Part shown: positions 1-64,000 of the stretch, one piece after another
How the letters are laid out: every line of letters starts with the position of its first letter
Numbering within the stretch: the stretch's first letter is position 1
NCBI RefSeq assembly: GCF_019890615.1
Contig: NZ_JAINVZ010000005.1
Span: forward strand, 310,001 to 374,000
Source of the DNA: Streptantibioticus parmotrematis
Lineage (GTDB): Bacteria; Actinomycetota; Actinomycetes; Streptomycetales; Streptomycetaceae
DNA: 64,000 bases
Direction of reading: 5' to 3'
Translations under genes and position numbers: made by a program
Notes under the pieces: generated by a model
Seen by the model: only the letters and a program-made list of their open reading frames with translations
Told to the model about the DNA's origin: nothing
Databases searched by the model: none

Positions 1-79
1 CGCCGAACGCATCGAACGCGCCTACGAGGCGTCGGCGCGCTACCTCGCCGGCCTCGGCCAGGACGGCGGCACGCGGTGA
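1..79 (+). CDS. 3' end of an unidentified gene
   Basis: An open frame enters from outside the window and stops at TGA 77-79. About 25 C-terminal residues are visible, rich in Ala, Arg and Glu and probably helical, which is too little to identify a family. The stop overlaps the GTG start of the next gene (GTGA), so the two genes are probably co-transcribed and translationally coupled. Confidence 0.6.
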   Translation, partial: AERIERAYEASARYLAGLGQDGGTR

Positions 80-1110
80 CCGGGACCCGGGGCGACGGCA
101 TCGGCAGAGCCGTGGCCGCCGCGGTCCTCACCGGCATACGAAGGATCGTGACCGTCGCGGTGGAGCTGGCACTGATCCCGGTGGCGGCCGCCCTGCTGGT
201 CGTGGTCACCGTGCTCACCGCACCGTTCTCCGCGCTGCGCGGCGGACGGTGGCGGCTGGTCAGGGTCTTCGCCTTCGCGGCGCTGTACCTCGTCGTGGAC
301 TTCGGCGGCTTCGTGAGGGCCGGACTGATCTGGCTGAGGTATCCGCCGCTCGCCCCCGAGGCCGTCGCCCGGCGCACGAACGCCACCTACGCCTTGCTGG
401 ACGGTTTGCTGCGGTTGCTGGTGGGCGTCTCCGAGCGGTTGTTCGGGCTGTCGTTGCGGGTGACACCTCCGGTGCGGGCCGTACCGGACGGCACCGCGCC
501 CCTGATCGTCCTGGCCCGCCACGCCGGGCCCGGCGACTCGTTCCTCCTCGTCCATGTGCTGCTGTCGCGGGCCGAGACGCTGCCGCGGATCGTCCTGAAG
601 CGGGTGCTGCGGCTGGACCCGTGCCTCGACGTGATCATGGGCAGGCTGCCCCACTGCTTCGTGCCCGCCCGCCGGGGAAGGACGACGGAGGACGCGATGG
701 CCGACCTCGCCCGTGACATGCGCCCGGGCGACGCGCTCGTGATCTTCCCCGAAGGGGCCAACTACACCGAACGGCGGCACCGCCGGGCCATAGCGTCGCT
801 GCGTCGCAGGAACGAAGCCCGTGCCGCCGCCCGGGCGGAGCGCCTTCACCACGTGCTGCCGCCGCACGCCACCGGCACGCTGGCGGCACTGGCGGCGGCG
901 CCCGGGGCGGACGTGGTGTTCGTCGCCCACACGGGTCTCGACGCGATCGACTCGGTAAGCACGGCGTGGTCGGGCGTACCGCTGCGCGAACAGGTGCGGG
1001 CGCGGTGGTGGCGCGTTCCGGCGGCCGAGGTGCCACGGGACGACGAGGCGCGCAAGGAATGGCTCACGGCACAGTGGTCCCGCGTCGACAGGTGGATCGA
1101 GGGGCATTGA
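76..1110 (+). CDS. PlsC-type 1-acylglycerol-3-phosphate acyltransferase family membrane protein
   Basis: Predicted phospholipid/glycerolipid acyltransferase of 344 residues. Two hydrophobic stretches (about residues 23-50 and 62-88) should anchor it in the membrane. The PlsC signature is present: the HX4D motif as H-A-G-P-G-D (149-154) is the expected catalytic dyad, and F-P-E-G (224-227) is the acceptor-phosphate motif. The C-terminal 100 residues resemble family members that act on lysophospholipids, but the acceptor cannot be read from sequence. The GTG start overlaps the stop of the upstream gene. A 15-bp hairpin follows the stop and ends the unit. Confidence 0.85.
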   Translation: MTGTRGDGIGRAVAAAVLTGIRRIVTVAVELALIPVAAALLVVVTVLTAPFSALRGGRWRLVRVFAFAALYLVVDFGGFVRAGLIWLRYPPLAPEAVARRTNATYALLDGLLRLLVGVSERLFGLSLRVTPPVRAVPDGTAPLIVLARHAGPGDSFLLVHVLLSRAETLPRIVLKRVLRLDPCLDVIMGRLPHCFVPARRGRTTEDAMADLARDMRPGDALVIFPEGANYTERRHRRAIASLRRRNEARAAARAERLHHVLPPHATGTLAALAAAPGADVVFVAHTGLDAIDSVSTAWSGVPLREQVRARWWRVPAAEVPRDDEARKEWLTAQWSRVDRWIEGH

Positions 1111-1145
1111 GCGAGGAGGCGCCGGGCACTCTCCCCGGCAACGCG

Positions 1146-1178
1146 CTGCGGCTGGGGGTCGACGACCCCCAGCCGCAG
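1146..1178. terminator. Perfect 15-bp hairpin, bidirectional terminator
   Basis: Arms 1146-1160 and 1164-1178 are perfectly complementary, with a 3-nt GAC loop. It lies between the convergent acyltransferase (stop 1110) and CsbD-like gene (stop 1192). There is no U-tract, as is common for Streptomyces terminators. Confidence 0.8.
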
Positions 1179-1191
1179 CAGTGCGTCACGG

Positions 1192-1365
1192 TCAGCGCTT
1201 GAGGGCGTCCTTGACGTGTTCGGCCGCCTGCTTCAGATCACCCCTGGCCTGTTCCGCCTTGCCCTCGACCTCCAACTCCTCGTCTCCGACCGCCTTGCCC
1301 GCGACCTCCTTGGCCTTGCCCTTCGCCTTGTCGACGCTGTTCTTCGTCTTGTCCCGACCGCTCAA
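1192..1365 (-). CDS. CsbD family stress protein
   Basis: A 57-residue protein rich in Lys, Ala, Glu and Asp, with the CsbD pattern of K-A-K-G repeats followed by V-G-D-E-E-L-E-V-E-G-K-A-E-Q-A-R-G. CsbD proteins are abundant small general-stress proteins of unknown biochemical role. The start is TTG 1363-1365, because the family begins immediately before this point and GAGGAG sits about 9 nt upstream; no ATG or GTG fits. It is convergent with the acyltransferase across the hairpin at 1146-1178. Confidence 0.85.
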   Translation of the reverse strand: MSGRDKTKNSVDKAKGKAKEVAGKAVGDEELEVEGKAEQARGDLKQAAEHVKDALKR

Positions 1366-1516
1366 CGCAACCGTCTCCTCGTCAGACGCCAGGCCACCGG
1401 TCCGCGGGTCCGTCCAGGTTCGTGCCCGAACCCGTCATCCGCCCGCGGACGTTCACACAGGACGCGTACCCGGCGGAACCGCTGCCACGCGCGGCGTCAC
1501 CGACCGATGCCGCCCG

Positions 1517-2149
1517 TCAGCGGGCCAACGACACCGCGAACGGCCGCAGGCCGTGTTGGCGTACGACGTGGGGGACCAGGAGGATCAGCGCCTCCGTGGC
1601 CCCGGCCGTGGTGACGTCGCCGAGGTCCTCGATCCACTCCTCGCGCCAGCCGAGGTCGCCGAGGAGCGACGCCACCGTCCTCTTGGCCTCCGTGTCGTCG
1701 CCGGACAGGAACGCGGTGGGCGGCGTGGTGAGCGCGCCGGGGTCGGTCACGACGGTGAAGAGCATGGTGTTGAGGGTCTTGACCACGTGGGTGCCGGGCA
1801 GCGCCCGCTGAAGGTGTTCCGCGAGGCTGGCGTCGGTGTGGAGCGGCCGCATCGTCGGTGCACCGGTCGTGGCGTTGGCGATGTCGACCAGGACCTTGCC
1901 TCTCAACTCTGCGCTCAATTCAGCCAGTTGGTCCAGCGCGACGTGGCCGGGGAGCGCGCTGATGACGATGTCGGACGTCCGGGCGGCGTCGCGCGGGCCG
2001 GTGTAGGTCGCCCCCGGAACGGCGTCGCGAGCGCCCGCCGCCGATTCCGGGGTGCGGGAGCCGATGACGACGGTGTGGCCGGCGGCGACGAGGGCGCGGC
2101 CGAGATCGCTGCCGACGCGCCCGGTGCCGAGGATGCCGATGGCTGCCAT
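1517..2149 (-). CDS. NADPH-dependent F420 reductase-like / NAD(P)-binding oxidoreductase
   Basis: A 210-residue Rossmann protein that opens with a dinucleotide-binding glycine motif (I-L-G-T-G-R-V-G at about 6-13), then I-G-S-R-T, where the Ser-Arg after the second beta strand suggests NADPH preference. This matches the F420_oxidored (NpdG-like) family, cytoplasmic reductases with varied substrates; true F420 dependence cannot be shown here. ATG start at 2147-2149 with AAGGAG upstream (reverse strand). A decayed LysR gene lies just beyond its 5' end and may once have been its divergent regulator. Confidence 0.8.
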   Translation of the reverse strand: MAAIGILGTGRVGSDLGRALVAAGHTVVIGSRTPESAAGARDAVPGATYTGPRDAARTSDIVISALPGHVALDQLAELSAELRGKVLVDIANATTGAPTMRPLHTDASLAEHLQRALPGTHVVKTLNTMLFTVVTDPGALTTPPTAFLSGDDTEAKRTVASLLGDLGWREEWIEDLGDVTTAGATEALILLVPHVVRQHGLRPFAVSLAR

Positions 2150-2283
2150 GGTGGGTCTCCTTCTGCGCGGTGACGGAACGGTTCGCTGGGGCGTGGGATT
2201 CAGGCGATCGACGCGAGCACGGCGGACGCCCGCGCGTGGAGTCCGGGCGCGCAGGCGACGAAGTCCGCGCGGCCGGGCGTCCA

Positions 2284-2552
2284 GGGCTCGCCGCCGTCCG
2301 CCCCGACCACGCCCTGGCCACCGGGCGCGTGACCCCGGAGCGCTACGCGGCGGCGCACCATGTCACCACCTCCCGGCGCGGACGCCTCAGCGACCCGGTC
2401 GACGCCGTCCTCGCGGCCCTGCCCCTCCCGTTCGGCCCGCGTGCCACCCACCTGTACCTCACTGGCACCACCGCTTCGACAACGACCGGGCCCACACGTG
2501 GCTGCGCGACCAGGCGTGCACAGAGGCCGCCAAGCTCTTCGCCGCGACGTAA
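2284..2552 (+). pseudogene. LysR-type regulator remnant, C-terminal fragment with frameshift
   Basis: From about 2290 one frame reads like a LysR effector-domain segment (A-V-R-P-D-H-A-L-A, then R-V-T-P-E-R-Y-A-A-A-H-H-V). Near 2465-2480 the similarity moves to another frame carrying a typical LysR C-terminus (H-W-H-H-R-F-D-N-D-R-A-H-T-W-L-R-D) that stops at TAA 2550-2552. The N-terminal winged helix-turn-helix is missing and part of the effector domain is deleted. It lies next to, and divergent from, the F420-reductase-like gene, the usual place for a LysR regulator. Family assignment is from recognised motifs, not an alignment. Confidence 0.55.
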
Positions 2553-2692
2553 GCCGGCAGGGGCAAGCGCCACACCTGTCACCGCGGGCAAGATCGTAAA
2601 TCACTTGCCACCCCACGAATCGTGCCTCTACCGTGCCCGGGCCGCCCAAGCCGTGTCCCATGGCGAACCGTCACGCACCCTGAGGAACGACC

Positions 2693-3664
2693 GTGCCCGT
2701 ACCGTTCGACGCCGAACTGCTCGCCGCCCACCGCGCCGCCGTCCAGGCAGACCCGGCGCCGATGAGCCTCGAACGGCTGGCGGAAGTCCGTGCCGAGGAT
2801 GCCGCCGAGGTGCCGCACCTCGACGCACTCGGGCGTGGTGGCCGGTTCGCCGTCACCGAGCAGGCGGTGCCCGGCCCCGGCGGCGCCCCCGGTGCCACCC
2901 TGCTGATCTGCGTTCCCGTCGACGTGCCCGGACCACGGCCGACGCTGTACTACACGCACGGCGGTGGCATGTTCAGCGGCGACCACCGCGTCGGCCTCGA
3001 CCCGCTGCTCGACATGGCGGAACGGTTCGGGGCCGCGCTGGTCTCGGTCGGCTACCGGCTCGCCCCCGAACACCCGCACCCCGCACCGATCGACGACGTC
3101 CACGCCGGTCTGCTGTGGATCACCGATCACGCGGCCGACCTCGGCCTCGACCCCGAACGGATCGTCGTCGCCGGTACGAGCGCCGGCGGCGGCCTCACCG
3201 CCGCGCTCGCGCTGACCGTACGCGACCAGGGCGGCCCCCGACTCCTCGGCCAGCTGCTCATGTGCCCGATGCTCGACGACCGCAACGACAGCGCGTCGTC
3301 GTGGCAGATGGACGGCCACGACATCTGGGACCGCGGCTGGAACGGCTTCGGCTGGAACGCCCTGCTCGGTGCCGCCCGAGGAGGCCCGGACGTGCCGCCC
3401 TACGCTGCGCCCGCCCGCGCCACCGACCTGTCCGGCCTGCCGCCCGCCTTCATCGACGTGGGTTCCGCCGAGTCCCTGCGCGACGAGGCCGTCGACTACG
3501 CCAACCGCGTCTGGCAGGCCGACGGCGAAGCCGAACTGCACGTCTGGTCAGGCGGATTCCACTGCTTCGACGTCATCGCCGCCGACGCCCGGATCAGCCG
3601 CGCCGCCCGCGAGGCCCGCGACTCCTGGCTCAACCGCCTGCTCACCACCGGCCGACCCGCCTGA
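2693..3664 (+). CDS. Alpha/beta hydrolase fold-3 (HSL-family) esterase
   Basis: A 323-residue carboxylesterase of the hormone-sensitive-lipase/bacterial family IV type. The H-G-G-G oxyanion motif is at 89-92 and the nucleophile elbow G-T-S-A-G at 161-165 (Ser163). The remaining triad members are probably the Asp in D-V-G-S-A-E-S near residue 258 and the His in G-F-H-C-F-D near 287. Length is normal for the family and there is no signal peptide, so it should be a cytoplasmic hydrolase of short acyl esters. GTG start with GAGGAA a few bases upstream. A hairpin follows at 3761. Confidence 0.88.
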   Translation: MPVPFDAELLAAHRAAVQADPAPMSLERLAEVRAEDAAEVPHLDALGRGGRFAVTEQAVPGPGGAPGATLLICVPVDVPGPRPTLYYTHGGGMFSGDHRVGLDPLLDMAERFGAALVSVGYRLAPEHPHPAPIDDVHAGLLWITDHAADLGLDPERIVVAGTSAGGGLTAALALTVRDQGGPRLLGQLLMCPMLDDRNDSASSWQMDGHDIWDRGWNGFGWNALLGAARGGPDVPPYAAPARATDLSGLPPAFIDVGSAESLRDEAVDYANRVWQADGEAELHVWSGGFHCFDVIAADARISRAAREARDSWLNRLLTTGRPA

Positions 3665-3733
3665 GCGGAGGTGGCGGCACGAACCCTCAGTGCCGCCACC
3701 GGAAGGCGGGCCGATCCCGGTCGCGCGCCCGTC

Positions 3734-3775
3734 CCTTGAGGGGTGTCCCTTCAAGCCTTGAGGGGTGTCCCTTCA
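3734..3775. repeat. 20-bp direct repeat, two copies
   Basis: Identical 20-bp copies at 3734-3753 and 3756-3775, start to start 22 bp, downstream of the esterase stop. The second copy forms the left arm of the hairpin at 3761-3786, so the first copy offers a competing left arm. Confidence 0.85.
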
Positions 3776-3786
3776 GGGGCACCCCT
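3761..3786. terminator. 11-bp hairpin with TTCA loop
   Basis: Arms 3761-3771 and 3776-3786 pair along 11 bp with one G-T wobble, around a TTCA tetraloop. Position after the esterase suggests transcription termination. Confidence 0.75.
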
Positions 3787-3862
3787 GTGGGGGCCGAGAG
3801 GCCGTTCGATTCCCGTTCGCGTCCGCCCGTTCCCTCGCCCTGCGGCTGGGCATGATGAGGGT

Positions 3863-4216
3863 GTGGAAGACCTGTATCGCGACGGATGGATCACGTGCAC
3901 CGAGAGCGGCGTCGTGATCCGCTGGTACTACCTGTGGGGGAGCCGGACGATTCCCTACGCGACGATCCGCTCCGCCCGGCGCGTCCGGCTGACGCCGCTT
4001 CACGGCAGGGCGCGCGTCTGGGGCACGGCCAATCCCCGGTACTGGGCGAGCCTCGATCCCGGCAGGCCGCGCAAGGACACCGCGCTCATCCTGGACGTGG
4101 GCAAAGCCGTGCACCCGTTCATCACGCCGCAGGAAGTGCCGGAGGTCGAGCGGATCATCAGGGAACGGGCCGGACTGCCGGAGGCCACGGGGCCGGAGGT
4201 CGGACCCATCATCTGA
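3863..4216 (+). CDS. Small PH-like domain protein, function unknown
   Basis: A 117-residue soluble protein. GTG 3863 is chosen because ATGAGGG lies just upstream and the sequence before it is low-complexity. The run of aromatic beta strands (W-I-T-C-T, V-V-I-R-W-Y-Y-L-W, T-I-P-Y-A-T-I), then a basic loop and a terminal helix resembles the bacterial PH-like fold of small actinobacterial proteins. It contains I-R-S-A-R-R at the strand end and no catalytic motif. No operon partner is obvious. Confidence 0.65.
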   Translation: MEDLYRDGWITCTESGVVIRWYYLWGSRTIPYATIRSARRVRLTPLHGRARVWGTANPRYWASLDPGRPRKDTALILDVGKAVHPFITPQEVPEVERIIRERAGLPEATGPEVGPII

Positions 4217-4310
4217 GGCCGGGCGCGCCTCTCGAAGGACGAGCGGGCAGCCGCACCGAGGAGAGGGGGCAGGCCCTTGGGCCTTGCCCCTTCGATCCAG
4301 CAGTGACCGT

Positions 4311-4350
4311 GTGTCTACGGGTGCACCGTGGTATCTACGGGTGCACCGTG
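4311..4350. repeat. 20-bp tandem duplication at a stop codon
   Basis: Two 20-bp copies at 4311-4330 and 4331-4350 with one mismatch. The stop codon of the minus-strand gene that ends at 4335 lies inside the copy nearer the gene, and the other copy contains the same triplet. Confidence 0.85.
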
Positions 4351-4511
4351 CCCTCACCCTTCTCCCGCGCCGCCTTCAGCGCGTCACCCTTGACCTCCTC
4401 GGCGCCCCGCTCCTGCGGCGTGGACTCGTCCTCGTCCGCCGTGCCCGCGGCCTCCTCAGCGGCGCGCACGGCCCGTTCGGAACCCGCCCGGGCCTTCCGT
4501 TCGGCACTCAT
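4335..4511 (-). CDS. Small charged protein, unknown function
   Basis: A 58-residue hydrophilic protein rich in Ala, Glu, Arg and Lys, starting at ATG 4509-4511, which is preceded by a purine-rich GGGAAGGGAGAG. The tail (E-E-V-K-G-D-A-L-K-A-A-R-E-K-G-E-G-T) resembles the CsbD/hydrophilin-like stress proteins found elsewhere in this window, but I do not recognise a named family. Its stop is duplicated by the tandem repeat at 4311-4350. Confidence 0.6.
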   Translation of the reverse strand: MSAERKARAGSERAVRAAEEAAGTADEDESTPQERGAEEVKGDALKAAREKGEGTVHP

Positions 4512-4660
4512 CGCGCTCTCCCTTCCCTGCGGTCCGTGACGCGGGAACGCCTTGCCCCGTGCCTCGCCGCCAAACTCCCGGGGTGGGGCCGACCAGGGTG
4601 CGTCGAAGTTCACTCGTCCGTGCGATGCACACGGATTCGAACACGTGCTCTAATCAGGAC

Positions 4661-4897
4661 ATGGCCCCGTACACCTTTCCCGACGACCTCCTCCAAGCGC
4701 AGCGCGACTGGTACGCCGCCTACCGGGAGCTGGCCGGAGACCAGTCCTCCTCGCAGACCACGGTGCTGAGGCGGCGGCTCCAGCGCCTGTCGGTGCGGAT
4801 CACCACGCACCCCTACTGGGCGAGCGCTCCCGGAAGCGTTCCGGCCGCGCGGGTGGCGCTCAAGGAGGCGGCGTGGAGTGAGGAGGTCGACTGCTGA
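4661..4897 (+). CDS. Conserved small hypothetical protein
   Basis: A 78-residue protein from ATG 4661. The start is set where the upstream part of the frame becomes Arg-rich and non-protein-like. The first 40 residues form a likely amphipathic helix with aromatic positions (F-P-D-D-L-L-Q-A-Q-R-D-W-Y-A-A-Y); the end includes T-T-H-P-Y-W. I recall similar small proteins in other Streptomyces but know of no function. Stands alone. Confidence 0.65.
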   Translation: MAPYTFPDDLLQAQRDWYAAYRELAGDQSSSQTTVLRRRLQRLSVRITTHPYWASAPGSVPAARVALKEAAWSEEVDC

Positions 4898-4970
4898 CGT
4901 CCACCGCTCGCCCCCCCGGGGATGACGTCCACCGGTTGCCCGCGGAAGCGGCCCGGACCGGCCGTCGCCC

Positions 4971-5720
4971 TCAGTCTGCGTACTCGTCGAGGTGTCCGGT
5001 TCCCGCCCATTCGGTGAGCGACAGGTGGTGGCCGTCGCCGTGCCAGCGGGTGACGGAGGCGTTGGGGACGGGCGGCAGGTCGTCCGGGACGGGCGCGCCG
5101 ATCCCGGCCGTCACGTGCTGTACCGCGACGGCGATCGCGTCGTGCGCGACGAGCAGGATCCTCCGGCCCACCGCTGCCCGGTCCAGGTGGTGGAGGAGGT
5201 CGCGCACGCGCAGGACCACGTCGGCCAGCGACTCGCCGCCCGGGGGCCGGTAGAACCACTCGCCGAGCCGGGCGCGGCGTGCGGCCTCCTCGGGGGCGCG
5301 GGCGGCGATGGCGGCCGGCGGGTGCAGTTCGAACACGCCCATCTCGCGGTCGCGCAGACGCTGGTCGACCACGGCGTGCGGGAGGTCGCCGCCGCCGGTG
5401 CCGCTCGCGGCGGCCATCCGTTCCCAGGTCCGGCGAGCGCGTGCGTAGGGCGAGCAGACGACGAGTTGCGGCCGTTCGCCGGGATCCAGGCCGCCGAGCC
5501 AGCGGCCGAGCGCGTCCGCCTGCGTCAGGCCGAGGCCGGACAGCGGCACGTCCGCGTCGCGCCCTTCGAGCGGGGTCTGTTCCGTGCGAGTGCGTGCGGC
5601 GTCGGCGAAGGCGGCGTTCGCGGTGCTCTGGCCGTGGCGGACGACCGTCAGCCGGGTCAGGGTGAACGGAGCGGTCAACCCCGAAGCGGGGGTCGGCGGT
5701 CCGGCGGCGGGTTCCTGCAT
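4971..5720 (-). CDS. Histidine phosphatase (phosphoglycerate mutase-like) family protein
   Basis: A 249-residue protein with the V-V-R-H-G-Q-S-T motif at about 25-32; the His of R-H-G is the phosphorylated catalytic residue. The second catalytic His is in L-V-A-H-D near residue 194, and the acid E-M-G-V-F near 125 fits the branch that includes broad-specificity phosphatases and cobalamin-pathway phosphatases. Start ATG 5718-5720 is preferred over an upstream ATG because the extra 41 residues look non-coding. It stands alone. The palindrome at 5870-5885 lies about 150 bp upstream and could regulate it. Confidence 0.8.
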   Translation of the reverse strand: MQEPAAGPPTPASGLTAPFTLTRLTVVRHGQSTANAAFADAARTRTEQTPLEGRDADVPLSGLGLTQADALGRWLGGLDPGERPQLVVCSPYARARRTWERMAAASGTGGGDLPHAVVDQRLRDREMGVFELHPPAAIAARAPEEAARRARLGEWFYRPPGGESLADVVLRVRDLLHHLDRAAVGRRILLVAHDAIAVAVQHVTAGIGAPVPDDLPPVPNASVTRWHGDGHHLSLTEWAGTGHLDEYAD

Positions 5721-5869
5721 GGGCTGATCATCGCGGATGCACGGGCGGTTGCCCGGCAAGGTCCGGGGGCGGACGCCATGGACGAGCCCCGGCCCCCGCG
5801 TCGCCGCGCGCCCTCCCTCGGCAGGGCCGTTCCGGCCCATCACCTGCGCGGAACACGCCGACGTTCATA

Positions 5870-5885
5870 GTTGTCGTTTGACAAC
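5870..5885. promoter_or_regulatory. 16-bp palindrome, MarR/TetR-like operator candidate
   Basis: GTTGTC-GTTT-GACAAC is a perfect 6-bp inverted repeat with a 4-nt spacer. It lies in the 298-bp gap between the phosphatase start (5720) and the 3' end of the MarR gene (6019). No gene starts right beside it; the closest in orientation is the phosphatase. Spacing and form suit a winged-helix MarR dimer. Confidence 0.55.
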
Positions 5886-6018
5886 AGTAGCCGTCAGGCA
5901 AGAAAGTGGCTACGTGTGAACAAGTAGAGGAAGGGTTGGGGATGTTCCTGTCAGTGGGGTCGGCCCGTCGCGTCGCTCCACGTACGGAGCCGGACGTGCC
6001 GAGCGTGGGGCGTGCCGG

Positions 6019-6495
6019 TCAGGCGGAACGCGAGTCGGAGGACTGGTCTTCGTGGATGCGTGCCGCCGCGGTCCAGCAGAACGCCTCCAGTCCTTCCAGC
6101 AGTACGGAGCGCTTGTGGGCCGGCATCCGTGCGAAGAGCGCGGTGAGTTCCCGCTCGCGGCGGGCCCGCACCTCGGCGAGGAAGGCGCGGCCCGGCTTCG
6201 TGAGGTACAGGTGCACCTCGCGGCGGCTGTTGGGGCTGGGGGCGCGCTCCAGGAACCCGACGGCCTGGAGCCGGTCGCACAGCCTGCTGGCCGACGGAGG
6301 GGTGGAACCGAGGGTGTCGGCGAGGGTGCGCAGGTTGATGCCCTCGTTGTGCTCGAGGACGAAGAGCACGGGCAGCTGGGACGGCGACACCGGAGCGGTC
6401 GGGGTCTGTCCCCACACGGCCTCGAGCAGTTCGGCCGCCCGGGCCGTCAGGCGTGCCACCTCGTCGGGCTCGTGAGGCGGGGGCGAGGAGGTCAC
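6019..6495 (-). CDS. MarR family transcriptional regulator
   Basis: A 158-residue winged-helix protein. The helix-turn-helix is around residues 55-80 (L-R-T-L-A-D-T-L-G-S-T-P-P-S-A-S-R-L) and the wing follows with N-S-R-R-E-V-H-L-Y-L-T. N- and C-terminal helices should form the dimer interface. GTG 6493-6495 is taken as the start, giving the normal MarR length; the frame is open further upstream but without protein-like sequence. Divergent from the SpoIIE phosphatase at 6608, its most likely neighbour target. Confidence 0.85.
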   Translation of the reverse strand: MTSSPPPHEPDEVARLTARAAELLEAVWGQTPTAPVSPSQLPVLFVLEHNEGINLRTLADTLGSTPPSASRLCDRLQAVGFLERAPSPNSRREVHLYLTKPGRAFLAEVRARRERELTALFARMPAHKRSVLLEGLEAFCWTAAARIHEDQSSDSRSA

Positions 6496-6607
6496 CGTCC
6501 CACTCTCGCAGGCTTCTCGGGTGATGTCAGCACGCGGTGTGGTGTCCGCGGTGCGGCACCCGGTTCGGACATGACCCGTTCGGTGGGCGAAGCATCGTCC
6601 CGCAAGC

Positions 6608-7822
6608 GTGATGCCTTCCTGGCAGAAGAAATGGCGTACCAAGTTCGTGAACAGATTCGTGCCCGCTGAGCGGGCCCTTCGGACCGCGGCTCCCGACCAG
6701 TTGCTCCAGGCGATCCGCGTCGTGCTGGCCCGGCAGTACGCGGCGAGCTCCGTGGAACTGTTCATGGCGGACTACGGGATGACCGTACTCCAACCGGTGC
6801 CGGTGCCGCCGTACGCGGCGGAGCCGCTGCCGATACACGGCACCCCGGCAGGCCGGGCCTTCGGGGCGCAGGAGCCGTTCGCCGAACCGGCCGACGGCGA
6901 CGTGGAACGCCTCCACCTGCCGGTCACGGTGCGCGGTGACCGCCTCGGCGTGCTCACCGTGACGCTGCCCGCCGACCACGCGCGGCAGTCACTGGCCGAA
7001 CTCGCCGAGATCGCCCAGATCCTCGCCCACGAGCTGGTCGTCGCCGGACGGCACACGGACGTCTACCTCCAGGCCCGGCGTCTGCACCGGCTCACCCTCG
7101 CGGCCGAGATGCAGTGGCAGCTGCTGCCGGGGCACTCGTGTGCGCAGCCGGAGTACGAGATCGGTGCCCAGCTGGAACCGGCGTACGCGATCTTCGGCGA
7201 CAGCTTCGACTGGTCGTCCACGGCCGACCGCCTGCTGCTCTACGTCACCAACGGCATGGGGGAGGGCACCGAGGCGTCGCTGCTGACCAACCTGGCCGTC
7301 AACGCGCTGCGCAACGCGCGCCGCGCCGGCATCCCCCTCGCCGACCAGGCAGCCCTGGCCGACCAGGCGGTCTACGCGCACTACCAGGGCGCCGCCTATC
7401 TGTCCGTCCTCATGCTGGAGTTCGACCTGGCCACCGGACGGGTGCAGGCGGTCGACGCGGGCTCGCCGCGCATGCTGCGGCTGCGACGCGGCGGCGCGGT
7501 GGAACCGGTTTCCTTCGAAGCGCAGTTGCCGCTGGGCATGTTCGAGGAGACCGACTACGTCGCCCAGGAGTTCCAGGTGCACCCGGGGGACCGGCTGGTC
7601 GTCGTGAGCGACGGCGTCCACGAGGCGGCCTCCCCCGGCGGCGAACGCTACGGGGACCGGGCGCTCGCCCGGGCGATCACCGCGACCCGGCTGCTGCCCG
7701 CCGCCCAGGTGCCGCACGCGGTGCTGCGCCAACTCACCGGCCACCGCAGCAAGGTCGCTCCCGACGACGACGCGCTGGTGGTGTGCCTCGACTGGAACGG
7801 GCGCACTTCGTCAGGAAGTTGA
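6608..7822 (+). CDS. SpoIIE-type PP2C protein phosphatase with N-terminal GAF-like region
   Basis: 404 residues. The N-terminal 150 look like a GAF-type sensor region; residues about 165-400 form a SpoIIE/PP2C Ser/Thr phosphatase domain. The first metal motif is kept (G-D-S-F-D-W). The usual D-V-M-G-H-G motif reads T-N-G-M-G-E-G, so a metal-binding Asp is replaced by Asn. Later motifs are present (V-S-D-G-V-H-E-A and D-D-D-A-L-V-V). Such proteins usually act in anti-sigma-factor partner switching, but no partner kinase or anti-anti-sigma gene is adjacent. Start GTG 6608 or ATG 6611. Confidence 0.85.
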   Translation: MMPSWQKKWRTKFVNRFVPAERALRTAAPDQLLQAIRVVLARQYAASSVELFMADYGMTVLQPVPVPPYAAEPLPIHGTPAGRAFGAQEPFAEPADGDVERLHLPVTVRGDRLGVLTVTLPADHARQSLAELAEIAQILAHELVVAGRHTDVYLQARRLHRLTLAAEMQWQLLPGHSCAQPEYEIGAQLEPAYAIFGDSFDWSSTADRLLLYVTNGMGEGTEASLLTNLAVNALRNARRAGIPLADQAALADQAVYAHYQGAAYLSVLMLEFDLATGRVQAVDAGSPRMLRLRRGGAVEPVSFEAQLPLGMFEETDYVAQEFQVHPGDRLVVVSDGVHEAASPGGERYGDRALARAITATRLLPAAQVPHAVLRQLTGHRSKVAPDDDALVVCLDWNGRTSSGS

Positions 7823-8052
7823 TGTCCTGTCAATTGTCAGCCCTCTTCGGCGCATTGTCGACGTGGCACCCCCACGCCGCGCCGCGTGTCGTCGCGGGAT
7901 GGCGGCGCAGGGCGGTCTCGATGAGCGCGGGCGGAACGTAGGCCATGTCGAGTGCCCCCACGTCGGTGCCGGGGCGACGCCTGACCGTGACCGCGGGGGA
8001 CGCCTGATCCGCGTTCCTCCGCACAGGTCGACCACGGCTTCCGGTGCGGCGC

Positions 8053-8904
8053 TCAACCGCTGGTGGCGAAGTCCTGGAGGCCGACCACCCGCAGCAGCCG
8101 CAGCCGCTCGTGACTCTCGCTCCCCGGGCGGGCGGTGAGCACCACCAGCCGTTGGGCGTGGTCGTCGCTGAGCAGCACTTCGCAGTCCAACTCCAGCAGC
8201 CCGACGACCGGATGGACGAACCGCTTGGTCGCGCGTCGCCGTACGGCCACCTCGTGCTCGTCCCACACCGCGACGAACTCCGGGCTTCGCTCGCGCAGTC
8301 GGCGCACCAGCGCGGTCACCCTCGGGTCGTCGGGCCGGGCCGCCGCGACCGCCCGCAGGTTGGCGACGTGCGCGCGGACGTGGTCGGCGCGGTCCTCGGG
8401 CGGCACGGCGTCGAGCGCTGCGGGATCGGTGAACAGGCGTACGAGCAGGTTGCGTTGGTGCGGCGGGCGGGACGCCGCGTCACCGGACAGCGCGACCGAC
8501 ATGGCGTTCTGCGCGAGGACGTCACCGGTGTCGCTGACCACCATGGCGGGCGTGTCGTCCAGCCGGTCGAGGATCAGCAGGAGCCCGGGTCGCACGTGAT
8601 CCGTCGTCCGCCGGTCGCGGGGCGGTTCCTGTCCGGCCAGGTGGAACAGGTGGTCGCGTTCGTCGTCGGTGAGCCGCAGCCCGCGGGCCAGCGAGCCGAG
8701 GATCTGCCGGGACGGATACGGGCCGCGGGCCTGCTCCAGGCGGGTGTAGTAGTCCGCCGACATGTCCGCGAGCCGGGCCACCTCCTCGCGACGCAGTCCG
8801 GGCGTGCGCCGCCGGGGACCGCTGCTCAGGCCCACGTCCGCCGGGGCGAGGCGTTCGCGGCTGCGCCGCAGGAAGTCGGCGAGTCCGGCACGGTCGAGAT
8901 CCAC
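8053..8904 (-). CDS. XRE-type helix-turn-helix regulator with MmyB-like ligand-binding domain
   Basis: 283 residues. The N-terminal part (G-L-A-D-F-L-R-R-S-R-E-R-L, then R-R-T-P-G-L-R-R-E-E-V-A-R-L-A and S-A-D-Y-Y-T-R-L-E-Q) is the hallmark of the large actinobacterial HTH plus MmyB-like family. The C-terminal 170 residues are the PAS-like ligand domain. The GTG start at 8902-8904 lies directly behind GGAGGT, unusually close, so the start is uncertain. Divergent from the epimerase gene at 9037; the inverted repeat 8935-8959 between them is the likely operator. Confidence 0.88.
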   Translation of the reverse strand: MDLDRAGLADFLRRSRERLAPADVGLSSGPRRRTPGLRREEVARLADMSADYYTRLEQARGPYPSRQILGSLARGLRLTDDERDHLFHLAGQEPPRDRRTTDHVRPGLLLILDRLDDTPAMVVSDTGDVLAQNAMSVALSGDAASRPPHQRNLLVRLFTDPAALDAVPPEDRADHVRAHVANLRAVAAARPDDPRVTALVRRLRERSPEFVAVWDEHEVAVRRRATKRFVHPVVGLLELDCEVLLSDDHAQRLVVLTARPGSESHERLRLLRVVGLQDFATSG

Positions 8905-8934
8905 ACCTCCAGCATGCGCCCGGGCGCGGACCGT

Positions 8935-8959
8935 ATCCAGGGTCTGCCGATCCCTGGAT
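8935..8959. promoter_or_regulatory. Inverted repeat in divergent promoter, operator candidate
   Basis: ATCCAGGG (8935-8942) and CCCTGGAT (8952-8959), perfect 8-bp arms with a 9-nt spacer, between the HTH regulator and the divergent epimerase. Confidence 0.6.
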
Positions 8960-9036
8960 CGCCCGGTCTCTCCCGCCGTGGCGGAGGCGGCCGCACGGTG
9001 GTGGTGAACGGGACCGGGACGATAAAGGAGCGACCG

Positions 9037-9900
9037 ATGGTGATCCTGGTGACGGGTGCGACGGGACAGGTGGGCAGCCGGTTCGTGCCCCGGCTGCTGG
9101 ACCGCGTGCCGGACGGCACGACCGTACGGGTGCTGGTGCGGGACGAGCGGCGGGCGGAACCGTTCGCCGCGCGGGGCGCCCAGGTCGCGGTGGGCGAGAT
9201 GCGGGACCCCGCCGTGGTGCGCGCGGCGCTGAAGGGCGTGGACGCCGTGGTCAACATCGCGGCCGCCTTCCGCGGCGTGCCGGAGGAGGAGGCGTGGGAG
9301 GTGAACGCGCACGCCGCGCTCGCACTCGGCGAGGCCGCGGCCGAGGCGGGGGTGGGCCGGTTCGTCCAGGTCAGCACCAACCTCGTCTACGGTCTCGGCC
9401 GCGGCCGACCGCACGAGGAGGACGACGCCTCGCAGCCGGGCGGGCCGCTGTGGGGCGCCTACCCCGCGTCCAAGGCGGAGGCCGAACGGACCCTGCTCGC
9501 GCTGCACCGCGAGCGCGGACTCGACGTGCGCGTCGGGCGACTGGCGTTCGTCTACGGGGACGGCGACCCGCACCTGTCGCAGTCCACCCGCCTCGCCCAG
9601 CGGTGGCCGGGCTGCCGACGGCTCCAGATGGTGCACCACGCCGACGTGGCCCAGGGGTTGCTGCGGCTGCTGTTCACCGAGGGCATCGCGGGCCGGGCGT
9701 ACAACATCGCCGACGAGGCGCCGTGCACCCTGGTCGAGTTGCACCAGCTCAACCACACGCCGGTACCGGACGGCCTCGGCACGCAGCTCGACGACGACCC
9801 GTGGTCCGGCATCGTCTCGGTCGAACGAGCGCGCCGCGAGCTGGGGTTCAGGCCGGTGTACCCGACGGTGTGGACGGCGCGCGAGGCGGGAGCGCTGTGA
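9037..9900 (+). CDS. NAD(P)-dependent epimerase/dehydratase (extended SDR)
   Basis: 287 residues from ATG 9037, preceded by AAAGGAG. The N-terminal T-G-A-T-G-Q-V-G motif binds NAD(P), and the catalytic Y-x3-K is present as Y-P-A-S-K near residue 145, with an upstream Ser in V-S-T-N. The C-terminal part (F-V-Y-G-D-G-D) fits sugar-nucleotide epimerase-like SDRs, but no sugar pathway genes are nearby. Divergent from the HTH regulator and probably under its control. Confidence 0.87.
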   Translation: MVILVTGATGQVGSRFVPRLLDRVPDGTTVRVLVRDERRAEPFAARGAQVAVGEMRDPAVVRAALKGVDAVVNIAAAFRGVPEEEAWEVNAHAALALGEAAAEAGVGRFVQVSTNLVYGLGRGRPHEEDDASQPGGPLWGAYPASKAEAERTLLALHRERGLDVRVGRLAFVYGDGDPHLSQSTRLAQRWPGCRRLQMVHHADVAQGLLRLLFTEGIAGRAYNIADEAPCTLVELHQLNHTPVPDGLGTQLDDDPWSGIVSVERARRELGFRPVYPTVWTAREAGAL

Positions 9901-9930
9901 AAGCGGGGCCTGAGCCGAGCACACGGTACG

Positions 9931-9944
9931 CCGGAAAACCGGCC
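9931..9944. terminator. Short GC hairpin between convergent genes
   Basis: GCCGG-AAAA-CCGGC, a 5-bp stem with an A4 loop, followed by a C-rich run. It lies between the stops of the epimerase (9900) and TetR (9953) genes and is weak by itself. Confidence 0.35.
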
Positions 9945-9952
9945 CCCGGGGT

Positions 9953-10540
9953 CTAGCGTGCGGTGTCGGCGAGCACCGCGGCCACTGACCGTTCGAGGTC
10001 CGCGGTGTGCGGCGGTGCGTGTTCCTTGCCGGCCAGCAGCAGGTGGGCCGCGCCGATCAGGGTCGGCGCGAGCGCGTCGGTGTCGGCGTCGGCCGCGAGC
10101 CGGCCCAGGTCCCGTTCGGCGACGAGGTAGGAGCGCACCATCCCGGTCGCCTCCGTCAGCACCGGGAGGCCGCCTCCGGTCGCCTCGCGGAGCCTGGTGC
10201 GCACCGCGTCGCGGGAGATCACCAGGCCGACCATGCCCAGCGTCACGGGCTCGAACAGGTCAGCCAAGGCGTGAGTGAGGTTGCCGACGACGCTGCCGGT
10301 GCCGGCGGACTCGCGCAGGACGGCGGCCCGGGCCTCGATCCCGGTGACGCGCGCCGCCACGAACTCGGTGAGGAAGCCGTCGAAGTCCGGGAAGTGCCGG
10401 TGCAGCAGGCCCTTGGACACTCCGGCCTCGGTGGTGACCGCCCGGCTGGTCAGCCCGTTCGCCCCGTCCCGCAGCAGGACCCGCTCCGCGGCGGCGAAGA
10501 GCTGCTCACGCGCGTCGCGCATGGCGATCCCGGTCGGCAC
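9953..10540 (-). CDS. TetR family transcriptional regulator
   Basis: 195 residues. The HTH (G-L-T-S-R-A-V-T-T-E-A-G-V-S-K-G-L-L-H-R-H-F) lies at about 29-50 and the rest is a ligand-binding helical domain. The GTG start 10538-10540 sits behind GGAGG at good spacing; an inner ATG at residue 7 is the alternative. Divergent from a methyltransferase gene across two copies of a palindrome (10591-10635), so it very probably represses itself and the methyltransferase. Confidence 0.88.
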   Translation of the reverse strand: MPTGIAMRDAREQLFAAAERVLLRDGANGLTSRAVTTEAGVSKGLLHRHFPDFDGFLTEFVAARVTGIEARAAVLRESAGTGSVVGNLTHALADLFEPVTLGMVGLVISRDAVRTRLREATGGGLPVLTEATGMVRSYLVAERDLGRLAADADTDALAPTLIGAAHLLLAGKEHAPPHTADLERSVAAVLADTAR

Positions 10541-10590
10541 CGCCCACCTCCCCCTCTGACCCCTCTGGCAAGGAACACGCGCACCCGTTG

Positions 10591-10635
10591 TAGAGTGGGC
10601 GACCGCCCATTTAGAGTGGGCGTATGCCCACTCTA
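10591..10635. promoter_or_regulatory. Double TetR operator overlapping a start codon
   Basis: The right copy is perfect: TAGAGTGGGC (10612-10621), 4-nt spacer, GCCCACTCTA (10626-10635). The left copy starts 21 bp earlier (10591) with the same left arm and a degraded right arm. The ATG of the methyltransferase (10624) lies in the spacer of the right copy, so a bound repressor would cover the start codon and the transcript may be leaderless. Confidence 0.75.
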
Positions 10636-11445
10636 CCGTCGGCGCACGACGGGCGCCTCACCGGAACCGCACCCCACGCACTGCGTGCCGTGGCCGAGTC
10701 GTACGGCGCGGACACCGAACGGTACGACCGCACCCGGCCTCGCTACCCCGACGCCGTCGTACAGCGCGTCGTCGCCACCAGTCCGGGCCGCGACGTCCTC
10801 GACGTCGGGGCGGGCACCGGCATCGCCGGGCTGGCGTTCCAGGCCGCCGGATGCGCCGTGCTCGGGATCGAACCCGACGCGCGCATGGCCGAGTTCGCCC
10901 GCCGCAAGGGACTCGACGTCGAGGTCGCCAAGTTCGAGGACTGGGACCCGGCCGGTCGCACCTACGACGCGCTGATCTCCGGGACGGCCTGGCACTGGAT
11001 CGACCCGGTGGCCGGAGCGGCCCGGGCGGCCGGGGTGCTGCGGCCGGGCGGTCGCCTGGCGGTGTTCTGGAACGCGTTCCGGCCCGCCCCCGAAGTCGCC
11101 GAGGCCTTCGCCGCCGTCTACGCCCGCGTACTGCCCGAATCGCCCCTCTACCGGCGCGGCATGGCGGGCCCCGGCGCCTACGCGAGTCTGATCACCCGGG
11201 CGTCCGACGGGCTCGGCCGGTCCGGCGCGTTCGGCGAGCCCGAGCAGTGGGAAGTCGCGTGGGACCGCGACTACACCCGCGAGGAGTGGCTCGACCAACT
11301 GCCCACGTTCGGCGGCCACGGCACGCTGCCGCCCGAGGACCTGGACGCGCTCCTCACCGGCATCGGCGAAGCCGTCGACGCGATGGGCGGACGCTTCACC
11401 ATGCGCTATGCGACGGTGGTCCTGACGAGCACGCGCGCTTCCTGA
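10624..11445 (+). CDS. Class I SAM-dependent methyltransferase
   Basis: 273 residues. Motif I is D-V-L-D-V-G-A-G-T-G-I-A near 58-69, the acidic residue after strand 2 is in G-I-E-P-D, and motif IV is S-G-T-A-W-H-W-I-D. The W-H-W-I-D signature is common in small-molecule methyltransferases of this branch; the substrate is unknown. The ATG lies inside the TetR operator and no ribosome binding site is visible upstream, so leaderless translation is likely. Controlled by the divergent TetR. Confidence 0.85.
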   Translation: MPTLPSAHDGRLTGTAPHALRAVAESYGADTERYDRTRPRYPDAVVQRVVATSPGRDVLDVGAGTGIAGLAFQAAGCAVLGIEPDARMAEFARRKGLDVEVAKFEDWDPAGRTYDALISGTAWHWIDPVAGAARAAGVLRPGGRLAVFWNAFRPAPEVAEAFAAVYARVLPESPLYRRGMAGPGAYASLITRASDGLGRSGAFGEPEQWEVAWDRDYTREEWLDQLPTFGGHGTLPPEDLDALLTGIGEAVDAMGGRFTMRYATVVLTSTRAS

Positions 11446-11504
11446 ACAGCGTCGGGCGGGCATGAAGGCGGTGACGGGAACGGCACGGGCGCGAGCCTCG
11501 ATCG

Positions 11505-11870
11505 CTACGCCGCCGGTCCGGAATCGCCGACTTCGATGTACTCGAAGACCGATCCGTCGGGGTGGCGGGCGATCAGCCGGGCGCCGTTGGGGGCCGGGGC
11601 CGGACCGTCGAGAACCTGTCCGCCCGCGCCCTCGACGGCACTGACCACAGGTCCGAGTTCCCGCACCAGGACGGTCGCCACCCGGTCGCGGTACGCCTCG
11701 GTCGCGCCGCTGAGCAACAGGAACGGCCCGACGCGGGCCAGTTCGACGTCGCGAAAGGCGAAGCGGGTGACCTCCGTGTCCTGGGCCAGTTGCCGGTACA
11801 GGGGGATCGCCGCTTCGAGGTCCTCGACGAAGACGCGGGCGACGACACCGGTGATGTTGGGGAACGACAT
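11505..11870 (-). CDS. VOC superfamily (glyoxalase/dioxygenase fold) protein
   Basis: 121 residues with the beta-alpha-beta-beta-beta repeat of the vicinal oxygen chelate fold: V-V-A-R-V-F-V-E-D-L-E-A-A-I-P-L-Y opens the first repeat, and the end (D-G-S-V-F-E-Y-I-E) carries the acidic metal-ligand position. Such single-domain members act as dimers in resistance, isomerisation or cleavage reactions; nothing here sets the substrate. Single gene between convergent or unrelated neighbours. Confidence 0.75.
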   Translation of the reverse strand: MSFPNITGVVARVFVEDLEAAIPLYRQLAQDTEVTRFAFRDVELARVGPFLLLSGATEAYRDRVATVLVRELGPVVSAVEGAGGQVLDGPAPAPNGARLIARHPDGSVFEYIEVGDSGPAA

Positions 11871-11948
11871 GTCCGTCCAACGACGGGGCCCCGCCGGTGT
11901 ATGCCCGCCCGCGGCCCCACCCTCGCGGGGGAGAACCCGGCCCGGCGC

Positions 11949-13196
11949 TCAAGCCTCCGGGACCGGCTGCGGGACCGGCTGCGGGGCGGGCGGGCCCACG
12001 TACCGGGCCGCCGGTCGGATGATCTTGCTGTCCTCCGCCTGCTCGAGGATGTTCGCGCTCCACCCGACCGCGCGGGCCGCGGCGAACGTCGGCGTGAACA
12101 TCTCCCGCGGCAGCCCGCTCAGCTCCATGACCACCCCCGCGTAGAACTCCACGTTGGTGTGCAGCTCCCTGCCGGGCTTGAGCTCGGCGAGTATGGCCTC
12201 CACGCGTTCCTCCACCGTGACGGCGAAGTCCACGAGCGGGCCGCCCATCTCCTGGGCGATGGCCTTGAGCATGCGTGAACGCGGGTCCTCGGTGCGGTAG
12301 ACGGGGTGGCCGAATCCCATGATGCGGTCGCCCGCCAGTACGTGTTCGCGGATCCAGGGGTCGATGCGGTCCACCGTGCCGATGGCGTCGAGCGTGTCCA
12401 GGGCCCGGCTCGGCGCCCCGCCGTGCAACGGCCCCGAGAGGGCGCCGATCGCCCCCGCCAGGCAGCCGGCCAGGTCGGCGCCGGTGGACGCGATGACCCG
12501 AGCGGTGAACGTCGACGCGTTGAAACCGTGGTCCACGGTGGAGACCAGATACCGCTCGACGGCCCGTGCGCGAACGGCATCCGGTTCCGAACCCGTCACC
12601 ATATAGAGGTAGTTGGCGGCGTACGGCAGGTCGGGCCGGGGCTCGACGGGCTCCAGACCGCGCCCGAGCCGGTGGAGCGCCGCGAGGAGTGTGGGCACGA
12701 GCGCGCAGGCGGTGACCGCGTCGTCCAGCCGCTGCCCGCGGTCGATGTCGTACAGCGGTTGGAACCCCGACGCGGCTCCGGCGAGCGAGAGCGCGGTGCG
12801 CAGTCCGGCGAGCGGACCGCCGGACGCTCCGGCGCGGGCTATGGCGGGAAGCACGTCACGGACGGCGGGCGGCAGGGACCGGGCCTCCGTCGTACGGGCG
12901 GTGAACGCGGCGCGCTGGGCGGCGTCCGGAAGCGTGCCGTGGAGCATCAGGTGCCAGACGTCCTCGAAGCCGCGGGTCTCCGCGAGGTCGACGGCCGAGT
13001 ACTGGCGGTAGTGGTAGAAGCCCTCGGTGCCGCGGACGTCGCCCAGGGCGGTTTCGGCGACGACGACGCCTTTGAGGCCGCGGGGGACGTCGTGGGCGTG
13101 GATGGCGGGCGAGGCGGGCGAGGCGGGGGCGGTGGGAGCCGTGGAAGCCGTGGCGGTGGAAGCGGTGTCTGCCTGAGCGAGGGGGGTGGTGGGCAT
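11949..13196 (-). CDS. Citrate synthase / 2-methylcitrate synthase family enzyme
   Basis: 415 residues from ATG 13194-13196, preceded by GGAGGA. It condenses acetyl-CoA (or propionyl-CoA) with oxaloacetate. The first catalytic His is in L-H-G-G-A-P and the second in G-F-G-H-P-V-Y-R. At the third catalytic position, usually Asp in N-V-D-F-Y, this protein has N-V-E-F-Y. The first 35 residues are an Ala/Thr/Ser/Pro-rich extension. It is divergent from a second citrate-synthase-like gene with an HTH domain; the pair shares a promoter region with a clear inverted repeat. Confidence 0.88.
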   Translation of the reverse strand: MPTTPLAQADTASTATASTAPTAPASPASPAIHAHDVPRGLKGVVVAETALGDVRGTEGFYHYRQYSAVDLAETRGFEDVWHLMLHGTLPDAAQRAAFTARTTEARSLPPAVRDVLPAIARAGASGGPLAGLRTALSLAGAASGFQPLYDIDRGQRLDDAVTACALVPTLLAALHRLGRGLEPVEPRPDLPYAANYLYMVTGSEPDAVRARAVERYLVSTVDHGFNASTFTARVIASTGADLAGCLAGAIGALSGPLHGGAPSRALDTLDAIGTVDRIDPWIREHVLAGDRIMGFGHPVYRTEDPRSRMLKAIAQEMGGPLVDFAVTVEERVEAILAELKPGRELHTNVEFYAGVVMELSGLPREMFTPTFAAARAVGWSANILEQAEDSKIIRPAARYVGPPAPQPVPQPVPEA

Positions 13197-13251
13197 GATG
13201 AGAGGTCCTCCTTGAGGGTTGATTCGACTGTCCATTGTTGATGTAGTTCTT

Positions 13252-13288
13252 GTCAATGTTGATTAACGAGTGCACAGTCAACATTGAC
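13252..13288. promoter_or_regulatory. Inverted repeat operator between the two citrate synthases
   Basis: GTCAATGTTGA (13252-13262) and TCAACATTGAC (13278-13288) are perfect 11-bp arms, with centres about 26 bp apart. Related CATTG/TTGAT elements occur at about 13233-13242 and 13322-13331. The whole 149-bp region is clearly AT-richer than its surroundings. Likely bound by the HTH-citrate synthase fusion encoded next to it. Confidence 0.65.
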
Positions 13289-13345
13289 TTGAAGGTGGAT
13301 GCATGGACTGATGCATACCGACACATTGATCAGGTGGGGCATGAC

Positions 13346-14647
13346 ATGACTGAGCAGCCGACGACGACGCACGACCGCGAGCCGCACGACCGCGAGCCGG
13401 GCCGCCGCCCGCCGCAGCGGCTCAGCACCAAAGAGGCCGCCGAACGCCTCGGCGTGAAGCCGGAGACGCTCTACGCCTACGTCAGCCGTGGCCTCCTGAG
13501 CAGCCACCGCCTCCAGGGCCGACGCGGATCCACCTTCGACGCCGAGGAGGTCGACGCCCTCGCCCACCGCGGCAGGAACGTACGCCCGGCGACCGGTGAC
13601 GAGCCGCCCGCCACCCCCAGCGCCGTCTCCCTGCGCACCGGCATCACGTTGATCACCGACGACCACTACTACTTCCGGGGCGTTCCCGCCGTCGAACTCG
13701 CCCTGACCCGCGGCTACGAAGAGGCGGCCCACTGGCTGTGGACCGGGGAGGCGCGTCACGGCGTCCGGTTCACCGCACCCGAGGGTGCCCTCGCCGCGGC
13801 GGACCGGGCCGTCGCCGCCCTGCCCGCGTACAGCACGCTCACCGACCGGCTGCGCGTGGCCGCCGTCGCCGCTGCGGCAGCCGACCCGCTGCGGTTCGAC
13901 CTCTCCCCGAGCACGGTCACGGGTGCGGCGGGCGGTCTGATCGCCACGCTGGTCGACGCGCTGCCGCTGGCCGGGAACAGGACGCGGCGGCCGAGCGGTG
14001 CGATCGCCCGCCGCCTGTGGTCCCGGTTGGCACCGCAGGCCGCCGACGACCCGTCGATCTCCGTACTGCAGACGGCACTGGTGCTGCTCATCGACCACGA
14101 TCTGGCCGCCTCGACGCTGGCGGCGCGCGTCGCCGCGTCCGCGCGGGCCCACCCGTACGCGGTCGTCTCGGCGGCACTCGGCACGGTCGAGGGCCAACTG
14201 CACGGCGGCGCGAGTGGGTTGGCGCACCGGATGCTGAGCGAGGTGCTGCAACGCGGGAGCGCGGCGCCGGTGGTCTCGGACCACCTGCGCGCCGGGCGGC
14301 CGGTACCCGGGCTGGGCCATCGGCTCTACGCGGGCGAGGACCCGCGGGCGACGGCGCTGTTCGGGCTGCTGGAACGCGTTCCCCGGGCGGAACCGGTCCT
14401 GGCCGCCGCTCGCGACGTCGTCGCCGCGAGCGCCCGCGACGTGCCGGCGCACGCCAACGTCGACCTCGCGCTCGCCGTGCTGTCGGTCGCCACGGGGATG
14501 CCCGCCGAGGCCGGGGAGACCGTGTTCTCGGTGGCCCGTACGGCGGGCTGGATCGCGCACGCGTTGGAGGAGTACGCGGAGAGCCCCCTGCGGATGCGCC
14601 CGCGCGGCCGGTACGACGGCCCCATGCCACCTCAGCCGTTGCCGTAG
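13346..14647 (+). CDS. Helix-turn-helix / citrate synthase-like fusion protein
   Basis: 433 residues. The N-terminus (L-S-T-K-E-A-A-E-R-L-G-V-K-P-E-T-L-Y-A-Y-V) is a MerR/excisionase-type HTH at about residues 27-47. Residues about 95-430 are citrate-synthase-like with all three catalytic positions apparent: His in L-H-G-G-A-S, His in G-L-G-H-R-L-Y and Asp in A-N-V-D-L. It could be a metabolite-sensing regulator, an enzyme, or both. ATG 13346 is chosen over earlier in-frame starts because the HTH begins shortly after and GGTGGGG lies upstream. Divergent from the canonical citrate synthase. Confidence 0.85.
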   Translation: MTEQPTTTHDREPHDREPGRRPPQRLSTKEAAERLGVKPETLYAYVSRGLLSSHRLQGRRGSTFDAEEVDALAHRGRNVRPATGDEPPATPSAVSLRTGITLITDDHYYFRGVPAVELALTRGYEEAAHWLWTGEARHGVRFTAPEGALAAADRAVAALPAYSTLTDRLRVAAVAAAAADPLRFDLSPSTVTGAAGGLIATLVDALPLAGNRTRRPSGAIARRLWSRLAPQAADDPSISVLQTALVLLIDHDLAASTLAARVAASARAHPYAVVSAALGTVEGQLHGGASGLAHRMLSEVLQRGSAAPVVSDHLRAGRPVPGLGHRLYAGEDPRATALFGLLERVPRAEPVLAAARDVVAASARDVPAHANVDLALAVLSVATGMPAEAGETVFSVARTAGWIAHALEEYAESPLRMRPRGRYDGPMPPQPLP

Positions 14648-14674
14648 ACGTTCTCAGCCGTTGCCGTAGACCTT
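14631..14674. repeat. 22-bp tandem duplication across a stop codon
   Basis: Copies 14631-14652 and 14653-14674 differ at one position. The first holds the TAG stop (14645-14647) of the HTH-citrate synthase gene and the second repeats that triplet downstream. Confidence 0.9.
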
Positions 14675-14878
14675 CGCGGTGGCCCGCGCGGGAGCGTCCG
14701 CGGGGGCCGCGCGCCCCGGCGCACCGACCGGTGGCCGGGCCGTCCGCTGCGCCGGTGGCCAAACTCCTGCCCGGAGATCGTCCTGAATCGGCCGGAACGG
14801 GGTACCCGTCCCCTGTCGGACGGCCAGGGCACGTACGCGGCCCGGCCGGCACGTACGAGAAGACGGGAGGTGATCGCC

Positions 14879-15316
14879 GTGGCGACCACTCAGCCGCGCA
14901 CTGCCGGAGCCGTGAGGGAGCGGGATTCCCTGAGCCAGGAGCCGGTGGGCGAGCTGGTGCAGAGGGCCTCACAGCAGCTGACGGAGCTGGTGCGGGGCGA
15001 GATCAGGTTGGCACAGGCGGAGATGAAGGAGAAGGGCAAGCGGTACGGCAAGGGCGGAGGTCTCTTCGGCGGAGCCGGCCTTACCGGGTTCCTGGCCCTC
15101 GAAGCCCTGGTGGCAGCCGCCATCGCGGGCCTCGCGGTAGCGCTGCCGGTGTGGGCGTCCGCGTTGATCGTCACCGGCGTGCTCGCGGTGATCGCCGCGG
15201 TGATGGCGCTGACCGGGAAGAAGCAGGTCGGCCGGGCCGCCCCGCCGACCCCGGAGCAGGCGATCGAGAACGTCAAGGCCGACGTGGCCGAGATCAAGGA
15301 GAGTGCACACCGATGA
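14879..15316 (+). CDS. Phage-holin-3_6/DUF1469-type membrane protein
   Basis: 145 residues with an N-terminal amphipathic helix (V-G-E-L-V-Q-R-A-S-Q-Q-L-T-E-L-V-R-G-E), a Gly/Lys-rich turn and two transmembrane helices (about 68-90 and 95-115), then a soluble tail. This is the actinobacterial phage holin family/DUF1469 pattern, found on chromosomes next to DUF3618 and DUF4235 proteins, as here; despite the name there is no phage context. GTG 14879 is chosen because GGAGGT is 7 nt upstream. It overlaps the next gene by ATGA. Confidence 0.85.
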   Translation: MATTQPRTAGAVRERDSLSQEPVGELVQRASQQLTELVRGEIRLAQAEMKEKGKRYGKGGGLFGGAGLTGFLALEALVAAAIAGLAVALPVWASALIVTGVLAVIAAVMALTGKKQVGRAAPPTPEQAIENVKADVAEIKESAHR

Positions 15317-15675
15317 CTCAGCCGTCCCACGACGCACCGGCCTCCAACGATCCCGAGGACCTGCGCGCACAGGTCGAGCACTCCCGTGAGGAACTCGGGC
15401 AGACCGTCGCCGCCCTGGCCGCCAAGGCCGATGTCAAGGCCCGGGCGCAGGAGAAGGCGACCGCGGTGAAGGAACAGGTCGACGCGAAGACCGGGGAGAT
15501 CAGGGAAGGCGCCACCCGGACCGTGCGCAAGGTGCGCGACAGGCTTCCGGAGCCGGTCAGGGGCAAGGCGTCCCGGGCTGGGCAGGCGGCGCGCGGCAAT
15601 CGCGGCGCACTCCTGGTGGCGGGCACCGGCCTGGCAGCCGTCGTCTGGCTGGCCTGTCGGCGAAGGAGGGGGTGA
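15313..15675 (+). CDS. DUF3618 domain protein
   Basis: 120 residues. The pattern D-P-E-D-L-R-A-Q-V-E-H-S-R-E-E-L-G-Q-T-V at about 13-32 is characteristic of DUF3618. A long charged helix rich in Lys, Ala and Glu follows, then one transmembrane segment near the C-terminus (A-L-L-V-A-G-T-G-L-A-A-V-V-W-L) with an Arg tail. Probably a membrane-anchored envelope or stress protein. Overlaps the upstream gene by ATGA and precedes the DUF4235 gene by 4 nt, so all three form one operon. Confidence 0.88.
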   Translation: MTQPSHDAPASNDPEDLRAQVEHSREELGQTVAALAAKADVKARAQEKATAVKEQVDAKTGEIREGATRTVRKVRDRLPEPVRGKASRAGQAARGNRGALLVAGTGLAAVVWLACRRRRG

Positions 15676-15679
15676 GCCG

Positions 15680-15946
15680 GTGAAGGTCGCGAAGATCGCC
15701 TACAAGCCGGTCGGCCTGGTACTGGGCGCGGGCGGCGGGCTGGTCGCGAGCATCGTGTTCAAGCGGGTGTGGAAGATGCTCGGTCACGAGGAGGACGCGC
15801 CCGAGGCCACTGACGAGGAGCGCACCTGGCGCGAGATCCTGCTCGCCGCCGCCCTCCAGGGCGCGGTCTTCGCCGTCGTCAAGGCCGCCGTCCACCGCGC
15901 CGGCGCGACCGCCACACGCAACCTGACCGGCACCTGGCCGGACTGA
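15680..15946 (+). CDS. DUF4235 membrane protein
   Basis: 88 residues from GTG 15680. Begins K-I-A-Y-K-P-V-G-L-V-L-G and has two hydrophobic segments (about 9-28 and 53-70) around an acidic loop with R-T-W-R-E-I-L, the DUF4235 pattern. Function unknown; third gene of the holin-like/DUF3618/DUF4235 operon, which ends at the strong terminator 48 bp downstream. Confidence 0.87.
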   Translation: MKVAKIAYKPVGLVLGAGGGLVASIVFKRVWKMLGHEEDAPEATDEERTWREILLAAALQGAVFAVVKAAVHRAGATATRNLTGTWPD

Positions 15947-15993
15947 CCGCGTACGGCGCGTAGGCCTGCACGGCCCGTGCGGCGTGGACGGGA

Positions 15994-16037
15994 GGTGCGG
16001 GGTGAACGGCCCGACGGCCGTTCGCCCCGCACCTTTT
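15994..16037. terminator. 18-bp hairpin plus T-tract, intrinsic terminator
   Basis: Arms 15994-16011 and 16016-16033 pair over 18 bp with one G-T wobble around a CGAC loop, followed by TTTT at 16034-16037. A textbook intrinsic terminator for the plus-strand operon. The stem alone may also stop transcription coming from the minus-strand remnant that ends at 16037. Confidence 0.92.
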
Positions 16038-16470
16038 CATGTGCGACACCCCTGATGCCATGGCTCCGCGAGACGGGCCGCGCATTCGAGCATCAGGGCG
16101 TGGACGAAGGCCTGGGGAAGGTTGCCGCGCATCTGGCGCTGGGCGACGTCGTACTCCTCCGAGAACAGACCCGGCGGTCCGCAGGCGGCGCGGTTGCGCT
16201 CGAACCAGCGGTACGCGGACGTCTCGTGGCCCTGCTGGTGCTCGGCCAGGGCGGTGACGAAGCCGCAGAGCAGGAAGGCGCCCTTGGCCGCGCCCAGGTG
16301 CCGGTCGTCATGGCGGAAGCGGTAGGCGAAGTGATCGTCCGTCAGCTGCTCGGTGTAGGCGTGCAGGGTGGCGACGGTACGTGGGTCGTCGGCGGGCAGG
16401 GCGCCCCGGATCGGGGGCAGGAGGAGGGCCCCGTCCAGACCGGGGTCGTCGGGGTCGGCCGTCAGGCCTT
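16037..16470 (-). pseudogene. C-terminal remnant of a GH15 (glucoamylase/trehalase-like) enzyme
   Basis: About 140 residues match the end of actinobacterial glycoside hydrolase family 15 proteins: D-G-A-L-L-L-P-P-I-R-G, D-D-H-F-A-Y-R-F-R, K-G-A-F-L-L-C-G-F, then G-L-F-S-E-E-Y-D and N-L-P-Q-A-F-V-H-A-L. Intact family members are about 600 residues, so the N-terminal three quarters are missing. The frame stays open into the SDR gene upstream but loses similarity near 16470, exactly where the SDR gene ends. It looks like a deletion or rearrangement junction. Confidence 0.75.
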
Positions 16471-17253
16471 CAGCGCGTGGCCCGCGGCCAGCAGGGCGAC
16501 GCGCCGCGGGGCGAACTGCGCGGCGCGTGCCGACAGCCGGTTGCCGAGCCCGGCGACGACGCTGGGCGGGGTGCGGCGCCGTTCCAGCGCGCGACGGGTC
16601 GCCGTGACGACGGCGGCCGGGGTGGCGGCGCGCCCGACCATCGCGTCCCGCGTGCCGACGACGTCGAAGAACTCGGTCTCGACCGGCCCCGGCGACACCG
16701 CCAGCACCCGCAGGCCCGACGCCCGGGTCTCGTACGCCAGCGCCTCGGTCAGGCTCAGCACGAACGCCTTCGTGGCGCCGTACACGGCCATGGCGGGGGT
16801 GGGCTGGTAGGCGGCCGTGCTCGCCACCGTCACCAGCGCGCCCCGGCCGTCGGCGACGAGTTGCGGCAGGAAGGCACGCGAGACGTCGGCCACGGCGCAG
16901 GTGTTGAGCTGGATCATGCGCGCTATCTGCTCCGGGTCCTGCTCGGCGAACGCGCCGTGGCTGCCGAACCCGGCGTTGTTGATCAGCGTCTGGACCGTCA
17001 GGCCCCGGGCCCGCAGCTCCTCTCGCAGTGCCGCGCCCGCCCCGGGACGTGCCAGGTCCGCGGCGACCGGGGTGGCGGTGACGCCGTACGCCTTCTCCAG
17101 TGCGGCGGCCAGGGTCCGAAGCCGGTCGAGGCGGCGGGCGACGAGTACGACGTCCGCGCCGCGCTCGGCCCACTGCCGGGCGAACTCCGCGCCCAGACCG
17201 GCGCTGGCGCCGGTGATCAGCGCCGAGGTTCCCTGATAGGACATGGTGGGCAT
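16462..17253 (-). CDS. Short-chain dehydrogenase/reductase (classical SDR)
   Basis: 263 residues. The cofactor motif T-G-A-S-A-G-L-G is at about 14-21, N-N-A-G follows, and the catalytic triad is seen as Ser in T-V-A-S-T-A-A-Y and Tyr/Lys in Y-G-A-T-K. The C-terminal P-G-P-V-E-T-E-F motif is typical of the group acting on acyl or keto substrates. Start ATG 17251-17253 has GGAG about 9 nt upstream; ATG 17242-17244 is an alternative. Divergent from a TetR gene whose operator candidate lies between them. Confidence 0.87.
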   Translation of the reverse strand: MPTMSYQGTSALITGASAGLGAEFARQWAERGADVVLVARRLDRLRTLAAALEKAYGVTATPVAADLARPGAGAALREELRARGLTVQTLINNAGFGSHGAFAEQDPEQIARMIQLNTCAVADVSRAFLPQLVADGRGALVTVASTAAYQPTPAMAVYGATKAFVLSLTEALAYETRASGLRVLAVSPGPVETEFFDVVGTRDAMVGRAATPAAVVTATRRALERRRTPPSVVAGLGNRLSARAAQFAPRRVALLAAGHALKA

Positions 17254-17297
17254 GGGCGGTGGCTCCGCTTCCGTGGTCCGGGATGCCTGACACCGCC

Positions 17298-17319
17298 AAT
17301 GTAGGCACGTGACATCATT
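17298..17319. promoter_or_regulatory. Imperfect palindrome centred on CACGTG
   Basis: A 22-bp element with AATG and CATT ends and a central CACGTG; 16 of 22 positions are symmetric. It lies in the 98-bp gap between the divergent SDR and TetR genes and is a likely operator. A second partial palindrome, TTGT...ACAA, lies at 17318-17334. Confidence 0.5.
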
Positions 17320-17351
17320 GTAGTCAACCGACAACATCGAGGGAGGGGATC

Positions 17352-17948
17352 GTGGCCGAGGGCTCCTACCACCACGGCAACCTGAGGGCAGCGCTGCTGG
17401 AACGGGCGGAAGAGGTCCTGGCGCAGAGCGGTGTCGTCGGCCTGTCCCTGCGCGGACTGGCCCGCGACCTCGGAGTGAGCCACGCCGCGCCCACCCGCCA
17501 CTTCCGGGACCGCCAGGCCGTCCTCGACGCCCTGGTGATCAGCGGCTTCACCGACCTCAACGAGCGCATGCGCGCCGTGGCGGACGCCCCGGAGCCGGTG
17601 GAAGCGAGGCTGACGGAACTCGGCCGGGCCTACGTGCGGTTCGCCCTCGACAGGTCCGCGCTGCTGGAGCAGATGTTCGCCGCGAAGCACGAGGGGGAGC
17701 CGACGGAGGAACTGCGCGGACTCAGCCACGAGAGCCTGGAGACCGCGGCCCGCCTGATCGCCGAGGCGCAGCGCGACGGCGTCGTCGGCCCCGGGGACCC
17801 CGTCCGCCTCGCGCAGGTGGCGTTCTCCACCGTGCACGGACTGACCGTGCTCGCGGTGGGCGGCATGCTCGACGACACCCCGGTCGAGGAGGCCGCCGAA
17901 CTGGCCCTGGAGGTCCTCATGAACGGCCTTCGCGCCCAAAGGCGTTGA
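17352..17948 (+). CDS. TetR family transcriptional regulator
   Basis: 198 residues from GTG 17352. Opens with the Y-H-H-G-N-L-R-A-A-L-L signature of a common actinobacterial TetR subgroup. The HTH is at about 31-52 (L-S-L-R-G-L-A-R-D-L-G-V-S-H-A-A-P), and the C-terminal domain is of the TetR_C type with a hydrophobic ligand pocket. GGGAGG lies just upstream. Divergent from the SDR, its probable target. Confidence 0.88.
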   Translation: MAEGSYHHGNLRAALLERAEEVLAQSGVVGLSLRGLARDLGVSHAAPTRHFRDRQAVLDALVISGFTDLNERMRAVADAPEPVEARLTELGRAYVRFALDRSALLEQMFAAKHEGEPTEELRGLSHESLETAARLIAEAQRDGVVGPGDPVRLAQVAFSTVHGLTVLAVGGMLDDTPVEEAAELALEVLMNGLRAQRR

Positions 17949-17955
17949 CCATGCC

Positions 17956-17987
17956 GGTCCGGCACGTCTCAGGCGAGGTGCCGGACC
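17956..17987. terminator. 10-bp inverted repeat between convergent genes
   Basis: GGTCCGGCAC (17956-17965) and GTGCCGGACC (17978-17987), perfect arms with a 12-nt loop, follow the TetR stop and overlap the last codons of the convergent esterase. Likely bidirectional terminator. Confidence 0.6.
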
Positions 17988-19426
17988 CGTTCCGTCGACG
18001 TGGGCGCGTACGGTGGCCAGTCGTCGATGGAGCCGTTCGTGACGAACCGCGCGACGGCGCCGGCGAAGCGCAAGCCGAGGTCGCGTTCCGCGTCGCCGGG
18101 CCTGCCCAGCATCGGGCTGTCCGGGTACGCGTCGAAAGTGGTGAAGAGGAAGGGGAGTTCGGCGCAGTGGGTGGCGCCGAGGCCGTGGTCGTCCTGCGGC
18201 GGCCTGCGGTCGAACCGGTAGACGTACGTCACGTCGCCGCCCGACGCTTGATGGTCGGCGATTTCCATCGCGCCGTCGCGGAACATCTCGTCGGTCTCGA
18301 CCGCGGTGAGGATCCCGGCCGGTGTCGCCCCCGGCAGCCGGGCCGCGCACTCCTCGTACACGGCCGCGGCCCGGCCGCCGATCCTGCCGGTCAGGAGGTC
18401 GAGCGCCCCCGCGGTCGTGAGGCCCTGAATCCGTGGGTCGGCCCCGAAGAAGGCCGTGGCCTCGTCGCGGGTCGTGCCGATCAGCAGGTCTTTACCCACC
18501 AGGGCGCCGTCCGCGACCGCGCGCCGCAACGAGCGGGGCACACCGGGACCGCCCAGCACCGGATGCATCGGCGGTGCGATGTCCCCGGGGCGCGCGACCC
18601 GCGTCGAGAGGCGACCGTAGGCGGACAGCAACTGCTCAACGGGCAGCGCGCGCAACGCCGTTGCCGCCTCCGCGTCGGACACGCCCAGCAAACTCAGATA
18701 GGCGTCGGCCCTCTCGGCGGCCTCGCCCGGGTCCTGGGGTTCGAGCCCCCATGGTCCGCTCTGCAACAGCACCCGGTGGACGAGTCCCGTCGTGCGCGGA
18801 TCCACCGCCAGGGACAGGGCCGAGTACGCTCCGGCCGACTGCCCGCCGACCGTCACGCTCCCCGGGTCGCCCCCGAACGAGGCGATGGTCTCCCGCACCC
18901 AGCGCAGCGCGGCCGCCTGGTCCTGGGACCCCAGGTTCTCGGCGCCGAGTTGCGGCAGGTGCAGGTAACCCAGCGGTCCCAGGCGGTAGTTGGCGGTCAC
19001 CACGACCATGTCGCCCAACGCGGCGAGGCGGCCCCCGTCGTACCAGTCCCAGCCCCCGGAACCACTGGTGAAACCGCCGCCGTGGAACCAGACCAGCACC
19101 GGGCGGGGCACGCCGTCCTCCAGCGCGGCCCGCGGAGTCCACACGTTGACGGTCAGGCAGCCGTCCTCGTCCCAGTCCGGCACACGGGGCCCCATCACCC
19201 GCTCCAGGCGCGAGGCGGCCTGCGGCACGGCCGGTCCGGAACGCACCGCCTCGCGCACACCGGACCACACCGGGTGCGGCCGCGGTGGCGCGAAACGCAG
19301 GTCGCCGACGGGTGACGCGGCGTAGGGCACGCCACGGAAGGCGATCACCGGGCCTTCGGCGGCCCCTCGGACCCTGCCTCGGCCCGTGTCCACGACTTCG
19401 TCCGCGCGACCCGTCATCGCATCCAC
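17969..19426 (-). CDS. Type-B carboxylesterase/lipase
   Basis: 485 residues, the normal length for the carboxylesterase type-B family. The oxyanion loop is W-F-H-G-G-G-F near 103-109 and the nucleophile elbow G-Q-S-A-G is near 194-198. The catalytic His is in G-A-T-H-C-A-E-L-P-F-L-F near 420, and an acidic residue in T-R-D-E-A-T near 316 completes the triad. No signal peptide. It hydrolyses carboxylic esters; such enzymes often act on xenobiotics or deacylate natural products. ATG start 19424-19426 with AGAGGTGG upstream on the reverse strand. Confidence 0.88.
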   Translation of the reverse strand: MDAMTGRADEVVDTGRGRVRGAAEGPVIAFRGVPYAASPVGDLRFAPPRPHPVWSGVREAVRSGPAVPQAASRLERVMGPRVPDWDEDGCLTVNVWTPRAALEDGVPRPVLVWFHGGGFTSGSGGWDWYDGGRLAALGDMVVVTANYRLGPLGYLHLPQLGAENLGSQDQAAALRWVRETIASFGGDPGSVTVGGQSAGAYSALSLAVDPRTTGLVHRVLLQSGPWGLEPQDPGEAAERADAYLSLLGVSDAEAATALRALPVEQLLSAYGRLSTRVARPGDIAPPMHPVLGGPGVPRSLRRAVADGALVGKDLLIGTTRDEATAFFGADPRIQGLTTAGALDLLTGRIGGRAAAVYEECAARLPGATPAGILTAVETDEMFRDGAMEIADHQASGGDVTYVYRFDRRPPQDDHGLGATHCAELPFLFTTFDAYPDSPMLGRPGDAERDLGLRFAGAVARFVTNGSIDDWPPYAPTSTERVRHLA

Positions 19427-19601
19427 CTCTCTTGTCCCGTTGAAAAATACGCCGGTACCGTGACGCGACGGACAGCGGCATCACCCGCCGACCCGCCGTC
19501 CGGGGGCACGTTCCCACGACCCGCCCACCTGTGGGGCTGCCGCCGAGGGGATCACCCGTGCGAGGCTGGGTCCGCCGCGACCACGGAGGATGGGCCGACG
19601 C

Positions 19602-20540
19602 ATGGGTGAAGAGCGCGTGATCCACGGGTGCATGGGCCTCGGGGGCAGCTGGGACGACACGCCTTACGGCGCTGCGGACATCGCGGAGGCCGAGGCCGCC
19701 GTCGAAGCGGCGCTCGACAGCGGCATCACGGCCTTCGACCACGCCGACATCTACCGCAACGGCAAGGCGGAAGCGGTGTTCGGCGAAGTGCTCGCCCGGA
19801 CGCCCGGACTGCGGCAACGCGTCGTCCTCCAGACCAAGTGCGGGATCCGGCTTCCCGACGGCGAACGGCCTGGCCTGTACGACCTGCGCGGCGACACCAT
19901 CCTGCGGCGGGTGGCGGCAAGTCTCGACCGCCTGCGGACGGACTACGTGGACCTGCTGCTCCTGCACCGGCCCGACCCGCTGGCCGACCCCGAGGACGTC
20001 GCCCGCGCACTGACCTCGCTGCACCGCCAGAAGCTCGTGCGCGCATTCGGCGTCTCCAACATGAGTGGCCATCAGATCGCTTCGCTCCAGGCCTACTTGG
20101 ACTTCCCGCTGGTCGTCGACCAACTGGAGATGAGCCTCCACCGGAGGGACTGGGTCGAGGCGGGCGTGCTCGTGAACACACCGCAAGCGGCGTCCGTGGG
20201 ATTCCCCGCGGGGACGCTGGAACACTGCCGGGCCAACGGGATCCGTCTCCAGGCCTGGGGCGCCCTCGCCCAGGGCCGGTTCACCGGCCGGGAAGAGACC
20301 CCCACCGAGCGGGCCACGGCCCGGCTCGTCACGGCGCTGGCCGGGTCGAAGGGCACCACGCCGGAGACGATCCTGCTGTGGTGGCTCCAGAGGCACCCGG
20401 CGCGCATCGTCCCCGTCGTCGGCAGCGCCCGCCCCGAGCGCATCCGGGCCTGCGCCGACGCCGCGCGCCGGGAACCCGGGCTGAGCCACGAGGAGTGGTA
20501 CGAGCTCTGGGTCACCGCACGCGGCGCCGCACTGCCCTAG
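19602..20540 (+). CDS. Aldo/keto reductase (YdhF-like)
   Basis: 312 residues. Active-site signature F-D-H-A-D-I-Y-R-N-G at about 45-54 (Asp, Tyr), the Lys in Q-T-K-C-G and the His in L-L-L-L-H-R-P-D form the AKR catalytic tetrad. It is an NADPH-dependent reductase of carbonyls with unknown substrate. ATG 19602 is preferred over ATG 19590 because GGAGG abuts the earlier codon. It is tail to tail with a TetR gene; the two stop codons overlap. Confidence 0.85.
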   Translation: MGEERVIHGCMGLGGSWDDTPYGAADIAEAEAAVEAALDSGITAFDHADIYRNGKAEAVFGEVLARTPGLRQRVVLQTKCGIRLPDGERPGLYDLRGDTILRRVAASLDRLRTDYVDLLLLHRPDPLADPEDVARALTSLHRQKLVRAFGVSNMSGHQIASLQAYLDFPLVVDQLEMSLHRRDWVEAGVLVNTPQAASVGFPAGTLEHCRANGIRLQAWGALAQGRFTGREETPTERATARLVTALAGSKGTTPETILLWWLQRHPARIVPVVGSARPERIRACADAARREPGLSHEEWYELWVTARGAALP

Positions 20541-21139
20541 TCCCCGGAAGCGCTCGCGCGCGCCCTGCGCCGGGCCAGCGCGTCGAGCAGGTTGCCCACG
20601 AGCCGTTCGGCGTCGGCGTCGGAACTGAGCGGCCGGCCCAGCAGCGCGTGCACGTAGACGGGGGCGAGGATCATCTCCAGCACGTCCTGGACGTCGAGTT
20701 CGGGCGTGCCGCCGGCGGTCAGCATCGCTTCGATCTGCCGGACGCGCGGCTCGGCGTACGGGCGCAGCCCGTCGAGGCCGCCCTCGTGGGAACGCGCCGC
20801 GCCGACGAGGGCCCGGGCGAAGACGAGGTTGACGCCTTCGCCGAGGTCCGCCATGAGACGGCGCGTGTACGCCAGCATGTCGGCCCGCAGGTCCCCGGTG
20901 ACGGGCGGAGGCGAGCGGCGGCTCAGCTCCTCGAAGAGGGTGTCGAGGACGAGCCCCTCGGGATCGCGCCAGCGCCGGTAGATCGTCGCGGGGTGCACTC
21001 CGGACCGTTCGGCGACCTCGGCCACGGTGACCGTGCCGTCCGGGGAGGCGTCGAGCAGTGAGCGCACCGCCGCGTGGACCGCCTCGCGCGTCCTGGCGGA
21101 GCGCCCGCCCGGCCGGGTCGTCCCTGCTGCTTGCGTCAT
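20537..21139 (-). CDS. TetR family transcriptional regulator of the divergent monooxygenase
   Basis: 200 residues. The HTH is at about 38-59 (V-T-V-A-E-V-A-E-R-S-G-V-H-P-A-T-I-Y-R-R-W), followed by a TetR_C-type helical domain. Start ATG 21137-21139. Three operator-like palindromes with the same geometry lie between this gene and the FAD monooxygenase at 21277, so autorepression and control of the monooxygenase are likely. Confidence 0.88.
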   Translation of the reverse strand: MTQAAGTTRPGGRSARTREAVHAAVRSLLDASPDGTVTVAEVAERSGVHPATIYRRWRDPEGLVLDTLFEELSRRSPPPVTGDLRADMLAYTRRLMADLGEGVNLVFARALVGAARSHEGGLDGLRPYAEPRVRQIEAMLTAGGTPELDVQDVLEMILAPVYVHALLGRPLSSDADAERLVGNLLDALARRRARASASGD

Positions 21140-21157
21140 GCCCCCATGGTAGCCCTG

Positions 21158-21263
21158 TTATTGCGACACCCTCGCGTTAGTGTTGGCTGGAAATCGCCTA
21201 ATGCGAATGACTCGCGTTAGGCGCGGGGCTGGTGTACGTTCTAAAGCGAGACATTCGCATTAG
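21158..21263. promoter_or_regulatory. Three operators with identical N5 spacing
   Basis: The consensus is CTAAnGCGA-N5-TCGCnTTAG. Copies: 21158-21180 (left arm degraded), 21195-21223 (12-bp arms, one mismatch) and 21241-21263 (9-bp arms, one mismatch). Centres are about 40 and 43 bp apart, close to four helical turns. All lie in the 137-bp divergent promoter between the TetR and FAD monooxygenase genes. Confidence 0.8.
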
Positions 21264-21276
21264 AAGAGGAGAGACG

Positions 21277-22494
21277 ATGCCCCGGGTACTCGTGGTGGGT
21301 GGTGGGATCGCCGGCGACGCGGTCGCGCTCATGCTCGGACGCGCCGGATGGGAGGTCACCGTCGCGGAGATCGCGCCGCAGCTCCGTGGCGGAGGGCAGG
21401 CCGTGGACCTGCGCGGCGACTGCCGCGAGGTGCTCGCGAAGCTCGGCCTGCTCGACGAGGTCCTGTCCGTGCTTCTCTTCCAGCGTGGCGCGGCCTGGGT
21501 GGACCGCGACGGGCACCGGCTCGCGACGATGCCGGTGGAGGCGTTCAACGGCAACGGGTACGTCTCGAAGGAGGAGTTGCTGCGCTCCGACCTCGCCCGC
21601 GTCCTGCACGACGCGACGAACGCCCACGTCACGTACCTCTTCGGCGAGACCGTGGAGGAACTGGAGGACGCTCCGCACGGCGTGTCCGTGACGTTCCGCA
21701 ACGCACCGCCCGCGGAGTTCGACCTCGTCATCGGCGCGGACGGCGCGCACTCGCGGGTCCGGCGGCTGCGCTTCGGCCCGGAGGAGACCTTCCGGCGTCC
21801 CCTCGGGCTCGCCCACGCCTGGTTCACCCTGGAGGAGACGCCGAAGACCCCCGGGATCGACGGCTGGTTCCTCACCCACAACGCTCCCGGATCCCGTGCC
21901 GCGTCGGTACGCCCGGGTCACCGCGGCGAGCAGGAAGTGGGACTCACCTTCCCCGCCACGACCCTGCCGCCGCGGCAGGACCGCGAAGCCCAGTTCGCCC
22001 TGCTGGACCGGGTGTTCGCGGACCTGGGATGGCGTACGCCGGAGTTCCTCGACGCCGCACGCCGCGCCCCCGACTTCGCCCTCGACACCCTCGACCAGAT
22101 CCACGTCCCGAAGTGGCACGACGGCCGGGTCGTCCTGCTCGGCGACAGCGCCTGGTGCGCCAGTCCGCTCAGCGGCCTCGGCACCGCCCTGGCACTGCGC
22201 GGCGCCGAGGCGCTGGCCGATGCCATCGCCGACGCCGACGCGCTACGGATTCCGCACCGCCTCTCGGACGCGCTCACCGCGTTCGAGAGCGCGATGCGCC
22301 CGCGCGTCGACGCGGCGCAGCGGATGTTTCCCGGGCGCGTACGCCAGCACGCTCCGCGCACCGAACTCGGCATCCGCGCCGCCGCGTGGCTGATCCGCCA
22401 GGTGCAGAAGCCAGCGCTGGCGAAAGCCTTCGGCCGCCTGATGGGCGACCGCGGTCACTTGATGGACGACCGCGGTCACGCGCAATTGGCGTGA
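21277..22494 (+). CDS. FAD-dependent monooxygenase (PHBH/TetX-like class A)
   Basis: 405 residues from ATG 21277 behind GAGGAGAG. The FAD-binding motif is V-V-G-G-G-I-A-G-D-A-V at about 6-16. The D-G motif is D-L-V-I-G-A-D-G-A-H-S-R-V-R near 150-163. The G-D motif is V-V-L-L-G-D-S-A-W-C-A-S-P near 285. This is the NAD(P)H-dependent aromatic hydroxylase family, which also includes drug-inactivating TetX-like enzymes. A 21-bp in-frame duplication adds seven residues near the C-terminus. Control by the divergent TetR suggests an inducible detoxification unit. Confidence 0.88.
   Translation: MPRVLVVGGGIAGDAVALMLGRAGWEVTVAEIAPQLRGGGQAVDLRGDCREVLAKLGLLDEVLSVLLFQRGAAWVDRDGHRLATMPVEAFNGNGYVSKEELLRSDLARVLHDATNAHVTYLFGETVEELEDAPHGVSVTFRNAPPAEFDLVIGADGAHSRVRRLRFGPEETFRRPLGLAHAWFTLEETPKTPGIDGWFLTHNAPGSRAASVRPGHRGEQEVGLTFPATTLPPRQDREAQFALLDRVFADLGWRTPEFLDAARRAPDFALDTLDQIHVPKWHDGRVVLLGDSAWCASPLSGLGTALALRGAEALADAIADADALRIPHRLSDALTAFESAMRPRVDAAQRMFPGRVRQHAPRTELGIRAAAWLIRQVQKPALAKAFGRLMGDRGHLMDDRGHAQLA
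22440..22481 (+). repeat. 21-bp tandem duplication inside the monooxygenase C-terminus
   Basis: Copies 22440-22460 and 22461-22481 encode L-M-G-D-R-G-H and L-M-D-D-R-G-H in frame, ending 13 bp before the stop. Confidence 0.9.
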
Positions 22495-22913
22495 CGGCGA
22501 CGTGTGCCCGGCGAGACGGCCGCGGCGGGCCAGTTGAGTCACTCGATGGCGCACGGCAAGGTCGTCGGGGCGGACCGCAGCTCGCGTTCGAGCCCAGGGT
22601 GGCCGGTGCCCTGTACGTCCCGCCGCACGCCCGGGACGGCGGCGGCACGCCCACGGCCGTCGTCTACGACCCGGCGGACCCGGTCGACGCGATGGCCGAG
22701 GGGGCCCTGCGCTGGACCGTGGTCGACCTCGTCGCGAAGCGCGTCGTACCGTTCACCGTCGCCCTCGTCCCGCCGGCCGTCGGGGCGGCCGGGGCGCCGA
22801 GCCGGTACGGTGACCGGCGCGACGCCGTCCGCCGGGATCACACCGGCGGTGTACCTCCGAGGTATCACGCGGGTCAGCCTCAGGGCGCACCGCGAAATCC
22901 GTCCCCACGGTGA
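22491..22913 (+). CDS. Hypothetical protein, possibly decayed
   Basis: An open frame of 140 codons whose GTG overlaps the stop of the monooxygenase (GTGA). The middle (V-A-G-A-L-Y-V-P-P-H-A-R-D and T-A-V-V-Y-D-P-A-D-P) recalls DUF3592-type proteins. A hydrophobic helix follows (about 75-100), and the remaining sequence is Arg/Pro-rich. Start and end look poor, so this may be a remnant. I cannot assign a function. Confidence 0.35.
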   Translation: MTATCARRDGRGGPVESLDGARQGRRGGPQLAFEPRVAGALYVPPHARDGGGTPTAVVYDPADPVDAMAEGALRWTVVDLVAKRVVPFTVALVPPAVGAAGAPSRYGDRRDAVRRDHTGGVPPRYHAGQPQGAPRNPSPR

Positions 22914-22981
22914 CGGATCGCGGGCGGCGGGACGGAATGCTGGAAGCAGTCGTTCCCCCACCTCGCTTCCTGGAGATCCCC

Positions 22982-23440
22982 ATGCGGCGCATGCCCGTCC
23001 TGGCCGTCAGCGGTGCCGTCGCCCTGGCCGGTCTGTGCGTGGGAACCGGGCAGGCCCCGGCCCTGCTCCGGCTGCTCAGCCACGAGCACGAGGCCAGCTA
23101 CACCACCGGGGCCCAGGCCCTGCGACAGGACTCCGCGGACACCCCGCGATGGCTTCCCACCGACGCCCGCAACGTGCGCATCAAGTCCAAAGAGGCCCCC
23201 CAGCGCCCGCTCCACCTGGAGACCCGTCCCGCCCAGACCCTGATGCGGTTCGACCTCAGCGGTGGCCGCCTGCCCGCGACCTGCCGCCCCAACGCCCCGC
23301 ATGGGGCCCCCGACGCCCTGTCCGCGCGGTGGTGGCCCAAGTCCGAGGCGCGGCACGCCACTTACAGCTGCTCGGGCTGGCGGGTCGCCTTCGACGGCCA
23401 CACCGGCTACGCGTGGCACCCCAAGTCCGACGCGGCCTGA
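22982..23440 (+). CDS. Secreted or membrane-anchored conserved hypothetical protein
   Basis: 152 residues from ATG 22982, chosen because a typical signal sequence starts there (M-R-R-M, then a hydrophobic core V-L-A-V-S-G-A-V-A-L-A-G-L) and GGAGAT lies upstream. The mature part contains R-W-L-P-T-D-A-R-N-V-R-I-K and W-W-P with two Cys (C-R-P and Y-S-C-S-G-W) that could form a disulfide. Similar proteins are, to my recollection, widespread in Streptomyces without known function. Confidence 0.7.
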   Translation: MRRMPVLAVSGAVALAGLCVGTGQAPALLRLLSHEHEASYTTGAQALRQDSADTPRWLPTDARNVRIKSKEAPQRPLHLETRPAQTLMRFDLSGGRLPATCRPNAPHGAPDALSARWWPKSEARHATYSCSGWRVAFDGHTGYAWHPKSDAA

Positions 23441-23478
23441 GCGCATCCCTCTCCCGAACCGGTGGCGCGCGATTCCGG

Positions 23479-23504
23479 CCTGAGCGAGCAGCCTGAGCGA
23501 GCGG
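23479..23504. repeat. 13-bp tandem repeat
   Basis: Two near-identical 13-bp units (23479-23491 and 23492-23504) between the stops of two convergent genes. Confidence 0.6.
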
Positions 23505-23527
23505 CTTGAACGACCGGCGGTCGCGGG

Positions 23528-25264
23528 CTAGTCGCGGCTGAGCTGGCGGAGGTTGGTGCGGGCGAGTTCGACGATCTCGTCGCCCCGGCCGTTGAGGATG
23601 GTGCGAGTGGCGAAGAGGGTGAAGCCCTTGAGCTGCTCGTAGGTCAGCTTCGGCGGAAGGGACAGCTCCTGCCGCTGGGTGAGCACGTCCACGAGCGCGG
23701 GCCCGTCGTGCGCGAACGCGGCGCGCAGCGCGTCCTCCAGGTCACCGGCGCGTTCGACACGAGCCGCGAACAGGCCCGCCGCGCGGGCCTGTTCGGCGAA
23801 GTCGGGGTTCTGCAGGCCCGTGCCGTAGTTCACGACGCCCGCCGCCTTCATCTCCAACTCGACGAAGGACAGCGCCGAGTTGCTGAAGACCACGACCTTC
23901 ACCGGCAGGTCCAGCTGGCGCAGCGTGAGCAACTCGCCCAGGAGCATGGCCAGTCCGCCGTCCCCGGCGAGCGCCACCACCTGGCGGCCGGGGTGGGCCG
24001 CCTGGATGCCGACGGCCTGCGGGAGCGCGTTGGCCATGGAGCCGTGGTTGAACGAACCGATGAGACGGCGCTGCCCGTTCATGCGCAGATAGCGCGCGGC
24101 CCACACGGTGGGGGTGCCGACGTCGGCGGTGAACGCTGCATCCGTCGTGGCGAGCCGGTCGATGGTGGCGGCGATGTGCTGGGGGTGCAGGGGCGATTCG
24201 GACGGCTTGGCCTGGGCGAGACCGTCGAGCCGGGCCCGCACCCGCTGGTAGTGGCCTGTCATGGTGCGGGCGAAGGAGTCGTCCGTACGCCGCTCCAGCA
24301 GCGGCAGCAACGCCTGCGCGGTGTCCCTGACCGTGCCCACCAGCGGAACGTCCACGGGCACACGGCGACCGATGTGCTCGCCGCGTACGTCGACCTGTAC
24401 CACCGAGGCGTTCTCGGGATAGAACTCGCGGTAGGGGAAGTCGGTGCCGAGCATGAGCAGCGCGTCGCAGTGCTCCATGGCCCGATAGCCGGAGCTGTAG
24501 CCGATCAGCCCGGTCAGGCCGACGTCGTAGGGGTTGTCGTGCTCCAGGTATTCCTTGCCGCGCAGGGAGTGCACCATCGGCGCCTTCAGCGTGTCGGCCA
24601 GCGCCACCGCCTCGTCGTGGGCGTCGGCGCAGCCCGCTCCGGCCAGGATCGTCACCCGGCGCGCGGCGTTGAGCACCCGCGCGGCACGGTCGAGCGACGC
24701 GTCGTCCGGGATCGTGCGGGAGGCCGACCTGAACACCGGCCGCGGCTGCGCGCCCTTCGGCGACTCGGCCGGGAACAGCCCACCGGGGACGACCAGCACC
24801 GCCACCCCCTCGCGTTCCACCGCGTGACGCATGGCCGTCTGCAGCAGCCAGGGCACCTGCTCCGGGATGCTCGCCAGCTCGCAGTACACACTGCACTCGC
24901 GGAACAGCTCCTGCGGATGCGTCTCCTGGAAGTAGCCGCTGCCGATCTCCTCCTGCGGGATGTGCGCCGCGATCGCCAGCACCGGCACCCGGCTGCGCTG
25001 GGCGTCGAACAGTCCGTTGACCAGATGCAGGTTGCCGGGCCCGCAACTGCCCGCGCACACCGCCAGCCGCCCGGTCGTCCCGGCCTCGCCCGCGGCGGCG
25101 AACGCGGCGGCCTCCTCGTGCCGCACGTGACCCCAGGCGACGGTCCCGTCGCGCCGCAGGGCGTCGGTGAAGCCGTTGAGCGAGTCCCCCGGCAGGCCGT
25201 ACACCCGCCGCACCCCGGACGCCCGGAGGGTGGCCACGATCAGGTCCGCGATGGTGCCGGCCAT
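23528..25264 (-). CDS. poxB: Pyruvate oxidase / pyruvate dehydrogenase (quinone), ThDP- and FAD-dependent
   Basis: 578 residues, the length of PoxB. The N-terminal ThDP-binding domain contains R-H-E-E-A-A-A-F with the catalytic Glu and G-S-C-G-P-G-N. The central domain is of the DHS/FAD type (M-L-G-T-D-F-P-Y). The C-terminal pyrophosphate motif reads G-D-G-G-L-A-M-L-L-G-E-L-L-T near 440. PoxB oxidises pyruvate to acetate and CO2, passing electrons to menaquinone at the membrane. ATG 25262-25264 with GGGAGGACGG upstream. Monocistronic, followed upstream by a 332-bp non-coding region. Confidence 0.88.
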   Translation of the reverse strand: MAGTIADLIVATLRASGVRRVYGLPGDSLNGFTDALRRDGTVAWGHVRHEEAAAFAAAGEAGTTGRLAVCAGSCGPGNLHLVNGLFDAQRSRVPVLAIAAHIPQEEIGSGYFQETHPQELFRECSVYCELASIPEQVPWLLQTAMRHAVEREGVAVLVVPGGLFPAESPKGAQPRPVFRSASRTIPDDASLDRAARVLNAARRVTILAGAGCADAHDEAVALADTLKAPMVHSLRGKEYLEHDNPYDVGLTGLIGYSSGYRAMEHCDALLMLGTDFPYREFYPENASVVQVDVRGEHIGRRVPVDVPLVGTVRDTAQALLPLLERRTDDSFARTMTGHYQRVRARLDGLAQAKPSESPLHPQHIAATIDRLATTDAAFTADVGTPTVWAARYLRMNGQRRLIGSFNHGSMANALPQAVGIQAAHPGRQVVALAGDGGLAMLLGELLTLRQLDLPVKVVVFSNSALSFVELEMKAAGVVNYGTGLQNPDFAEQARAAGLFAARVERAGDLEDALRAAFAHDGPALVDVLTQRQELSLPPKLTYEQLKGFTLFATRTILNGRGDEIVELARTNLRQLSRD

Positions 25265-25596
25265 CCGTCCTCCCGGGTTGGGGCGACCTGTCCGCCGGAG
25301 ACGCCGTGCCCGCGCCCCTGCCGGGTTCGCGCCGACGTGCCGACGCGCGCCGCGGCATCCGCGGCGCGCGCCACCAGCATGTCCCGCCCCGGCGCACGAC
25401 GCACCCGGGGGAGCGGGATCCGGACCCACGGAGGGAGCCCCGGACCTCAGCGGACGGCCAGGTCGGCGGTCGCGGCCACCATCCGCCGTCCGGGGGCGTC
25501 GCGGCCGGGTCACGATCCGCCATCCGGGGACGTCCGCGGCCGAGCGGTGGTCCGTGGGCGTCCTGGTGCATCCGGGGGTCCCGTGGGGACGGAGGC
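25265..25596. other. Non-coding region with a 12-bp perfect hairpin and imperfect direct repeats
   Basis: I see no gene here. It should hold the poxB promoter. Notable are the perfect hairpin 25344-25370 (12-bp arms, CAT loop) and two imperfect 27-bp direct copies at 25481-25507 and 25515-25541 (ATCCGCC, TCCGGGG, CGTC, CGCGGCC). Confidence 0.6.
25344..25370. repeat. Perfect 12-bp hairpin with CAT loop
   Basis: Arms 25344-25355 and 25359-25370 are composed only of G and C. It lies about 80 bp upstream of poxB on its strand, so it could be in the 5' leader or act as the terminator of the small gene at 25597. Confidence 0.7.
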
Positions 25597-25770
25597 CTAC
25601 GGACGCAGTGTGTCCTTGCCCTTTTCCTTCGCCTCGCGGGAGTTCCCCAGCGCCTTCGCGGCCTCGCCCTTGGCGACCATCTTCTGGTTGCCGACCGCCT
25701 TGCCCATGGACGTCATCATCGCGCCCGCGGCCTGCTCGGCCTTCGCCCTGGCCATCTGTCCGGCACTCAT
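25597..25770 (-). CDS. CsbD-like small stress protein
   Basis: 57 residues from ATG 25768-25770 behind AGGAGG. Ala/Lys/Met-rich helix with the pattern K-A-V-G-N-Q-K-M-V-A-K-G-E-A-A-K, which resembles CsbD (K-x-x-G-N-x-x-L-x-A-x-G). The N-terminal half is less typical and has four Met. Probably a general stress protein; lies upstream of poxB in the same direction, separated by the hairpin region. Confidence 0.7.
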   Translation of the reverse strand: MSAGQMARAKAEQAAGAMMTSMGKAVGNQKMVAKGEAAKALGNSREAKEKGKDTLRP

Positions 25771-26032
25771 CTGCGAGCCTCCTGTAGGTGTCGTCCGATG
25801 TGCCACACCACAACGCCTCACCGGACGAGGCGTCAGCAAACCTGAGCGACGCGGGAACCGCCGCAGGGACGCATCTGCCAGTGGCCGACCCCGCCCCGTG
25901 GACGCCGACGCCCGGCGGGGAGGAAGGTGGGACCCCGTCACCCGGTCGCCGCCCTCGCCGTTGTCACGACGGGCAGACGTCACGCATCGCCACGTGCGCG
26001 GCGCACGACCGCGAGCAGCTGGAGTGTGAGCC

Positions 26033-26899
26033 ATGGCAGAGGACGACATCCGGGAATCACGTCCGCCCATGCGGTCCGTGGTGCGAGAGACGTACGGTCC
26101 GGCCGACCTGAGCGGCGAGCCGATCTTCGCCGGCGGGTTCATCAACTTCGGCTACTGGAGCGCCGCCGACCTCGTGGCACCCCTCGACGAGGCGGTACGG
26201 GTGCGCAGCCAGGAGGACCTCTACCGGCAGGTCCTCGGCACCGTCGGACCACTGGGGGAGCGGACGATCCTGGAGGTGGGGTGCGGGCTCGGGATGGGAT
26301 GCGCGCTGGCGCTGCGGGAGTTCGCCCCCGCCGCGGTGACCGGCATGGACATCCACCCGGAACAGCTCAAGCGGGCCCGCGACACCCACGCCGGTCTGCT
26401 CGGCCGGGAGGCGGCCCGGCTGCGGTTCGCCCGGGGAGCCGCCGAGGACATGCCGTTCGCGGACGGCGAGTTCGGCGCCGTCATCAGTGTCGAGGCCGTG
26501 CAGCACTTCCCCGACCTGGACGCTTTCGCGGCGCAGACGTCGCGTGTGCTGCGGCCCGGCGGTCGGGTGGCGGTGGCCGGGTTCTTCACCGTGGACGACG
26601 CGCCCGGCAGGCCCGCGGAGCTGGCGGGCCTGCTGGAGACGTACGCGAACGGTCTGGACATCGCGCGTCCGGTGACGGCGCTCACGGACGCGCTGACGGC
26701 GGCCGGACTGGTCGACACCCGGGCCGAGTCGATCGGGCGGCACGTCTGGCCGGGATGGGATCTGTGGCTCTCCCGGTGGTGGGCTCCCGGCACCTGGCCG
26801 CGGAACTTCCTGCGGGCCTACGAGCAGCGGATCCTCGACTACTACCTCGTCACGGCCGCCCGGCGGGAGGACGGCGAGCGGCCGACGCCCCGGCGATGA
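26033..26899 (+). CDS. SAM-dependent methyltransferase (UbiE/MPBQ-type)
   Basis: 288 residues. Motif I is I-L-E-V-G-C-G-L-G-M-G near 78-88, the acidic post-II residue is in G-M-D-I-H-P, and the V-E-A-V-Q-H-F-P-D segment is characteristic of small-molecule C- or O-methyltransferases acting on large hydrophobic or glycosylated substrates. The F-I-N-F-G-Y-W motif near 36-42 is shared with tocopherol- and MPBQ-type methyltransferases. ATG 26033 behind GGAGTGTGAGCC. Stands alone 3 kb from the NRPS cluster; membership in the cluster is uncertain. Confidence 0.85.
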   Translation: MAEDDIRESRPPMRSVVRETYGPADLSGEPIFAGGFINFGYWSAADLVAPLDEAVRVRSQEDLYRQVLGTVGPLGERTILEVGCGLGMGCALALREFAPAAVTGMDIHPEQLKRARDTHAGLLGREAARLRFARGAAEDMPFADGEFGAVISVEAVQHFPDLDAFAAQTSRVLRPGGRVAVAGFFTVDDAPGRPAELAGLLETYANGLDIARPVTALTDALTAAGLVDTRAESIGRHVWPGWDLWLSRWWAPGTWPRNFLRAYEQRILDYYLVTAARREDGERPTPRR

Positions 26900-26911
26900 C
26901 GGGACCCGGCC

Positions 26912-27454
26912 TCACGCGTCGCCCGTATCGTCGCACAGGGCGCAGCGCTCGGTGCCGTCCCAGGCGGACCAGCCGAAGACCGCGGGGAGCAGCGGGCGGC
27001 CCTCCAACTCCTCGCGCACCGCGACCCGGTAGGCCCACACCGCGTCGATGTACGGGTGGTACGCGTCGTGGAAGGCGCGGGAGGACAGCCGCGCGCCCTG
27101 CGCGACCGCCGCGCGCAGCGCCCGGAGCTGTTCGAACATCCGCTGCCCTGCTGCCGCGACGGGAGCGCTCGCGTCGATGAAGAGCCGCTCGCGCACCTGG
27201 TAGACCCCGGCCTCGGCCAGCGCGTCCCGGGTGGCGCCGTCCAGCTCCGCGGTGGCCGCCCCCGACTGGGCCAGCTCGCGCAGCCGGGCGTGGGCGACGC
27301 CGGTGGCGGCGATGAAGTCGAGGTAGACCTCGCGCCGACGCGATCCGAGGCCCCGGTCGTCCTCGCCGCGGGCCCGCACCCGGTCCGCCAGCAGCGTCCC
27401 CGACATCGCGATGACCGCGCCGCCCAGCGTGGCGACGAGCGTCCCCCACTCCAC
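26912..27454 (-). CDS. Membrane-anchored hypothetical protein
   Basis: 180 residues with one N-terminal transmembrane helix (V-A-T-L-G-G-A-V-I-A-M-S-G-T-L-L), then a helical soluble domain beginning R-R-E-V-Y-L-D-F-I-A. The C-terminus has C-A-L-C-D-D-T, a CxxC pair that might bind metal or form a disulfide. Similar single-helix proteins are frequent in Streptomyces; function unknown. Convergent with the methyltransferase at 26033. Confidence 0.7.
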   Translation of the reverse strand: MEWGTLVATLGGAVIAMSGTLLADRVRARGEDDRGLGSRRREVYLDFIAATGVAHARLRELAQSGAATAELDGATRDALAEAGVYQVRERLFIDASAPVAAAGQRMFEQLRALRAAVAQGARLSSRAFHDAYHPYIDAVWAYRVAVREELEGRPLLPAVFGWSAWDGTERCALCDDTGDA

Positions 27455-27758
27455 CCGAACCCCCTGAGTCCCGCCCCTGCCCGCGCACGGCGGCCGGCCG
27501 TCAACGTACCGCCGATCATCCGGCGCGCCTACCGCGGATCGCCCGGCGCCACCTGGTGCGTACCGCCGGAGCGGGTGCCCTCCCGCCTGGTGCGCTCAGA
27601 TGCGCACAGGAAGCAGCACTTGGCATCAACCTCAGGTCGATATGTCCGCATATAGGCGAGGTATTCGACCCCCTGCCCGGCTTTACCCGACCCGCTGGAG
27701 AGCCCACCCGAGTGAGGTGGTTATCATATGAGCACCGCCTAGCTCGAAAGATGAACCT
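27455..27758 (+). promoter_or_regulatory. Promoter region of the GAPDH gene
   Basis: A 304-bp gene-free stretch. Its right half is AT-richer. It holds a small inverted repeat ATATG-TCCG-CATAT at 27640-27653 and a CCACC/GGTGG hairpin at 27704-27720. GAPDH translation begins at GTG 27759 after GAAAGATGAACCT, a weak ribosome binding site. No clear -35/-10 pair can be assigned by eye. Confidence 0.4.
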
Positions 27759-29204
27759 GTGACTACCATCGTGGACTCGTTCACCAACTGGCAGAACCGC
27801 GAGGAGATCGCGGAGTCGATGATTCCGATCATCGGTAAGTTGCACCGGGAGCGGGACGTCACGGTCCTGCTGCACAGCCGCTCCCTGGTGAACAAGTCGG
27901 TGGTGAGCATCCTCAAAACCCACCGATTCGCCCGGCAGATCGCGGGTGAGGAGCTCTCGGTCACCGAGACCTGGCCCTTCCTCCAGGCCCTCACCACGCT
28001 CGACCTCGGCCCGTCCCAGATCGACCTCGGCATGCTCGCCGCGATGTACAAGAGCGACGAGCGCGGACTGTCGGTGGCGGAGTTCACCGCCGAGGCCGTC
28101 GCCGGCGCCACGGGTGAGAACAAGATCGAGCGCCGTGAGCCGCGCGACGTCGTCCTCTACGGCTTCGGCCGCATCGGCCGGCTCCTGGCCCGCTTGCTGA
28201 TCGAGAAGGCCGGCTCCGGCAACGGTCTGCGCCTGCGCGCCATCGTCGTGCGCAAGGCCGCGGGACAGGACCTCGTCAAGCGGGCGTCGCTGCTGCGCCG
28301 CGACTCCATCCACGGCCAGTTCCAGGGCACGATCACGGTGGACGAGGCCGGCGGCAAGATCATCGCCAACGGCAACGAGATCCGGGTCATCTACTCCGAC
28401 GACCCGACGACGGTGGACTACACGGCGTACGGCATCAAGGACGCCATCCTCATCGACAACACCGGCAGGTGGCGCGACCGCGAGGGCCTGTCGAAGCACC
28501 TGCGCCCCGGCATCGCCAAGGTCGTGCTGACCGCGCCCGGCAAGGGCGACGTCCCCAACATCGTGCACGGCGTCAACCACGACACGATCAAGCCGGACGA
28601 GCGCATCCTGTCCTGCGCCTCCTGCACCACCAACGCGATCGTCCCGCCGCTGAAGGCCATGGCCGACGAGTACGGCGTGCTGCGCGGCCACGTGGAGACC
28701 GTCCACTCGTTCACCAACGACCAGAACCTGCTGGACAACTACCACAAGTCCGACCGCCGTGGCCGTTCCGCGCCGCTCAACATGGTGATCACCGAGACCG
28801 GGGCCGCCTCCGCCGTCGCCAAGGCACTGCCCGACCTCGACGCGAAGATCACCGGCAGCTCGATCCGCGTCCCGGTCCCGGACGTCTCGATCGCCATCCT
28901 CAACCTCCAGCTGGCCCGCGAGACCACCCGCGAGGAGGTCCTCGACTACCTGCGCAACGTCTCGCTGACCTCGCCGCTCAAGCGCCAGATCGACTTCACC
29001 ACCGCACCCGACGCGGTCTCCAGCGACTTCATCGGCTCGCGGCACGCCTCGATCGTGGACGCGGGGCCGACCAAGGTCGACGGCGACAACGCCATCCTCT
29101 ACCTCTGGTACGACAACGAGTTCGGCTACTCCTGCCAGGTCGTCCGCGTCGTGCAGTACGTCTCCGGAGTGGAGTACCCGACCTTCCCGGTCCCGGCGCT
29201 CTGA
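27759..29204 (+). CDS. Glyceraldehyde-3-phosphate dehydrogenase, long Gap2-type
   Basis: 481 residues. The first 130 form the extension found in a Streptomyces-type long GAPDH (D-S-F-T-N-W, E-S-M-I-P-I-I-G-K-L). The NAD domain starts at L-Y-G-F-G-R-I-G-R near 134-142. The catalytic Cys is in S-C-A-S-C-T-T-N-A-I near 287-296, and the His is in V-H-S-F-T-N. The C-terminal W-Y-D-N-E-F-G-Y signature is intact. It interconverts glyceraldehyde-3-phosphate and 1,3-bisphosphoglycerate. Extended forms are ordinary in Streptomyces. It is the last non-cluster gene before the NRPS region. Confidence 0.92.
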   Translation: MTTIVDSFTNWQNREEIAESMIPIIGKLHRERDVTVLLHSRSLVNKSVVSILKTHRFARQIAGEELSVTETWPFLQALTTLDLGPSQIDLGMLAAMYKSDERGLSVAEFTAEAVAGATGENKIERREPRDVVLYGFGRIGRLLARLLIEKAGSGNGLRLRAIVVRKAAGQDLVKRASLLRRDSIHGQFQGTITVDEAGGKIIANGNEIRVIYSDDPTTVDYTAYGIKDAILIDNTGRWRDREGLSKHLRPGIAKVVLTAPGKGDVPNIVHGVNHDTIKPDERILSCASCTTNAIVPPLKAMADEYGVLRGHVETVHSFTNDQNLLDNYHKSDRRGRSAPLNMVITETGAASAVAKALPDLDAKITGSSIRVPVPDVSIAILNLQLARETTREEVLDYLRNVSLTSPLKRQIDFTTAPDAVSSDFIGSRHASIVDAGPTKVDGDNAILYLWYDNEFGYSCQVVRVVQYVSGVEYPTFPVPAL

Positions 29205-29249
29205 CCCCGCCGCGCACAACGACCGGACGCCGCCGTCTCCGCCAAGCGC

Positions 29250-30188
29250 TCACAACACGCTGCGCGCCGCCCACAACTCCCCGAAGAACCGGTGCTCGTT
29301 GACCCGGCGCAGCCAGGCGGCGCCGCTGCTGCCCCCGGTGCCGGGCTTGTTGCCGATGGTCCGCTCCACCACCAGCAGGTGCAGGGCCCGCCAGCGGGAC
29401 ATCGCCTCCGCGACGTCCATCAGTGCCTCCGCGAGCTGGAACACCTCGTCGGCCGGGCCCAGTTCGCGGTAGACGTCACGCCACGCCTGCTCGACGGTGG
29501 GGCAGTCGGGGCGCGGGCGGGCGGGATCGTGCCGCAGCGTGGCGGGGTCGATCGCGGCGCCCCGGCGGGCGAGCAGCGCCACCGCCGCGTCGTAGACGCT
29601 CCGCTCCTCCAGCGCCCGCCGCACCTGCTCGCTCACGTGCGGCACGCCCGTGTGCGGCGTGGTGAGCGAGGGCCGCTTGTTGCCCAGGACGAACTCCAGC
29701 ATCCGGTACATGTACGACTGGAGTCCCGACGCGTCGCCGAGGTGGTCGCGGAAGGAGTTGAACTCCGAGGGCGACAGCGTGCCCAGCACGTCCCACGTGT
29801 TCACCAGCAGATCGGCGACCTTGCGCAGCCTGCGCAACGACCACACCGCCGCGCCCACCGCGTCCGCGTCGAGGTCGTCGCGGACCCGCCGCAGATCCTC
29901 GTACATCAGCTTGAACAGCAGCTCCTTGACCTGTCCGAGGACGTAGAAGGTCAGCTCGGCCGGAGCGCCGGAACGCGGCTGCTGGAGCGAGTGCAGGACG
30001 TCGACGCTCTGGTAGTCGATGTACGGGGTGCGGGCCCCGTCGAAGGTCAGCACCGGACAGCCCCCGGTGGCGGCCGCCCGCGCGGCCCGTTGCGCGTCGT
30101 CGAGCCGGCCGAGGTCGCGTACGCCCGCGTCGAGAGGGCCGTCGGCGTCGGGCCGTGGCCGCACGTCGTGGGATGTGGATTGCCGCAT
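29250..30188 (-). CDS. Tryptophan 2,3-dioxygenase-like heme protein lacking the distal histidine
   Basis: 312 residues, TDO superfamily. Strong family blocks: L-S-P-S-E-F-N-S-F-R-D-H-L-G, S-G-L-Q-S-Y-M-Y-R-M-L-E-F-V-L-G-N-K and I-G-N-K-P-G-T-G-G-S-S-G. The proximal heme His is kept (A-L-H-L-L-V-V) as is the substrate-binding Arg (M-Y-R). At the distal His of bacterial TDO (I-Q-H-Q before the E-L-W-x-K segment) this protein has L-G-Q, a His to Gly change. It may give N-formylkynurenine or, like the MarE type, a mono-oxygenated indole. GGAGG upstream. Last gene of the methyltransferase-aminotransferase-TDO operon. Confidence 0.88.
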   Translation of the reverse strand: MRQSTSHDVRPRPDADGPLDAGVRDLGRLDDAQRAARAAATGGCPVLTFDGARTPYIDYQSVDVLHSLQQPRSGAPAELTFYVLGQVKELLFKLMYEDLRRVRDDLDADAVGAAVWSLRRLRKVADLLVNTWDVLGTLSPSEFNSFRDHLGDASGLQSYMYRMLEFVLGNKRPSLTTPHTGVPHVSEQVRRALEERSVYDAAVALLARRGAAIDPATLRHDPARPRPDCPTVEQAWRDVYRELGPADEVFQLAEALMDVAEAMSRWRALHLLVVERTIGNKPGTGGSSGAAWLRRVNEHRFFGELWAARSVL

Positions 30189-30239
30189 GGTCGTGACTTC
30201 CTCCGTGGGCGCGGGGACGCCCGGTCTCGTGTGGCCGGA

Positions 30240-31487
30240 CTAGAGCGTGGCGGCGAACAGCGCGATCCGCCTGACACCCTCCCGTACGGTCTCGGTCTCG
30301 CCGCAGAACGCGAGCCGCAGCAGGCCGCGCGCCTCCGGCTCGTCGTCCACCGTCCGCACCTGCCCGGCGGCGTCGACCAGCGGCCGCAGCGCGAACCCGG
30401 GGCCCGCCGCCAGCGCCACGCCCTGCTCGGCCAGCAGCCGCGCGGCGAAGGTGTCCGCGTCCAGCCCGGTGGCCCGGCAGTCCAGCAGCGCGTACCAGCC
30501 GCCCGCGGGGAGCCGGGTGAGCAGCCCGGTGTCCAGGAGCGGCCGCACCGCGGTGTCCCTGGTGTGCCGGACCATCGCCTTGTTGGCGGCCAGGCACTCC
30601 GGCTCGCCCAGCGCGGCGATCCCGGCCAGTTGCACCGGCTCGGGCGGGCACATGATCGAGGCCTCCTGGACCGTGCGGACCGCGGCGGCGTGCCGCTCGT
30701 TGGGCGCCGTGACGTAGCCCAGCCGCCAGCCGGTCATGCCGTACCCCTTGGAGAAGGAGAAGGCGCTGAAGACGCGGCGCTCGTCCGGCGATACGTTTCG
30801 CTCCAGGCACGCCAACGAAGTGTGGTCCTCGTCGAACGCGAAATCCTCGTACGCCTCGTCGCTGATGACCGTCCAGCCGCGCGAGTGCGCGAGGTCCAGC
30901 AGGGCCAGCAGATGCCTCTCGTCGCAGACCGCGCCCGAGGGGTTGTTGGGGCTGTTGACCAGCAGGGTCCTGGGCCGGTCGCCGCCGATCCGGGCCAGCG
31001 CGTCGACGTCGGGCCGCAGGCGGTCGTCCAGGGGGTAGAACACCGGGCGCAGCCCCGTCAGCAGGCTCTGCTGGAGGTGGATCGGCCAGTGCACCGACGG
31101 CAGAAGGATCTCCGCGTCCGGGGCGGCCACCGCGTGCATCAGCGTCAGCAGGCCCTGCGTCGAGCCCGGGGTGACGAACACCAGATCGGCGTCGGTGTCG
31201 TGCCCGTTGCGGGTGGTGAGCTTGCGGACGAGGGCGGAACGCAGTTCGAGCAGTCCTTCCGCGGTGGTGTATCCGGTGCGGCCGTCACGCACCGCGGCGA
31301 GCACGGCGTCGGCGACGGCGGCGGGCGGACGGAACGCCGGTTCGCCCACGTGCAGCCCCAGCGCGGGCACGCCGTGCGTGGCCTCGTACTCGGTGACGGC
31401 GCGGAACACCTCGTGCACGCACGACGGGGGGATGTCCGCGACGGTGGGTCGCGCACTCGCCGCGCCGGGGGCCTGCGTGCTGATCAT
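30240..31487 (-). CDS. Class I/II PLP-dependent aminotransferase
   Basis: 415 residues, fold type I. PLP-binding residues: the Asn of N-S-P-N-N-P-S-G, Asp and Tyr of S-D-E-A-Y, and the Schiff-base Lys of S-F-S-K-G-Y-G-M-T-G-W-R near 245. The C-terminal Arg is in L-R-L-A-F. Its place directly before a TDO-like gene (51-bp gap) suggests an aromatic substrate: Trp/indolepyruvate or kynurenine interconversion. Aminotransferase-like oxidases such as the arginine desaturases share this fold, so the reaction type is not certain. Confidence 0.87.
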   Translation of the reverse strand: MISTQAPGAASARPTVADIPPSCVHEVFRAVTEYEATHGVPALGLHVGEPAFRPPAAVADAVLAAVRDGRTGYTTAEGLLELRSALVRKLTTRNGHDTDADLVFVTPGSTQGLLTLMHAVAAPDAEILLPSVHWPIHLQQSLLTGLRPVFYPLDDRLRPDVDALARIGGDRPRTLLVNSPNNPSGAVCDERHLLALLDLAHSRGWTVISDEAYEDFAFDEDHTSLACLERNVSPDERRVFSAFSFSKGYGMTGWRLGYVTAPNERHAAAVRTVQEASIMCPPEPVQLAGIAALGEPECLAANKAMVRHTRDTAVRPLLDTGLLTRLPAGGWYALLDCRATGLDADTFAARLLAEQGVALAAGPGFALRPLVDAAGQVRTVDDEPEARGLLRLAFCGETETVREGVRRIALFAATL

Positions 31488-31562
31488 GGAAGGGAACTCC
31501 TGGGGAACTAGGTGGAGACGGTGTCGTACGGACGGGACGGGAGCCGCCGGTGCCTGAACGGT

Positions 31563-32384
31563 TCAGCTCGTCGCGGCCGGAGGCTCGGGCGCGCGTCCCG
31601 AGGCGGTGACGAAGAACCAGCACAGATCGGCCGCCGACGAGTCGTCCAGCATCTTCGTGAGCTCGTCGAGGGTGGCCCGGGACACGGCGCCGCGACGGCG
31701 CAGAATCGGGAGGTACTGCTCGAACGAACGTCGCCAGAATTCGTCCACCGGATCACCGATTCCAATGGTCAACGGTGTGAGCCGGACTTGAATGCCGGTC
31801 AGTCCGATCTCCTTGAGCAGTGCGGGGATACGGCGGGCCCAGTAGACGTCGGTACCCTGTCCACCCATCAATTGGGCGAGTGTGCGTACACCGGTTCGCA
31901 ATGCGGGATGCGCGTCGTCGAGAGGGAGAATGTAGAATTCTCCGACAACCAGATGGCCGCCCGGCCGCACCCATGAGGCTGCTTTTCGTACGAGTTCGTC
32001 GCGCTGCGGGAGATGAGCCAGCATCGCCCGTGTGTGCACCAGGTCGAATGAATTCCCGGGGAAATCCTCGACGGTCAGGTCCATGGCGGCCACTTCGAGG
32101 GGCGCGGCGCGTTCGGCGTCGATGTGGCGCGGGTCGATGTCGGCGGCCACGACCCGCCCGGACGGGCAGCGCTCGGCCAGCCAGTACGCGATCGACCCGG
32201 CCCCGGCGCCCATGTCGAGGCACTCCCAGTCCGGCGCGGGACACAGACTGTCGAGCGCCTCGTGGGCGACCGGGTCGAGCATGCGTTCCAGGGCCTGGAG
32301 GCGACCGAGTTCCGTGGGGATCTCCTTGCTCAGGATCCCGTTGCTGTAGGCGTCGGTCAAGGTCACGCTGTTACCCGTTCTCAT
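31563..32384 (-). CDS. SAM-dependent methyltransferase, cluster tailoring enzyme
   Basis: 273 residues. Motif I is C-L-D-M-G-A-G-A-G-S-I near 54-64, the acidic loop is A-A-D-I-D-P-R, and motif IV is F-D-L-V-H-T-R-A-M-L-A-H-L-P. First gene of the operon with the aminotransferase and TDO-like gene (75 bp to the aminotransferase). One testable role is beta-methylation of an indolepyruvate made by the aminotransferase, as in beta-methyltryptophan pathways; N- or O-methylation is equally possible from sequence. Divergent from another methyltransferase. Confidence 0.85.
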   Translation of the reverse strand: MRTGNSVTLTDAYSNGILSKEIPTELGRLQALERMLDPVAHEALDSLCPAPDWECLDMGAGAGSIAYWLAERCPSGRVVAADIDPRHIDAERAAPLEVAAMDLTVEDFPGNSFDLVHTRAMLAHLPQRDELVRKAASWVRPGGHLVVGEFYILPLDDAHPALRTGVRTLAQLMGGQGTDVYWARRIPALLKEIGLTGIQVRLTPLTIGIGDPVDEFWRRSFEQYLPILRRRGAVSRATLDELTKMLDDSSAADLCWFFVTASGRAPEPPAATS

Positions 32385-32563
32385 GATTCGGGGGCCCGGT
32401 ACGGTGATGGGCGCCGTGATGCACGACGGCGCACAACCGGGATATTACCTGCCCCTTGAGTGACCGCGCTTTTGGCGCGGGCGAACTGCCATACTCCTCA
32501 AGGCGAACCGGAAAAATCCCACGCGTTAGTCGGATTAAAATTTCAGGAGATCAGGAGAGCGGT
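32385..32563. promoter_or_regulatory. Divergent promoter region of two methyltransferase operons
   Basis: 179 bp with no gene. The right end is AT-rich (GATTAAAATTTC at about 32531-32542), ahead of two purine-rich ribosome binding sites. It contains a hairpin CCGCGC-TTTTG-GCGCGG at 32464-32480. Confidence 0.5.
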
Positions 32564-33322
32564 GTGGTGAATCGGAGTTCCGCGCAGCGCGCACTGTCGG
32601 TCGGCGATCTTGACTTCGACGCCGCCTACCGTGGGAAACCGATGACGGCGGACTCCGAGCTCTCCCTCGGAGCGGTCCCGTGGGACATCGGTGGCCCCCA
32701 GCCGGTCCTGGTCGAGCTGGAGGAGTCCGGCGGCTTCGAGGGCCACGTCCTGGACGTCGGATGCGGCACCGGTGACAACGCGGTCTTCCTCGCCGAACGC
32801 GGCCACCGTGTCACGGGCGTCGACGGATCCCCGCACGCGATCGCGCAGGCCCGGCAGCGTGCCGGGGAGGCCGGCGCCGACGTGGAGTTCCTGGTCGGCG
32901 ACGCCACCCGGCTCGACGACGTCCCGCACCCGTTCGACACCGTCCTCAGCAGCGCGCTCTACCACTGCCTGCCGGAGGACACCCGCGACGACCACGTCGC
33001 CGCCCTGCACCGGGTCTGCCGACCGGGCGCCCGGATGCACCTGTTCACCTTCGGCGTCGACCTCCCCGACAGCTACCCCATGCCCACCCACATCGACCAG
33101 CGTGAACTGCGCCTGCGGCTGGGCGAGTCGTGGACCATCGACCACATCGAGCCGGTCCGTTACGCGACCTCGTTCACCCCCGACGCCCTGCGCGAGGTGA
33201 GCACGCGGCTGCTCGACCTGGCCGGCGGCGACTCCGAGCGGGCCCGCCGTGTCGACCACCAGGTCGACGCGGCGGGCCGCATCGCGCTGCGCATGTGGTA
33301 CGTCCGGGCCGTCCGCACATGA
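32564..33322 (+). CDS. Class I SAM-dependent methyltransferase
   Basis: 252 residues from GTG 32564 (GTG 32567 also possible), with AGGAGA upstream. Motif I is V-L-D-V-G-C-G-T-G-D-N near 64-74, the acidic residue is in G-V-D-G-S-P, and the loop S-S-A-L-Y-H-C-L-P is typical of small-molecule methyltransferases. The N-terminal Y-R-G-K-P and W-D-I-G-G-P-Q-P segment is common in a subgroup annotated near thiol/halide-type methyltransferases. Followed after 153 bp by a second methyltransferase; both belong to the NRPS region by position. Confidence 0.83.
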   Translation: MVNRSSAQRALSVGDLDFDAAYRGKPMTADSELSLGAVPWDIGGPQPVLVELEESGGFEGHVLDVGCGTGDNAVFLAERGHRVTGVDGSPHAIAQARQRAGEAGADVEFLVGDATRLDDVPHPFDTVLSSALYHCLPEDTRDDHVAALHRVCRPGARMHLFTFGVDLPDSYPMPTHIDQRELRLRLGESWTIDHIEPVRYATSFTPDALREVSTRLLDLAGGDSERARRVDHQVDAAGRIALRMWYVRAVRT

Positions 33323-33422
33323 AGTGCCACGGTCCCGCCCCGGGCGGCCGACCGGGCGCCCACCCGAGCGGCGGCACGCCTCAACCGCCCCCGTTGAACG
33401 GTCAGTTATCAGTAGACAGTGC

Positions 33423-33448
33423 GGCCCCCTCCTCGAAAGAGGGAGGCC
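33423..33448 (+). other. Imperfect GC-rich hairpin in the methyltransferase leader
   Basis: CCTCCTC-GAAA-GAGGGAGG with one bulged G, in the 153-bp gap 28 bp upstream of ATG 33476. It could be a partial terminator or attenuator between the two methyltransferase genes. Confidence 0.4.
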
Positions 33449-33475
33449 CCCACTCGGCCAGAGAGTGCCTTTGCG

Positions 33476-34924
33476 ATGACCATTGACAGTCCGGTGTCAG
33501 CCTACGGCCGTGCCGCGGCCCGCCTGTTCGACCAGCTCGGCAAGGTCTACGAGGACACCTATGGGCAACTGCCCGAACAACTCGCGGCCATCCACTGGCT
33601 GTTGGACCGCCTGCCCCCGCAGGCCAAGGTGCTGGACATCGGTTCGGGCACCGGCCGCCCCACCGCCCAGCTGCTGGCCGACGCCGGGCACCGGGTGACC
33701 GGCTGCGACGTCTCGCACACCATGGTGACGCTGGCCAGAACAGGTGTTCCGCAGGCCCGCTTCGCCTGGGTCGACGTCCGGGACCTGCCGGAGGCGCCGG
33801 GCACCTGGGACGCCATCACCGCGTTCTTCCCCCTGCTCCAGATGTCCCGGGCCGAGATCGTCGACACACTCGGCCGGATCGGCCGCTGGCTGGTCCCCGG
33901 CGGCCTGTTCGTCATGTCCACCGTGCCGTTCGACGCCGAGCACGCGGAACTCACGTGGATGGGCCACACCAGCCGCGCGTCCAGCTTCGCCGCCGAGGTC
34001 TACCCGCGGCTGGTGCGCGACGCCGGGCTCAGCATCCTGCGCCAGCACGAGAGCGTCTTCCACCCCGACTACCCCGGCATGGGCGCGGAGCAGCACCTGT
34101 TCATCTTCGCGACCAAGCCGGGTGACCCCTCCCGCGCCGCACCCGCCGCCGTGCCCTCCCACCACCGCGGCCCCCTGGAGCCCAACGCGCGGCACTGGGC
34201 GGCGATGGAGGCACGCTTCGACCGGCAGGACGTGCCGCTGATCGTGGACAGCCTCTCCGTCAACACCCGCGTCCTCGCCCTCGGCGGACGTACCGTCGCC
34301 GTCGCCCGTGACCTCGCCGACCGCCTCGGCACCGCCGACGCCGGACCGGACGGCCTCCAGGAGGAGGACGACGGCCGCATGCTGGGCGCGCTCGGCGTGA
34401 CCCTGCTGCCCGGCGCCGCCGACCGGCTGCCTCCGGTGGACCGTTCCTTCGACGCGGTGGTCGCCGCGTGGACGCTTCAGCGCACCGACGAACCCGACTT
34501 CGCGGTGGCCGAGATGGCCCGCGTCGTGGACCCCGGCCACCCGGAGGCCAAGGTCGTCCTGGTGCAGGACGCCCCCGACAACGAGATCATCGGCCTGTGG
34601 AACGGAGTCCGCGCCCCGCTGACCGGGGCGCCCGCGGACCCGCAGGGCCAACTGCTGCTCCGCGCCGCGCACGTGCTGTCCGCCCACGGCTTCGACGACA
34701 TCGCCGTGACCCGCCTCCCCATCGACGTGGTGTTCCCCGAGGCGGGTCCTGAGGCCCGGGCCAGGGCGGCGGCCCGGGCGCTGACCGCGCTGTGGAACGT
34801 GGGCCACCCGCAGCCGGTCCAGCTGCACCACGCGCTGCTGTCCGCGCTGCGCGGCCACTTCTGCGCGGGCACCGATCGCATCACCAACGACGCGGTGATG
34901 CTGCTCGCCCGGCCCCGGAGGTGA
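33476..34924 (+). CDS. Methyltransferase with two Rossmann domains, second one degenerate
   Basis: 482 residues. The first domain (about 1-215) is a normal class I methyltransferase: motif I V-L-D-I-G-S-G-T-G-R-P near 51-61, acidic G-C-D-V-S. The second half (about 250-480) repeats the fold, but the glycine-rich loop is replaced by V-L-A-L-G-G-R-T-V, while F-D-A-V-V-A-A-W-T-L-Q-R matches motif IV. It may be structural or may bind substrate. Start ATG 33476; the frame is open earlier, but the extra residues are Arg/Pro-rich. Tail to tail with the TauD gene. Confidence 0.82.
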   Translation: MTIDSPVSAYGRAAARLFDQLGKVYEDTYGQLPEQLAAIHWLLDRLPPQAKVLDIGSGTGRPTAQLLADAGHRVTGCDVSHTMVTLARTGVPQARFAWVDVRDLPEAPGTWDAITAFFPLLQMSRAEIVDTLGRIGRWLVPGGLFVMSTVPFDAEHAELTWMGHTSRASSFAAEVYPRLVRDAGLSILRQHESVFHPDYPGMGAEQHLFIFATKPGDPSRAAPAAVPSHHRGPLEPNARHWAAMEARFDRQDVPLIVDSLSVNTRVLALGGRTVAVARDLADRLGTADAGPDGLQEEDDGRMLGALGVTLLPGAADRLPPVDRSFDAVVAAWTLQRTDEPDFAVAEMARVVDPGHPEAKVVLVQDAPDNEIIGLWNGVRAPLTGAPADPQGQLLLRAAHVLSAHGFDDIAVTRLPIDVVFPEAGPEARARAAARALTALWNVGHPQPVQLHHALLSALRGHFCAGTDRITNDAVMLLARPRR

Positions 34925-34942
34925 ACGGCGCGGCGGCGCGGG

Positions 34943-35821
34943 TCAGGCCTGCGGGCGGGTGCCGTCGATGGCGATGCGGCGGCCGTAGCGCGAGTGCGGG
35001 TAATAGTCCCAGATCGCGTGGTGCTGGACGCAGCGGTTGTCCCAGAACACCAGCGTCCCCGGCTGCCAGCGCACCCGGCAGTGCAGCAGCGGGGTGCGCT
35101 CGATGTGGTCGTACAGCATCGCCAGCACCGCGTCGCTCTCCGTGCGGGACAACTGTGCGATGTGCGACGTGTAGGGCTGGTTGACGAACAGCAGCTTGCG
35201 GCCGGTGTCGGGGTGGCGCACCACGACCGGGTGCTCGTTGCAGGGCACCTCGTAGTTCTCCGGCGGGGTCTGGCCGGCGTTCCGCCACGGCAGCGCGCCG
35301 TCGTGGACGGCGGTCAGGCCCTCCAGGAACGTCTTCATCGCCGGGGAGAGCATGTCGTAGGCCAGGTGCATGTTGGCGAACATGGTGTCGCCGCCGCTGC
35401 CCGCCTCCGGGACGCGTGTGATGTGGAGCATCGACCCCAACGACGGTTCGGTGTCCGCGGTTCCGTCGGCGTGCCATCCGTTGCCCGCGATCGCACGTGA
35501 CTCTTTCCCCGCGCTGATCTCCAGGATGTACGGGTCGGAGCCGTCGACGGGGGCCGCGACGAGATGCAGCGGCCCGAAGAGTGCCGCGAAGCGCTTGTGG
35601 TCCTCGTCCGTCAGCGCCTGGTCACGGAAGACCAGCACGTGGTGGGCCAGGAACGCCTGCCGAACCTCGTCGACCTGATCAGGCGTCAGCTCCTTGGTGA
35701 GGTCCAGGCCCGACACCTCGGCGCCGATGACCGGGGTGAGCGGATCCACCCGGATGGCCGAGCAGTGCACCGGCGGCCGGGTGGTGACACGTTCGAGGGC
35801 GTCGAGTGCGAACTGTTCCAC
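34943..35821 (-). CDS. TauD/TfdA family Fe(II)/2-oxoglutarate dioxygenase, putative proline hydroxylase
   Basis: 292 residues. Iron ligands: the H-x-D of G-W-H-A-D-G-T near 117-123 and the distal His of V-Q-H-H-A-I-W-D near 266-273. The 2-oxoglutarate Arg is in Y-G-R-R-I-A near 281. The facial triad is complete, so hydroxylation rather than halogenation is expected. It follows the NRPS-PKS gene by 57 bp on the same strand. Because an A domain of that gene carries a proline code, hydroxylation of proline is the leading hypothesis, as in detoxin/rimosamide pathways; this is inference. Confidence 0.87.
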   Translation of the reverse strand: MEQFALDALERVTTRPPVHCSAIRVDPLTPVIGAEVSGLDLTKELTPDQVDEVRQAFLAHHVLVFRDQALTDEDHKRFAALFGPLHLVAAPVDGSDPYILEISAGKESRAIAGNGWHADGTADTEPSLGSMLHITRVPEAGSGGDTMFANMHLAYDMLSPAMKTFLEGLTAVHDGALPWRNAGQTPPENYEVPCNEHPVVVRHPDTGRKLLFVNQPYTSHIAQLSRTESDAVLAMLYDHIERTPLLHCRVRWQPGTLVFWDNRCVQHHAIWDYYPHSRYGRRIAIDGTRPQA

Positions 35822-35878
35822 GGGGGTTTCTCCTTGGGGTGTGCGGGGTCGGTGTGTGGCGGGCGGGTGAAAGACGGT

Positions 35879-38800
35879 TCACCGGGCGTCGGTGCGTGGC
35901 GTGTGCCCGTTGATCGCCTCGGTCACGTACTTGATCTCCGGCGGCCGCACGATGTCGTAGTGGCCGGTGTCCAACTGCCGCAGGGTGAACTGCGCGGGGA
36001 TCAATGCCCTCCAGACGGCGGCCTGTTCGTCCGCCGGAGCCGTCGTGGGCAGTCCCGGAGTCGGCCGGGTGGCGAGCCAGAGCGTGACCGGGGTACGGGC
36101 GAGGCCCGGCAGGCGGTGACCGACCATGCTGCGCAGGTTCGACCGGCAGCAGCGGGTCAGGCGGTCCGCGTACCGGCGTGCCTGGTCGCCGACCGCCTGA
36201 TCACCGTCCTGGCGGGCGAGTTCGTGGGCGAACACCGCGCGGATCTGCTCCTCGCCGTAGTCCCGGAAGACCTCTCCCGCGCCGGGCGGCGGCGGGTCGA
36301 CCAGGTACACGTGGGAGACGTCCCGCCCCTCCTCCTCCGCCACGGCGGCCATCGACAGCGCCACCCAGCCCCCGTACGACCACCCGGCCAGACGGCGCCG
36401 CCAAGTACCCGACGGGAACCGGGACTCCAACGCGGCGTCGTAGTGCGCCGCCCGCTCGGTGAGCGTCCACGACGACGCGGGCGCGTCGGGATCGCGCAGG
36501 GCGGGATCGGCGACCAGGCACACGGTGAGACGCGGATCGAGGTCCGCGACCAGCGGCCGGTACGCCTGCACGTCACCGCCCACCGGGTGGACCAGGCACA
36601 ACACCTCACGGCCGGTGCCCTCCTGCCAGACCTCCAGACGCACATCGTCCGGTTCGCGAGCCGGTGCGTCGGCGGCCACGCCGAGGTGGCCGAGGATCTC
36701 GTCGAGGCTGACCCGGTGGCTGAACCGGGACAACTCCAGCTCGACGCCGTAGCGTTGGTGGACCTCGGTGATCAGCTCCAGGAACGTCAACGAGTCGGCG
36801 CCCAGGTCGTACAGCGACGCCGTGGGATCGAGCGAGTCCGTGCCGAGCGCGCGGCACAGGAAGTCGGCGAGCTCCCGGGCGGTCGGCAGGGCATCGGGCG
36901 TTCCCTCCGGCACGGTCTCCGCGCGGGCCTGCGGCGCGTGCTCGGTGGACGTGGTGCCGCCGGCCGCATCGGTGGGGTCGTCCGCCGCGATCGGGGCGGA
37001 CGCCGCGCCGCTGTCCAGGGGCTCGTAGAACGACCGCGCCGCGTCGAGTGGCGTCGTGGAGACCATCAGATGCGGCAGTTGCAGCCGCAACGCGTCCGCG
37101 AACACCTGCCTGCCCTCGTCCGCGCCGATGCCGACCGCCAGATGGGAACGGTGACGGCTGTCGTGGTGCAGGGCGTGCGTCGCCATGCCGACGTCACGCC
37201 ACACGTCCCAGTCGACGGCGATACGCAGCGTCGTGTCGTCCGCTCCGGCGTGGTGCGCGGCGAAGCCGTCCAGCAGCCCGTTGGCCGCCGCGTAGTCGAA
37301 CTGGCCGACGCCGCCGAACCACGAGGCCATCGACGAGCAGTAGACGGCGACCGCCGGGCGGTGCTCCGCGACGAGCGCCTCGGTCAGGACCGCCCCGCGT
37401 AGCTTCACATCCGCCGCCCGTCGCATCGCGTCCGCGTCACGTCGTACGAGCAGGGCACCCGACGCGACGCCCGCCGCGTGCACGATGCCGTCGAGGCGCG
37501 CGCCGTCCGCCGCCAGTTGTTCCCGTAGGCGTTCGCGTACGCGGTCTGTCGGCTCCTCGGCCAGGTCGGCCGCGAACAACTCGACGCGGTCCGCCCAACG
37601 AGCCAATGTCCGCGGCACGTTGGGGTGGCGGGCGAGCAGGACGACACGGCAGTCGGTGGTGGCCAGCAGGTGCGCGGCGACACTCGCCCCGATCCCACCG
37701 GTGCCGCCGAGGACGAGCCAACGTGTGGGTTCCCCGCCGGTGTGCGGTGCGTCGCCGGTGTGTGGCGCCTGCCGCGCGAGTGTGGACGGGGCCGGGACCG
37801 GCTGGGGCGACGGTTGCCACCAGTAGCCCGAGCGCAGCGCGAGCCGCCCGGGCGACTCCGCCGCGTCGGCGCGCGTCAACACGGCAGCCAATGACGTGGA
37901 CCACGACGCCGGGTCGGGACCGGGCAGGTCGAGCCAGCGCGTGGACAGGCCGGTCTCCTGACGCGGCACCTGCGACGCACCGGCCAGCAAACCGAGTTCG
38001 GGGCGCCGCACCGGGCCGTCGACCGGCTGGGCGCCGTGCGAGAGCCACCACACGCGCACCTTCCCCGCGATGACGCCCTCGTTCTCGGCCAGGGCACGCA
38101 CCAGCGCGGCGGGCGTGTCGAGACAGGCCCAGCGGGCCCGCTCCACGGACGCCGCGCCGACCTCGCCGGTCACCGAAAGCGGCAGCGCGTGCAGCCAGTC
38201 CAGCCCTTCCCCCGTCTCCGGCGCCAGCGCGCGCAGCAGCAGACCGAGCGAGTCCGGGTCGGCGGGGTCGACGGTGTAACCGCCGTCGTCGCGCGGACCG
38301 AAGGCGTCACCGGCACTGACCAGGACCACCCGTCGGTACGCCGACGACACCGCCCGCCAGCCGTCCGCCCCGCCGGGCCCGGCCGTCAGGATCACCAGCA
38401 CGCGCGGGCAGACGCCCCCCACCGTGGGAGGCAGGGCCCGGGTCAGCCGCGCCCATACCGGCTGGTGCAACCACAGTTCCCGGGGCAGCCGCGGGGTCTT
38501 CCGGGCCGTCGCCGGGGCATCCTGCCGGGTCGCCGGGATCGCTTTCTGGGCCGCTTCCCGGACACCTTCTGCTTCGAGGCCGCGTTCGGCCCGGGGGAAG
38601 TCGTGGACGGAGCGGTCGAAGGCGGGCGGTGGGAAGTCCCACGGTGCCTGGGCGGGACCGGGAGTCCACCGGACCGGCCGCCCGGCCGCCCACGCGCTCG
38701 CCAGCCGCTCCGGTGCCTCGTCGGCGCCGAGCGGCTCCGCCTCCACCGGCTCCACCCGTGCGCCGGACACCGTTCGCAGCCAGGCGATCGCCGTGCCGAC

Positions 38801-41800
38801 GTCGCGGCAGGCCGTCGCCGCGCGCCACGGGTGGGCCGGGCGTCCCGCCTGGAGGTGGCGCACGACCCGGCCGTACATTTCGGGCCGGGCGGACAGGTAG
38901 TCCGCGATGTTGAGCGCGTCGGCGCGCAGTCCGGCGGCACTGCGACCGGACAGGACGAGGCAGTGGACAGGAGCGGGTTCGGACGGTGCGGGTTTCTCGT
39001 CGGCCTGTTCGAGGACGAGGTGGGCGTTGGTGCCGCCGATGCCGAAGCTGCTGACGGCCGCCACGCGGGGCCGCCCGGACGGCCAGGGAACGGCGTCGGC
39101 CGGCACGTGGAACGGGGCCGGGTCGTCCCCGATGTGCGGATTGAAGCGGCGGAAGCCGACGTTCGGAGGAATCAGGCCGTGGCTGACCGCGAGCGTGGCG
39201 CGGACCAGCCCGACCACACCGGCGGCGGCGCCGAGGTGTCCGATCTGGCTCTTGACGGACGACAACGCGCAACGTCCGGACTCGGCCAGTCCGAACGCCT
39301 GCCGCAGCGCGTCCACTTCGACCGGATCGCCGAGCCGGGTCGCGGTGCCGTGGGCCTCCACGTAGCCCAGGTCGGCGCTGTCGTGGCCGCTGCGGCGCAG
39401 GGCGGTCCGGATCACGTCGCGTTGTCCGGCGAGGGACGGCGCGCTGTAACTCAGCTTGTCCGAACCATCGTTGTTCACCGCCGAGCCGGTGATCACCGCG
39501 TACACCGTGTCGCCGTCGCCCCGGGCACGAGAGAGCGGCTTGAGGACCACGACGCCCACACCGCTGGCCCCGATGGTGCCGCCCGCGTCGTCGCTGAAGG
39601 GCCTGCACCGGCCGTCGGGGGAGAAGATGTGCTGCGGGCGGTAGGCGTAGCCGTCGGTGAGCTGGGTGTCGACCAGGACCCCGCCGACGAGCATCGCGTC
39701 GGCGTCGCCCTGCCGCAGCAGCCCGGCGGCGACGTGCACGCCGACCAGCGAACTGGCGCAGGCGGCCTGCACGGTGAGCGCGGGACCGGTCAGCCCCAGG
39801 TGGTAGGCGGCCTTGGTGGCGAGGAAGTCCTTGTCGTGGTGCAGGGCCATCTGGAAGGAGTCGGGCAGCGCGTCCGGATCGCCGTCACGCAGCATTGATG
39901 GGAAATAGGTGTTCTCCCCGCAACTGGCGACCAGGCCCACCCGGTGTGCCGCGGGGTCGGCGATGCCCGCGTGGGCGAGCGCCTCGACACAGCTCATCAA
40001 CAGGTGTCGTTGCTGCGGGTCCATCAGCCTGGCCTCCTGGCGGCTGATGCCGAAGTGGCCGGGGTCGAAGGCGAGCAGCCCGTCCATCTGGCTGCGGGCG
40101 CCCACCCTGCCGTCCGCGGTCTCGAAGTGCTCGACGCCCTCCGTGCCCGTTTCGACCATGCGCCAGAACGCGGCAAGGTCCGGGGCGCCGGGCAGTCGCA
40201 CCGCCATGCCGACGACGGCGATCGGCTCGTCGGGAAGGGAGCCAACGGGATTTTTGGGTGCGGGAGTTGCGCGTTGAGGAGCCGTTGCCGGGACGAGCGC
40301 GGACGCGCGGTCGTCGAGGAACCTGCTGAGCGCGCGGATCGTGACGTGCTCGAACAGATCGGGTACGCCGAAGTCGAGATCAGGTTCCGCCGCGCAGCGG
40401 AGCTGAAAGCGCATCAGGTCCAGACTCGTGGTCCCCGTGTCGAAGAACCGTTCCTCAGGCTCAGCCTGACACCCCGTCGCGGCCTCGAACAGGTCGGTCA
40501 GCCGCCGCTCGCGGTCCGACAGCACGCGGTCGTCGTCCCGGCCCCCGCCGCTGTCGTCCGTGCTCGACCGCCACACCGCCCGGCGGTCCAGCTTGCCACT
40601 GGGCGTACGCGGCAGTTCGCGCAGACGCCGGAAGCGCCGGACGCGCATGTGGGGCGGGAGCAGCGTGGCGAGATGGTCGCCGAGGTCCGCGGGTGGCCGG
40701 TCCCCGTCCCGCCACTGGAGACATCCCACCAACTGCCCGTCGTGGAGCAGGACGACGGCCCGCGTGATCCGCGGATGACGCAGCAACGCGGTCTCGATCT
40801 GGCCGAGTTCCACGCGGTGGCCGCTGACCTTGACCTGTTCGTCGTCGCGTCCGGCGTAGTGCAGCAGGCCGTCGGGGCCGAAGCGCGCCAGGTCACCGGT
40901 GCGGTAGAACGTGCCTGCTTCGGCGCGGGTGGTGAAGCGGTCCGTGTCGAGCTGCTCGTCGCCGAGGTAACAGGGCCCGGCCATCGGGCCGCCGATCAGC
41001 AGGTGCCCGGTGCGTCCCGGAGGCAGGGGCAGGCCGCTGTCGTCGACCACGAGCAGGTGGGCGGCGGCCACCGGCCTGCCGATGGCGGGGCGGTCCGGCC
41101 AGTGGGCGGGGTCGCCGTCCAGGCACAGGGCGCTGACCACGTGTGTCTCGGTCGGCCCGTAGTGGTTGAACAGCCGGGCGCCGGGCAACCCGGCGAACCA
41201 GCGCCGGATCGCGTCGGTGCACACCAACTGCTCGCCCGCGGTGACGACTTCGCGCAGACGCGACGGGTAGCGGTCCAGCAGGACGGCGTGTTCCGCGAGC
41301 AGGCTGAGTGCCACGTAGGGCATGAAGATCCGCTCGACGGCCGCGTTCTCCAGCTGCTCCAGCAACGCGGGCATGTCCTGGCGCCAACCGTGCCGGATCA
41401 GGTGCAGTGTGCCGCCGCCGCAGAGCGTGCCGAAGATCTCCTGGAACGAGACGTCGAACGACAGCATCGAGAACTGCTGGGTGACCGCCGGGTGCCCGAG
41501 ACCGCCGTCCGCAGCCTGCCACGACAGCAGGTTGCACAACGTGGCGTCCGGAACCCGCACGCCCTTGGGCGTGCCCGTGGAGCCGGAGGTGAACAGCACG
41601 TACAGCGGTCGCGTGCCGTGATGGGGCCGCAGGGGTGCCGGTGCGGGCGGGGACTGGCGGAGGACGACCGGGTGCCGGGGCACGTCCGCGTCGGCGACCT
41701 CCTCCGGCGTGTCCTGCTCGCCGGGTGCCGTCAGGACGCACAGCGGCTCGACACGGGCGACGATCTGCCGTAGCAACGCGGGCGGGTAGGCCGGGTCGAG

Positions 41801-44800
41801 GGGGACCGCGGTGAGGTTCAGACGGGCCAGCGCGAGCAGCGCCACCACGTGCTCGATCGACGGGGGCAGGTGCAACGCGACACACGCGGGGGCGTCGGCA
41901 TCGGGCAGGATGTGACGTTCCGTCAGTTCGATTGCCAACGCGGCTGCCTGGGCGTCGAGTTCACGGTAGCTGAGCGTACGGCCGTCGCAGGTCACCGCCG
42001 GGGCGTGCGGGGTGCGCCGCGCCTGGCGGTCGAATCCCTCGGCCACCGTGGTGAAGCCGGGCGCGGCCGGTGCGCCGAGGCCGGGGTCGGCAAGCGCACG
42101 CCGGTAGGGCACAACGAGGTCGGCCGGGCTCTCCGTGCCGCCCGCCGTCAGCAGGTCCACGCCCCGCGCGAACAGCATGGCCAGGGCCTCGATGTCGGCC
42201 GTGTCGAAGTGGTCCTCGTCGTACTCCCACAGGCAGTCGAGTCCGTCGCCCTGTTCCACGACGGACAGCGTCAGCGGGCACTTCGCCCGCGCGGGCTGGA
42301 GGAACATGGGGCGGCACTCGACGCCGCGTGGCGCCAGCGAACCGAAGTCCGTGTTCTCCAGCACGAACATGAAGTCGAAGGGCGCGGCGCCACCACGCGG
42401 CTGCCAGCTCCGCAGCACGTCGGCGAGCAGCACGTCCTGCCGGTCGAGAACGGCCTGCGCGGCCGAGGCGACAGACCGCAGCTGGTCGGCGAGCCGGGCG
42501 CTCGGGTCCAGGGCGACGGGCACGAGCACGGTGCCCGCGAACATGCCCACGCTGGACTCGAACTCGGGCAGCGGCCGACCGGTCACCGGCGCGGCCACGA
42601 CCGGCGCGGTCTGCCCGGTGACGCCGTACACACCCCACGCGTACGCGCTCAGCAGGACCTGGAAGCGGGTCAGGCCGAGCTCGGCGCCGAGCCGGTCCAC
42701 GGCGGTGCGGCGCACGAGGTCGAGCGAGGTGCGCACCAGCCGCGCCGGAGCGCGCCCTGACGTACCCCGTGCGGCCTCCAGCGGAGGGGAGACCGGCTCC
42801 AGGCCGCCGTAGTACGCGCCCAACTCCTCGTTCAGCGCCCGGTATTCGTCGTGTGCGCGCCACTTGTCCTGCCACACCGCGAGGTCGAGCGGCGTGGCGA
42901 CGGACCGCGCGTCGTCGGCGGGCTCGCCGCCCGCACGCTCGGTGCCGTCCAGCGCCGCGTCGTACAGGCACGTGAGGTCGCGGAACAGGACGTTGAGGGA
43001 CCAGCCGTCCACCGCGATGTGGTGCAGGAGCAGCAGGAGCGTGCCGCCGTCCGGAGCCGGCAGCCATCCGGCTCTCAGCATGCGGGGATCGGTGAGGTCG
43101 AACGGCAGCCGTGACAGCTGTCGCATCCCGGCCTGCGCGTCGAGCCGGTCCGCGTCCTCGATCGGATGCCACGGGTCGTACGGCGCCGCCACCCGCTGCC
43201 CGAGTCCGCCCGGTGTGGCCTCGAACGCGGTGCGCAGGGCGACGTGGCGTTCGACGAGCCGTCGCAGCGCGTGGCGCAGCGCCGCGAGGTCCACCGTGCC
43301 GCTCAGACGGAACGCGAGGGGCACGTCGTAGGCGTGGGATTCGGGGTCGCGTTGCTGGATGAGCCAGAGCCGTTGCTGCTCCGAGGTGGCCGGGGCACTG
43401 TCGCGGCCGGTCGGCGACACGGGCAAGGGAGGGCGGACTCGGTGCTCCGCGGCCCGGCCCGCCTCGACGGCCTCGGCCAGAACGGCGAGGTCGCCGCCGA
43501 GCACCACCGCCTGCGGCACGTCGCAGCCGTAGCGTCTTCGCACCTCGAAGCGGAGCCTGAGCGCCTTGAGGGAATCGCCGCCCAGGGGGATCCACCGGTC
43601 GCGCAACCGCGGACCGTCGGTGCCGAGGACGCCGGCCGCGAGGTCCAGGATCTCACCTTGCCACGGCGTCACGTGGGAGTCCGCCTCACCGCCCGGACGC
43701 CACGGCTCGACGGACCGCTCCAGCAGCGCGTCCCCGTCCACCTTCCCGTTGCCCGTCAACGGCAGGGCGTCCACCACGTGGAGATGGTGCGGCCGCATGT
43801 AGGCGGGCAGACCCGTGGCCAGGTGCCGGTCGACGTCGTCGTAGGACAGCTCGCCGCGCGGGACCAGGTAGGCCAGCAGTTCGTTGGCGCCGTCGGCGTC
43901 GCGACGGGTGCGCACGTAGGCCTGCCGGATCGCCGGGTGGGAGGTCAGGCAGCGTTCGACCTCGCCCGGCTCGATGCGGAAGCCGCGCACCTTGACCTGG
44001 CGGTCGGCCCGGCCCACGTAGGTGATCAGGCCATCGCTGTCCCGGCGCACCAGATCACCGGTGCGGTACCAGCGCGTGCGGCCGTCGTCATGCCACGGCA
44101 GGGTGACGAAGCGCCGCGCGGTCTCCTCCGGCAGATTGCGGTACCCGGCGGCCAGGCCCTCGCCGGACAGGTACAGCTCCGCGACCTCGCCCGGTCCGGC
44201 GGGACGCGTGCCGTCGGCGACGACGAGGGCTCCTGTGCCGGGCAGCGCTGTTCCCAGGGGCACGACGTCGGCGTCGAAGTCGCGCGGTATCGGATGGCAG
44301 AGCGCGAACGTCGTGGACTCCGTCGGCCCGTAGACGTTGAAGAGCCGGGTCGCGGAGGTGGCCGCGTTGTGCCGGTACCACCGGCCGATCAGCGCCGCGT
44401 TGAGCTGCTCACCCCCGACGAGCACCTGCCGCACCGGGGCGAAGCAGTCCGGCACCTTGTCCGTCACCGCGTTGAACAGCGCGACCGTGAGGAACATGGT
44501 GTCGACGGCTTCGCGCCGCAGCGCCGCCGCGAGCGCGTCCGGCGTCTGGACGTCCTGGTCGGAGAGGATCACACAGGTGCCGCCGGTCAGCAGCGGCACC
44601 CACACCTCGAAACTGAGGGCGTCGAAGGCCGGGTTGGACAGACACGCGTAGCGGGCACCCTCCGCCAGATCGACGTAGCCCTCGCGGGCCAGCCGCAGCA
44701 CCCCCGTGTCCAGCACCTCAACGCCCTTGGGACGACCGGTACTTCCGGAGGTGTAGAAGAGGAAGGAGAGGGTGGGATCAGCGCCCGCGCGGTCCTGTTC

Positions 44801-45310
44801 CGCCACGGCACCCGTCGGCGTGTCCGCGCACGGCTCGGCCGCCCCTCTTCTCCCGGCGGCCGACCGCGGTCGGCCGGAATCGAGCAGCGCGGACGACGGG
44901 ACGGCGACAACGCCATCGGGCAGCGCCTCCGGGAGGCCGCCGTCGTCGTGCACGACGACGGCGGCGCCCGCGTCGCGGAGGATGTGTTCGCGCCGCTCGG
45001 GCGGGCTCTGCGCGTCGAGGGGCACGACGACGGCACCCGCCCGCAGCACTCCGAGCATGACGCAGACCAGCCGCCAGGAACGCGGCAGGCACACGGCGAC
45101 GGCCTGCCCGGGCCGCACACCCCGCCGCCGGAGGGAGTCCGCGACACACGCGCTCAGCCGCTCCAGTCCCGCACGATCGACGACGTGCCCACCGTCGACC
45201 ACGGCGGCCGTGCGCGGGACGCGTCGCGCGTCGGCGAGCACGGCGCGGACCAGCGCCGACGCCGGGGGAGTGGAGGCGGCCGGGAACGCCGCCGTCGCAC
45301 CCGGGGTCAT
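35879..45310 (-). CDS. Hybrid NRPS-PKS: A-PCP-C-A(Pro)-PCP-KS-KR-ACP-TE
   Basis: 3143 residues. A1: core T-S-G-S-T-G-R-P-K-G near 190, G-P-T-E near 327. PCP1: G-G-D-S-L near 577. C: H-H-I-A-V-D-G near 766. A2: near 1090-1580. PCP2: G-T-T-S-L-D near 1629. KS: near 1695-2095, Cys in A-A-C-A-S-S-L near 1850, His in E-A-H-G-T-A and G-H-L-G. KR: G-G-T-G-G-I-G near 2537, Ser/Tyr in C-S-S-M-A-S and F-D-Y-A-A-A-N. ACP: A-D-S-L near 2836. TE: G-W-S-Y-G-G near 2977. Hand-read codes: A1 DAFALGVTFK (aliphatic-like), A2 DVQVVAHVVK (proline type). No AT between KS and KR. The ATG overlaps the upstream NRPS stop. Confidence 0.9.
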   Translation of the reverse strand: MTPGATAAFPAASTPPASALVRAVLADARRVPRTAAVVDGGHVVDRAGLERLSACVADSLRRRGVRPGQAVAVCLPRSWRLVCVMLGVLRAGAVVVPLDAQSPPERREHILRDAGAAVVVHDDGGLPEALPDGVVAVPSSALLDSGRPRSAAGRRGAAEPCADTPTGAVAEQDRAGADPTLSFLFYTSGSTGRPKGVEVLDTGVLRLAREGYVDLAEGARYACLSNPAFDALSFEVWVPLLTGGTCVILSDQDVQTPDALAAALRREAVDTMFLTVALFNAVTDKVPDCFAPVRQVLVGGEQLNAALIGRWYRHNAATSATRLFNVYGPTESTTFALCHPIPRDFDADVVPLGTALPGTGALVVADGTRPAGPGEVAELYLSGEGLAAGYRNLPEETARRFVTLPWHDDGRTRWYRTGDLVRRDSDGLITYVGRADRQVKVRGFRIEPGEVERCLTSHPAIRQAYVRTRRDADGANELLAYLVPRGELSYDDVDRHLATGLPAYMRPHHLHVVDALPLTGNGKVDGDALLERSVEPWRPGGEADSHVTPWQGEILDLAAGVLGTDGPRLRDRWIPLGGDSLKALRLRFEVRRRYGCDVPQAVVLGGDLAVLAEAVEAGRAAEHRVRPPLPVSPTGRDSAPATSEQQRLWLIQQRDPESHAYDVPLAFRLSGTVDLAALRHALRRLVERHVALRTAFEATPGGLGQRVAAPYDPWHPIEDADRLDAQAGMRQLSRLPFDLTDPRMLRAGWLPAPDGGTLLLLLHHIAVDGWSLNVLFRDLTCLYDAALDGTERAGGEPADDARSVATPLDLAVWQDKWRAHDEYRALNEELGAYYGGLEPVSPPLEAARGTSGRAPARLVRTSLDLVRRTAVDRLGAELGLTRFQVLLSAYAWGVYGVTGQTAPVVAAPVTGRPLPEFESSVGMFAGTVLVPVALDPSARLADQLRSVASAAQAVLDRQDVLLADVLRSWQPRGGAAPFDFMFVLENTDFGSLAPRGVECRPMFLQPARAKCPLTLSVVEQGDGLDCLWEYDEDHFDTADIEALAMLFARGVDLLTAGGTESPADLVVPYRRALADPGLGAPAAPGFTTVAEGFDRQARRTPHAPAVTCDGRTLSYRELDAQAAALAIELTERHILPDADAPACVALHLPPSIEHVVALLALARLNLTAVPLDPAYPPALLRQIVARVEPLCVLTAPGEQDTPEEVADADVPRHPVVLRQSPPAPAPLRPHHGTRPLYVLFTSGSTGTPKGVRVPDATLCNLLSWQAADGGLGHPAVTQQFSMLSFDVSFQEIFGTLCGGGTLHLIRHGWRQDMPALLEQLENAAVERIFMPYVALSLLAEHAVLLDRYPSRLREVVTAGEQLVCTDAIRRWFAGLPGARLFNHYGPTETHVVSALCLDGDPAHWPDRPAIGRPVAAAHLLVVDDSGLPLPPGRTGHLLIGGPMAGPCYLGDEQLDTDRFTTRAEAGTFYRTGDLARFGPDGLLHYAGRDDEQVKVSGHRVELGQIETALLRHPRITRAVVLLHDGQLVGCLQWRDGDRPPADLGDHLATLLPPHMRVRRFRRLRELPRTPSGKLDRRAVWRSSTDDSGGGRDDDRVLSDRERRLTDLFEAATGCQAEPEERFFDTGTTSLDLMRFQLRCAAEPDLDFGVPDLFEHVTIRALSRFLDDRASALVPATAPQRATPAPKNPVGSLPDEPIAVVGMAVRLPGAPDLAAFWRMVETGTEGVEHFETADGRVGARSQMDGLLAFDPGHFGISRQEARLMDPQQRHLLMSCVEALAHAGIADPAAHRVGLVASCGENTYFPSMLRDGDPDALPDSFQMALHHDKDFLATKAAYHLGLTGPALTVQAACASSLVGVHVAAGLLRQGDADAMLVGGVLVDTQLTDGYAYRPQHIFSPDGRCRPFSDDAGGTIGASGVGVVVLKPLSRARGDGDTVYAVITGSAVNNDGSDKLSYSAPSLAGQRDVIRTALRRSGHDSADLGYVEAHGTATRLGDPVEVDALRQAFGLAESGRCALSSVKSQIGHLGAAAGVVGLVRATLAVSHGLIPPNVGFRRFNPHIGDDPAPFHVPADAVPWPSGRPRVAAVSSFGIGGTNAHLVLEQADEKPAPSEPAPVHCLVLSGRSAAGLRADALNIADYLSARPEMYGRVVRHLQAGRPAHPWRAATACRDVGTAIAWLRTVSGARVEPVEAEPLGADEAPERLASAWAAGRPVRWTPGPAQAPWDFPPPAFDRSVHDFPRAERGLEAEGVREAAQKAIPATRQDAPATARKTPRLPRELWLHQPVWARLTRALPPTVGGVCPRVLVILTAGPGGADGWRAVSSAYRRVVLVSAGDAFGPRDDGGYTVDPADPDSLGLLLRALAPETGEGLDWLHALPLSVTGEVGAASVERARWACLDTPAALVRALAENEGVIAGKVRVWWLSHGAQPVDGPVRRPELGLLAGASQVPRQETGLSTRWLDLPGPDPASWSTSLAAVLTRADAAESPGRLALRSGYWWQPSPQPVPAPSTLARQAPHTGDAPHTGGEPTRWLVLGGTGGIGASVAAHLLATTDCRVVLLARHPNVPRTLARWADRVELFAADLAEEPTDRVRERLREQLAADGARLDGIVHAAGVASGALLVRRDADAMRRAADVKLRGAVLTEALVAEHRPAVAVYCSSMASWFGGVGQFDYAAANGLLDGFAAHHAGADDTTLRIAVDWDVWRDVGMATHALHHDSRHRSHLAVGIGADEGRQVFADALRLQLPHLMVSTTPLDAARSFYEPLDSGAASAPIAADDPTDAAGGTTSTEHAPQARAETVPEGTPDALPTARELADFLCRALGTDSLDPTASLYDLGADSLTFLELITEVHQRYGVELELSRFSHRVSLDEILGHLGVAADAPAREPDDVRLEVWQEGTGREVLCLVHPVGGDVQAYRPLVADLDPRLTVCLVADPALRDPDAPASSWTLTERAAHYDAALESRFPSGTWRRRLAGWSYGGWVALSMAAVAEEEGRDVSHVYLVDPPPPGAGEVFRDYGEEQIRAVFAHELARQDGDQAVGDQARRYADRLTRCCRSNLRSMVGHRLPGLARTPVTLWLATRPTPGLPTTAPADEQAAVWRALIPAQFTLRQLDTGHYDIVRPPEIKYVTEAINGHTPRTDAR

Positions 45311-48300
45311 CGCGCCTCCCCGGCCCGCGCCGCGGTCCGAGGTCGTACGGGCTGGGGGAGGGGTGGCGTCGCGCACTGGTCGAGTTCCCGTTCGATGGTG
45401 GCGGCCACCAGGGCCGCCTGGTCGTTCTCCAACATCTCCCAGTGGTCGCAGTCCACCGGTTCCACGCGGTAGGGGCCGCCCGCGCGCTCGCGCCAGAAGG
45501 CCCGCACGGCGTCGAGGGAGGCGTCGTCCGCCTCACCGCCGGTCGCCTGCATCAACACCAGCCGTGCTCCCGAGCGTTGGGGCATGTGGTCGCGCGCGGT
45601 GAGGCGGTTGTGGTTGTAGATCCGGTGGTATCGCTCGATCTGCTCGTCGTCGATGCCCGGGTACATGCCGTTGAAGCGGACGAGCTTGTCACGGAACTCG
45701 GCCATGTCGACCGGTGTGATGGCGGCCCGTTCGGCCTCGTCGTCGGTGGCCTGGGTGTCGAGCAGGACCACACTCACCTCGGTCCTGCCCGCGGCGGCCA
45801 GGCGGCGTCCCATCGCGTGCGCGACGAGCCCGCCGTAGGACAGCCCGGTCAGCACGAGCGGGCCGTCGCCCAGGGGACCCAGCAGCCGCAGGTACGCCTC
45901 CGCCATGGCTTCCACGCTGTCCAGAGGCGTCTCACCGGGATCGATTCCCGGTGACTGGACGCCGTACAGCCCGATGGTGTCGGGCAGGGCCTTGGCGAGG
46001 GTGAGGTAGCAGAAGGCGGTGCCGCCGGCGGGGTGCACGCACACCACGTTCCGGCCGTCGGCGCTCTCGTGGAACGCGATGAGGTTGTTCCCCGTACGGC
46101 CCGACGCGCCGCGCCTGATGAGGCCGCCGAGGTCCTCGATGGTCGGGTGGAGCATGACGTCGCGCACGGCGATCGTCTCGCCCATCGCCTCCCGCACCTC
46201 GTGCGCCATCTTGATCGCCGAGAGCGAGGTGCCGCCGAGGTCGAAGAAGCTGTCGCGGACGCCGATGTCGTCGGTCAGCAGGATGCCCCGCCATACCTGA
46301 TAGAGCGTCAACTCCGTGCGGTCGCGTGGACTGGCCACGTTCACCTGGGAGTCGGCGGCCGAACGCGCCAGCTCCAGCAGCGCCGTACGGTCCAGCTTGC
46401 CGCTGCGGTTGAGCGGCAGGGCGGGCAGCTGGACGAAGCGCGAGGGAACCATGTAGTCGGGCAGTCTCGCCGCCAGCGCCGCACGCCACTCGTGCTGGGC
46501 GCGTACCGGCGCGTCACCGGTTCCCACCCCCGCCACGAGGCGCGGCTCGCCCCCGGTGGCGCGATCCGTGAGCACGGCCGCCTCCCGGACGCCGTCGAGG
46601 GCCAGCACGGCGGCCTCCACCTCGGCCGGCTCGATGCGGAATCCGCGCAGCTTGACCTGGTCGTCCGAACGCCCCAGGTACTCGGCGTTGCCGTCGGGCA
46701 GGCGACGCGCCAGGTCACCGGTGCGGTACAGACGTCCGCCCGGCACGAACGGATCGGCGACGAAGCGCTCGGCCGTCAGATCGGGGCGGTGCAGATAGCC
46801 GCGGGCGAGACTCCCGCCCCCGAGGTACACCTCCCCGGCCACACCGGGCGGCACCGGACGCATCCGGTCGTCCAGCACGTACAGGCGCGTGCCGGGCAGC
46901 GGGCGCCCGATGGGGCACTGCCGCTCCAACGGCTGGGGATCGTAGTAGGCCGTCGCGTACAACGTCGCCTCCGTCGGCCCGTATCCGTAGCACACACGCA
47001 ACCCCGGCAGATGGCATGTCATGCGGTACAACGCCATCTCCGGCAGCGACTCCACCCCGGTCAGCAGCCGCCGCAGGGCCAGACCCTCCAGGCGGCGCGC
47101 CGGGTCCTCGTCGATCCACTTGACGTACGCCGGTGGCAGGAACGCCTGCGCGACGCGGCGCTCCCGCATCCACGTCATCAACGCCTCGGGGTCGCCCCGC
47201 AGTTCGTCAGGGACGAGGTGCAGCACACCGCCGGTGGTGAGCGGCATCAGCACCTCGTGCACCGTGGCGTCGAAACCGATGCCCGACCACGCCGCCGACG
47301 CCTCGCCCGGCTCGGCCCCCATCCTGGCCAGCCAGGTGTCGAAGAGGTTGAGCACACTGGCGTGCGTGACGGCGACCCCCTTGGGGCGGCCGGTCGAGCC
47401 GGAGGTGTAGATGACGTAGGCGAGCCGGGCGGGATCGCACGGCAGGCCGGGGGCGTCGTCCCGGGTCGCCTCGGCCTCGATCGCGCGCAGGGCATGCCAC
47501 GGGGTGGTAGGTGTGTCCGCCGCGTGGGAACCGGGGGTGGTCGTGTTCGCGTCGGTCAGGACGAGCAGGGGCGCGGCGTCCTCCACCATCATCGCCAGCC
47601 GGGCCGTGGGCTGTCCGAGATCGAGCGGGAGCCAGGCGGCACCGGCCTTGAGGACGCCGAGCACGCCCACCACGAACTCCGCGGTCCGGCCCGCGTGCAG
47701 ACCGATCACCGTGTCGGCGCCCGCACCCCGGGCGACGAGCGCGTGGGCGAGGCGGTTGGCGCGCCGGTCCAACTGCGCGTAGGTCAGCCGGACGGTGTCC
47801 CGCCCGTCACCGCAGACGAGGGCGGGCGCGTCGGGGCGCAGCCGTACCTGCGTCTCGAACCGCTGGACGAGACTCGCCGCGGCAGCGGCTTCCTCGTGCG
47901 CACGCGGCGTGTCACGCTCCGTTCCCGCACGCGCCGCGTCACGGTCCATTCCCGCACCCATCGCGTCACGGTCCGATACCGCACGCGTCGCGTCCCAGTC
48001 GGCCATCAGCAGCCGGGTCTCCTCCGCGTCCATCAGGGGGAGATCGGCGACACAGGTGTCGGGCTGCTCGGCCATCCCCCTCAGCACGTGCTCGAGGTGG
48101 CGCACGTACCGTTCGACCGTGCCGCGGTCGAACAACGCCCGCGCGTAGTCGATCTGGCCGACCACACAGCCGTCCGTCTCGGTCAGCGACAGCGCGAGGT
48201 CGAACTTGGCGGCGGCGTCGGGGATGTCCAGCGGTTCCACCTCGACGCCCGGCAGCGTGAGCATGCCCTCGCGCGACGGCACCCAGGCGCACATGGTCTG

Positions 48301-49485
48301 GAACACCGGGGTGTGGGCCGGGCTGCGGGGCGGGTTGACGAGTTCCACGACCCGCTCGAAGGGCAGGTCCTGGTGGTCGAGCGCCTCCCGCAGCGCTCCG
48401 CGCACGCGCTTCACCGCGCTCCCGGCGGTGGGTTCGCCGGACAGGTCGACGCGCAGGGCCAGGGAGTTGACGAAGAAGCCGATCAGCCCCTTCACCTCGC
48501 GCCGACGGCGGTTGGCGCTCGGCGTGCCCACCACGACGTCCTTCTGGCCGGTCAGCCGGGACAGCAGGACGGCCCAGCCGGTGACCATGGCGACGAAGAG
48601 CGTTCCCCCCGACGCGCGCGCCGCGGACTTGAGCGCCGAGGTCAGCTCCGCGTCGAGCCGGAACGCGACCCGTCCGCCGCGATGGTCCTGCTCGGGCGGG
48701 CGCGGCCGGTCGGTGGGCAGCGCGAGCAGGGCGGGCGCACCGGAAAGCCGTTCACGCCAGTAGGAGGCCGACGCGGTCGACTCCGCGTCCACGCAGGTCA
48801 GTTGACCCGCGTCCGCACGTGCTGGTCGACCCGCGAAGCCGGACCCGCCCCCCGGCGCGTCGTCGTCACCTCCCGGCCCCCCTTCGGCCCGCGTACGCTG
48901 CGCCCGGGCGTAGTCGGCGTACTGGAAGGCCAGCGGCGGCAGTGGGTCGGGTCGTGCTTCGGCCAACGAGGCGTAGAAGAAACCGAGTTCGCGCAGCAGC
49001 ACGTCCATCGACCAGCCGTCGAAGACGGAGTGGTGGATCGTCAGGAGCAGGACGTGGTGTTCCTCGCCGATGACGACGAGGCGACCGCGCGCCAGGGGCC
49101 CGTGGCGAAGGTCGAAGGGCGTGGCCAGCTCCGCCCGCCGGAGCTCGGCCAGTCGCTCGTCGGCGTCCGGGCGGCCGGTCAGGTCCTCCTCGTCGAGGGC
49201 GTATCCGGTCATCGGCGGGTCGATGAGCTGGACCACCTCGCCCCCGGACTCCGCCAGCCGGGTGCGCAGCGTCTCGTGCCGCCGCACCAGGCCGTCGAGC
49301 GCCTGCCGGAGCAGGTGCCGCTCGAGCGGACCGCGCAGCCGGAAGACCATGGCTTCGTTGTAAGCCGCCACGGCGCCGGGCATCTGCGCCAGGAACCACA
49401 TGCGTTGCTGCGGGAACGAGGACGGCGCCACGCGTTCCGCGACCGGGGAGGTGGAAAGGGGATCGGCGATGGGCTGGGACGGCAA
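45307..49485 (-). CDS. NRPS module C-A-PCP-TE
   Basis: 1392 residues. C domain near 15-450 with the active H-H-S-V-F-D-G near 153; a Gly/Ala-rich insertion near 190-230. A domain near 540-1030: T-S-G-S-T-G-R-P-K-G near 695, G-P-T-E near 838, Y-R-T-G-D near 922. PCP L-G-G-T-S-L near 1088. Type I TE with V-H-P-A-G-G and G-L-S-Y-G-G near 1213. The hand-read A code is DAHALGGLYK, which I cannot assign. TTG 49483-49485 is chosen because GAGGGGAAG precedes it and C domains usually begin about 20 residues later; a GTG at 49605 is the alternative. Stop overlaps the start of the hybrid gene (ATGA). Confidence 0.9.
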   Translation of the reverse strand: MPSQPIADPLSTSPVAERVAPSSFPQQRMWFLAQMPGAVAAYNEAMVFRLRGPLERHLLRQALDGLVRRHETLRTRLAESGGEVVQLIDPPMTGYALDEEDLTGRPDADERLAELRRAELATPFDLRHGPLARGRLVVIGEEHHVLLLTIHHSVFDGWSMDVLLRELGFFYASLAEARPDPLPPLAFQYADYARAQRTRAEGGPGGDDDAPGGGSGFAGRPARADAGQLTCVDAESTASASYWRERLSGAPALLALPTDRPRPPEQDHRGGRVAFRLDAELTSALKSAARASGGTLFVAMVTGWAVLLSRLTGQKDVVVGTPSANRRRREVKGLIGFFVNSLALRVDLSGEPTAGSAVKRVRGALREALDHQDLPFERVVELVNPPRSPAHTPVFQTMCAWVPSREGMLTLPGVEVEPLDIPDAAAKFDLALSLTETDGCVVGQIDYARALFDRGTVERYVRHLEHVLRGMAEQPDTCVADLPLMDAEETRLLMADWDATRAVSDRDAMGAGMDRDAARAGTERDTPRAHEEAAAAASLVQRFETQVRLRPDAPALVCGDGRDTVRLTYAQLDRRANRLAHALVARGAGADTVIGLHAGRTAEFVVGVLGVLKAGAAWLPLDLGQPTARLAMMVEDAAPLLVLTDANTTTPGSHAADTPTTPWHALRAIEAEATRDDAPGLPCDPARLAYVIYTSGSTGRPKGVAVTHASVLNLFDTWLARMGAEPGEASAAWSGIGFDATVHEVLMPLTTGGVLHLVPDELRGDPEALMTWMRERRVAQAFLPPAYVKWIDEDPARRLEGLALRRLLTGVESLPEMALYRMTCHLPGLRVCYGYGPTEATLYATAYYDPQPLERQCPIGRPLPGTRLYVLDDRMRPVPPGVAGEVYLGGGSLARGYLHRPDLTAERFVADPFVPGGRLYRTGDLARRLPDGNAEYLGRSDDQVKLRGFRIEPAEVEAAVLALDGVREAAVLTDRATGGEPRLVAGVGTGDAPVRAQHEWRAALAARLPDYMVPSRFVQLPALPLNRSGKLDRTALLELARSAADSQVNVASPRDRTELTLYQVWRGILLTDDIGVRDSFFDLGGTSLSAIKMAHEVREAMGETIAVRDVMLHPTIEDLGGLIRRGASGRTGNNLIAFHESADGRNVVCVHPAGGTAFCYLTLAKALPDTIGLYGVQSPGIDPGETPLDSVEAMAEAYLRLLGPLGDGPLVLTGLSYGGLVAHAMGRRLAAAGRTEVSVVLLDTQATDDEAERAAITPVDMAEFRDKLVRFNGMYPGIDDEQIERYHRIYNHNRLTARDHMPQRSGARLVLMQATGGEADDASLDAVRAFWRERAGGPYRVEPVDCDHWEMLENDQAALVAATIERELDQCATPPLPQPVRPRTAARAGEAR

Positions 49486-50325
49486 GCTCGGTTCTTCCCC
49501 TCGACGGAGGGACGGGCGCCGGTGCGTGGCGTGCCGCACGGTGTGACGGCAGCATGGAGTGCCGAGGGCATGCCGACAACGGACAACGTTGCCAGCACGG
49601 TTCACCGGTGCGGGGACCGAAGGCCGCGCGGGGGCGCCAACCTCCTCATGGGCAGCAGGGCGTGACGGAACGGAAGCGCGCCTGACCTGTGAAGACGCTG
49701 GGGGTGCGGGCAGGGCGCACGGCGATAATTGATCAGGTCCCGGTATCTGTCAATGGCTGCCCGGAATGCGACAGGCGGCCACTGTTCCTTGCCTTTTTGT
49801 CTCTTGACGCGGCGGTCGGCGCGGTGGGTAGTCTGCTCTTTCCGTTTGCCTTGACTGCTGCTCCGGCAGCGGCTGTTCAGTGTCCTCGTGGGATATCGAA
49901 GGCGCGGCTCGACGGCCTCGCGGACTTCGGGAACGGCGTTCGGCGCGGGTCTCGCGCTCGGGGCCGAGCGAACCGGCCCGCCGCCCTGGTATGGTCGCTG
50001 AACAGCCGCAAATCCCCCGGGCGTTGGGGGCGTTGAAGAGGTGCGCGCGGTGCCGTGGATCGGCCTCCCGCTGCCAGTCGATTCCTGTCGAGCTGCCCGG
50101 GCGATTACCGATCACCGATTATCGCGTGGGCCTGCCGAACGACTCGGCCACACCGCTCGGTGAACCCGGATCGATCAACCGGTGACATTCCCGGTGTGCG
50201 ATGGGAAATCCACTCGTGTGGCTCGTGCGGCTCGTACGATGGGAAATTCACGTGTGCGGCACGCGGATGGAAGTCGGCGGCACGGGCGGGTGATGGGGGC
50301 TGGGCGTTGCCCGACCCCCTGTCGT
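49486..50325. other. 840-bp region without a convincing gene; NRPS promoter side
   Basis: It should hold the promoter of the NRPS operon at its left end. No frame has protein-like composition over its full length. AT-richer patches occur near 49725-49760 and 49785-49870. An 11-bp direct repeat CGATGGGAAAT lies at 50199-50209 and 50237-50247. A remnant of an older gene or element is possible but nothing is recognisable. Confidence 0.5.
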
Positions 50326-50874
50326 TCACGACGGCCGGCCGCCGAACTGCCAGTCGTGCACCTCGATATCGGCGTACCGCTCCGAGGTGAGGACGGCGCG
50401 CGCCGCCTCCGCGTCCGGCGCGCGCAACAGCGCCGCCGTCCCCAGCCACTTGGCGCCGTCGTCGGAGAGCAGCGGCCCGTACGCGATCACCTCGTCGATG
50501 TCCTTCGGCAGGCCGAGGTCGACAGCCGGGCCGGAACCGAGGCCGAGCACCAGATAGCGGTTGCCCCCGGTACGGCCGCCGGGGAAGTCCCACATGGTCC
50601 TGCCCAGCGCGTTACGCCACCGTCGCACCATGACGTCGCGATACACACCTGCCTGGTAGGTGGGCTCGTCGAACGCGAACGCCCGGGCGGCAGCAGGGCC
50701 GGGGAGGTCCACTATGTGCACGCTGCCGGTCGGCTCGTCATCGGCGGAGAGCGTCGGGCCGCGCGCGATCAACTCCGCCGCGTACCCGTCCATGTAGGAC
50801 CAGTGCTCCTCCAGCATCTCGTCGCGCAACGCGAGTGAACCGGGCCGGTCCCTGTGGTAGCAGAAGAATTCCAT
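50326..50874 (-). CDS. YCII-related domain protein
   Basis: 182 residues from ATG 50872-50874. Two ferredoxin-like halves: residues 1-95 resemble YciI (M-E-F-F-C-Y-H-R-D-R-P, then E-E-H-W-S-Y-M and the conserved L-I-A-R-G-P-T-L), with the Asp-rich turn S-A-D-D-E-P-T-G-S-V; the second half has G-P-L-L-S-D-D-G and W-L-G-T-A-A-L-L, a second, more diverged copy. YciI-like proteins carry a His-Asp pair of unknown catalytic role. Divergent from the lipoprotein gene at 51124; no evident link to the NRPS cluster. Confidence 0.75.
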   Translation of the reverse strand: MEFFCYHRDRPGSLALRDEMLEEHWSYMDGYAAELIARGPTLSADDEPTGSVHIVDLPGPAAARAFAFDEPTYQAGVYRDVMVRRWRNALGRTMWDFPGGRTGGNRYLVLGLGSGPAVDLGLPKDIDEVIAYGPLLSDDGAKWLGTAALLRAPDAEAARAVLTSERYADIEVHDWQFGGRPS

Positions 50875-51123
50875 GCCCACATCCTTCACGAACGGGCTCC
50901 GTACCGCTCTCCTGTTTCCGCTCGGCCTGCATGGCACTCGCCCGCCGTCGCACGTCCGACACGACTCGCCGTGGCGACTGGGCAGTTCTGCCCAATGCCG
51001 ATGCCGCCCCGACGACAGACACGACCCACGCAACTACCCTTCGTTGCACGGCAGATGACGGCCCAACGGGCTCGTTCACGGGACCGATGAAGATCTCCTG
51101 GCGACGGACGACGAGGGAACGCG

Positions 51124-51747
51124 ATGCACCACGAGACGACGGCCGACACGGTCACCGGCACCGCCACGCACGGCCGTCCCACGCCGACCGCGGGCACGTC
51201 GGCGGGCACGTCGGCGGGTCGGGCACTGTCGGGGCGTTGGCGGTCCACGGTCGTGCCGGCCGTGGCCCTCTGCGTGGCGGTGGGCGCTCTGGCCGGATGC
51301 GGGGGCGGCAAGGGGGCCTCAAGCCCGCGGACCGCGGACGTCGGGCAGGCGCTCACCGTGAACGCGCACAACCTGGACGGTGATTCCTCGGGCGACGTCC
51401 AGGTGAAGGTCACCGTGGCCAGTCTCGCGCCCGGCCCCGGAGGTACCACCGCACTCCTGCGACTGGTCAACACCAGCAAGCACACGACCACCCTCACGCA
51501 GAACTCGTTCGTCTCCGTGGACGACTCGGGCGACTGGCATCTGACCGAGGGCTACACCACCACGGACACCACTCACGCCCCGACGAACGGCTATCTGGAG
51601 CCCGGGCAGACGCTCACGCTGGACGCGCTGTTCCCCGGGGGCGTCACGAAGATCCTCTACAACGAGGGCGGTTTCGTCACCGGAGGCAACGGCGCACCCG
51701 CCAAGTACACCTCCGAGATCCAGGACACCTGGACGGCCCGGAACTGA
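51124..51747 (+). CDS. Putative lipoprotein, DUF4352-like
   Basis: 207 residues. After a Thr/Ala/Gly-rich leader of about 38 residues comes a hydrophobic core (V-V-P-A-V-A-L-C-V-A-V) and a lipobox G-A-L-A-G-C near 55-60, so a lipid-anchored extracellular protein is expected. The mature part is a beta-sandwich with the N-T-S-K-H-T-T-T-L-T-Q-N-S-F pattern and G-Y-L-E-P-G-Q-T-L-T near the end, as in DUF4352/immunoglobulin-like lipoproteins. An unusually long n-region makes a later start possible, but no better one is seen. Confidence 0.75.
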   Translation: MHHETTADTVTGTATHGRPTPTAGTSAGTSAGRALSGRWRSTVVPAVALCVAVGALAGCGGGKGASSPRTADVGQALTVNAHNLDGDSSGDVQVKVTVASLAPGPGGTTALLRLVNTSKHTTTLTQNSFVSVDDSGDWHLTEGYTTTDTTHAPTNGYLEPGQTLTLDALFPGGVTKILYNEGGFVTGGNGAPAKYTSEIQDTWTARN

Positions 51748-51959
51748 CCGGGCGGCAGAACGCCCGAGCAGCAGAACGGTAGAAGTCGCGCGGCCCGCCG
51801 CGCAAGCCCTCGGAACGCGCCAGATCGGGCAGTGCCGTTGCACACGGACGGCATGCGCCGACCCCCGTTCATCTCGCGACATCCGGTCAGGGCCTCTGAC
51901 CTGGGCATAGTTGGTGCCTCCTTCATCGGCTCTCATTCTCCTCAACCTCCCGCGTTCCT

Positions 51960-51975
51960 CTGTGCCATTGCACAG
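51960..51975. promoter_or_regulatory. GntR-type operator candidate for the hydroxyproline operon
   Basis: CTGTGC-CATT-GCACAG is a perfect 6-bp inverted repeat with a 4-nt spacer, 62 bp before the first start codon of the operon. A further CTGTGC half-site lies at 51985-51990. The operon encodes its own GntR regulator at 54046. The rest of the 290-bp gap (51748-52037) holds no gene. Confidence 0.6.
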
Positions 51976-52037
51976 CCCGATTCCCTGTGCCACGCTGCCC
52001 GGGTCGTCGGCTGTCCCTGGCTTCGAGGAGGCCCGAG

Positions 52038-52937
52038 TTGAGTGCGACATCTGAACGCCCCTGGCGTGGTGTGTACGTCGCGACGCCACTGCCACTGCGC
52101 GACGACCTGACCGTGGACGAGAACGCGTACGCCGAGCACGTGCGCTTCCTGGCCGATCGCGGGTGCTCCGGAGTGTGTCCCAACGGCTCGCTGGGGGAGT
52201 ACCAGACGCTCACCGCCGACGAGCGGGCCCGTACGGTGCGCGTCGCCGTGGACGCGGCGCCCCCGGGCTTCGGCGTGATGCCCGGAGTGGCCGCCTACGG
52301 GGCACGGGAGAGCCGACGGTGGGCCGAGCAGGCCGCCGAGGCCGGAGCCGCTTCGGTGCTCCTGCTGCCGCCGAACGCCTACGCGGCCGACCGGGAAACC
52401 GTCGTGGCGCACTACCGCGAGGTGGCGAAGGCCGGCCTGCCGGTCGTCGCGTACAACAACCCCCACGACACCAAGGTCGACCTCACGCCACCGCTGCTGG
52501 CCGAGCTGTATGGCGAGGGGCTGATCGTCGCGGTGAAGGAGTTCAGCGGCGACGTGCGCCGGGCGTACGAACTACGCGAACTCGCCCCGGAACTGGACCT
52601 GTTGGCCGGGGCCGACGACGTGGTGCTGGAGCTGGCGATCGCGGGTGCGGTCGGCTGGATCTCGGGATACCCCAACGCGTTCCCGGAAAGCTGCCTGGAA
52701 CTGTTCCGGCTCGCGACCTCGGGGGACGTCGAGGCCGCACTGCCGCTCTACCGGGATCTGCACCCGTTGCTGCGATGGGATTCCAAGGTCGAGTTCGTCC
52801 AGGCGATCAAACTCTCCATGGACCTCGTGGGACTCCGCGGAGGGCCGTGCCGACCGCCGCGCCTCCCCCTGCGTCCCGAGACCGCGGACCGCATCGCGCG
52901 GGCGACCGAGGCCGCCGTCGCCCAGGGGTACAAGTGA
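52038..52937 (+). CDS. DHDPS-family protein, probable 1-pyrroline-4-hydroxy-2-carboxylate deaminase
   Basis: 299 residues, (beta/alpha)8 aldolase of the DapA superfamily. The Schiff-base Lys is in I-V-A-V-K-E-F-S-G near 164 and the Tyr in V-V-A-Y-N-N-P near 138; N-G-S-L-G-E-Y is the phosphate/carboxylate loop. In the hydroxyproline pathway a DHDPS-family enzyme deaminates and dehydrates pyrroline-4-hydroxy-2-carboxylate to 2-oxoglutarate semialdehyde, and the neighbours support that role. The start is TTG 52038, with GGAGG six nt upstream. First gene of the operon. Confidence 0.83.
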   Translation: MSATSERPWRGVYVATPLPLRDDLTVDENAYAEHVRFLADRGCSGVCPNGSLGEYQTLTADERARTVRVAVDAAPPGFGVMPGVAAYGARESRRWAEQAAEAGAASVLLLPPNAYAADRETVVAHYREVAKAGLPVVAYNNPHDTKVDLTPPLLAELYGEGLIVAVKEFSGDVRRAYELRELAPELDLLAGADDVVLELAIAGAVGWISGYPNAFPESCLELFRLATSGDVEAALPLYRDLHPLLRWDSKVEFVQAIKLSMDLVGLRGGPCRPPRLPLRPETADRIARATEAAVAQGYK

Positions 52938-53935
52938 GGTCACGGCGTACCTTCCACACCGTCGAATCCCACACCGAGGGCATGCCGACCCGGGTCGTGG
53001 TCGGCGGAGTCGGGGTGCTGCCCGGAGCCACGATGGCCGAGCGCCGCACCTGGTTCATGGAGCACAGCGACCACCTGCGCACCCTCCTGATGCACGAGCC
53101 ACGGGGCCACTCGGCCATGAGCGGCGCCGTACTCCAGCCGCCCACCACGCCGGACGCCGACTGGGGCGTGCTGTTCATCGAGGTCTCCGGCGTCCTGCCG
53201 ATGTGCGGCCACGGCACGATCGGGGTGGCAACGGTGCTGGTCGAGACCGGCATGGTCGAGGTGCGCGAGCCGGTCACCGTCGTCCGGCTCGACACCCCCG
53301 CCGGACTCGTCGAGGCGCGGGTCGCCGTCGAGGACGGCGCGGCCCGCACGGTCACCTTGCGCAACGTGCCGTCCTTCGCGCACGCGCTGGACCGCACGGT
53401 GAAGGTGCCGGGCCTCGGCGAGGTGCGGTACGACCTGGCCTACGGCGGCAACTTCTACGCCATCGTGGACACGGCGGAACACGGCCTGCCGTTCGACCGC
53501 CGGTCGCAGGGGCGGCTGCTGTCGGCCGGGCTCGGCATCATGGAGGCGATCAACGACTCGGCCGAACCGGTGCACCCAAACCGCCCCGACATCCGCGGAT
53601 GCCATCACGTCTACCTCGCCGCCCCCGGCTCCACCGCCCGCCACTCACGCCACGCGATGGCGATCCACCCCGGCTGGTTCGACCGCTCACCCTGCGGTAC
53701 GGGGACCAGCGCACGCATGGCGCAACTGCACGCCCGCGGTGAACTGCCGCTGGAGACCGACTTCGTGAACGAGTCGTTCATCGGCACGCGCTTCGTCGGC
53801 CGACTGGTCGGCGAGACCACGGTGGCCGGGCGGCCCGCGGTGTCGCCCACCATCACCGGGCGCGCCTGGATCACCGGGACGGCGCAGTTCACCCTGGACC
53901 CCGACGACCCGTTCCCGGCGGGCTTCGTCCTCTAG
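52934..53935 (+). CDS. 4-hydroxyproline 2-epimerase / proline racemase family
   Basis: 333 residues. Both catalytic Cys positions are present: M-C-G-H-G-T-I-G near 90 and D-R-S-P-C-G-T-G-T-S near 255, so an epimerase or racemase and not a dehydratase (which has Thr at the second site). It converts trans-4-hydroxy-L-proline to cis-4-hydroxy-D-proline. The GTG start overlaps the deaminase stop (GTGA). A 21-bp tandem duplication starts exactly at the TAG stop. Confidence 0.88.
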   Translation: MRSRRTFHTVESHTEGMPTRVVVGGVGVLPGATMAERRTWFMEHSDHLRTLLMHEPRGHSAMSGAVLQPPTTPDADWGVLFIEVSGVLPMCGHGTIGVATVLVETGMVEVREPVTVVRLDTPAGLVEARVAVEDGAARTVTLRNVPSFAHALDRTVKVPGLGEVRYDLAYGGNFYAIVDTAEHGLPFDRRSQGRLLSAGLGIMEAINDSAEPVHPNRPDIRGCHHVYLAAPGSTARHSRHAMAIHPGWFDRSPCGTGTSARMAQLHARGELPLETDFVNESFIGTRFVGRLVGETTVAGRPAVSPTITGRAWITGTAQFTLDPDDPFPAGFVL

Positions 53936-53974
53936 CGACAGAAGACCCGCGCATAGCGACAGAAGATCCGCGCA
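53933..53974. repeat. 21-bp tandem duplication starting at a stop codon
   Basis: Copies 53933-53953 and 53954-53974 with one mismatch. Both begin with TAG, the first being the stop of the epimerase gene. Confidence 0.9.
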
Positions 53975-54045
53975 GCGCGAAGCGAAGGAACGGAAGCCCC
54001 GCGCAGGCCGAAACGAAAGAACAGCACATCGCGAACAGGAGCCGC

Positions 54046-54750
54046 ATGCAGCACGAAACAGCCGAGGCAGGGCGCCCCCGTGCCGAAGCGACCGGGCCAC
54101 GCGTGCCGACCGCACGTAAGAAGGGCATTCTGCGCGACCGGGTGAGGAACGCGTTGCGGGCCGCCGTCGTCTCCGGCGAACTCGCCCCCGGCACCGTCTA
54201 CTCGGCCCCGGCGCTGGCCGAGCGGTTCGGGGTGTCGGCGACGCCGGTGCGCGAGGCCATGATCGACCTGATCGCGGAAGGCCTGGCCGTCGTCCAGCCC
54301 AACAAGGGCTACCTGGTCACCGAGGTCTCGCCCAAGGCGCTGGACGAGGTCTCCGAGCTGAGGCTGCTGCTGGAGCCGCCCTCGGTGCGATCGGCCGTGC
54401 CACGGGTGCCGGAGGCGGACCTCCCCAGGTTGCGGCGGCTCGCCCAGGACATCGTGACCGCCGCCGAACTGGGTGACCTGGTCGGCTACATCGAGGCGGA
54501 CCGTGTCTTCCACCTGACCCTGCTGGGCTACGCCGACAACGGCCGACTGCTGGACGTGGTCTCGGGGCTGCGGGCGCAGACGCGGCTGCTGGGCCTGGCG
54601 CCGCTGGTCGAGTCGGGCCGCCTGGTGGAGTCGGCCAACGAGCACCACCACCTGCTGGACTTCGTGGAGTCGAGGGACGCGGTGGCGGCGGAACTGCTGA
54701 TGCATCGTCACATCGGTCACGTGCGCACGCTGTGGGCGGCGGGTTCGTGA
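54046..54750 (+). CDS. GntR family (FadR/FCD subfamily) regulator of hydroxyproline use
   Basis: 234 residues. Winged HTH near 25-90 (Y-S-A-P-A-L-A-E-R-F-G-V-S-A-T-P-V-R-E-A-M), then an all-helical FCD ligand domain with metal-ligand type residues (D in E-A-D-R-V-F-H, H in N-E-H-H-H, H near the end in M-H-R-H-I-G-H). It lies within the operon, so it is probably autoregulated and released by a pathway metabolite such as hydroxyproline. The likely site is the palindrome at 51960-51975. Confidence 0.87.
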   Translation: MQHETAEAGRPRAEATGPRVPTARKKGILRDRVRNALRAAVVSGELAPGTVYSAPALAERFGVSATPVREAMIDLIAEGLAVVQPNKGYLVTEVSPKALDEVSELRLLLEPPSVRSAVPRVPEADLPRLRRLAQDIVTAAELGDLVGYIEADRVFHLTLLGYADNGRLLDVVSGLRAQTRLLGLAPLVESGRLVESANEHHHLLDFVESRDAVAAELLMHRHIGHVRTLWAAGS

Positions 54751-55937
54751 CGCGGTCCGGGTCAACGCCAGTGCTACGTACGGGCGTTACGGTGGACGTG
54801 GTGGTCATCGGCGCCGGTGCGGTCGGGGCGGCCGTCGCCTTCTTCGCCTCGCGGGAAGGGCTGCGGGTGGCGGTGGTGGACCGTGGTCCGATCGCCGGGG
54901 GCACGTCGAGCGCGGGAGAGGGCAACATCCTGGTCTCCGACAAGGAGCCGGGCCCGGAACTCGATCTCGCGCTGCTGGCCCAGCGGGTGTGGCGCGAGGA
55001 CCTCGCCGAGCACGCCGCGCTCTGGGAGTTCGAGGCCAAGGGCGGCCTCGTCGTCGGCGCGACGCCACCGGCCGTGGCGGCGCTGGCCGGACTCACCCGG
55101 CGCCAGCGCGCCCACGGCGTCGAGGTCACCGACGTGACGGCAGGGGAGCTGCCCGCCCATGAGCCGTACCTGGCACTCGAGTTGGCGGGCGGCGCCCACT
55201 ACCCGCAGGACGCCCAGGTACAGCCGATGCTCGTAGTCGCCCACCTGCTGCGGCTGAGCCGCAGCAGCGGTGCGACGGTGACGACCGGAGCCGAGGTCAC
55301 GGGATTCCTGCGCCACGGGGACACCGTCACCGGTGTGCGGACGACCCGGGGCGACATCGGCGCGGCCATGGTGGTCAACGCGGCAGGCCCCTGGGCCGGC
55401 GCCGTCTCCGAACTCGCCGGAGCGCCCGTGCCCGTCCTGCCCCGCAGGGGTGTCGTGCTGGTCACGCAGCCGTTGCCACCGCTGGTGCGGCACAAGGTCT
55501 ACGCGGCGGAGTACGTCGGTGACGTGGCCAGCTCCGACGCGGCGCTCCAGACCTCGCCGGTCGTCGAGTCCACCCCCGCCGGCACCGTGCTGATCGGCTC
55601 GTCCAGGGAACGCGTGGGATTCGACCGTACGATCCCGCCCGAGGTCCCTGCCACGCTGGCGCGCAAGGCCGTCGCGCTCTTCCCGCGTCTGGCCTCGGCG
55701 TTGGCCCTGCGCACCTACTTCGGCTTCCGCCCGTACTGCCCCGACCACCTCCCCGTGATCGGACCCGACCCGCGTGCCCCCGGTCTGTGGCACGCCTGCG
55801 GGCACGAAGGCGCGGGGATCGGGCTGTCGGTGGCCACCGGCAAGCTGCTCGCGCAGGGGATGACCGGCCGCGACACCGAACTCGACCTCACGCCTTTCGC
55901 CCCTGACCGCTTCGCCACCGCGCCACCCGTCCCATGA
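54747..55937 (+). CDS. DAO-type FAD oxidoreductase, D-hydroxyproline dehydrogenase subunit
   Basis: 396 residues. FAD motif V-V-I-G-A-G-A-V-G-A-A-V near 15-26, a DAO-family C-terminal block (G-F-R-P-Y-C-P-D-H-L-P-V-I-G-P near 330-344) and the G-C/H-E-G-A-G-I-G-L-S loop. It resembles the catalytic subunit of heteromeric D-hydroxyproline dehydrogenase, and its two partners follow. GTG 54747 overlaps the GntR stop (GTGA). It oxidises cis-4-hydroxy-D-proline to the pyrroline. Confidence 0.85.
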   Translation: MTRSGSTPVLRTGVTVDVVVIGAGAVGAAVAFFASREGLRVAVVDRGPIAGGTSSAGEGNILVSDKEPGPELDLALLAQRVWREDLAEHAALWEFEAKGGLVVGATPPAVAALAGLTRRQRAHGVEVTDVTAGELPAHEPYLALELAGGAHYPQDAQVQPMLVVAHLLRLSRSSGATVTTGAEVTGFLRHGDTVTGVRTTRGDIGAAMVVNAAGPWAGAVSELAGAPVPVLPRRGVVLVTQPLPPLVRHKVYAAEYVGDVASSDAALQTSPVVESTPAGTVLIGSSRERVGFDRTIPPEVPATLARKAVALFPRLASALALRTYFGFRPYCPDHLPVIGPDPRAPGLWHACGHEGAGIGLSVATGKLLAQGMTGRDTELDLTPFAPDRFATAPPVP

Positions 55938-56009
55938 CGCGCCCGATGCGATGGCGACCGGCCGGGAGAGCGACGCGCCGTAACGGCGAGCCGATGCCAT
56001 GGCGACCCG

Positions 56010-56052
56010 CCGGGACAGCGACAGGACACGGCCGGGACAGCGACAGGACACG
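56010..56052. repeat. 21-bp direct repeat, two identical copies
   Basis: Copies at 56010-56030 and 56032-56052, start to start 22 bp, between the DAO-type subunit (stop 55937) and the ferredoxin-like subunit (start 56069). Confidence 0.9.
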
Positions 56053-56068
56053 ATCGAGGAGGAGCACC

Positions 56069-56455
56069 GTGCCCCACGAGCCGGACGACCGGACCGACGC
56101 CGAGGTGTGCCGCGTGCACTTCGGCGGCAGGACCCTCACCGCACAGCCGGGCCTCAGCGTCGCCGCCGCGCTGGTGCGCGAGGGCATCACGTCATGGCGC
56201 AGCACACGCAGGGCGGGCGGGCCTCGCGGGCTGTTCTGCGGGATCGGCGTCTGCTACGACTGCCTGATCACCGTCGACGGCCACCCGGACCAGCGCGCCT
56301 GCCTCGTGGCGGTGCGCGATGGCATGCGGCTGGAGGACGGCCGGTGTCCGGAGGACGACAGAGGGACGGGGCCGGATGATGGCGTTCGGCCGGACGCCGC
56401 CGTGGGCTCGCGGGAGACGGGTCACGGCGGAGGGAGCGGCGATGCGGTCAAGTGA
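56069..56455 (+). CDS. [2Fe-2S] ferredoxin-like subunit of D-hydroxyproline dehydrogenase
   Basis: 128 residues from GTG 56069, which follows GAGGAGGAG. Four Cys in the Fer2_4 pattern: C-G-I-G-V-C-Y-D-C and, after about 12 residues, R-A-C. N-terminal F-G-G-R-T-L-T and the following helix fit the HcnA/SoxA-like small iron-sulfur subunit. The C-terminal 35 residues are a Gly/Asp-rich tail unlike the family. Its stop lies inside the next gene, so translation is coupled. Confidence 0.83.
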   Translation: MPHEPDDRTDAEVCRVHFGGRTLTAQPGLSVAAALVREGITSWRSTRRAGGPRGLFCGIGVCYDCLITVDGHPDQRACLVAVRDGMRLEDGRCPEDDRGTGPDDGVRPDAAVGSRETGHGGGSGDAVK

Positions 56456-57935
56456 CGTTCTCACCGCGGACGTTGCCGTTGTCGGCGCCGGTCCCGCCGG
56501 GCTCGCCGCGGCGGGCGAGGCCGCCGCCGCGGGGCTCGACGTCGTGGTCGTGGATGCCGGGGCCCGCCCCGGCGGCCAGTACTGGCGTCACGGGCCCGGT
56601 GCCGAGGGACCCGCACCGGGAACGCACGGGCGGGGCACGTTCAGCACGTTGCGCGCGGGCCTCGGACGCCACGGCGTGCGGTTGGTGTGCGGCCACCAGG
56701 TGTGGCAGGCCGGTCGTCACGACGACGGGTTCGTCCTGCGGCTGCGCCCGGTGCATGACTTCCCACACGACGACGCCGTCGAGCGCGTCAGCGCGCGCCG
56801 CCTCATCGTGTGCACGGGCGGGTACGACCGCCAGTTGCCGGTGCCGGGATGGGATCTGCCGGGGGTGATGGCGGCGGGCGGTGCGCAGGCGCTGCTCAAG
56901 GAGTACGGTACGGTACCCGGACAACGCGTGGTGGTCGCGGGCACCGGGCCGTTCCTGGTCGCCGTCGCGGCAGGATTGGCCGAAGCGGGCGCGCGTGTGG
57001 TCGCCGTCTGCGAGGCGAACGCCCCCGTACGCGGATGGCTGCGACGGCCGCTCGCGGCACTGGGCGAACCCGCCAAGGCGGTCGAAGCCGTCCGATACGC
57101 GGCCGCGCTGGCCCGCCACCGCGTCCCGTACCGCACCAGGACGGCCGTCACCCGGGTGCACGGCGACGACAGCGTACGGGCCGTCGATCTCACCGCACTC
57201 GACCACGACGGCCGCCCCCGGGAAGCGACACGCACCACGGTGCCGGCCGACCTGGTCGCCCTCGGGTGGGGTTTCACGCCGTCGCTGGACCTCCTGCTGA
57301 CGCTCGGTGCTGCCACGAGGCTGGACGGCGACGGCTCGCTGGTCGTCCGCGTGGACGACGGGCAACGCACCACCGTGCCGGGTCTGTACGCGGCGGGGGA
57401 GACCACCGGGATCGCGGGCGCGACGCAGGCGGTGCGCGAGGGACTGCTGAGCGGGCTCGCGGTGACCGCGGACCTGGGCCGTGCCGGGCGGACAGGTGAC
57501 GGCGTCGACGCTGGGCCGTCGCGTTCCCGCCGGGCGGCGCGGCTGCGCTCCGGGGTGCGTCGCGGACGCCGCTTCGCCGAGGCCCTGCACGCCGCCTGCC
57601 CGGTCCCCGCCGGATGGACCGCCTGGCTGGCGGGGGACACCGTGGTGTGCCGGTGCGAGGAGGTGCCGTTCGCGGCCGTCTGCCACGCGGTGCGGGAACT
57701 CGGCGCCGAGGACCCGCGCACCGTCAAGATGCTGGCCCGGCCCGGGATGGGAATGTGCCAGGGGCGGGTGTGCGGATTCGCCACCGCGCTGATCACGCGG
57801 CACCTCACCGGACACCCCTCCACCGCCGAGGCGCTGTCGGCCTTCGGCAAGCGCCCGCTCGCCGCGCCGGTGACCCTCGCCGAACTCGCCGCGTCGGACG
57901 ACCGCACCGCGCCGCGGACGGCCCCCTGGTCCTGA
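56442..57935 (+). CDS. FAD/NAD(P)- and [2Fe-2S]-binding subunit of D-hydroxyproline dehydrogenase
   Basis: 497 residues from ATG 56442. The N-terminal dinucleotide motif is V-V-G-A-G-P-A-G-L-A-A-A near 12-23, and a second is V-V-V-A-G-T-G-P-F-L near 162. The C-terminal region has C-R-C-E-E-V and, after about 33 residues, G-M-G-M-C-Q-G-R-V-C-G, the BFD-like [2Fe-2S] pattern. This is the HcnB/SoxA-alpha-like electron-transfer subunit. It overlaps the previous gene by 14 bp and is the last gene of the operon. Confidence 0.86.
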   Translation: MRSSDVLTADVAVVGAGPAGLAAAGEAAAAGLDVVVVDAGARPGGQYWRHGPGAEGPAPGTHGRGTFSTLRAGLGRHGVRLVCGHQVWQAGRHDDGFVLRLRPVHDFPHDDAVERVSARRLIVCTGGYDRQLPVPGWDLPGVMAAGGAQALLKEYGTVPGQRVVVAGTGPFLVAVAAGLAEAGARVVAVCEANAPVRGWLRRPLAALGEPAKAVEAVRYAAALARHRVPYRTRTAVTRVHGDDSVRAVDLTALDHDGRPREATRTTVPADLVALGWGFTPSLDLLLTLGAATRLDGDGSLVVRVDDGQRTTVPGLYAAGETTGIAGATQAVREGLLSGLAVTADLGRAGRTGDGVDAGPSRSRRAARLRSGVRRGRRFAEALHAACPVPAGWTAWLAGDTVVCRCEEVPFAAVCHAVRELGAEDPRTVKMLARPGMGMCQGRVCGFATALITRHLTGHPSTAEALSAFGKRPLAAPVTLAELAASDDRTAPRTAPWS

Positions 57936-58070
57936 CCGCCCGCCGATCCACTCGAACCGTTCCAGCCCGTGTCGGCTCCCCACGAGTCGGCGGTGGCGAC
58001 GCGGAACGCCACGTGCCCGCGCGTTCGACGGGCGGCCGTCCGGCACCGAGAATGGTGGGACGGAGCGACG

Positions 58071-58100
58071 GCCGTCCCCCAGAGGCCCGTCCCCCAGAGG
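58071..58100. repeat. 15-bp tandem duplication
   Basis: Copies 58071-58085 and 58086-58100 differ at one base. They lie just upstream of the GNAT-AAA gene and reach its ribosome binding site. Confidence 0.8.
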
Positions 58101-58109
58101 TGGTGACCG

Positions 58110-59390
58110 ATGCCGACGTGGCGACTGCGCGAGTTCCACGACGACGACCTGGACCAGGCCATCCAGATGTGGGACCAGGACCGTCAGGCGGACGAGACGG
58201 TGCCCGTCTTCCCCGTCTCCGAGGTCATGGCCGCGGCCCGGAGCGGCGAACCCGCCGTAGTCGCCGTCGTGGGCGACGAGCTGGTCGGCATGGCGGTGGC
58301 CCAGAGCAAGGGTGAGCGGGGCTGGATCACGTTGGTGGCGCTCGCGGCGATGTGGCGCAACCGTGGCATCGGCAGCCAGCTGATCGCCGAGGTCGAACGG
58401 CGCCTGCGGGGCAACGGGGTCCGCCGCATCAGCGCGCTCCTCGCCCCCGGCGCGACCGGCGCCAAGGCCCTGGAGAACTCCGGCTACCGCGCACGCGACG
58501 GCCTGCTCTTCTACGAGAAGGCCGAACACCTCGGCGCCAGCGACGCCGGCCTGCTGGCGGAGATCGGCGGCAGGGTGCTCCCGCGCGGACTGTGGAGCGC
58601 GCTGGCCGGGATGGAACGCGAGAAGGACGCCATCGAACGCCGGATCGTCCTTCCGCTGGCGGAACCCGCGCTGGCCGACCGCTACGGGCTCACCCCGCCC
58701 AAGGCGGTGATCCTCTTCGGTCCGCCGGGTACCGGCAAGACCAGCTTCGCCAAGGCCGTCGCCTCTCGGCTCGGCTGGCCCTTCGTGGAGCTGTTCCCCT
58801 CCCGGCTGGCCGCGGACACCGGGGGCGGCCTCGCCGCGTCGCTGCGGGACGCGTTCACCGACCTGGCCAACCTGGAGTCGGTGCTGCTCTTCATCGACGA
58901 GGTCGAGGAGATCGCGGGCGTGCGCTCCGGGCAGGCCGTCGACCCCGGGCACGGTGTCACCAACGAACTGCTCAAGCTGATCCCCGGATTCCGCGACCAC
59001 GACGACCGGCTGCTGATCTGTGCGACGAACTCCGTGCGGTCGCTGGATCCGGCGTTCCTGCGGCCCGGCAGGTTCGACTACGTGATCCCGGTCGGCCCGC
59101 CCGACCGGGTCGCGCGTGAGGCGATCTGGCGGCGCTACCTCGGCCCGGCCGCAGACGACGTGGAGGTGGCGCGCCTGGTCGCCGCGAGCGAGATGTTCAC
59201 GCCTGCCGACATCGAGTTCGCGGCCCGCAAGGGCGCCCACACCGCGTTCGAACGCGAGGTGGTGGAGCGCCGGGGCACGCCGGCCTCCACCGACGACTAC
59301 CTGGCCGCCATCGCCGACACCCGTCCCACCCTGACCGCCCAGGCGATCACGGAGTTCCGCGAGGACATCGACCAGTACGAACGCCTCTGA
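58110..59390 (+). CDS. GNAT acetyltransferase-AAA ATPase fusion
   Basis: 426 residues. Residues 1-140 are a GNAT domain: V-A-L-A-A-M-W-R-N-R-G-I-G-S-Q-L is the acetyl-CoA pyrophosphate loop (motif A). Residues about 160-420 are an AAA+ ATPase: Walker A G-P-P-G-T-G-K-T near 204-211, Walker B L-L-F-I-D-E-V-E-E near 258-266, sensor 1 A-T-N-S, and arginine fingers in L-R-P-G-R-F-D. The ATPase part is closest to single-ring SpoVK/katanin-like AAA proteins. Role unknown. ATG 58110 behind GAGGTGGTG. Confidence 0.85.
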   Translation: MPTWRLREFHDDDLDQAIQMWDQDRQADETVPVFPVSEVMAAARSGEPAVVAVVGDELVGMAVAQSKGERGWITLVALAAMWRNRGIGSQLIAEVERRLRGNGVRRISALLAPGATGAKALENSGYRARDGLLFYEKAEHLGASDAGLLAEIGGRVLPRGLWSALAGMEREKDAIERRIVLPLAEPALADRYGLTPPKAVILFGPPGTGKTSFAKAVASRLGWPFVELFPSRLAADTGGGLAASLRDAFTDLANLESVLLFIDEVEEIAGVRSGQAVDPGHGVTNELLKLIPGFRDHDDRLLICATNSVRSLDPAFLRPGRFDYVIPVGPPDRVAREAIWRRYLGPAADDVEVARLVAASEMFTPADIEFAARKGAHTAFEREVVERRGTPASTDDYLAAIADTRPTLTAQAITEFREDIDQYERL

Positions 59391-59453
59391 CCGCGGCGGC
59401 CCGCCGGGCGACCCGGGTCCGGGCCGAGCCGTCGCGCCTGGACCGTCCCCGGA

Positions 59454-60230
59454 TCAACCATCGGCGGCGAGGCGGTTCAGCCACTCCGTCAGCAGATGCC
59501 GCTCGGCGGCGCTGAGGCTTGTCTGCTCCGGCAGCGCGGCGCGCAGGGCGCGGGCGGCGCCGGCCGGACCCGAGTCCTCCACGGCCGGCCGCCGGTTGGT
59601 GACAGCGGCGACCATGGATTCGCGAAGGGTGGTCAACAGGGCCGGATCACGCCGCTCCCGGGGCAGGGACAGCCAGGTGAGCACCGCGCCGCGCGCCGTG
59701 GCGTTGATGATCTGGGCGGCGAGTTCCTCGTCGACGCGGAGCCATCCACCGGCGGCGAGGCGCCGGATGCGGCCCCTGAGGATCTCCATGCCGGCCTTGA
59801 AGGCGGCCGAGCCGGTCCGGGTGGGCTCGGTGTACATCAGCGTGAACAACGCGGGATTGGCCAGACCGAACTCGATCGCGACGTCCCAGCCCGCCCTGAG
59901 GTCCTCGATGGGGTCCTCGGGTTCGGGATCGACGTGCTTGGTGGCGAGGAACGCGGCGAAGCCGTGCTCGACCACGGCGTTGAGCAGGCCGTCTTTGTCG
60001 CCGAAGAGCCGGTAGATGGCCGGCGGTTGCAGGCCCGCCGCGTCGGCGACCGCGCGGGTGGTGACCGCGTCGCGACCACCGCGCGTCAGCAGACCGATGG
60101 CGGCCTCGACGACCCGCTGCCGGGTCTGCTCCCGGCCCGAAGACGCGGCGGCGGACGGAGAGGCGCTGGGCGCAGGGGCGCTGGGTGTGGAGGCGGTGGC
60201 GTCGTCCCCGCTGCGTGAACGTGCTGGCAT
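59454..60230 (-). CDS. TetR family transcriptional regulator
   Basis: 258 residues: a 33-residue Ala/Ser/Pro-rich leader, HTH near 57-78 (V-T-T-R-A-V-A-D-A-A-G-L-Q-P-P-A-I-Y-R-L-F) and a TetR_C domain. The leader makes it longer than usual; a start nearer residue 30 has no clear ribosome binding site. Divergent from the NAD(P)H-binding oxidoreductase at 60329, with an inverted repeat right at its start codon. Confidence 0.86.
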   Translation of the reverse strand: MPARSRSGDDATASTPSAPAPSASPSAAASSGREQTRQRVVEAAIGLLTRGGRDAVTTRAVADAAGLQPPAIYRLFGDKDGLLNAVVEHGFAAFLATKHVDPEPEDPIEDLRAGWDVAIEFGLANPALFTLMYTEPTRTGSAAFKAGMEILRGRIRRLAAGGWLRVDEELAAQIINATARGAVLTWLSLPRERRDPALLTTLRESMVAAVTNRRPAVEDSGPAGAARALRAALPEQTSLSAAERHLLTEWLNRLAADG

Positions 60231-60257
60231 GAATCAATGCTATCGCGTTCTTGATTC
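60231..60257. promoter_or_regulatory. Inverted repeat at the TetR start, operator candidate
   Basis: GAATCAA (60231-60237) and TTGATTC (60251-60257), perfect 7-bp arms with a 13-nt spacer, adjoining the TetR start codon. The 98-bp divergent region is AT-richer than its surroundings. Confidence 0.55.
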
Positions 60258-60328
60258 CGTCGTTAATATCAGTGGTACCGTGAAAATGTTTCCAACGGAA
60301 CCACGTTATCGCGACAATGGAGCGCATC

Positions 60329-61192
60329 ATGATCATCGTTACCGGAGCCACCGGACAGCTGGGGCGTCGGGTCGTCGAGCGGTTGCTCACCCGCGTGCCG
60401 GCGGACCGGGTCGGCGTCAGCGTCCGGGACCCGCAGAAGGCGCAGGGCCTGGCCGACCAGGGGGTGCGGGTGCGTCGAGGCAGCTTCACCGACCCCGCCG
60501 GCCTCGCACACGCCTTCGAGGGCGCCTCGCAGGTACTCGTCGTCTCCGTCGACGTCATGGGCGACGAGTGCGTGCGGCAGCACCGCACGGCGATCGACGC
60601 GGCCGTCGCGGCGGGTGCCCGCCGCATCCTCTACACCAGCCAGATGGGAGCCGGCGCGACGTCGCACTTCCAGGCCTGCCGTGACCACGCCGCCACAGAG
60701 GAGGCGCTGCGCGCCAGCGGTGTGCCGTTCACCGCGCTGCGCAACGGCTTCTACGCCACCAGCGCGGCGCACTTCCTCGGCCACGCGGTGGAGTCGGGCA
60801 GGCTCGCGCTGCCCGCCGACGGGCCGGTCGCCTGGACCGCGCACGCCGACCTCGCCGAGGCGACGGCCGCCATCCTGGCCGATGAGGGCCGTTTCGAGGG
60901 ACCCACACCGCCGCTGACGGGAGGTGGGACGCTGGACTTCGAGGAGATCGCCGCGATCGCGGCGAAGCTGACGGGCCGGACCATCACGAGGGTCACGGTC
61001 CCTGACGACCAGTACCGGGAGCAGATGATCGGGCAGGGCGTTCCCGCCGAATTGTCGGATCAGCTGCTCGGCATCTTTTCCGCGAGCCGCGCCGGCGAGT
61101 TCGCCACCGTCGACCCGACCCTCGCCACCCTGCTCGGCCGTGAGCCCGTCAGTACGGAGGCGGTGCTGCGCGAGCACCTGTCCGCCGGCTGA
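60329..61192 (+). CDS. NmrA/QorB-like NAD(P)H-binding oxidoreductase
   Basis: 287 residues from ATG 60329 behind GGAGC; an earlier ATG at 60317 is less likely. N-terminal V-T-G-A-T-G-Q-L-G-R-R-V binds NADP(H). The Y-T-S-Q-M-G segment holds the SDR-like Ser/Tyr region, but no Y-x3-K is seen, as in atypical SDRs such as NmrA and QorB (quinone oxidoreductase 2). Probably a quinone- or redox-related reductase under the divergent TetR. Confidence 0.85.
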   Translation: MIIVTGATGQLGRRVVERLLTRVPADRVGVSVRDPQKAQGLADQGVRVRRGSFTDPAGLAHAFEGASQVLVVSVDVMGDECVRQHRTAIDAAVAAGARRILYTSQMGAGATSHFQACRDHAATEEALRASGVPFTALRNGFYATSAAHFLGHAVESGRLALPADGPVAWTAHADLAEATAAILADEGRFEGPTPPLTGGGTLDFEEIAAIAAKLTGRTITRVTVPDDQYREQMIGQGVPAELSDQLLGIFSASRAGEFATVDPTLATLLGREPVSTEAVLREHLSAG

Positions 61193-61279
61193 CCCACGAA
61201 GACCGGGCCGCCCCAGGGTGCGGGGCGGACCACCCGCCCGCTCCCTCGGGTCGGCGGCACGTCCAGGGGCGGGAGGCGG

Positions 61280-61477
61280 TCAGGGAAGGTACCGCTCCAG
61301 CGCGGCCGCGCCCTTCTCCTCGATCAGCCGTCGTGCCTGCTCGATCCGCTCGGGTGTGACGTCCCGACCGGACGCCATCACCAGGTCCTCCGGGTCGAAG
61401 GGCCGTTCCGCGCCCGTGCGGAAGCGGGCCGGCCCGCCCCTGGCTGTGGACGTCTCCTCGTCCGCTGAATCCGTCAT
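61280..61477 (-). CDS. Small conserved hypothetical protein
   Basis: 65 residues from ATG 61475-61477. An acidic, disordered N-terminus (A-D-E-E-T-S-T-A-R), then a compact helical end: R-P-F-D-P-E-D-L-V-M-A-S-G-R-D-V-T, I-E-Q-A-R-R-L-I-E-E-K-G. I recall similar short proteins in Streptomyces but know no function. Stands alone between oppositely oriented genes. Confidence 0.6.
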   Translation of the reverse strand: MTDSADEETSTARGGPARFRTGAERPFDPEDLVMASGRDVTPERIEQARRLIEEKGAAALERYLP

Positions 61478-61576
61478 GTCGATCACCTGAATTCGGCCGG
61501 GGCCATCACCGGGATGGCGGTGTCCCTCCACGCTAGTCCCGGACTCCGTGAGCCGCACAGGAAGGTTCGCGGGCGG

Positions 61577-62161
61577 TCACGACCCGGCGGGCGAGGTGCG
61601 GCCGACCAGCTCCAGCAACTTCCGCAGCACCTCGTCGGCGATGTCCGCCAGGGACCGTTCCTCGCCCTCGCCGATCCACAGGGTGAACGCCGTGCCGAAC
61701 ACGGTCATGCCCGTCTTCGCCGCCAGCGTCGCGGACAGCTCGTCGACGCCGCGCGCCCGCAGGGATCCCGCGATGGCGGCGGCGAGGCTGCCGAGTTTGT
61801 GCGACTCGCGCTCCTGGAGCGCGGGATTGCGGTCGATCACCGACTGCCGGGTGCGCGAGTGCGGACGGCGTTCGTCGGTGAAGAACGCCGAGGCGGACCG
61901 CAGGGCACAGGCCACGACGTCGATCGGGGAGGCGTCGGCCGGAGCGGACTCCACGCCGGTGAGAAACGCCTCCCGCAGGACGTGCTGGCCGTGGAAGAGG
62001 ACCTCGCGCTTGTCGGTGAAGTGCCGGAAGAACGTGCGCTCGGTCAGTCCCACGGACCGCGCGATCTCCGTAGCGGTCGTCTGTTCGTAGCCACGGGTGG
62101 CGAACAGCTCGAGTGCCGCCCTTTGCAGCCGCTCCGGAGTCCCCGGTTCCCAACGCACCAT
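61577..62161 (-). CDS. TetR family transcriptional regulator
   Basis: 194 residues. HTH near 28-49 (T-T-A-T-E-I-A-R-S-V-G-L-T-E-R-T-F-F-R-H-F), the R-T-F-F-R-H-F variant of the recognition helix common in actinobacteria. The C-terminal domain carries an acidic I-G-E-G-E-E-R-S-L-A-D-I tail. Divergent from the SDR-like gene at 62301, with a perfect TGTCAGTGACA palindrome between them. Confidence 0.87.
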   Translation of the reverse strand: MVRWEPGTPERLQRAALELFATRGYEQTTATEIARSVGLTERTFFRHFTDKREVLFHGQHVLREAFLTGVESAPADASPIDVVACALRSASAFFTDERRPHSRTRQSVIDRNPALQERESHKLGSLAAAIAGSLRARGVDELSATLAAKTGMTVFGTAFTLWIGEGEERSLADIADEVLRKLLELVGRTSPAGS

Positions 62162-62222
62162 GCCGACGAGTGTAGTGATGACAGGGACTGACGTGTAGGC
62201 GTAGGGTAGGCCTCAAGGTTGA

Positions 62223-62233
62223 TGTCAGTGACA
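62223..62233. promoter_or_regulatory. TetR operator candidate TGTCAGTGACA
   Basis: An 11-bp palindrome with one central base, flanked by a second nested repeat TGATGTC (62220-62226) and GACATCA (62234-62240). A degenerate relative (TGACAGGGACTGACG) lies near 62178-62192, next to the TetR start. Confidence 0.65.
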
Positions 62234-62300
62234 GACATCAGCCGTTAGTGATCGCTTCGAACGGGCGCCTGCGTGCGCGGCGCCGAAAAGAGGTCTTGTC

Positions 62301-63197
62301 ATGCGTGTATTCGTCACCGGAGCCTCCGGCTGGATCGGCACCGCGGTCGTCGGCGAGCTGCTCGCCGCGGGACACGAGGTCACCGGGCTGGCCAGGTCGC
62401 AGGCGTCCGCGGACGCGCTCCAGGCCAGGGGGGTCCGGGTGCGCCGCGGCGACCTCGACGACCTGGACGGCATCCGGGCCGGCGCCGAGGAGGCGGAGGC
62501 CGTCGTCCACCTCGCCAACAAGCACGACTTCGCGAACCAGGCCGTGAGCAACGCGGCCGAACGCGCCGCCGTCCAGACCATCGGCGACGCCCTCGAGGGC
62601 TCCGGCCGCCCCTTCCTGCTCGCGTCCGGCGTCGCCGGGCTCGCCCAGGGCAGGCCCTGTACCGAGGCCGACCCGTCCCCGTTCCACGGCCCGCAGTCCC
62701 CGCGCGGCGGCAGCGAGAACCTCGCGCTGGAGTTCGCCGACCGGGGCGTGCGCCCGGTGAGCCTGCGGTTCGCGCCGACCGTGCACGGCACCGGTGACCA
62801 CGGCTTCATCGCGGTCATCGCCGAGGCGGCCCGCCGCAGGGGCGTCTCCGGCTACCCCGGTGACGGGACCAACCGCTGGGCCGCCGTGCACCGGACCGAC
62901 GCCGCCCGCATGGTCGCCCTCGGCCTGGAGAAGGCGCCCGCCGGGGCCCGGCTGCACGCCGTCGCGGAAGAGGGCGTCACCACCCGCGACATCGCCGAGG
63001 CGATCGGCCGCGCCTTCGACCTGCCGGTGACCTCGGTCGACCCCGCCGACGCCGAGGACCACTTCGGATGGATCAGCGCCTTCTTCACCATGGACCTCGC
63101 GGCGACCTCGATCGAGACGCAGCGGCTCCTCGGCTGGACCCCGACCGGCCCGGGCCTCATCGAGGACATCGCCGCGGGGGCGTACGCGGCGCGCTGA
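62301..63197 (+). CDS. NAD-dependent epimerase/dehydratase-like SDR
   Basis: 298 residues. N-terminal V-T-G-A-S-G-W-I-G-T-A-V binds NAD(P). The catalytic Tyr-Lys pair of extended SDRs is not evident: the expected segment reads S-P-R-G-G-S-E-N, so this belongs to the atypical SDR group. The C-terminal G-W-T-P-T-G-P-G-L-I-E-D-I is typical of that group. GAGG upstream of ATG 62301. Likely target of the divergent TetR. Confidence 0.83.
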   Translation: MRVFVTGASGWIGTAVVGELLAAGHEVTGLARSQASADALQARGVRVRRGDLDDLDGIRAGAEEAEAVVHLANKHDFANQAVSNAAERAAVQTIGDALEGSGRPFLLASGVAGLAQGRPCTEADPSPFHGPQSPRGGSENLALEFADRGVRPVSLRFAPTVHGTGDHGFIAVIAEAARRRGVSGYPGDGTNRWAAVHRTDAARMVALGLEKAPAGARLHAVAEEGVTTRDIAEAIGRAFDLPVTSVDPADAEDHFGWISAFFTMDLAATSIETQRLLGWTPTGPGLIEDIAAGAYAAR

Positions 63198-63526
63198 CGG
63201 CGGGGCACGGGCGCGCCGTGGCAGGACGGCCCGGCGCGTCCGGCCTTCGGTGAAGGCCGCAGCGCCGGCGGCCGGTTGACACACCGCCGCCGCTCGCGGA
63301 GGCGTCGTGGGTATCGCGTGGAGAAGGGGTGAGAGATCCGTCCCCGCCGCGCGGTCGCTCCTGACCCCCGGAACGGCCGCGTCTGGGCGTTCCGCCCTCG
63401 TCGGAGGCGCGGCGCGGGTGCGGGATGCTGCTTGCCAGACCCGTGTGAAGAAGGGATGGTTGCTGGAAGACAACGATCCACGTCCTACGGAAGGCGGTTG
63501 ACCGGTGCGGTGGAGGCCAGCGGCCA
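63198..63526 (+). promoter_or_regulatory. 329-bp gap upstream of the terminal signalling gene
   Basis: No gene is supported. The stretch 63420-63480 is slightly AT-richer and should carry the promoter of the downstream PAS protein; GGAGG at 63512-63516 precedes its GTG. Confidence 0.4.
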
Positions 63527-64000
63527 GTGCCCGGATCTGAGCGGACGCCGGCAGATCCGGGGCGTACCCGCCCACGTCGTTCCGCGACGTGGGCCGAGGC
63601 GCCCTACCCGGTCGTCGTCGCCGACAGGGCGGGCGCGGTCGTCGAGTCCAACGACGCCGCTCTCACGCTGCTGCCCCGCCTGCGCCCCGGCGCACCGCTG
63701 GACGACACGGTCCCCGGCTGGCTCGCCGCGAGTCACGCCCGCCTGACGACACCCACCGGCGACCGCGACGACGTGCCCGCCGCCCTCCCCGGCCCCCGCG
63801 CCGGGACCGGGGAGCCGGTGGAGGGCATGGTCGGTGACCGCAGCTTCGGCGCCCATGCCACCCGGCGCGGCGACGGCGACGTGGTGTGGTGGCTGGTGGA
63901 GACCACCGACGTCCGCCTCGCCGAGGCGACCCTGGCCGAAGAACGCCGACGCACCTCCCTGCTCGCCGAGGCGTCGAACACCCTGCTGGCCTCGCTGAAC
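63527..64000 (+). CDS. PAS-domain signalling protein, 5' part (probable PAS/GAF-SpoIIE phosphatase or kinase)
   Basis: The frame is open from GTG 63527 to the window end, 158 codons. After an Arg/Pro-rich leader come P-Y-P-V-V-V-A-D-R-A-G-A-V-V-E-S-N-D-A-A and V-V-W-W-L-V-E-T-T-D-V, the start and end of a PAS domain. Next is a linker helix A-E-E-R-R-R-T-S-L-L-A-E-A-S-N-T-L-L-A, which in Streptomyces usually leads into a GAF plus SpoIIE phosphatase. The effector domain lies beyond the window. Confidence 0.7.
   Translation, partial: MPGSERTPADPGRTRPRRSATWAEAPYPVVVADRAGAVVESNDAALTLLPRLRPGAPLDDTVPGWLAASHARLTTPTGDRDDVPAALPGPRAGTGEPVEGMVGDRSFGAHATRRGDGDVVWWLVETTDVRLAEATLAEERRRTSLLAEASNTLLASLN

What the first reader, a model, noticed from the sequence alone, without database searches (positions are those of the whole stretch)
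29250..30188. TDO-like enzyme in which the distal active-site histidine is glycine
By block alignment from memory with the Xanthomonas TDO, I-I-Q-H-Q-T-S-E-L-W matches Y-V-L-G-Q-V-K-E-L-L here, so the distal His is Gly. The proximal heme His, the substrate Arg and the G-T-G-G-S-S-G loop are kept. The S-G-F-Q-S block has Leu for Phe. This pattern suggests altered chemistry, for instance MarE-like mono-oxygenation to an oxindole or acceptance of a bulkier, methylated tryptophan.
Basis: partly seen in the sequence, partly recalled or inferred. Interest (0 to 1): 0.75.

Follow-up and report, generated by a model that had tools for sequence, protein, structure and literature searches.

The report
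Tryptophan dioxygenase with swapped distal residue
A second, secondary-metabolism copy of tryptophan dioxygenase really has glycine where textbook enzymes have the distal histidine, but its whole lineage had already lost that histidine, and the glycine always comes with a polar residue (glutamine, once histidine) reaching in from the neighbouring subunit, so it is most likely still a ring-opening dioxygenase, perhaps for a modified tryptophan, and not a MarE-like oxindole maker.

Summary
The gene lies on the MINUS strand (29250-30188); Gly85 aligns with the distal His55 of Xanthomonas TDO, and the proximal His, carboxylate Arg, both Tyr, Phe51 and the GTGGS loop are kept. The interpretation needs correcting. 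(1) Streptomyces kynurenine-pathway TDOs, including this genome's own copy beside kynureninase, carry Thr/Ser there, so His was lost before Gly arose. (2) Gly TDOs form one clade (support 96/95), and each of the 13 carries Gln (12) or His (1) at position 28, a residue contributed by the neighbouring subunit that sits against position 55; other TDOs nearly always carry Leu/Val/Ala/Gly there. The distal polar group appears moved across the subunit interface (inference). (3) MarE keeps His55 and has SLGGR; GTGGS favours dioxygenation. MarE-like chemistry is therefore unsupported. (4) Gly-clade relatives lie beside or fused to DUF6875 (tryptophan 7-hydroxylase family), or in a halogenase/kynureninase operon, suggesting ring-substituted tryptophan opened to N-formylkynurenines. 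In the window the TDO belongs to a five-gene cassette (TDO, aminotransferase, three methyltransferases). The adjacent detoxin/rimosamide-like NRPS-PKS is a separate 17-kb block absent from a sister genome. Substrate and product are unproven.

The parts
29250..30188 (-). TDO-like heme oxygenase gene (312 aa), Gly clade
29934..29936 (-). codon GGA, Gly85 = distal position (XcTDO His55)
30009..30011 (-). codon CAG, Gln60 = XcTDO position 28, the neighbouring-subunit residue over position 55; Gln (once His) in all Gly-clade members
   Evidence: packing stated for MarE in PMC11904535
29748..29750 (-). Arg147 = XcTDO Arg117, binds the substrate carboxylate
29724..29735 (-). DASG loop 152-155 (PASG in human TDO, DATG in MarE)
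   Evidence: PMC11904535
29379..29381 (-). His270 = XcTDO His240, proximal heme ligand
29328..29342 (-). GTGGS active-site loop, residues 283-287 (SLGGR in MarE)
30240..31487 (-). PLP fold-type I aminotransferase (Aminotran_1_2), same operon direction
   Evidence: retained in sister genome
31563..32384 (-). SAM methyltransferase MT1 (phosphoethanolamine N-MT-like best solved relative)
32456..33322 (+). SAM methyltransferase MT2, nearest solved relative Rv0560c, a quinolone methyltransferase
33419..34924 (+). SAM methyltransferase MT3, 501 aa, with a second degenerate MT-like half
34959..51959 (.). block absent from the sister genome (carries the detoxin/rimosamide-like genes); NOT part of the TDO cassette
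   Evidence: blastn junctions 34958/51960

Best explanation
The gene encodes a TDO-family heme dioxygenase recruited to a small secondary-metabolite cassette (TDO, aminotransferase, three methyltransferases). It most likely still inserts both O2 atoms and opens an indole ring to an N-formylkynurenine. The distal hydrogen bond that His55 gives in textbook TDOs is probably supplied by Gln60 from the adjacent subunit (position 28), a swap fixed once at the base of a Gly clade. The small Gly leaves room on the N1/C7 edge of the indole, so the natural substrate is likely a substituted Trp: 7-hydroxy- or chloro-Trp in relatives, possibly a methylated Trp here. Downstream, a formamidase encoded elsewhere, the aminotransferase and the methyltransferases would give a methylated kynurenine or quinolone (kynurenate-type) product. 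Shown: residues, clade, loop, gene neighbourhoods, cassette independence. Inferred: the Gln role, substrate, product and downstream steps.
For: All other key TDO active-site residues and GTGGS kept; purifying selection, dN/dS 0.17. Gly is a single-origin clade nested in Ser/Thr actinobacterial TDOs, UFB/SH-aLRT 96/95. Position 28 is Gln in 12 and His in 1 of 13 Gly members, Leu in 19 of 19 His members, Val/Ala/Gly in most Thr/Ser members (91 sequences); in MarE, position 28 comes from the neighbouring subunit and His55 sits beneath it (PMC11904535). Gly-clade relatives: adjacent DUF6875 (L069, L071, L076) or fused (L002-L004, L082); DUF6875 proteins are heme proteins that include Trp C-7 hydroxylases (PMC13307353). 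L080: Gly TDO beside alpha/beta hydrolase, Trp halogenase, flavin reductase and kynureninase, which makes sense only if the TDO product is an N-formylkynurenine. GTGGS drives dioxygenation (PMC12312684). Cassette intact without the NRPS block in the sister genome. MT2's nearest solved relative is a quinolone methyltransferase.
Against: No biochemistry on any Gly-clade member was found. This genome and its sister lack DUF6875 and the cassette lacks halogenase, formamidase and kynureninase, so the substrate argument comes from relatives. Only a weak arylformamidase match exists in the genome (41 bits, under cut-off). The AF2 model is poor (pLDDT 62) and gives no tetramer or heme, so the Gln60-Gly85 contact rests on the published MarE geometry. 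The Gly/Gln pair arose once, so coupling is not statistically independent evidence.
Confidence: 0.6

Rival explanations
1. MarE-like enzyme: loss of the distal His stops the reaction after one O-atom transfer and gives a 2-oxindole of a methylated tryptophan made by the neighbouring aminotransferase and methyltransferase.
For: Aminotransferase plus methyltransferases next door could make beta-methyl-Trp, as methylation of indole-3-pyruvate is known in the zigralone pathway (PMC13307353); DASG resembles MarE DATG.
Against: MarE keeps His55 and Leu28 and lacks GTGGS; sequence match to MarE is marginal, E 0.015; MarE H55A still forms product, even more of it, so His55 is not the mono/di switch; GTGGS favours dioxygenation. 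No cupin-type isomerase in the cassette.
Confidence: 0.1
2. Plain L-tryptophan dioxygenase: the Gly/Gln pair is a neutral variant, the enzyme simply makes N-formylkynurenine from L-Trp for the aminotransferase and methyltransferases.
For: Distal His is dispensable across actinobacterial TDOs (Thr/Ser); aminotransferase and a quinolone-MT relative fit a kynurenate route; the cassette has no ring-oxidising gene.
Against: Position 28 is polar in every Gly member across sequences down to about 50% identity, which argues for a kept role; relatives sit with Trp hydroxylase-family or halogenase genes.
Confidence: 0.25
3. The TDO makes a kynurenine-type building block for the adjacent NRPS-PKS (35879-49605), for example an acyl cap of a detoxin/rimosamide-like peptide.
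For: Genes are contiguous in the window; C-A-T-TE, A-T-C-A-T-KS-KR-T-TE and TauD match the rimosamide/miramide layout.
Against: The sister genome keeps the whole TDO cassette but lacks the 17-kb NRPS block, its best TauD matches being only 38%; the miramide and pseudotetraivprolide papers mention no tryptophan enzyme.
Confidence: 0.08

Closest known systems
Bacterial tryptophan 2,3-dioxygenase (XcTDO 2NW7/2NW8, CmTDO 2NOX)
   Same: Fold family, proximal His, carboxylate Arg, Tyr24/27, Phe51, GTGGS loop; best PDB match 2NOX, 202 bits
   Different: Gly for distal His55, Gln for Leu28, Leu for Trp61, Leu for Phe126, Phe for Tyr113
Streptomyces housekeeping TDO (L005, beside kynureninase, same genome)
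   Same: Same family, also without the distal His
   Different: Thr/Val at positions 55/28, about 40% identity, kynurenine-pathway neighbourhood
MarE (8VYY, 9CA3)
   Same: HDAO superfamily, secondary metabolism
   Different: His55/Leu28 kept, SLGGR loop, marginal sequence match E 0.015
DUF6875-TDO fusion proteins of S. griseofuscus, S. rochei, Nocardiopsis terrae (L002-L004)
   Same: Gly55/Gln28 clade, 51-56% identity
   Different: Carry an N-terminal DUF6875 (Trp-oxidising heme protein family); the window gene is standalone and its genome has none
XcTDO H55A and H55S mutants (3BK9, 3E08)
   Same: Laboratory versions of a TDO without the distal His
   Different: No compensating change at position 28

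Membership tests
Tryptophan 2,3-dioxygenase family (PF03301) | Pfam model over cut-off | tested here: met
   170.4 bits against cut-off 34.9
Tryptophan 2,3-dioxygenase family (PF03301) | Proximal His, substrate Arg, GTGGS/T loop | tested here: met
   H270, R147, 283-GTGGS-287
TIGR03036 trp_2_3_diox equivalog | Score over curated cut-off 390.7 | tested here: not met
   283.2 bits; the genome's housekeeping TDO also misses it at 354.9, so the test is not discriminating here
Canonical (textbook) TDO | Distal His55 | tested here: not met
   Gly85; Thr/Ser in Streptomyces TDOs
Tryptophan 2,3-dioxygenase family (PF03301) | Heme binding and N-formylkynurenine formation | not testable with these tools
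   needs purified protein
MarE-type 2-oxindole monooxygenase | SLGGR loop | tested here: not met
   GTGGS; PMC11904535, PMC12312684
MarE-type 2-oxindole monooxygenase | His55/Leu28 pair as in the MarE structure | tested here: not met
   Gly85/Gln60
MarE-type 2-oxindole monooxygenase | Close sequence kinship to MarE chains | tested here: not met
   profile match E 0.014-0.015 against 5e-49 for XcTDO
Detoxin/rimosamide-like cluster (neighbouring block) | C-A-T-TE NRPS, A-T-C-A-T-KS-KR-T-TE hybrid, TauD dioxygenase | tested here: met
   against PMC9503745; applies to 34943-49605, not to the TDO
Detoxin/rimosamide-like cluster (neighbouring block) | TDO cassette belongs to the cluster | tested here: not met
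   cassette present without the block in sister genome

The most novel reading that the evidence does not exclude
A natural TDO lineage has moved the distal hydrogen-bonding residue from its own subunit (position 55) to the partner subunit (position 28, Gln or His), opening the N1/C7 side of the pocket so that hydroxylated, chlorinated or methylated tryptophans are ring-opened in antibiotic-type pathways, in some members as a single protein with a tryptophan hydroxylase.
Probability: 0.42. Interest if true: 0.65.

Novelty: new variant of a known kind. Interest (0 to 1): 0.46.

Why it matters
The role of the distal residue in TDO/IDO is a long-running question. This clade offers natural double replacements (55 and 28), including one with His at position 28, to test whether an inter-subunit side chain can take over. 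The DUF6875-TDO fusions suggest an alternative route to 3-hydroxykynurenine-type units in which the indole is hydroxylated before ring opening. It also corrects two traps: distal Gly is not a marker of MarE-like chemistry, and the TDO cassette is not part of the adjacent NRPS-PKS cluster.

Tried and rejected
Lymphostin cluster: considered at first because of the NRPS-PKS plus TDO layout; dropped when the NRPS/PKS/TauD layout matched detoxin/rimosamide clusters. TDO as a supplier of an acyl cap to that NRPS: rejected after the sister genome showed the cassette alone. Sequencing error at Gly: rejected (independent genomes). DUF6875 as specific to Gly: rejected, since Ser-type TDOs also lie beside it. 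The Arg at 162 was first used as the substrate Arg; correct numbering gives R147. AF2 model: only pLDDT 62 (5-sequence alignment), confirms the TDO fold (2NOX TM 0.68) but not the pocket. Promoter/terminator scan: nothing. A conserved cassette elsewhere: MT1 search of 395 Streptomycetaceae genomes found orthologues above 50% identity only in the two genomes of this genus.

Full report
CHECK OF THE OBSERVATION. It is a Trp_dioxygenase protein (Pfam, 170 bits); the best solved relatives are bacterial TDOs, CmTDO 2NOX (E 1.3e-58) and XcTDO 2NW7 (8.8e-37). The alignment has no gap around the distal residue: XcTDO EMLFIIQHQTSELW against ELTFYVLGQVKELL, so His55 is Gly85 (codon GGA at 29936-29934). 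Using XcTDO numbering, the pocket reads Y24 Y27 F51 R117 L120 S124 H240 and GTGGS all kept, with L28Q, H55G, W61L, Y113F and F126L. A sister genome (Streptomyces sp. ICBB 8177, L001) carries a 95% identical copy with the same Gly, and dN/dS between the two is 0.17, so this is a working gene.

IS LOSS OF THE DISTAL HIS UNUSUAL? Less than it looks. The same genome has a second TDO next to a kynureninase-like gene (L005: TDO 1498-2433, kynureninase-like ORF 237-1505, recognised by its sequence, not scanned), whose distal residue is Thr (FLVTTQVMELW). I collected TDO homologues from 395 Streptomycetaceae, 396 phylum-wide and 395 class-wide genomes plus named contigs and read the residue from alignments. 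Among 91 sequences, outgroup Actinobacteria and the proteobacterial references have His (19), Streptomyces kynurenine-type and many others have Thr, specialised paralogues have Ser, and 13 have Gly. In a maximum-likelihood tree of 64 of them the Gly sequences are one side of a branch (96% ultrafast bootstrap, 95% SH-aLRT; 98% of bootstrap trees), nested within Ser/Thr sequences (100/100). So the history is His, then Thr/Ser, then Gly. The step from His was taken before the clade of interest arose.

A COUPLED CHANGE. Position 28 tracks position 55: His55 goes with Leu28 (19 of 19), Thr55 mostly with Val28, Ala28 or Gly28 (37 of 40), Ser55 with Ala28 or another hydrophobic residue (19 of 19), and Gly55 with Gln28 in 12 and His28 in 1 of 13 (first seen). 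In the MarE structure, position 28 comes from the neighbouring subunit and 'His55 is positioned beneath Leu28' (PMC11904535). I infer that the polar group that contacts the indole edge has been moved from one's own helix to the partner subunit. In L018 (locus L080) it is a His. This is inference from sequence and a relative's structure: I could not measure distances, the AF2 model is weak (pLDDT 61.9; fold confirmed against 2NOX), and since the Gly/Gln pair arose once the coupling is not independent statistical evidence.

CHEMISTRY. Replacing SLGGR by GTGGS in MarE raises dioxygenation nearly fourfold without ascorbate (PMC12312684), and MarE H55A makes more product than its parent in spite of weaker binding (PMC11904535). 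So the distal His is unlikely to be the switch between mono- and dioxygenation, and a GTGGS enzyme is expected to dioxygenate. Human IDO turns over 1-methyl-Trp and several 5-substituted tryptophans, so base catalysis by a distal residue is not needed (PMC4692220, PMC5350241).

NEIGHBOURHOODS. In G049, G171 and G329 the Gly TDO is next to a DUF6875 gene (a P450 gene is also nearby in G049 and G171); in S. griseofuscus, S. rochei, N. terrae and G222 DUF6875 is fused N-terminally to the TDO; in G360 it precedes the TDO but is broken. DUF6875 proteins are reported as heme proteins that oxidise tryptophan, including C-7 hydroxylases (PMC13307353 and its reference 24). In G220 (L080) the TDO lies with an alpha/beta hydrolase, a tryptophan halogenase, a flavin reductase and a kynureninase, next to an A-PCP protein: halogenation of Trp, ring opening, deformylation, kynureninase is the natural order (as I recall it for chlorokynurenine in taromycin; not tested). 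That context argues for true dioxygenation of a ring-substituted tryptophan by a Gly-type TDO. Ser-type TDOs also lie close to DUF6875, so this partner is not specific to Gly. The window genome and its sister have no DUF6875 at all.

THE CASSETTE IN THE WINDOW. Going out from the TDO: aminotransferase (30240-31487), methyltransferase MT1 (31563-32384), and divergently MT2 (32456-33322) and MT3 (33419-34924). MT2's nearest solved relative is Rv0560c, a quinolone methyltransferase; the aminotransferase resembles aspartate/aromatic enzymes. Beyond lies a detoxin/rimosamide-like set: TauD (34943-35821), A-T-C-A-T-KS-KR-T-TE (35879-45376) and C-A-T-TE (45307-49605), the layout described for rimosamide and miramide. 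The sister genome has the cassette and the outer flanks but skips window 34959-51959 (blastn), so the two are independent units. MT1 orthologues above 50% identity were not found outside this genus among 395 genomes.

CONCLUSION. Most likely a dioxygenase that opens the ring of tryptophan or a substituted tryptophan, feeding an aminotransferase/methyltransferase cassette toward a methylated kynurenine or quinolone. Ring opening about 0.75 likely, substituted substrate about 0.45, kynurenate-type end product about 0.35, Gln60 taking over the distal role about 0.5. These figures are my judgement.

Noticed in passing
window 34943-49605: Detoxin/rimosamide-like gene set (TauD, hybrid NRPS-PKS, C-A-T-TE NRPS; AT-less KS), within a 17.0-kb block missing from the sister genome between 34958 and 51960.
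   Followed up: partly
L005 237-2433 (genome contig C3): Housekeeping kynureninase-like and TDO pair; this Streptomyces TDO has Thr at the distal position and Val at position 28.
   Followed up: yes
L080 6897-12290: Kynureninase, flavin reductase, Trp halogenase, alpha/beta hydrolase and Gly55/His28 TDO side by side next to NRPS genes: a chloro-kynurenine/anthranilate pathway by layout.
   Followed up: partly
L002 9290-10816; L003; L004; L082 14255-15733: DUF6875 (Trp-oxidising heme protein family) fused to TDO in one polypeptide; neighbours in L002 include aminotransferase III, amidase and aminotransferase I/II; L004 also has a P450, cucumopine-synthase-like protein, SDR and arylamine N-acetyltransferase.
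   Followed up: partly
L078 / G360 C1:3346603-3348107: DUF6875 coding sequence in front of the TDO is split into two pieces with an in-frame TGA: possibly broken by an insertion.
   Followed up: no
L034 (G020): Divergent TDO with Thr55, Glu56 and His28: another instance of His at the inter-subunit position.
   Followed up: no
window 33419-34924: MT3 has two methyltransferase-like halves; the second lacks a normal SAM motif.
   Followed up: no
L074 17695-19260 (G245): Gly-clade TDO next to a FAD_binding_3 monooxygenase and without DUF6875.
   Followed up: no
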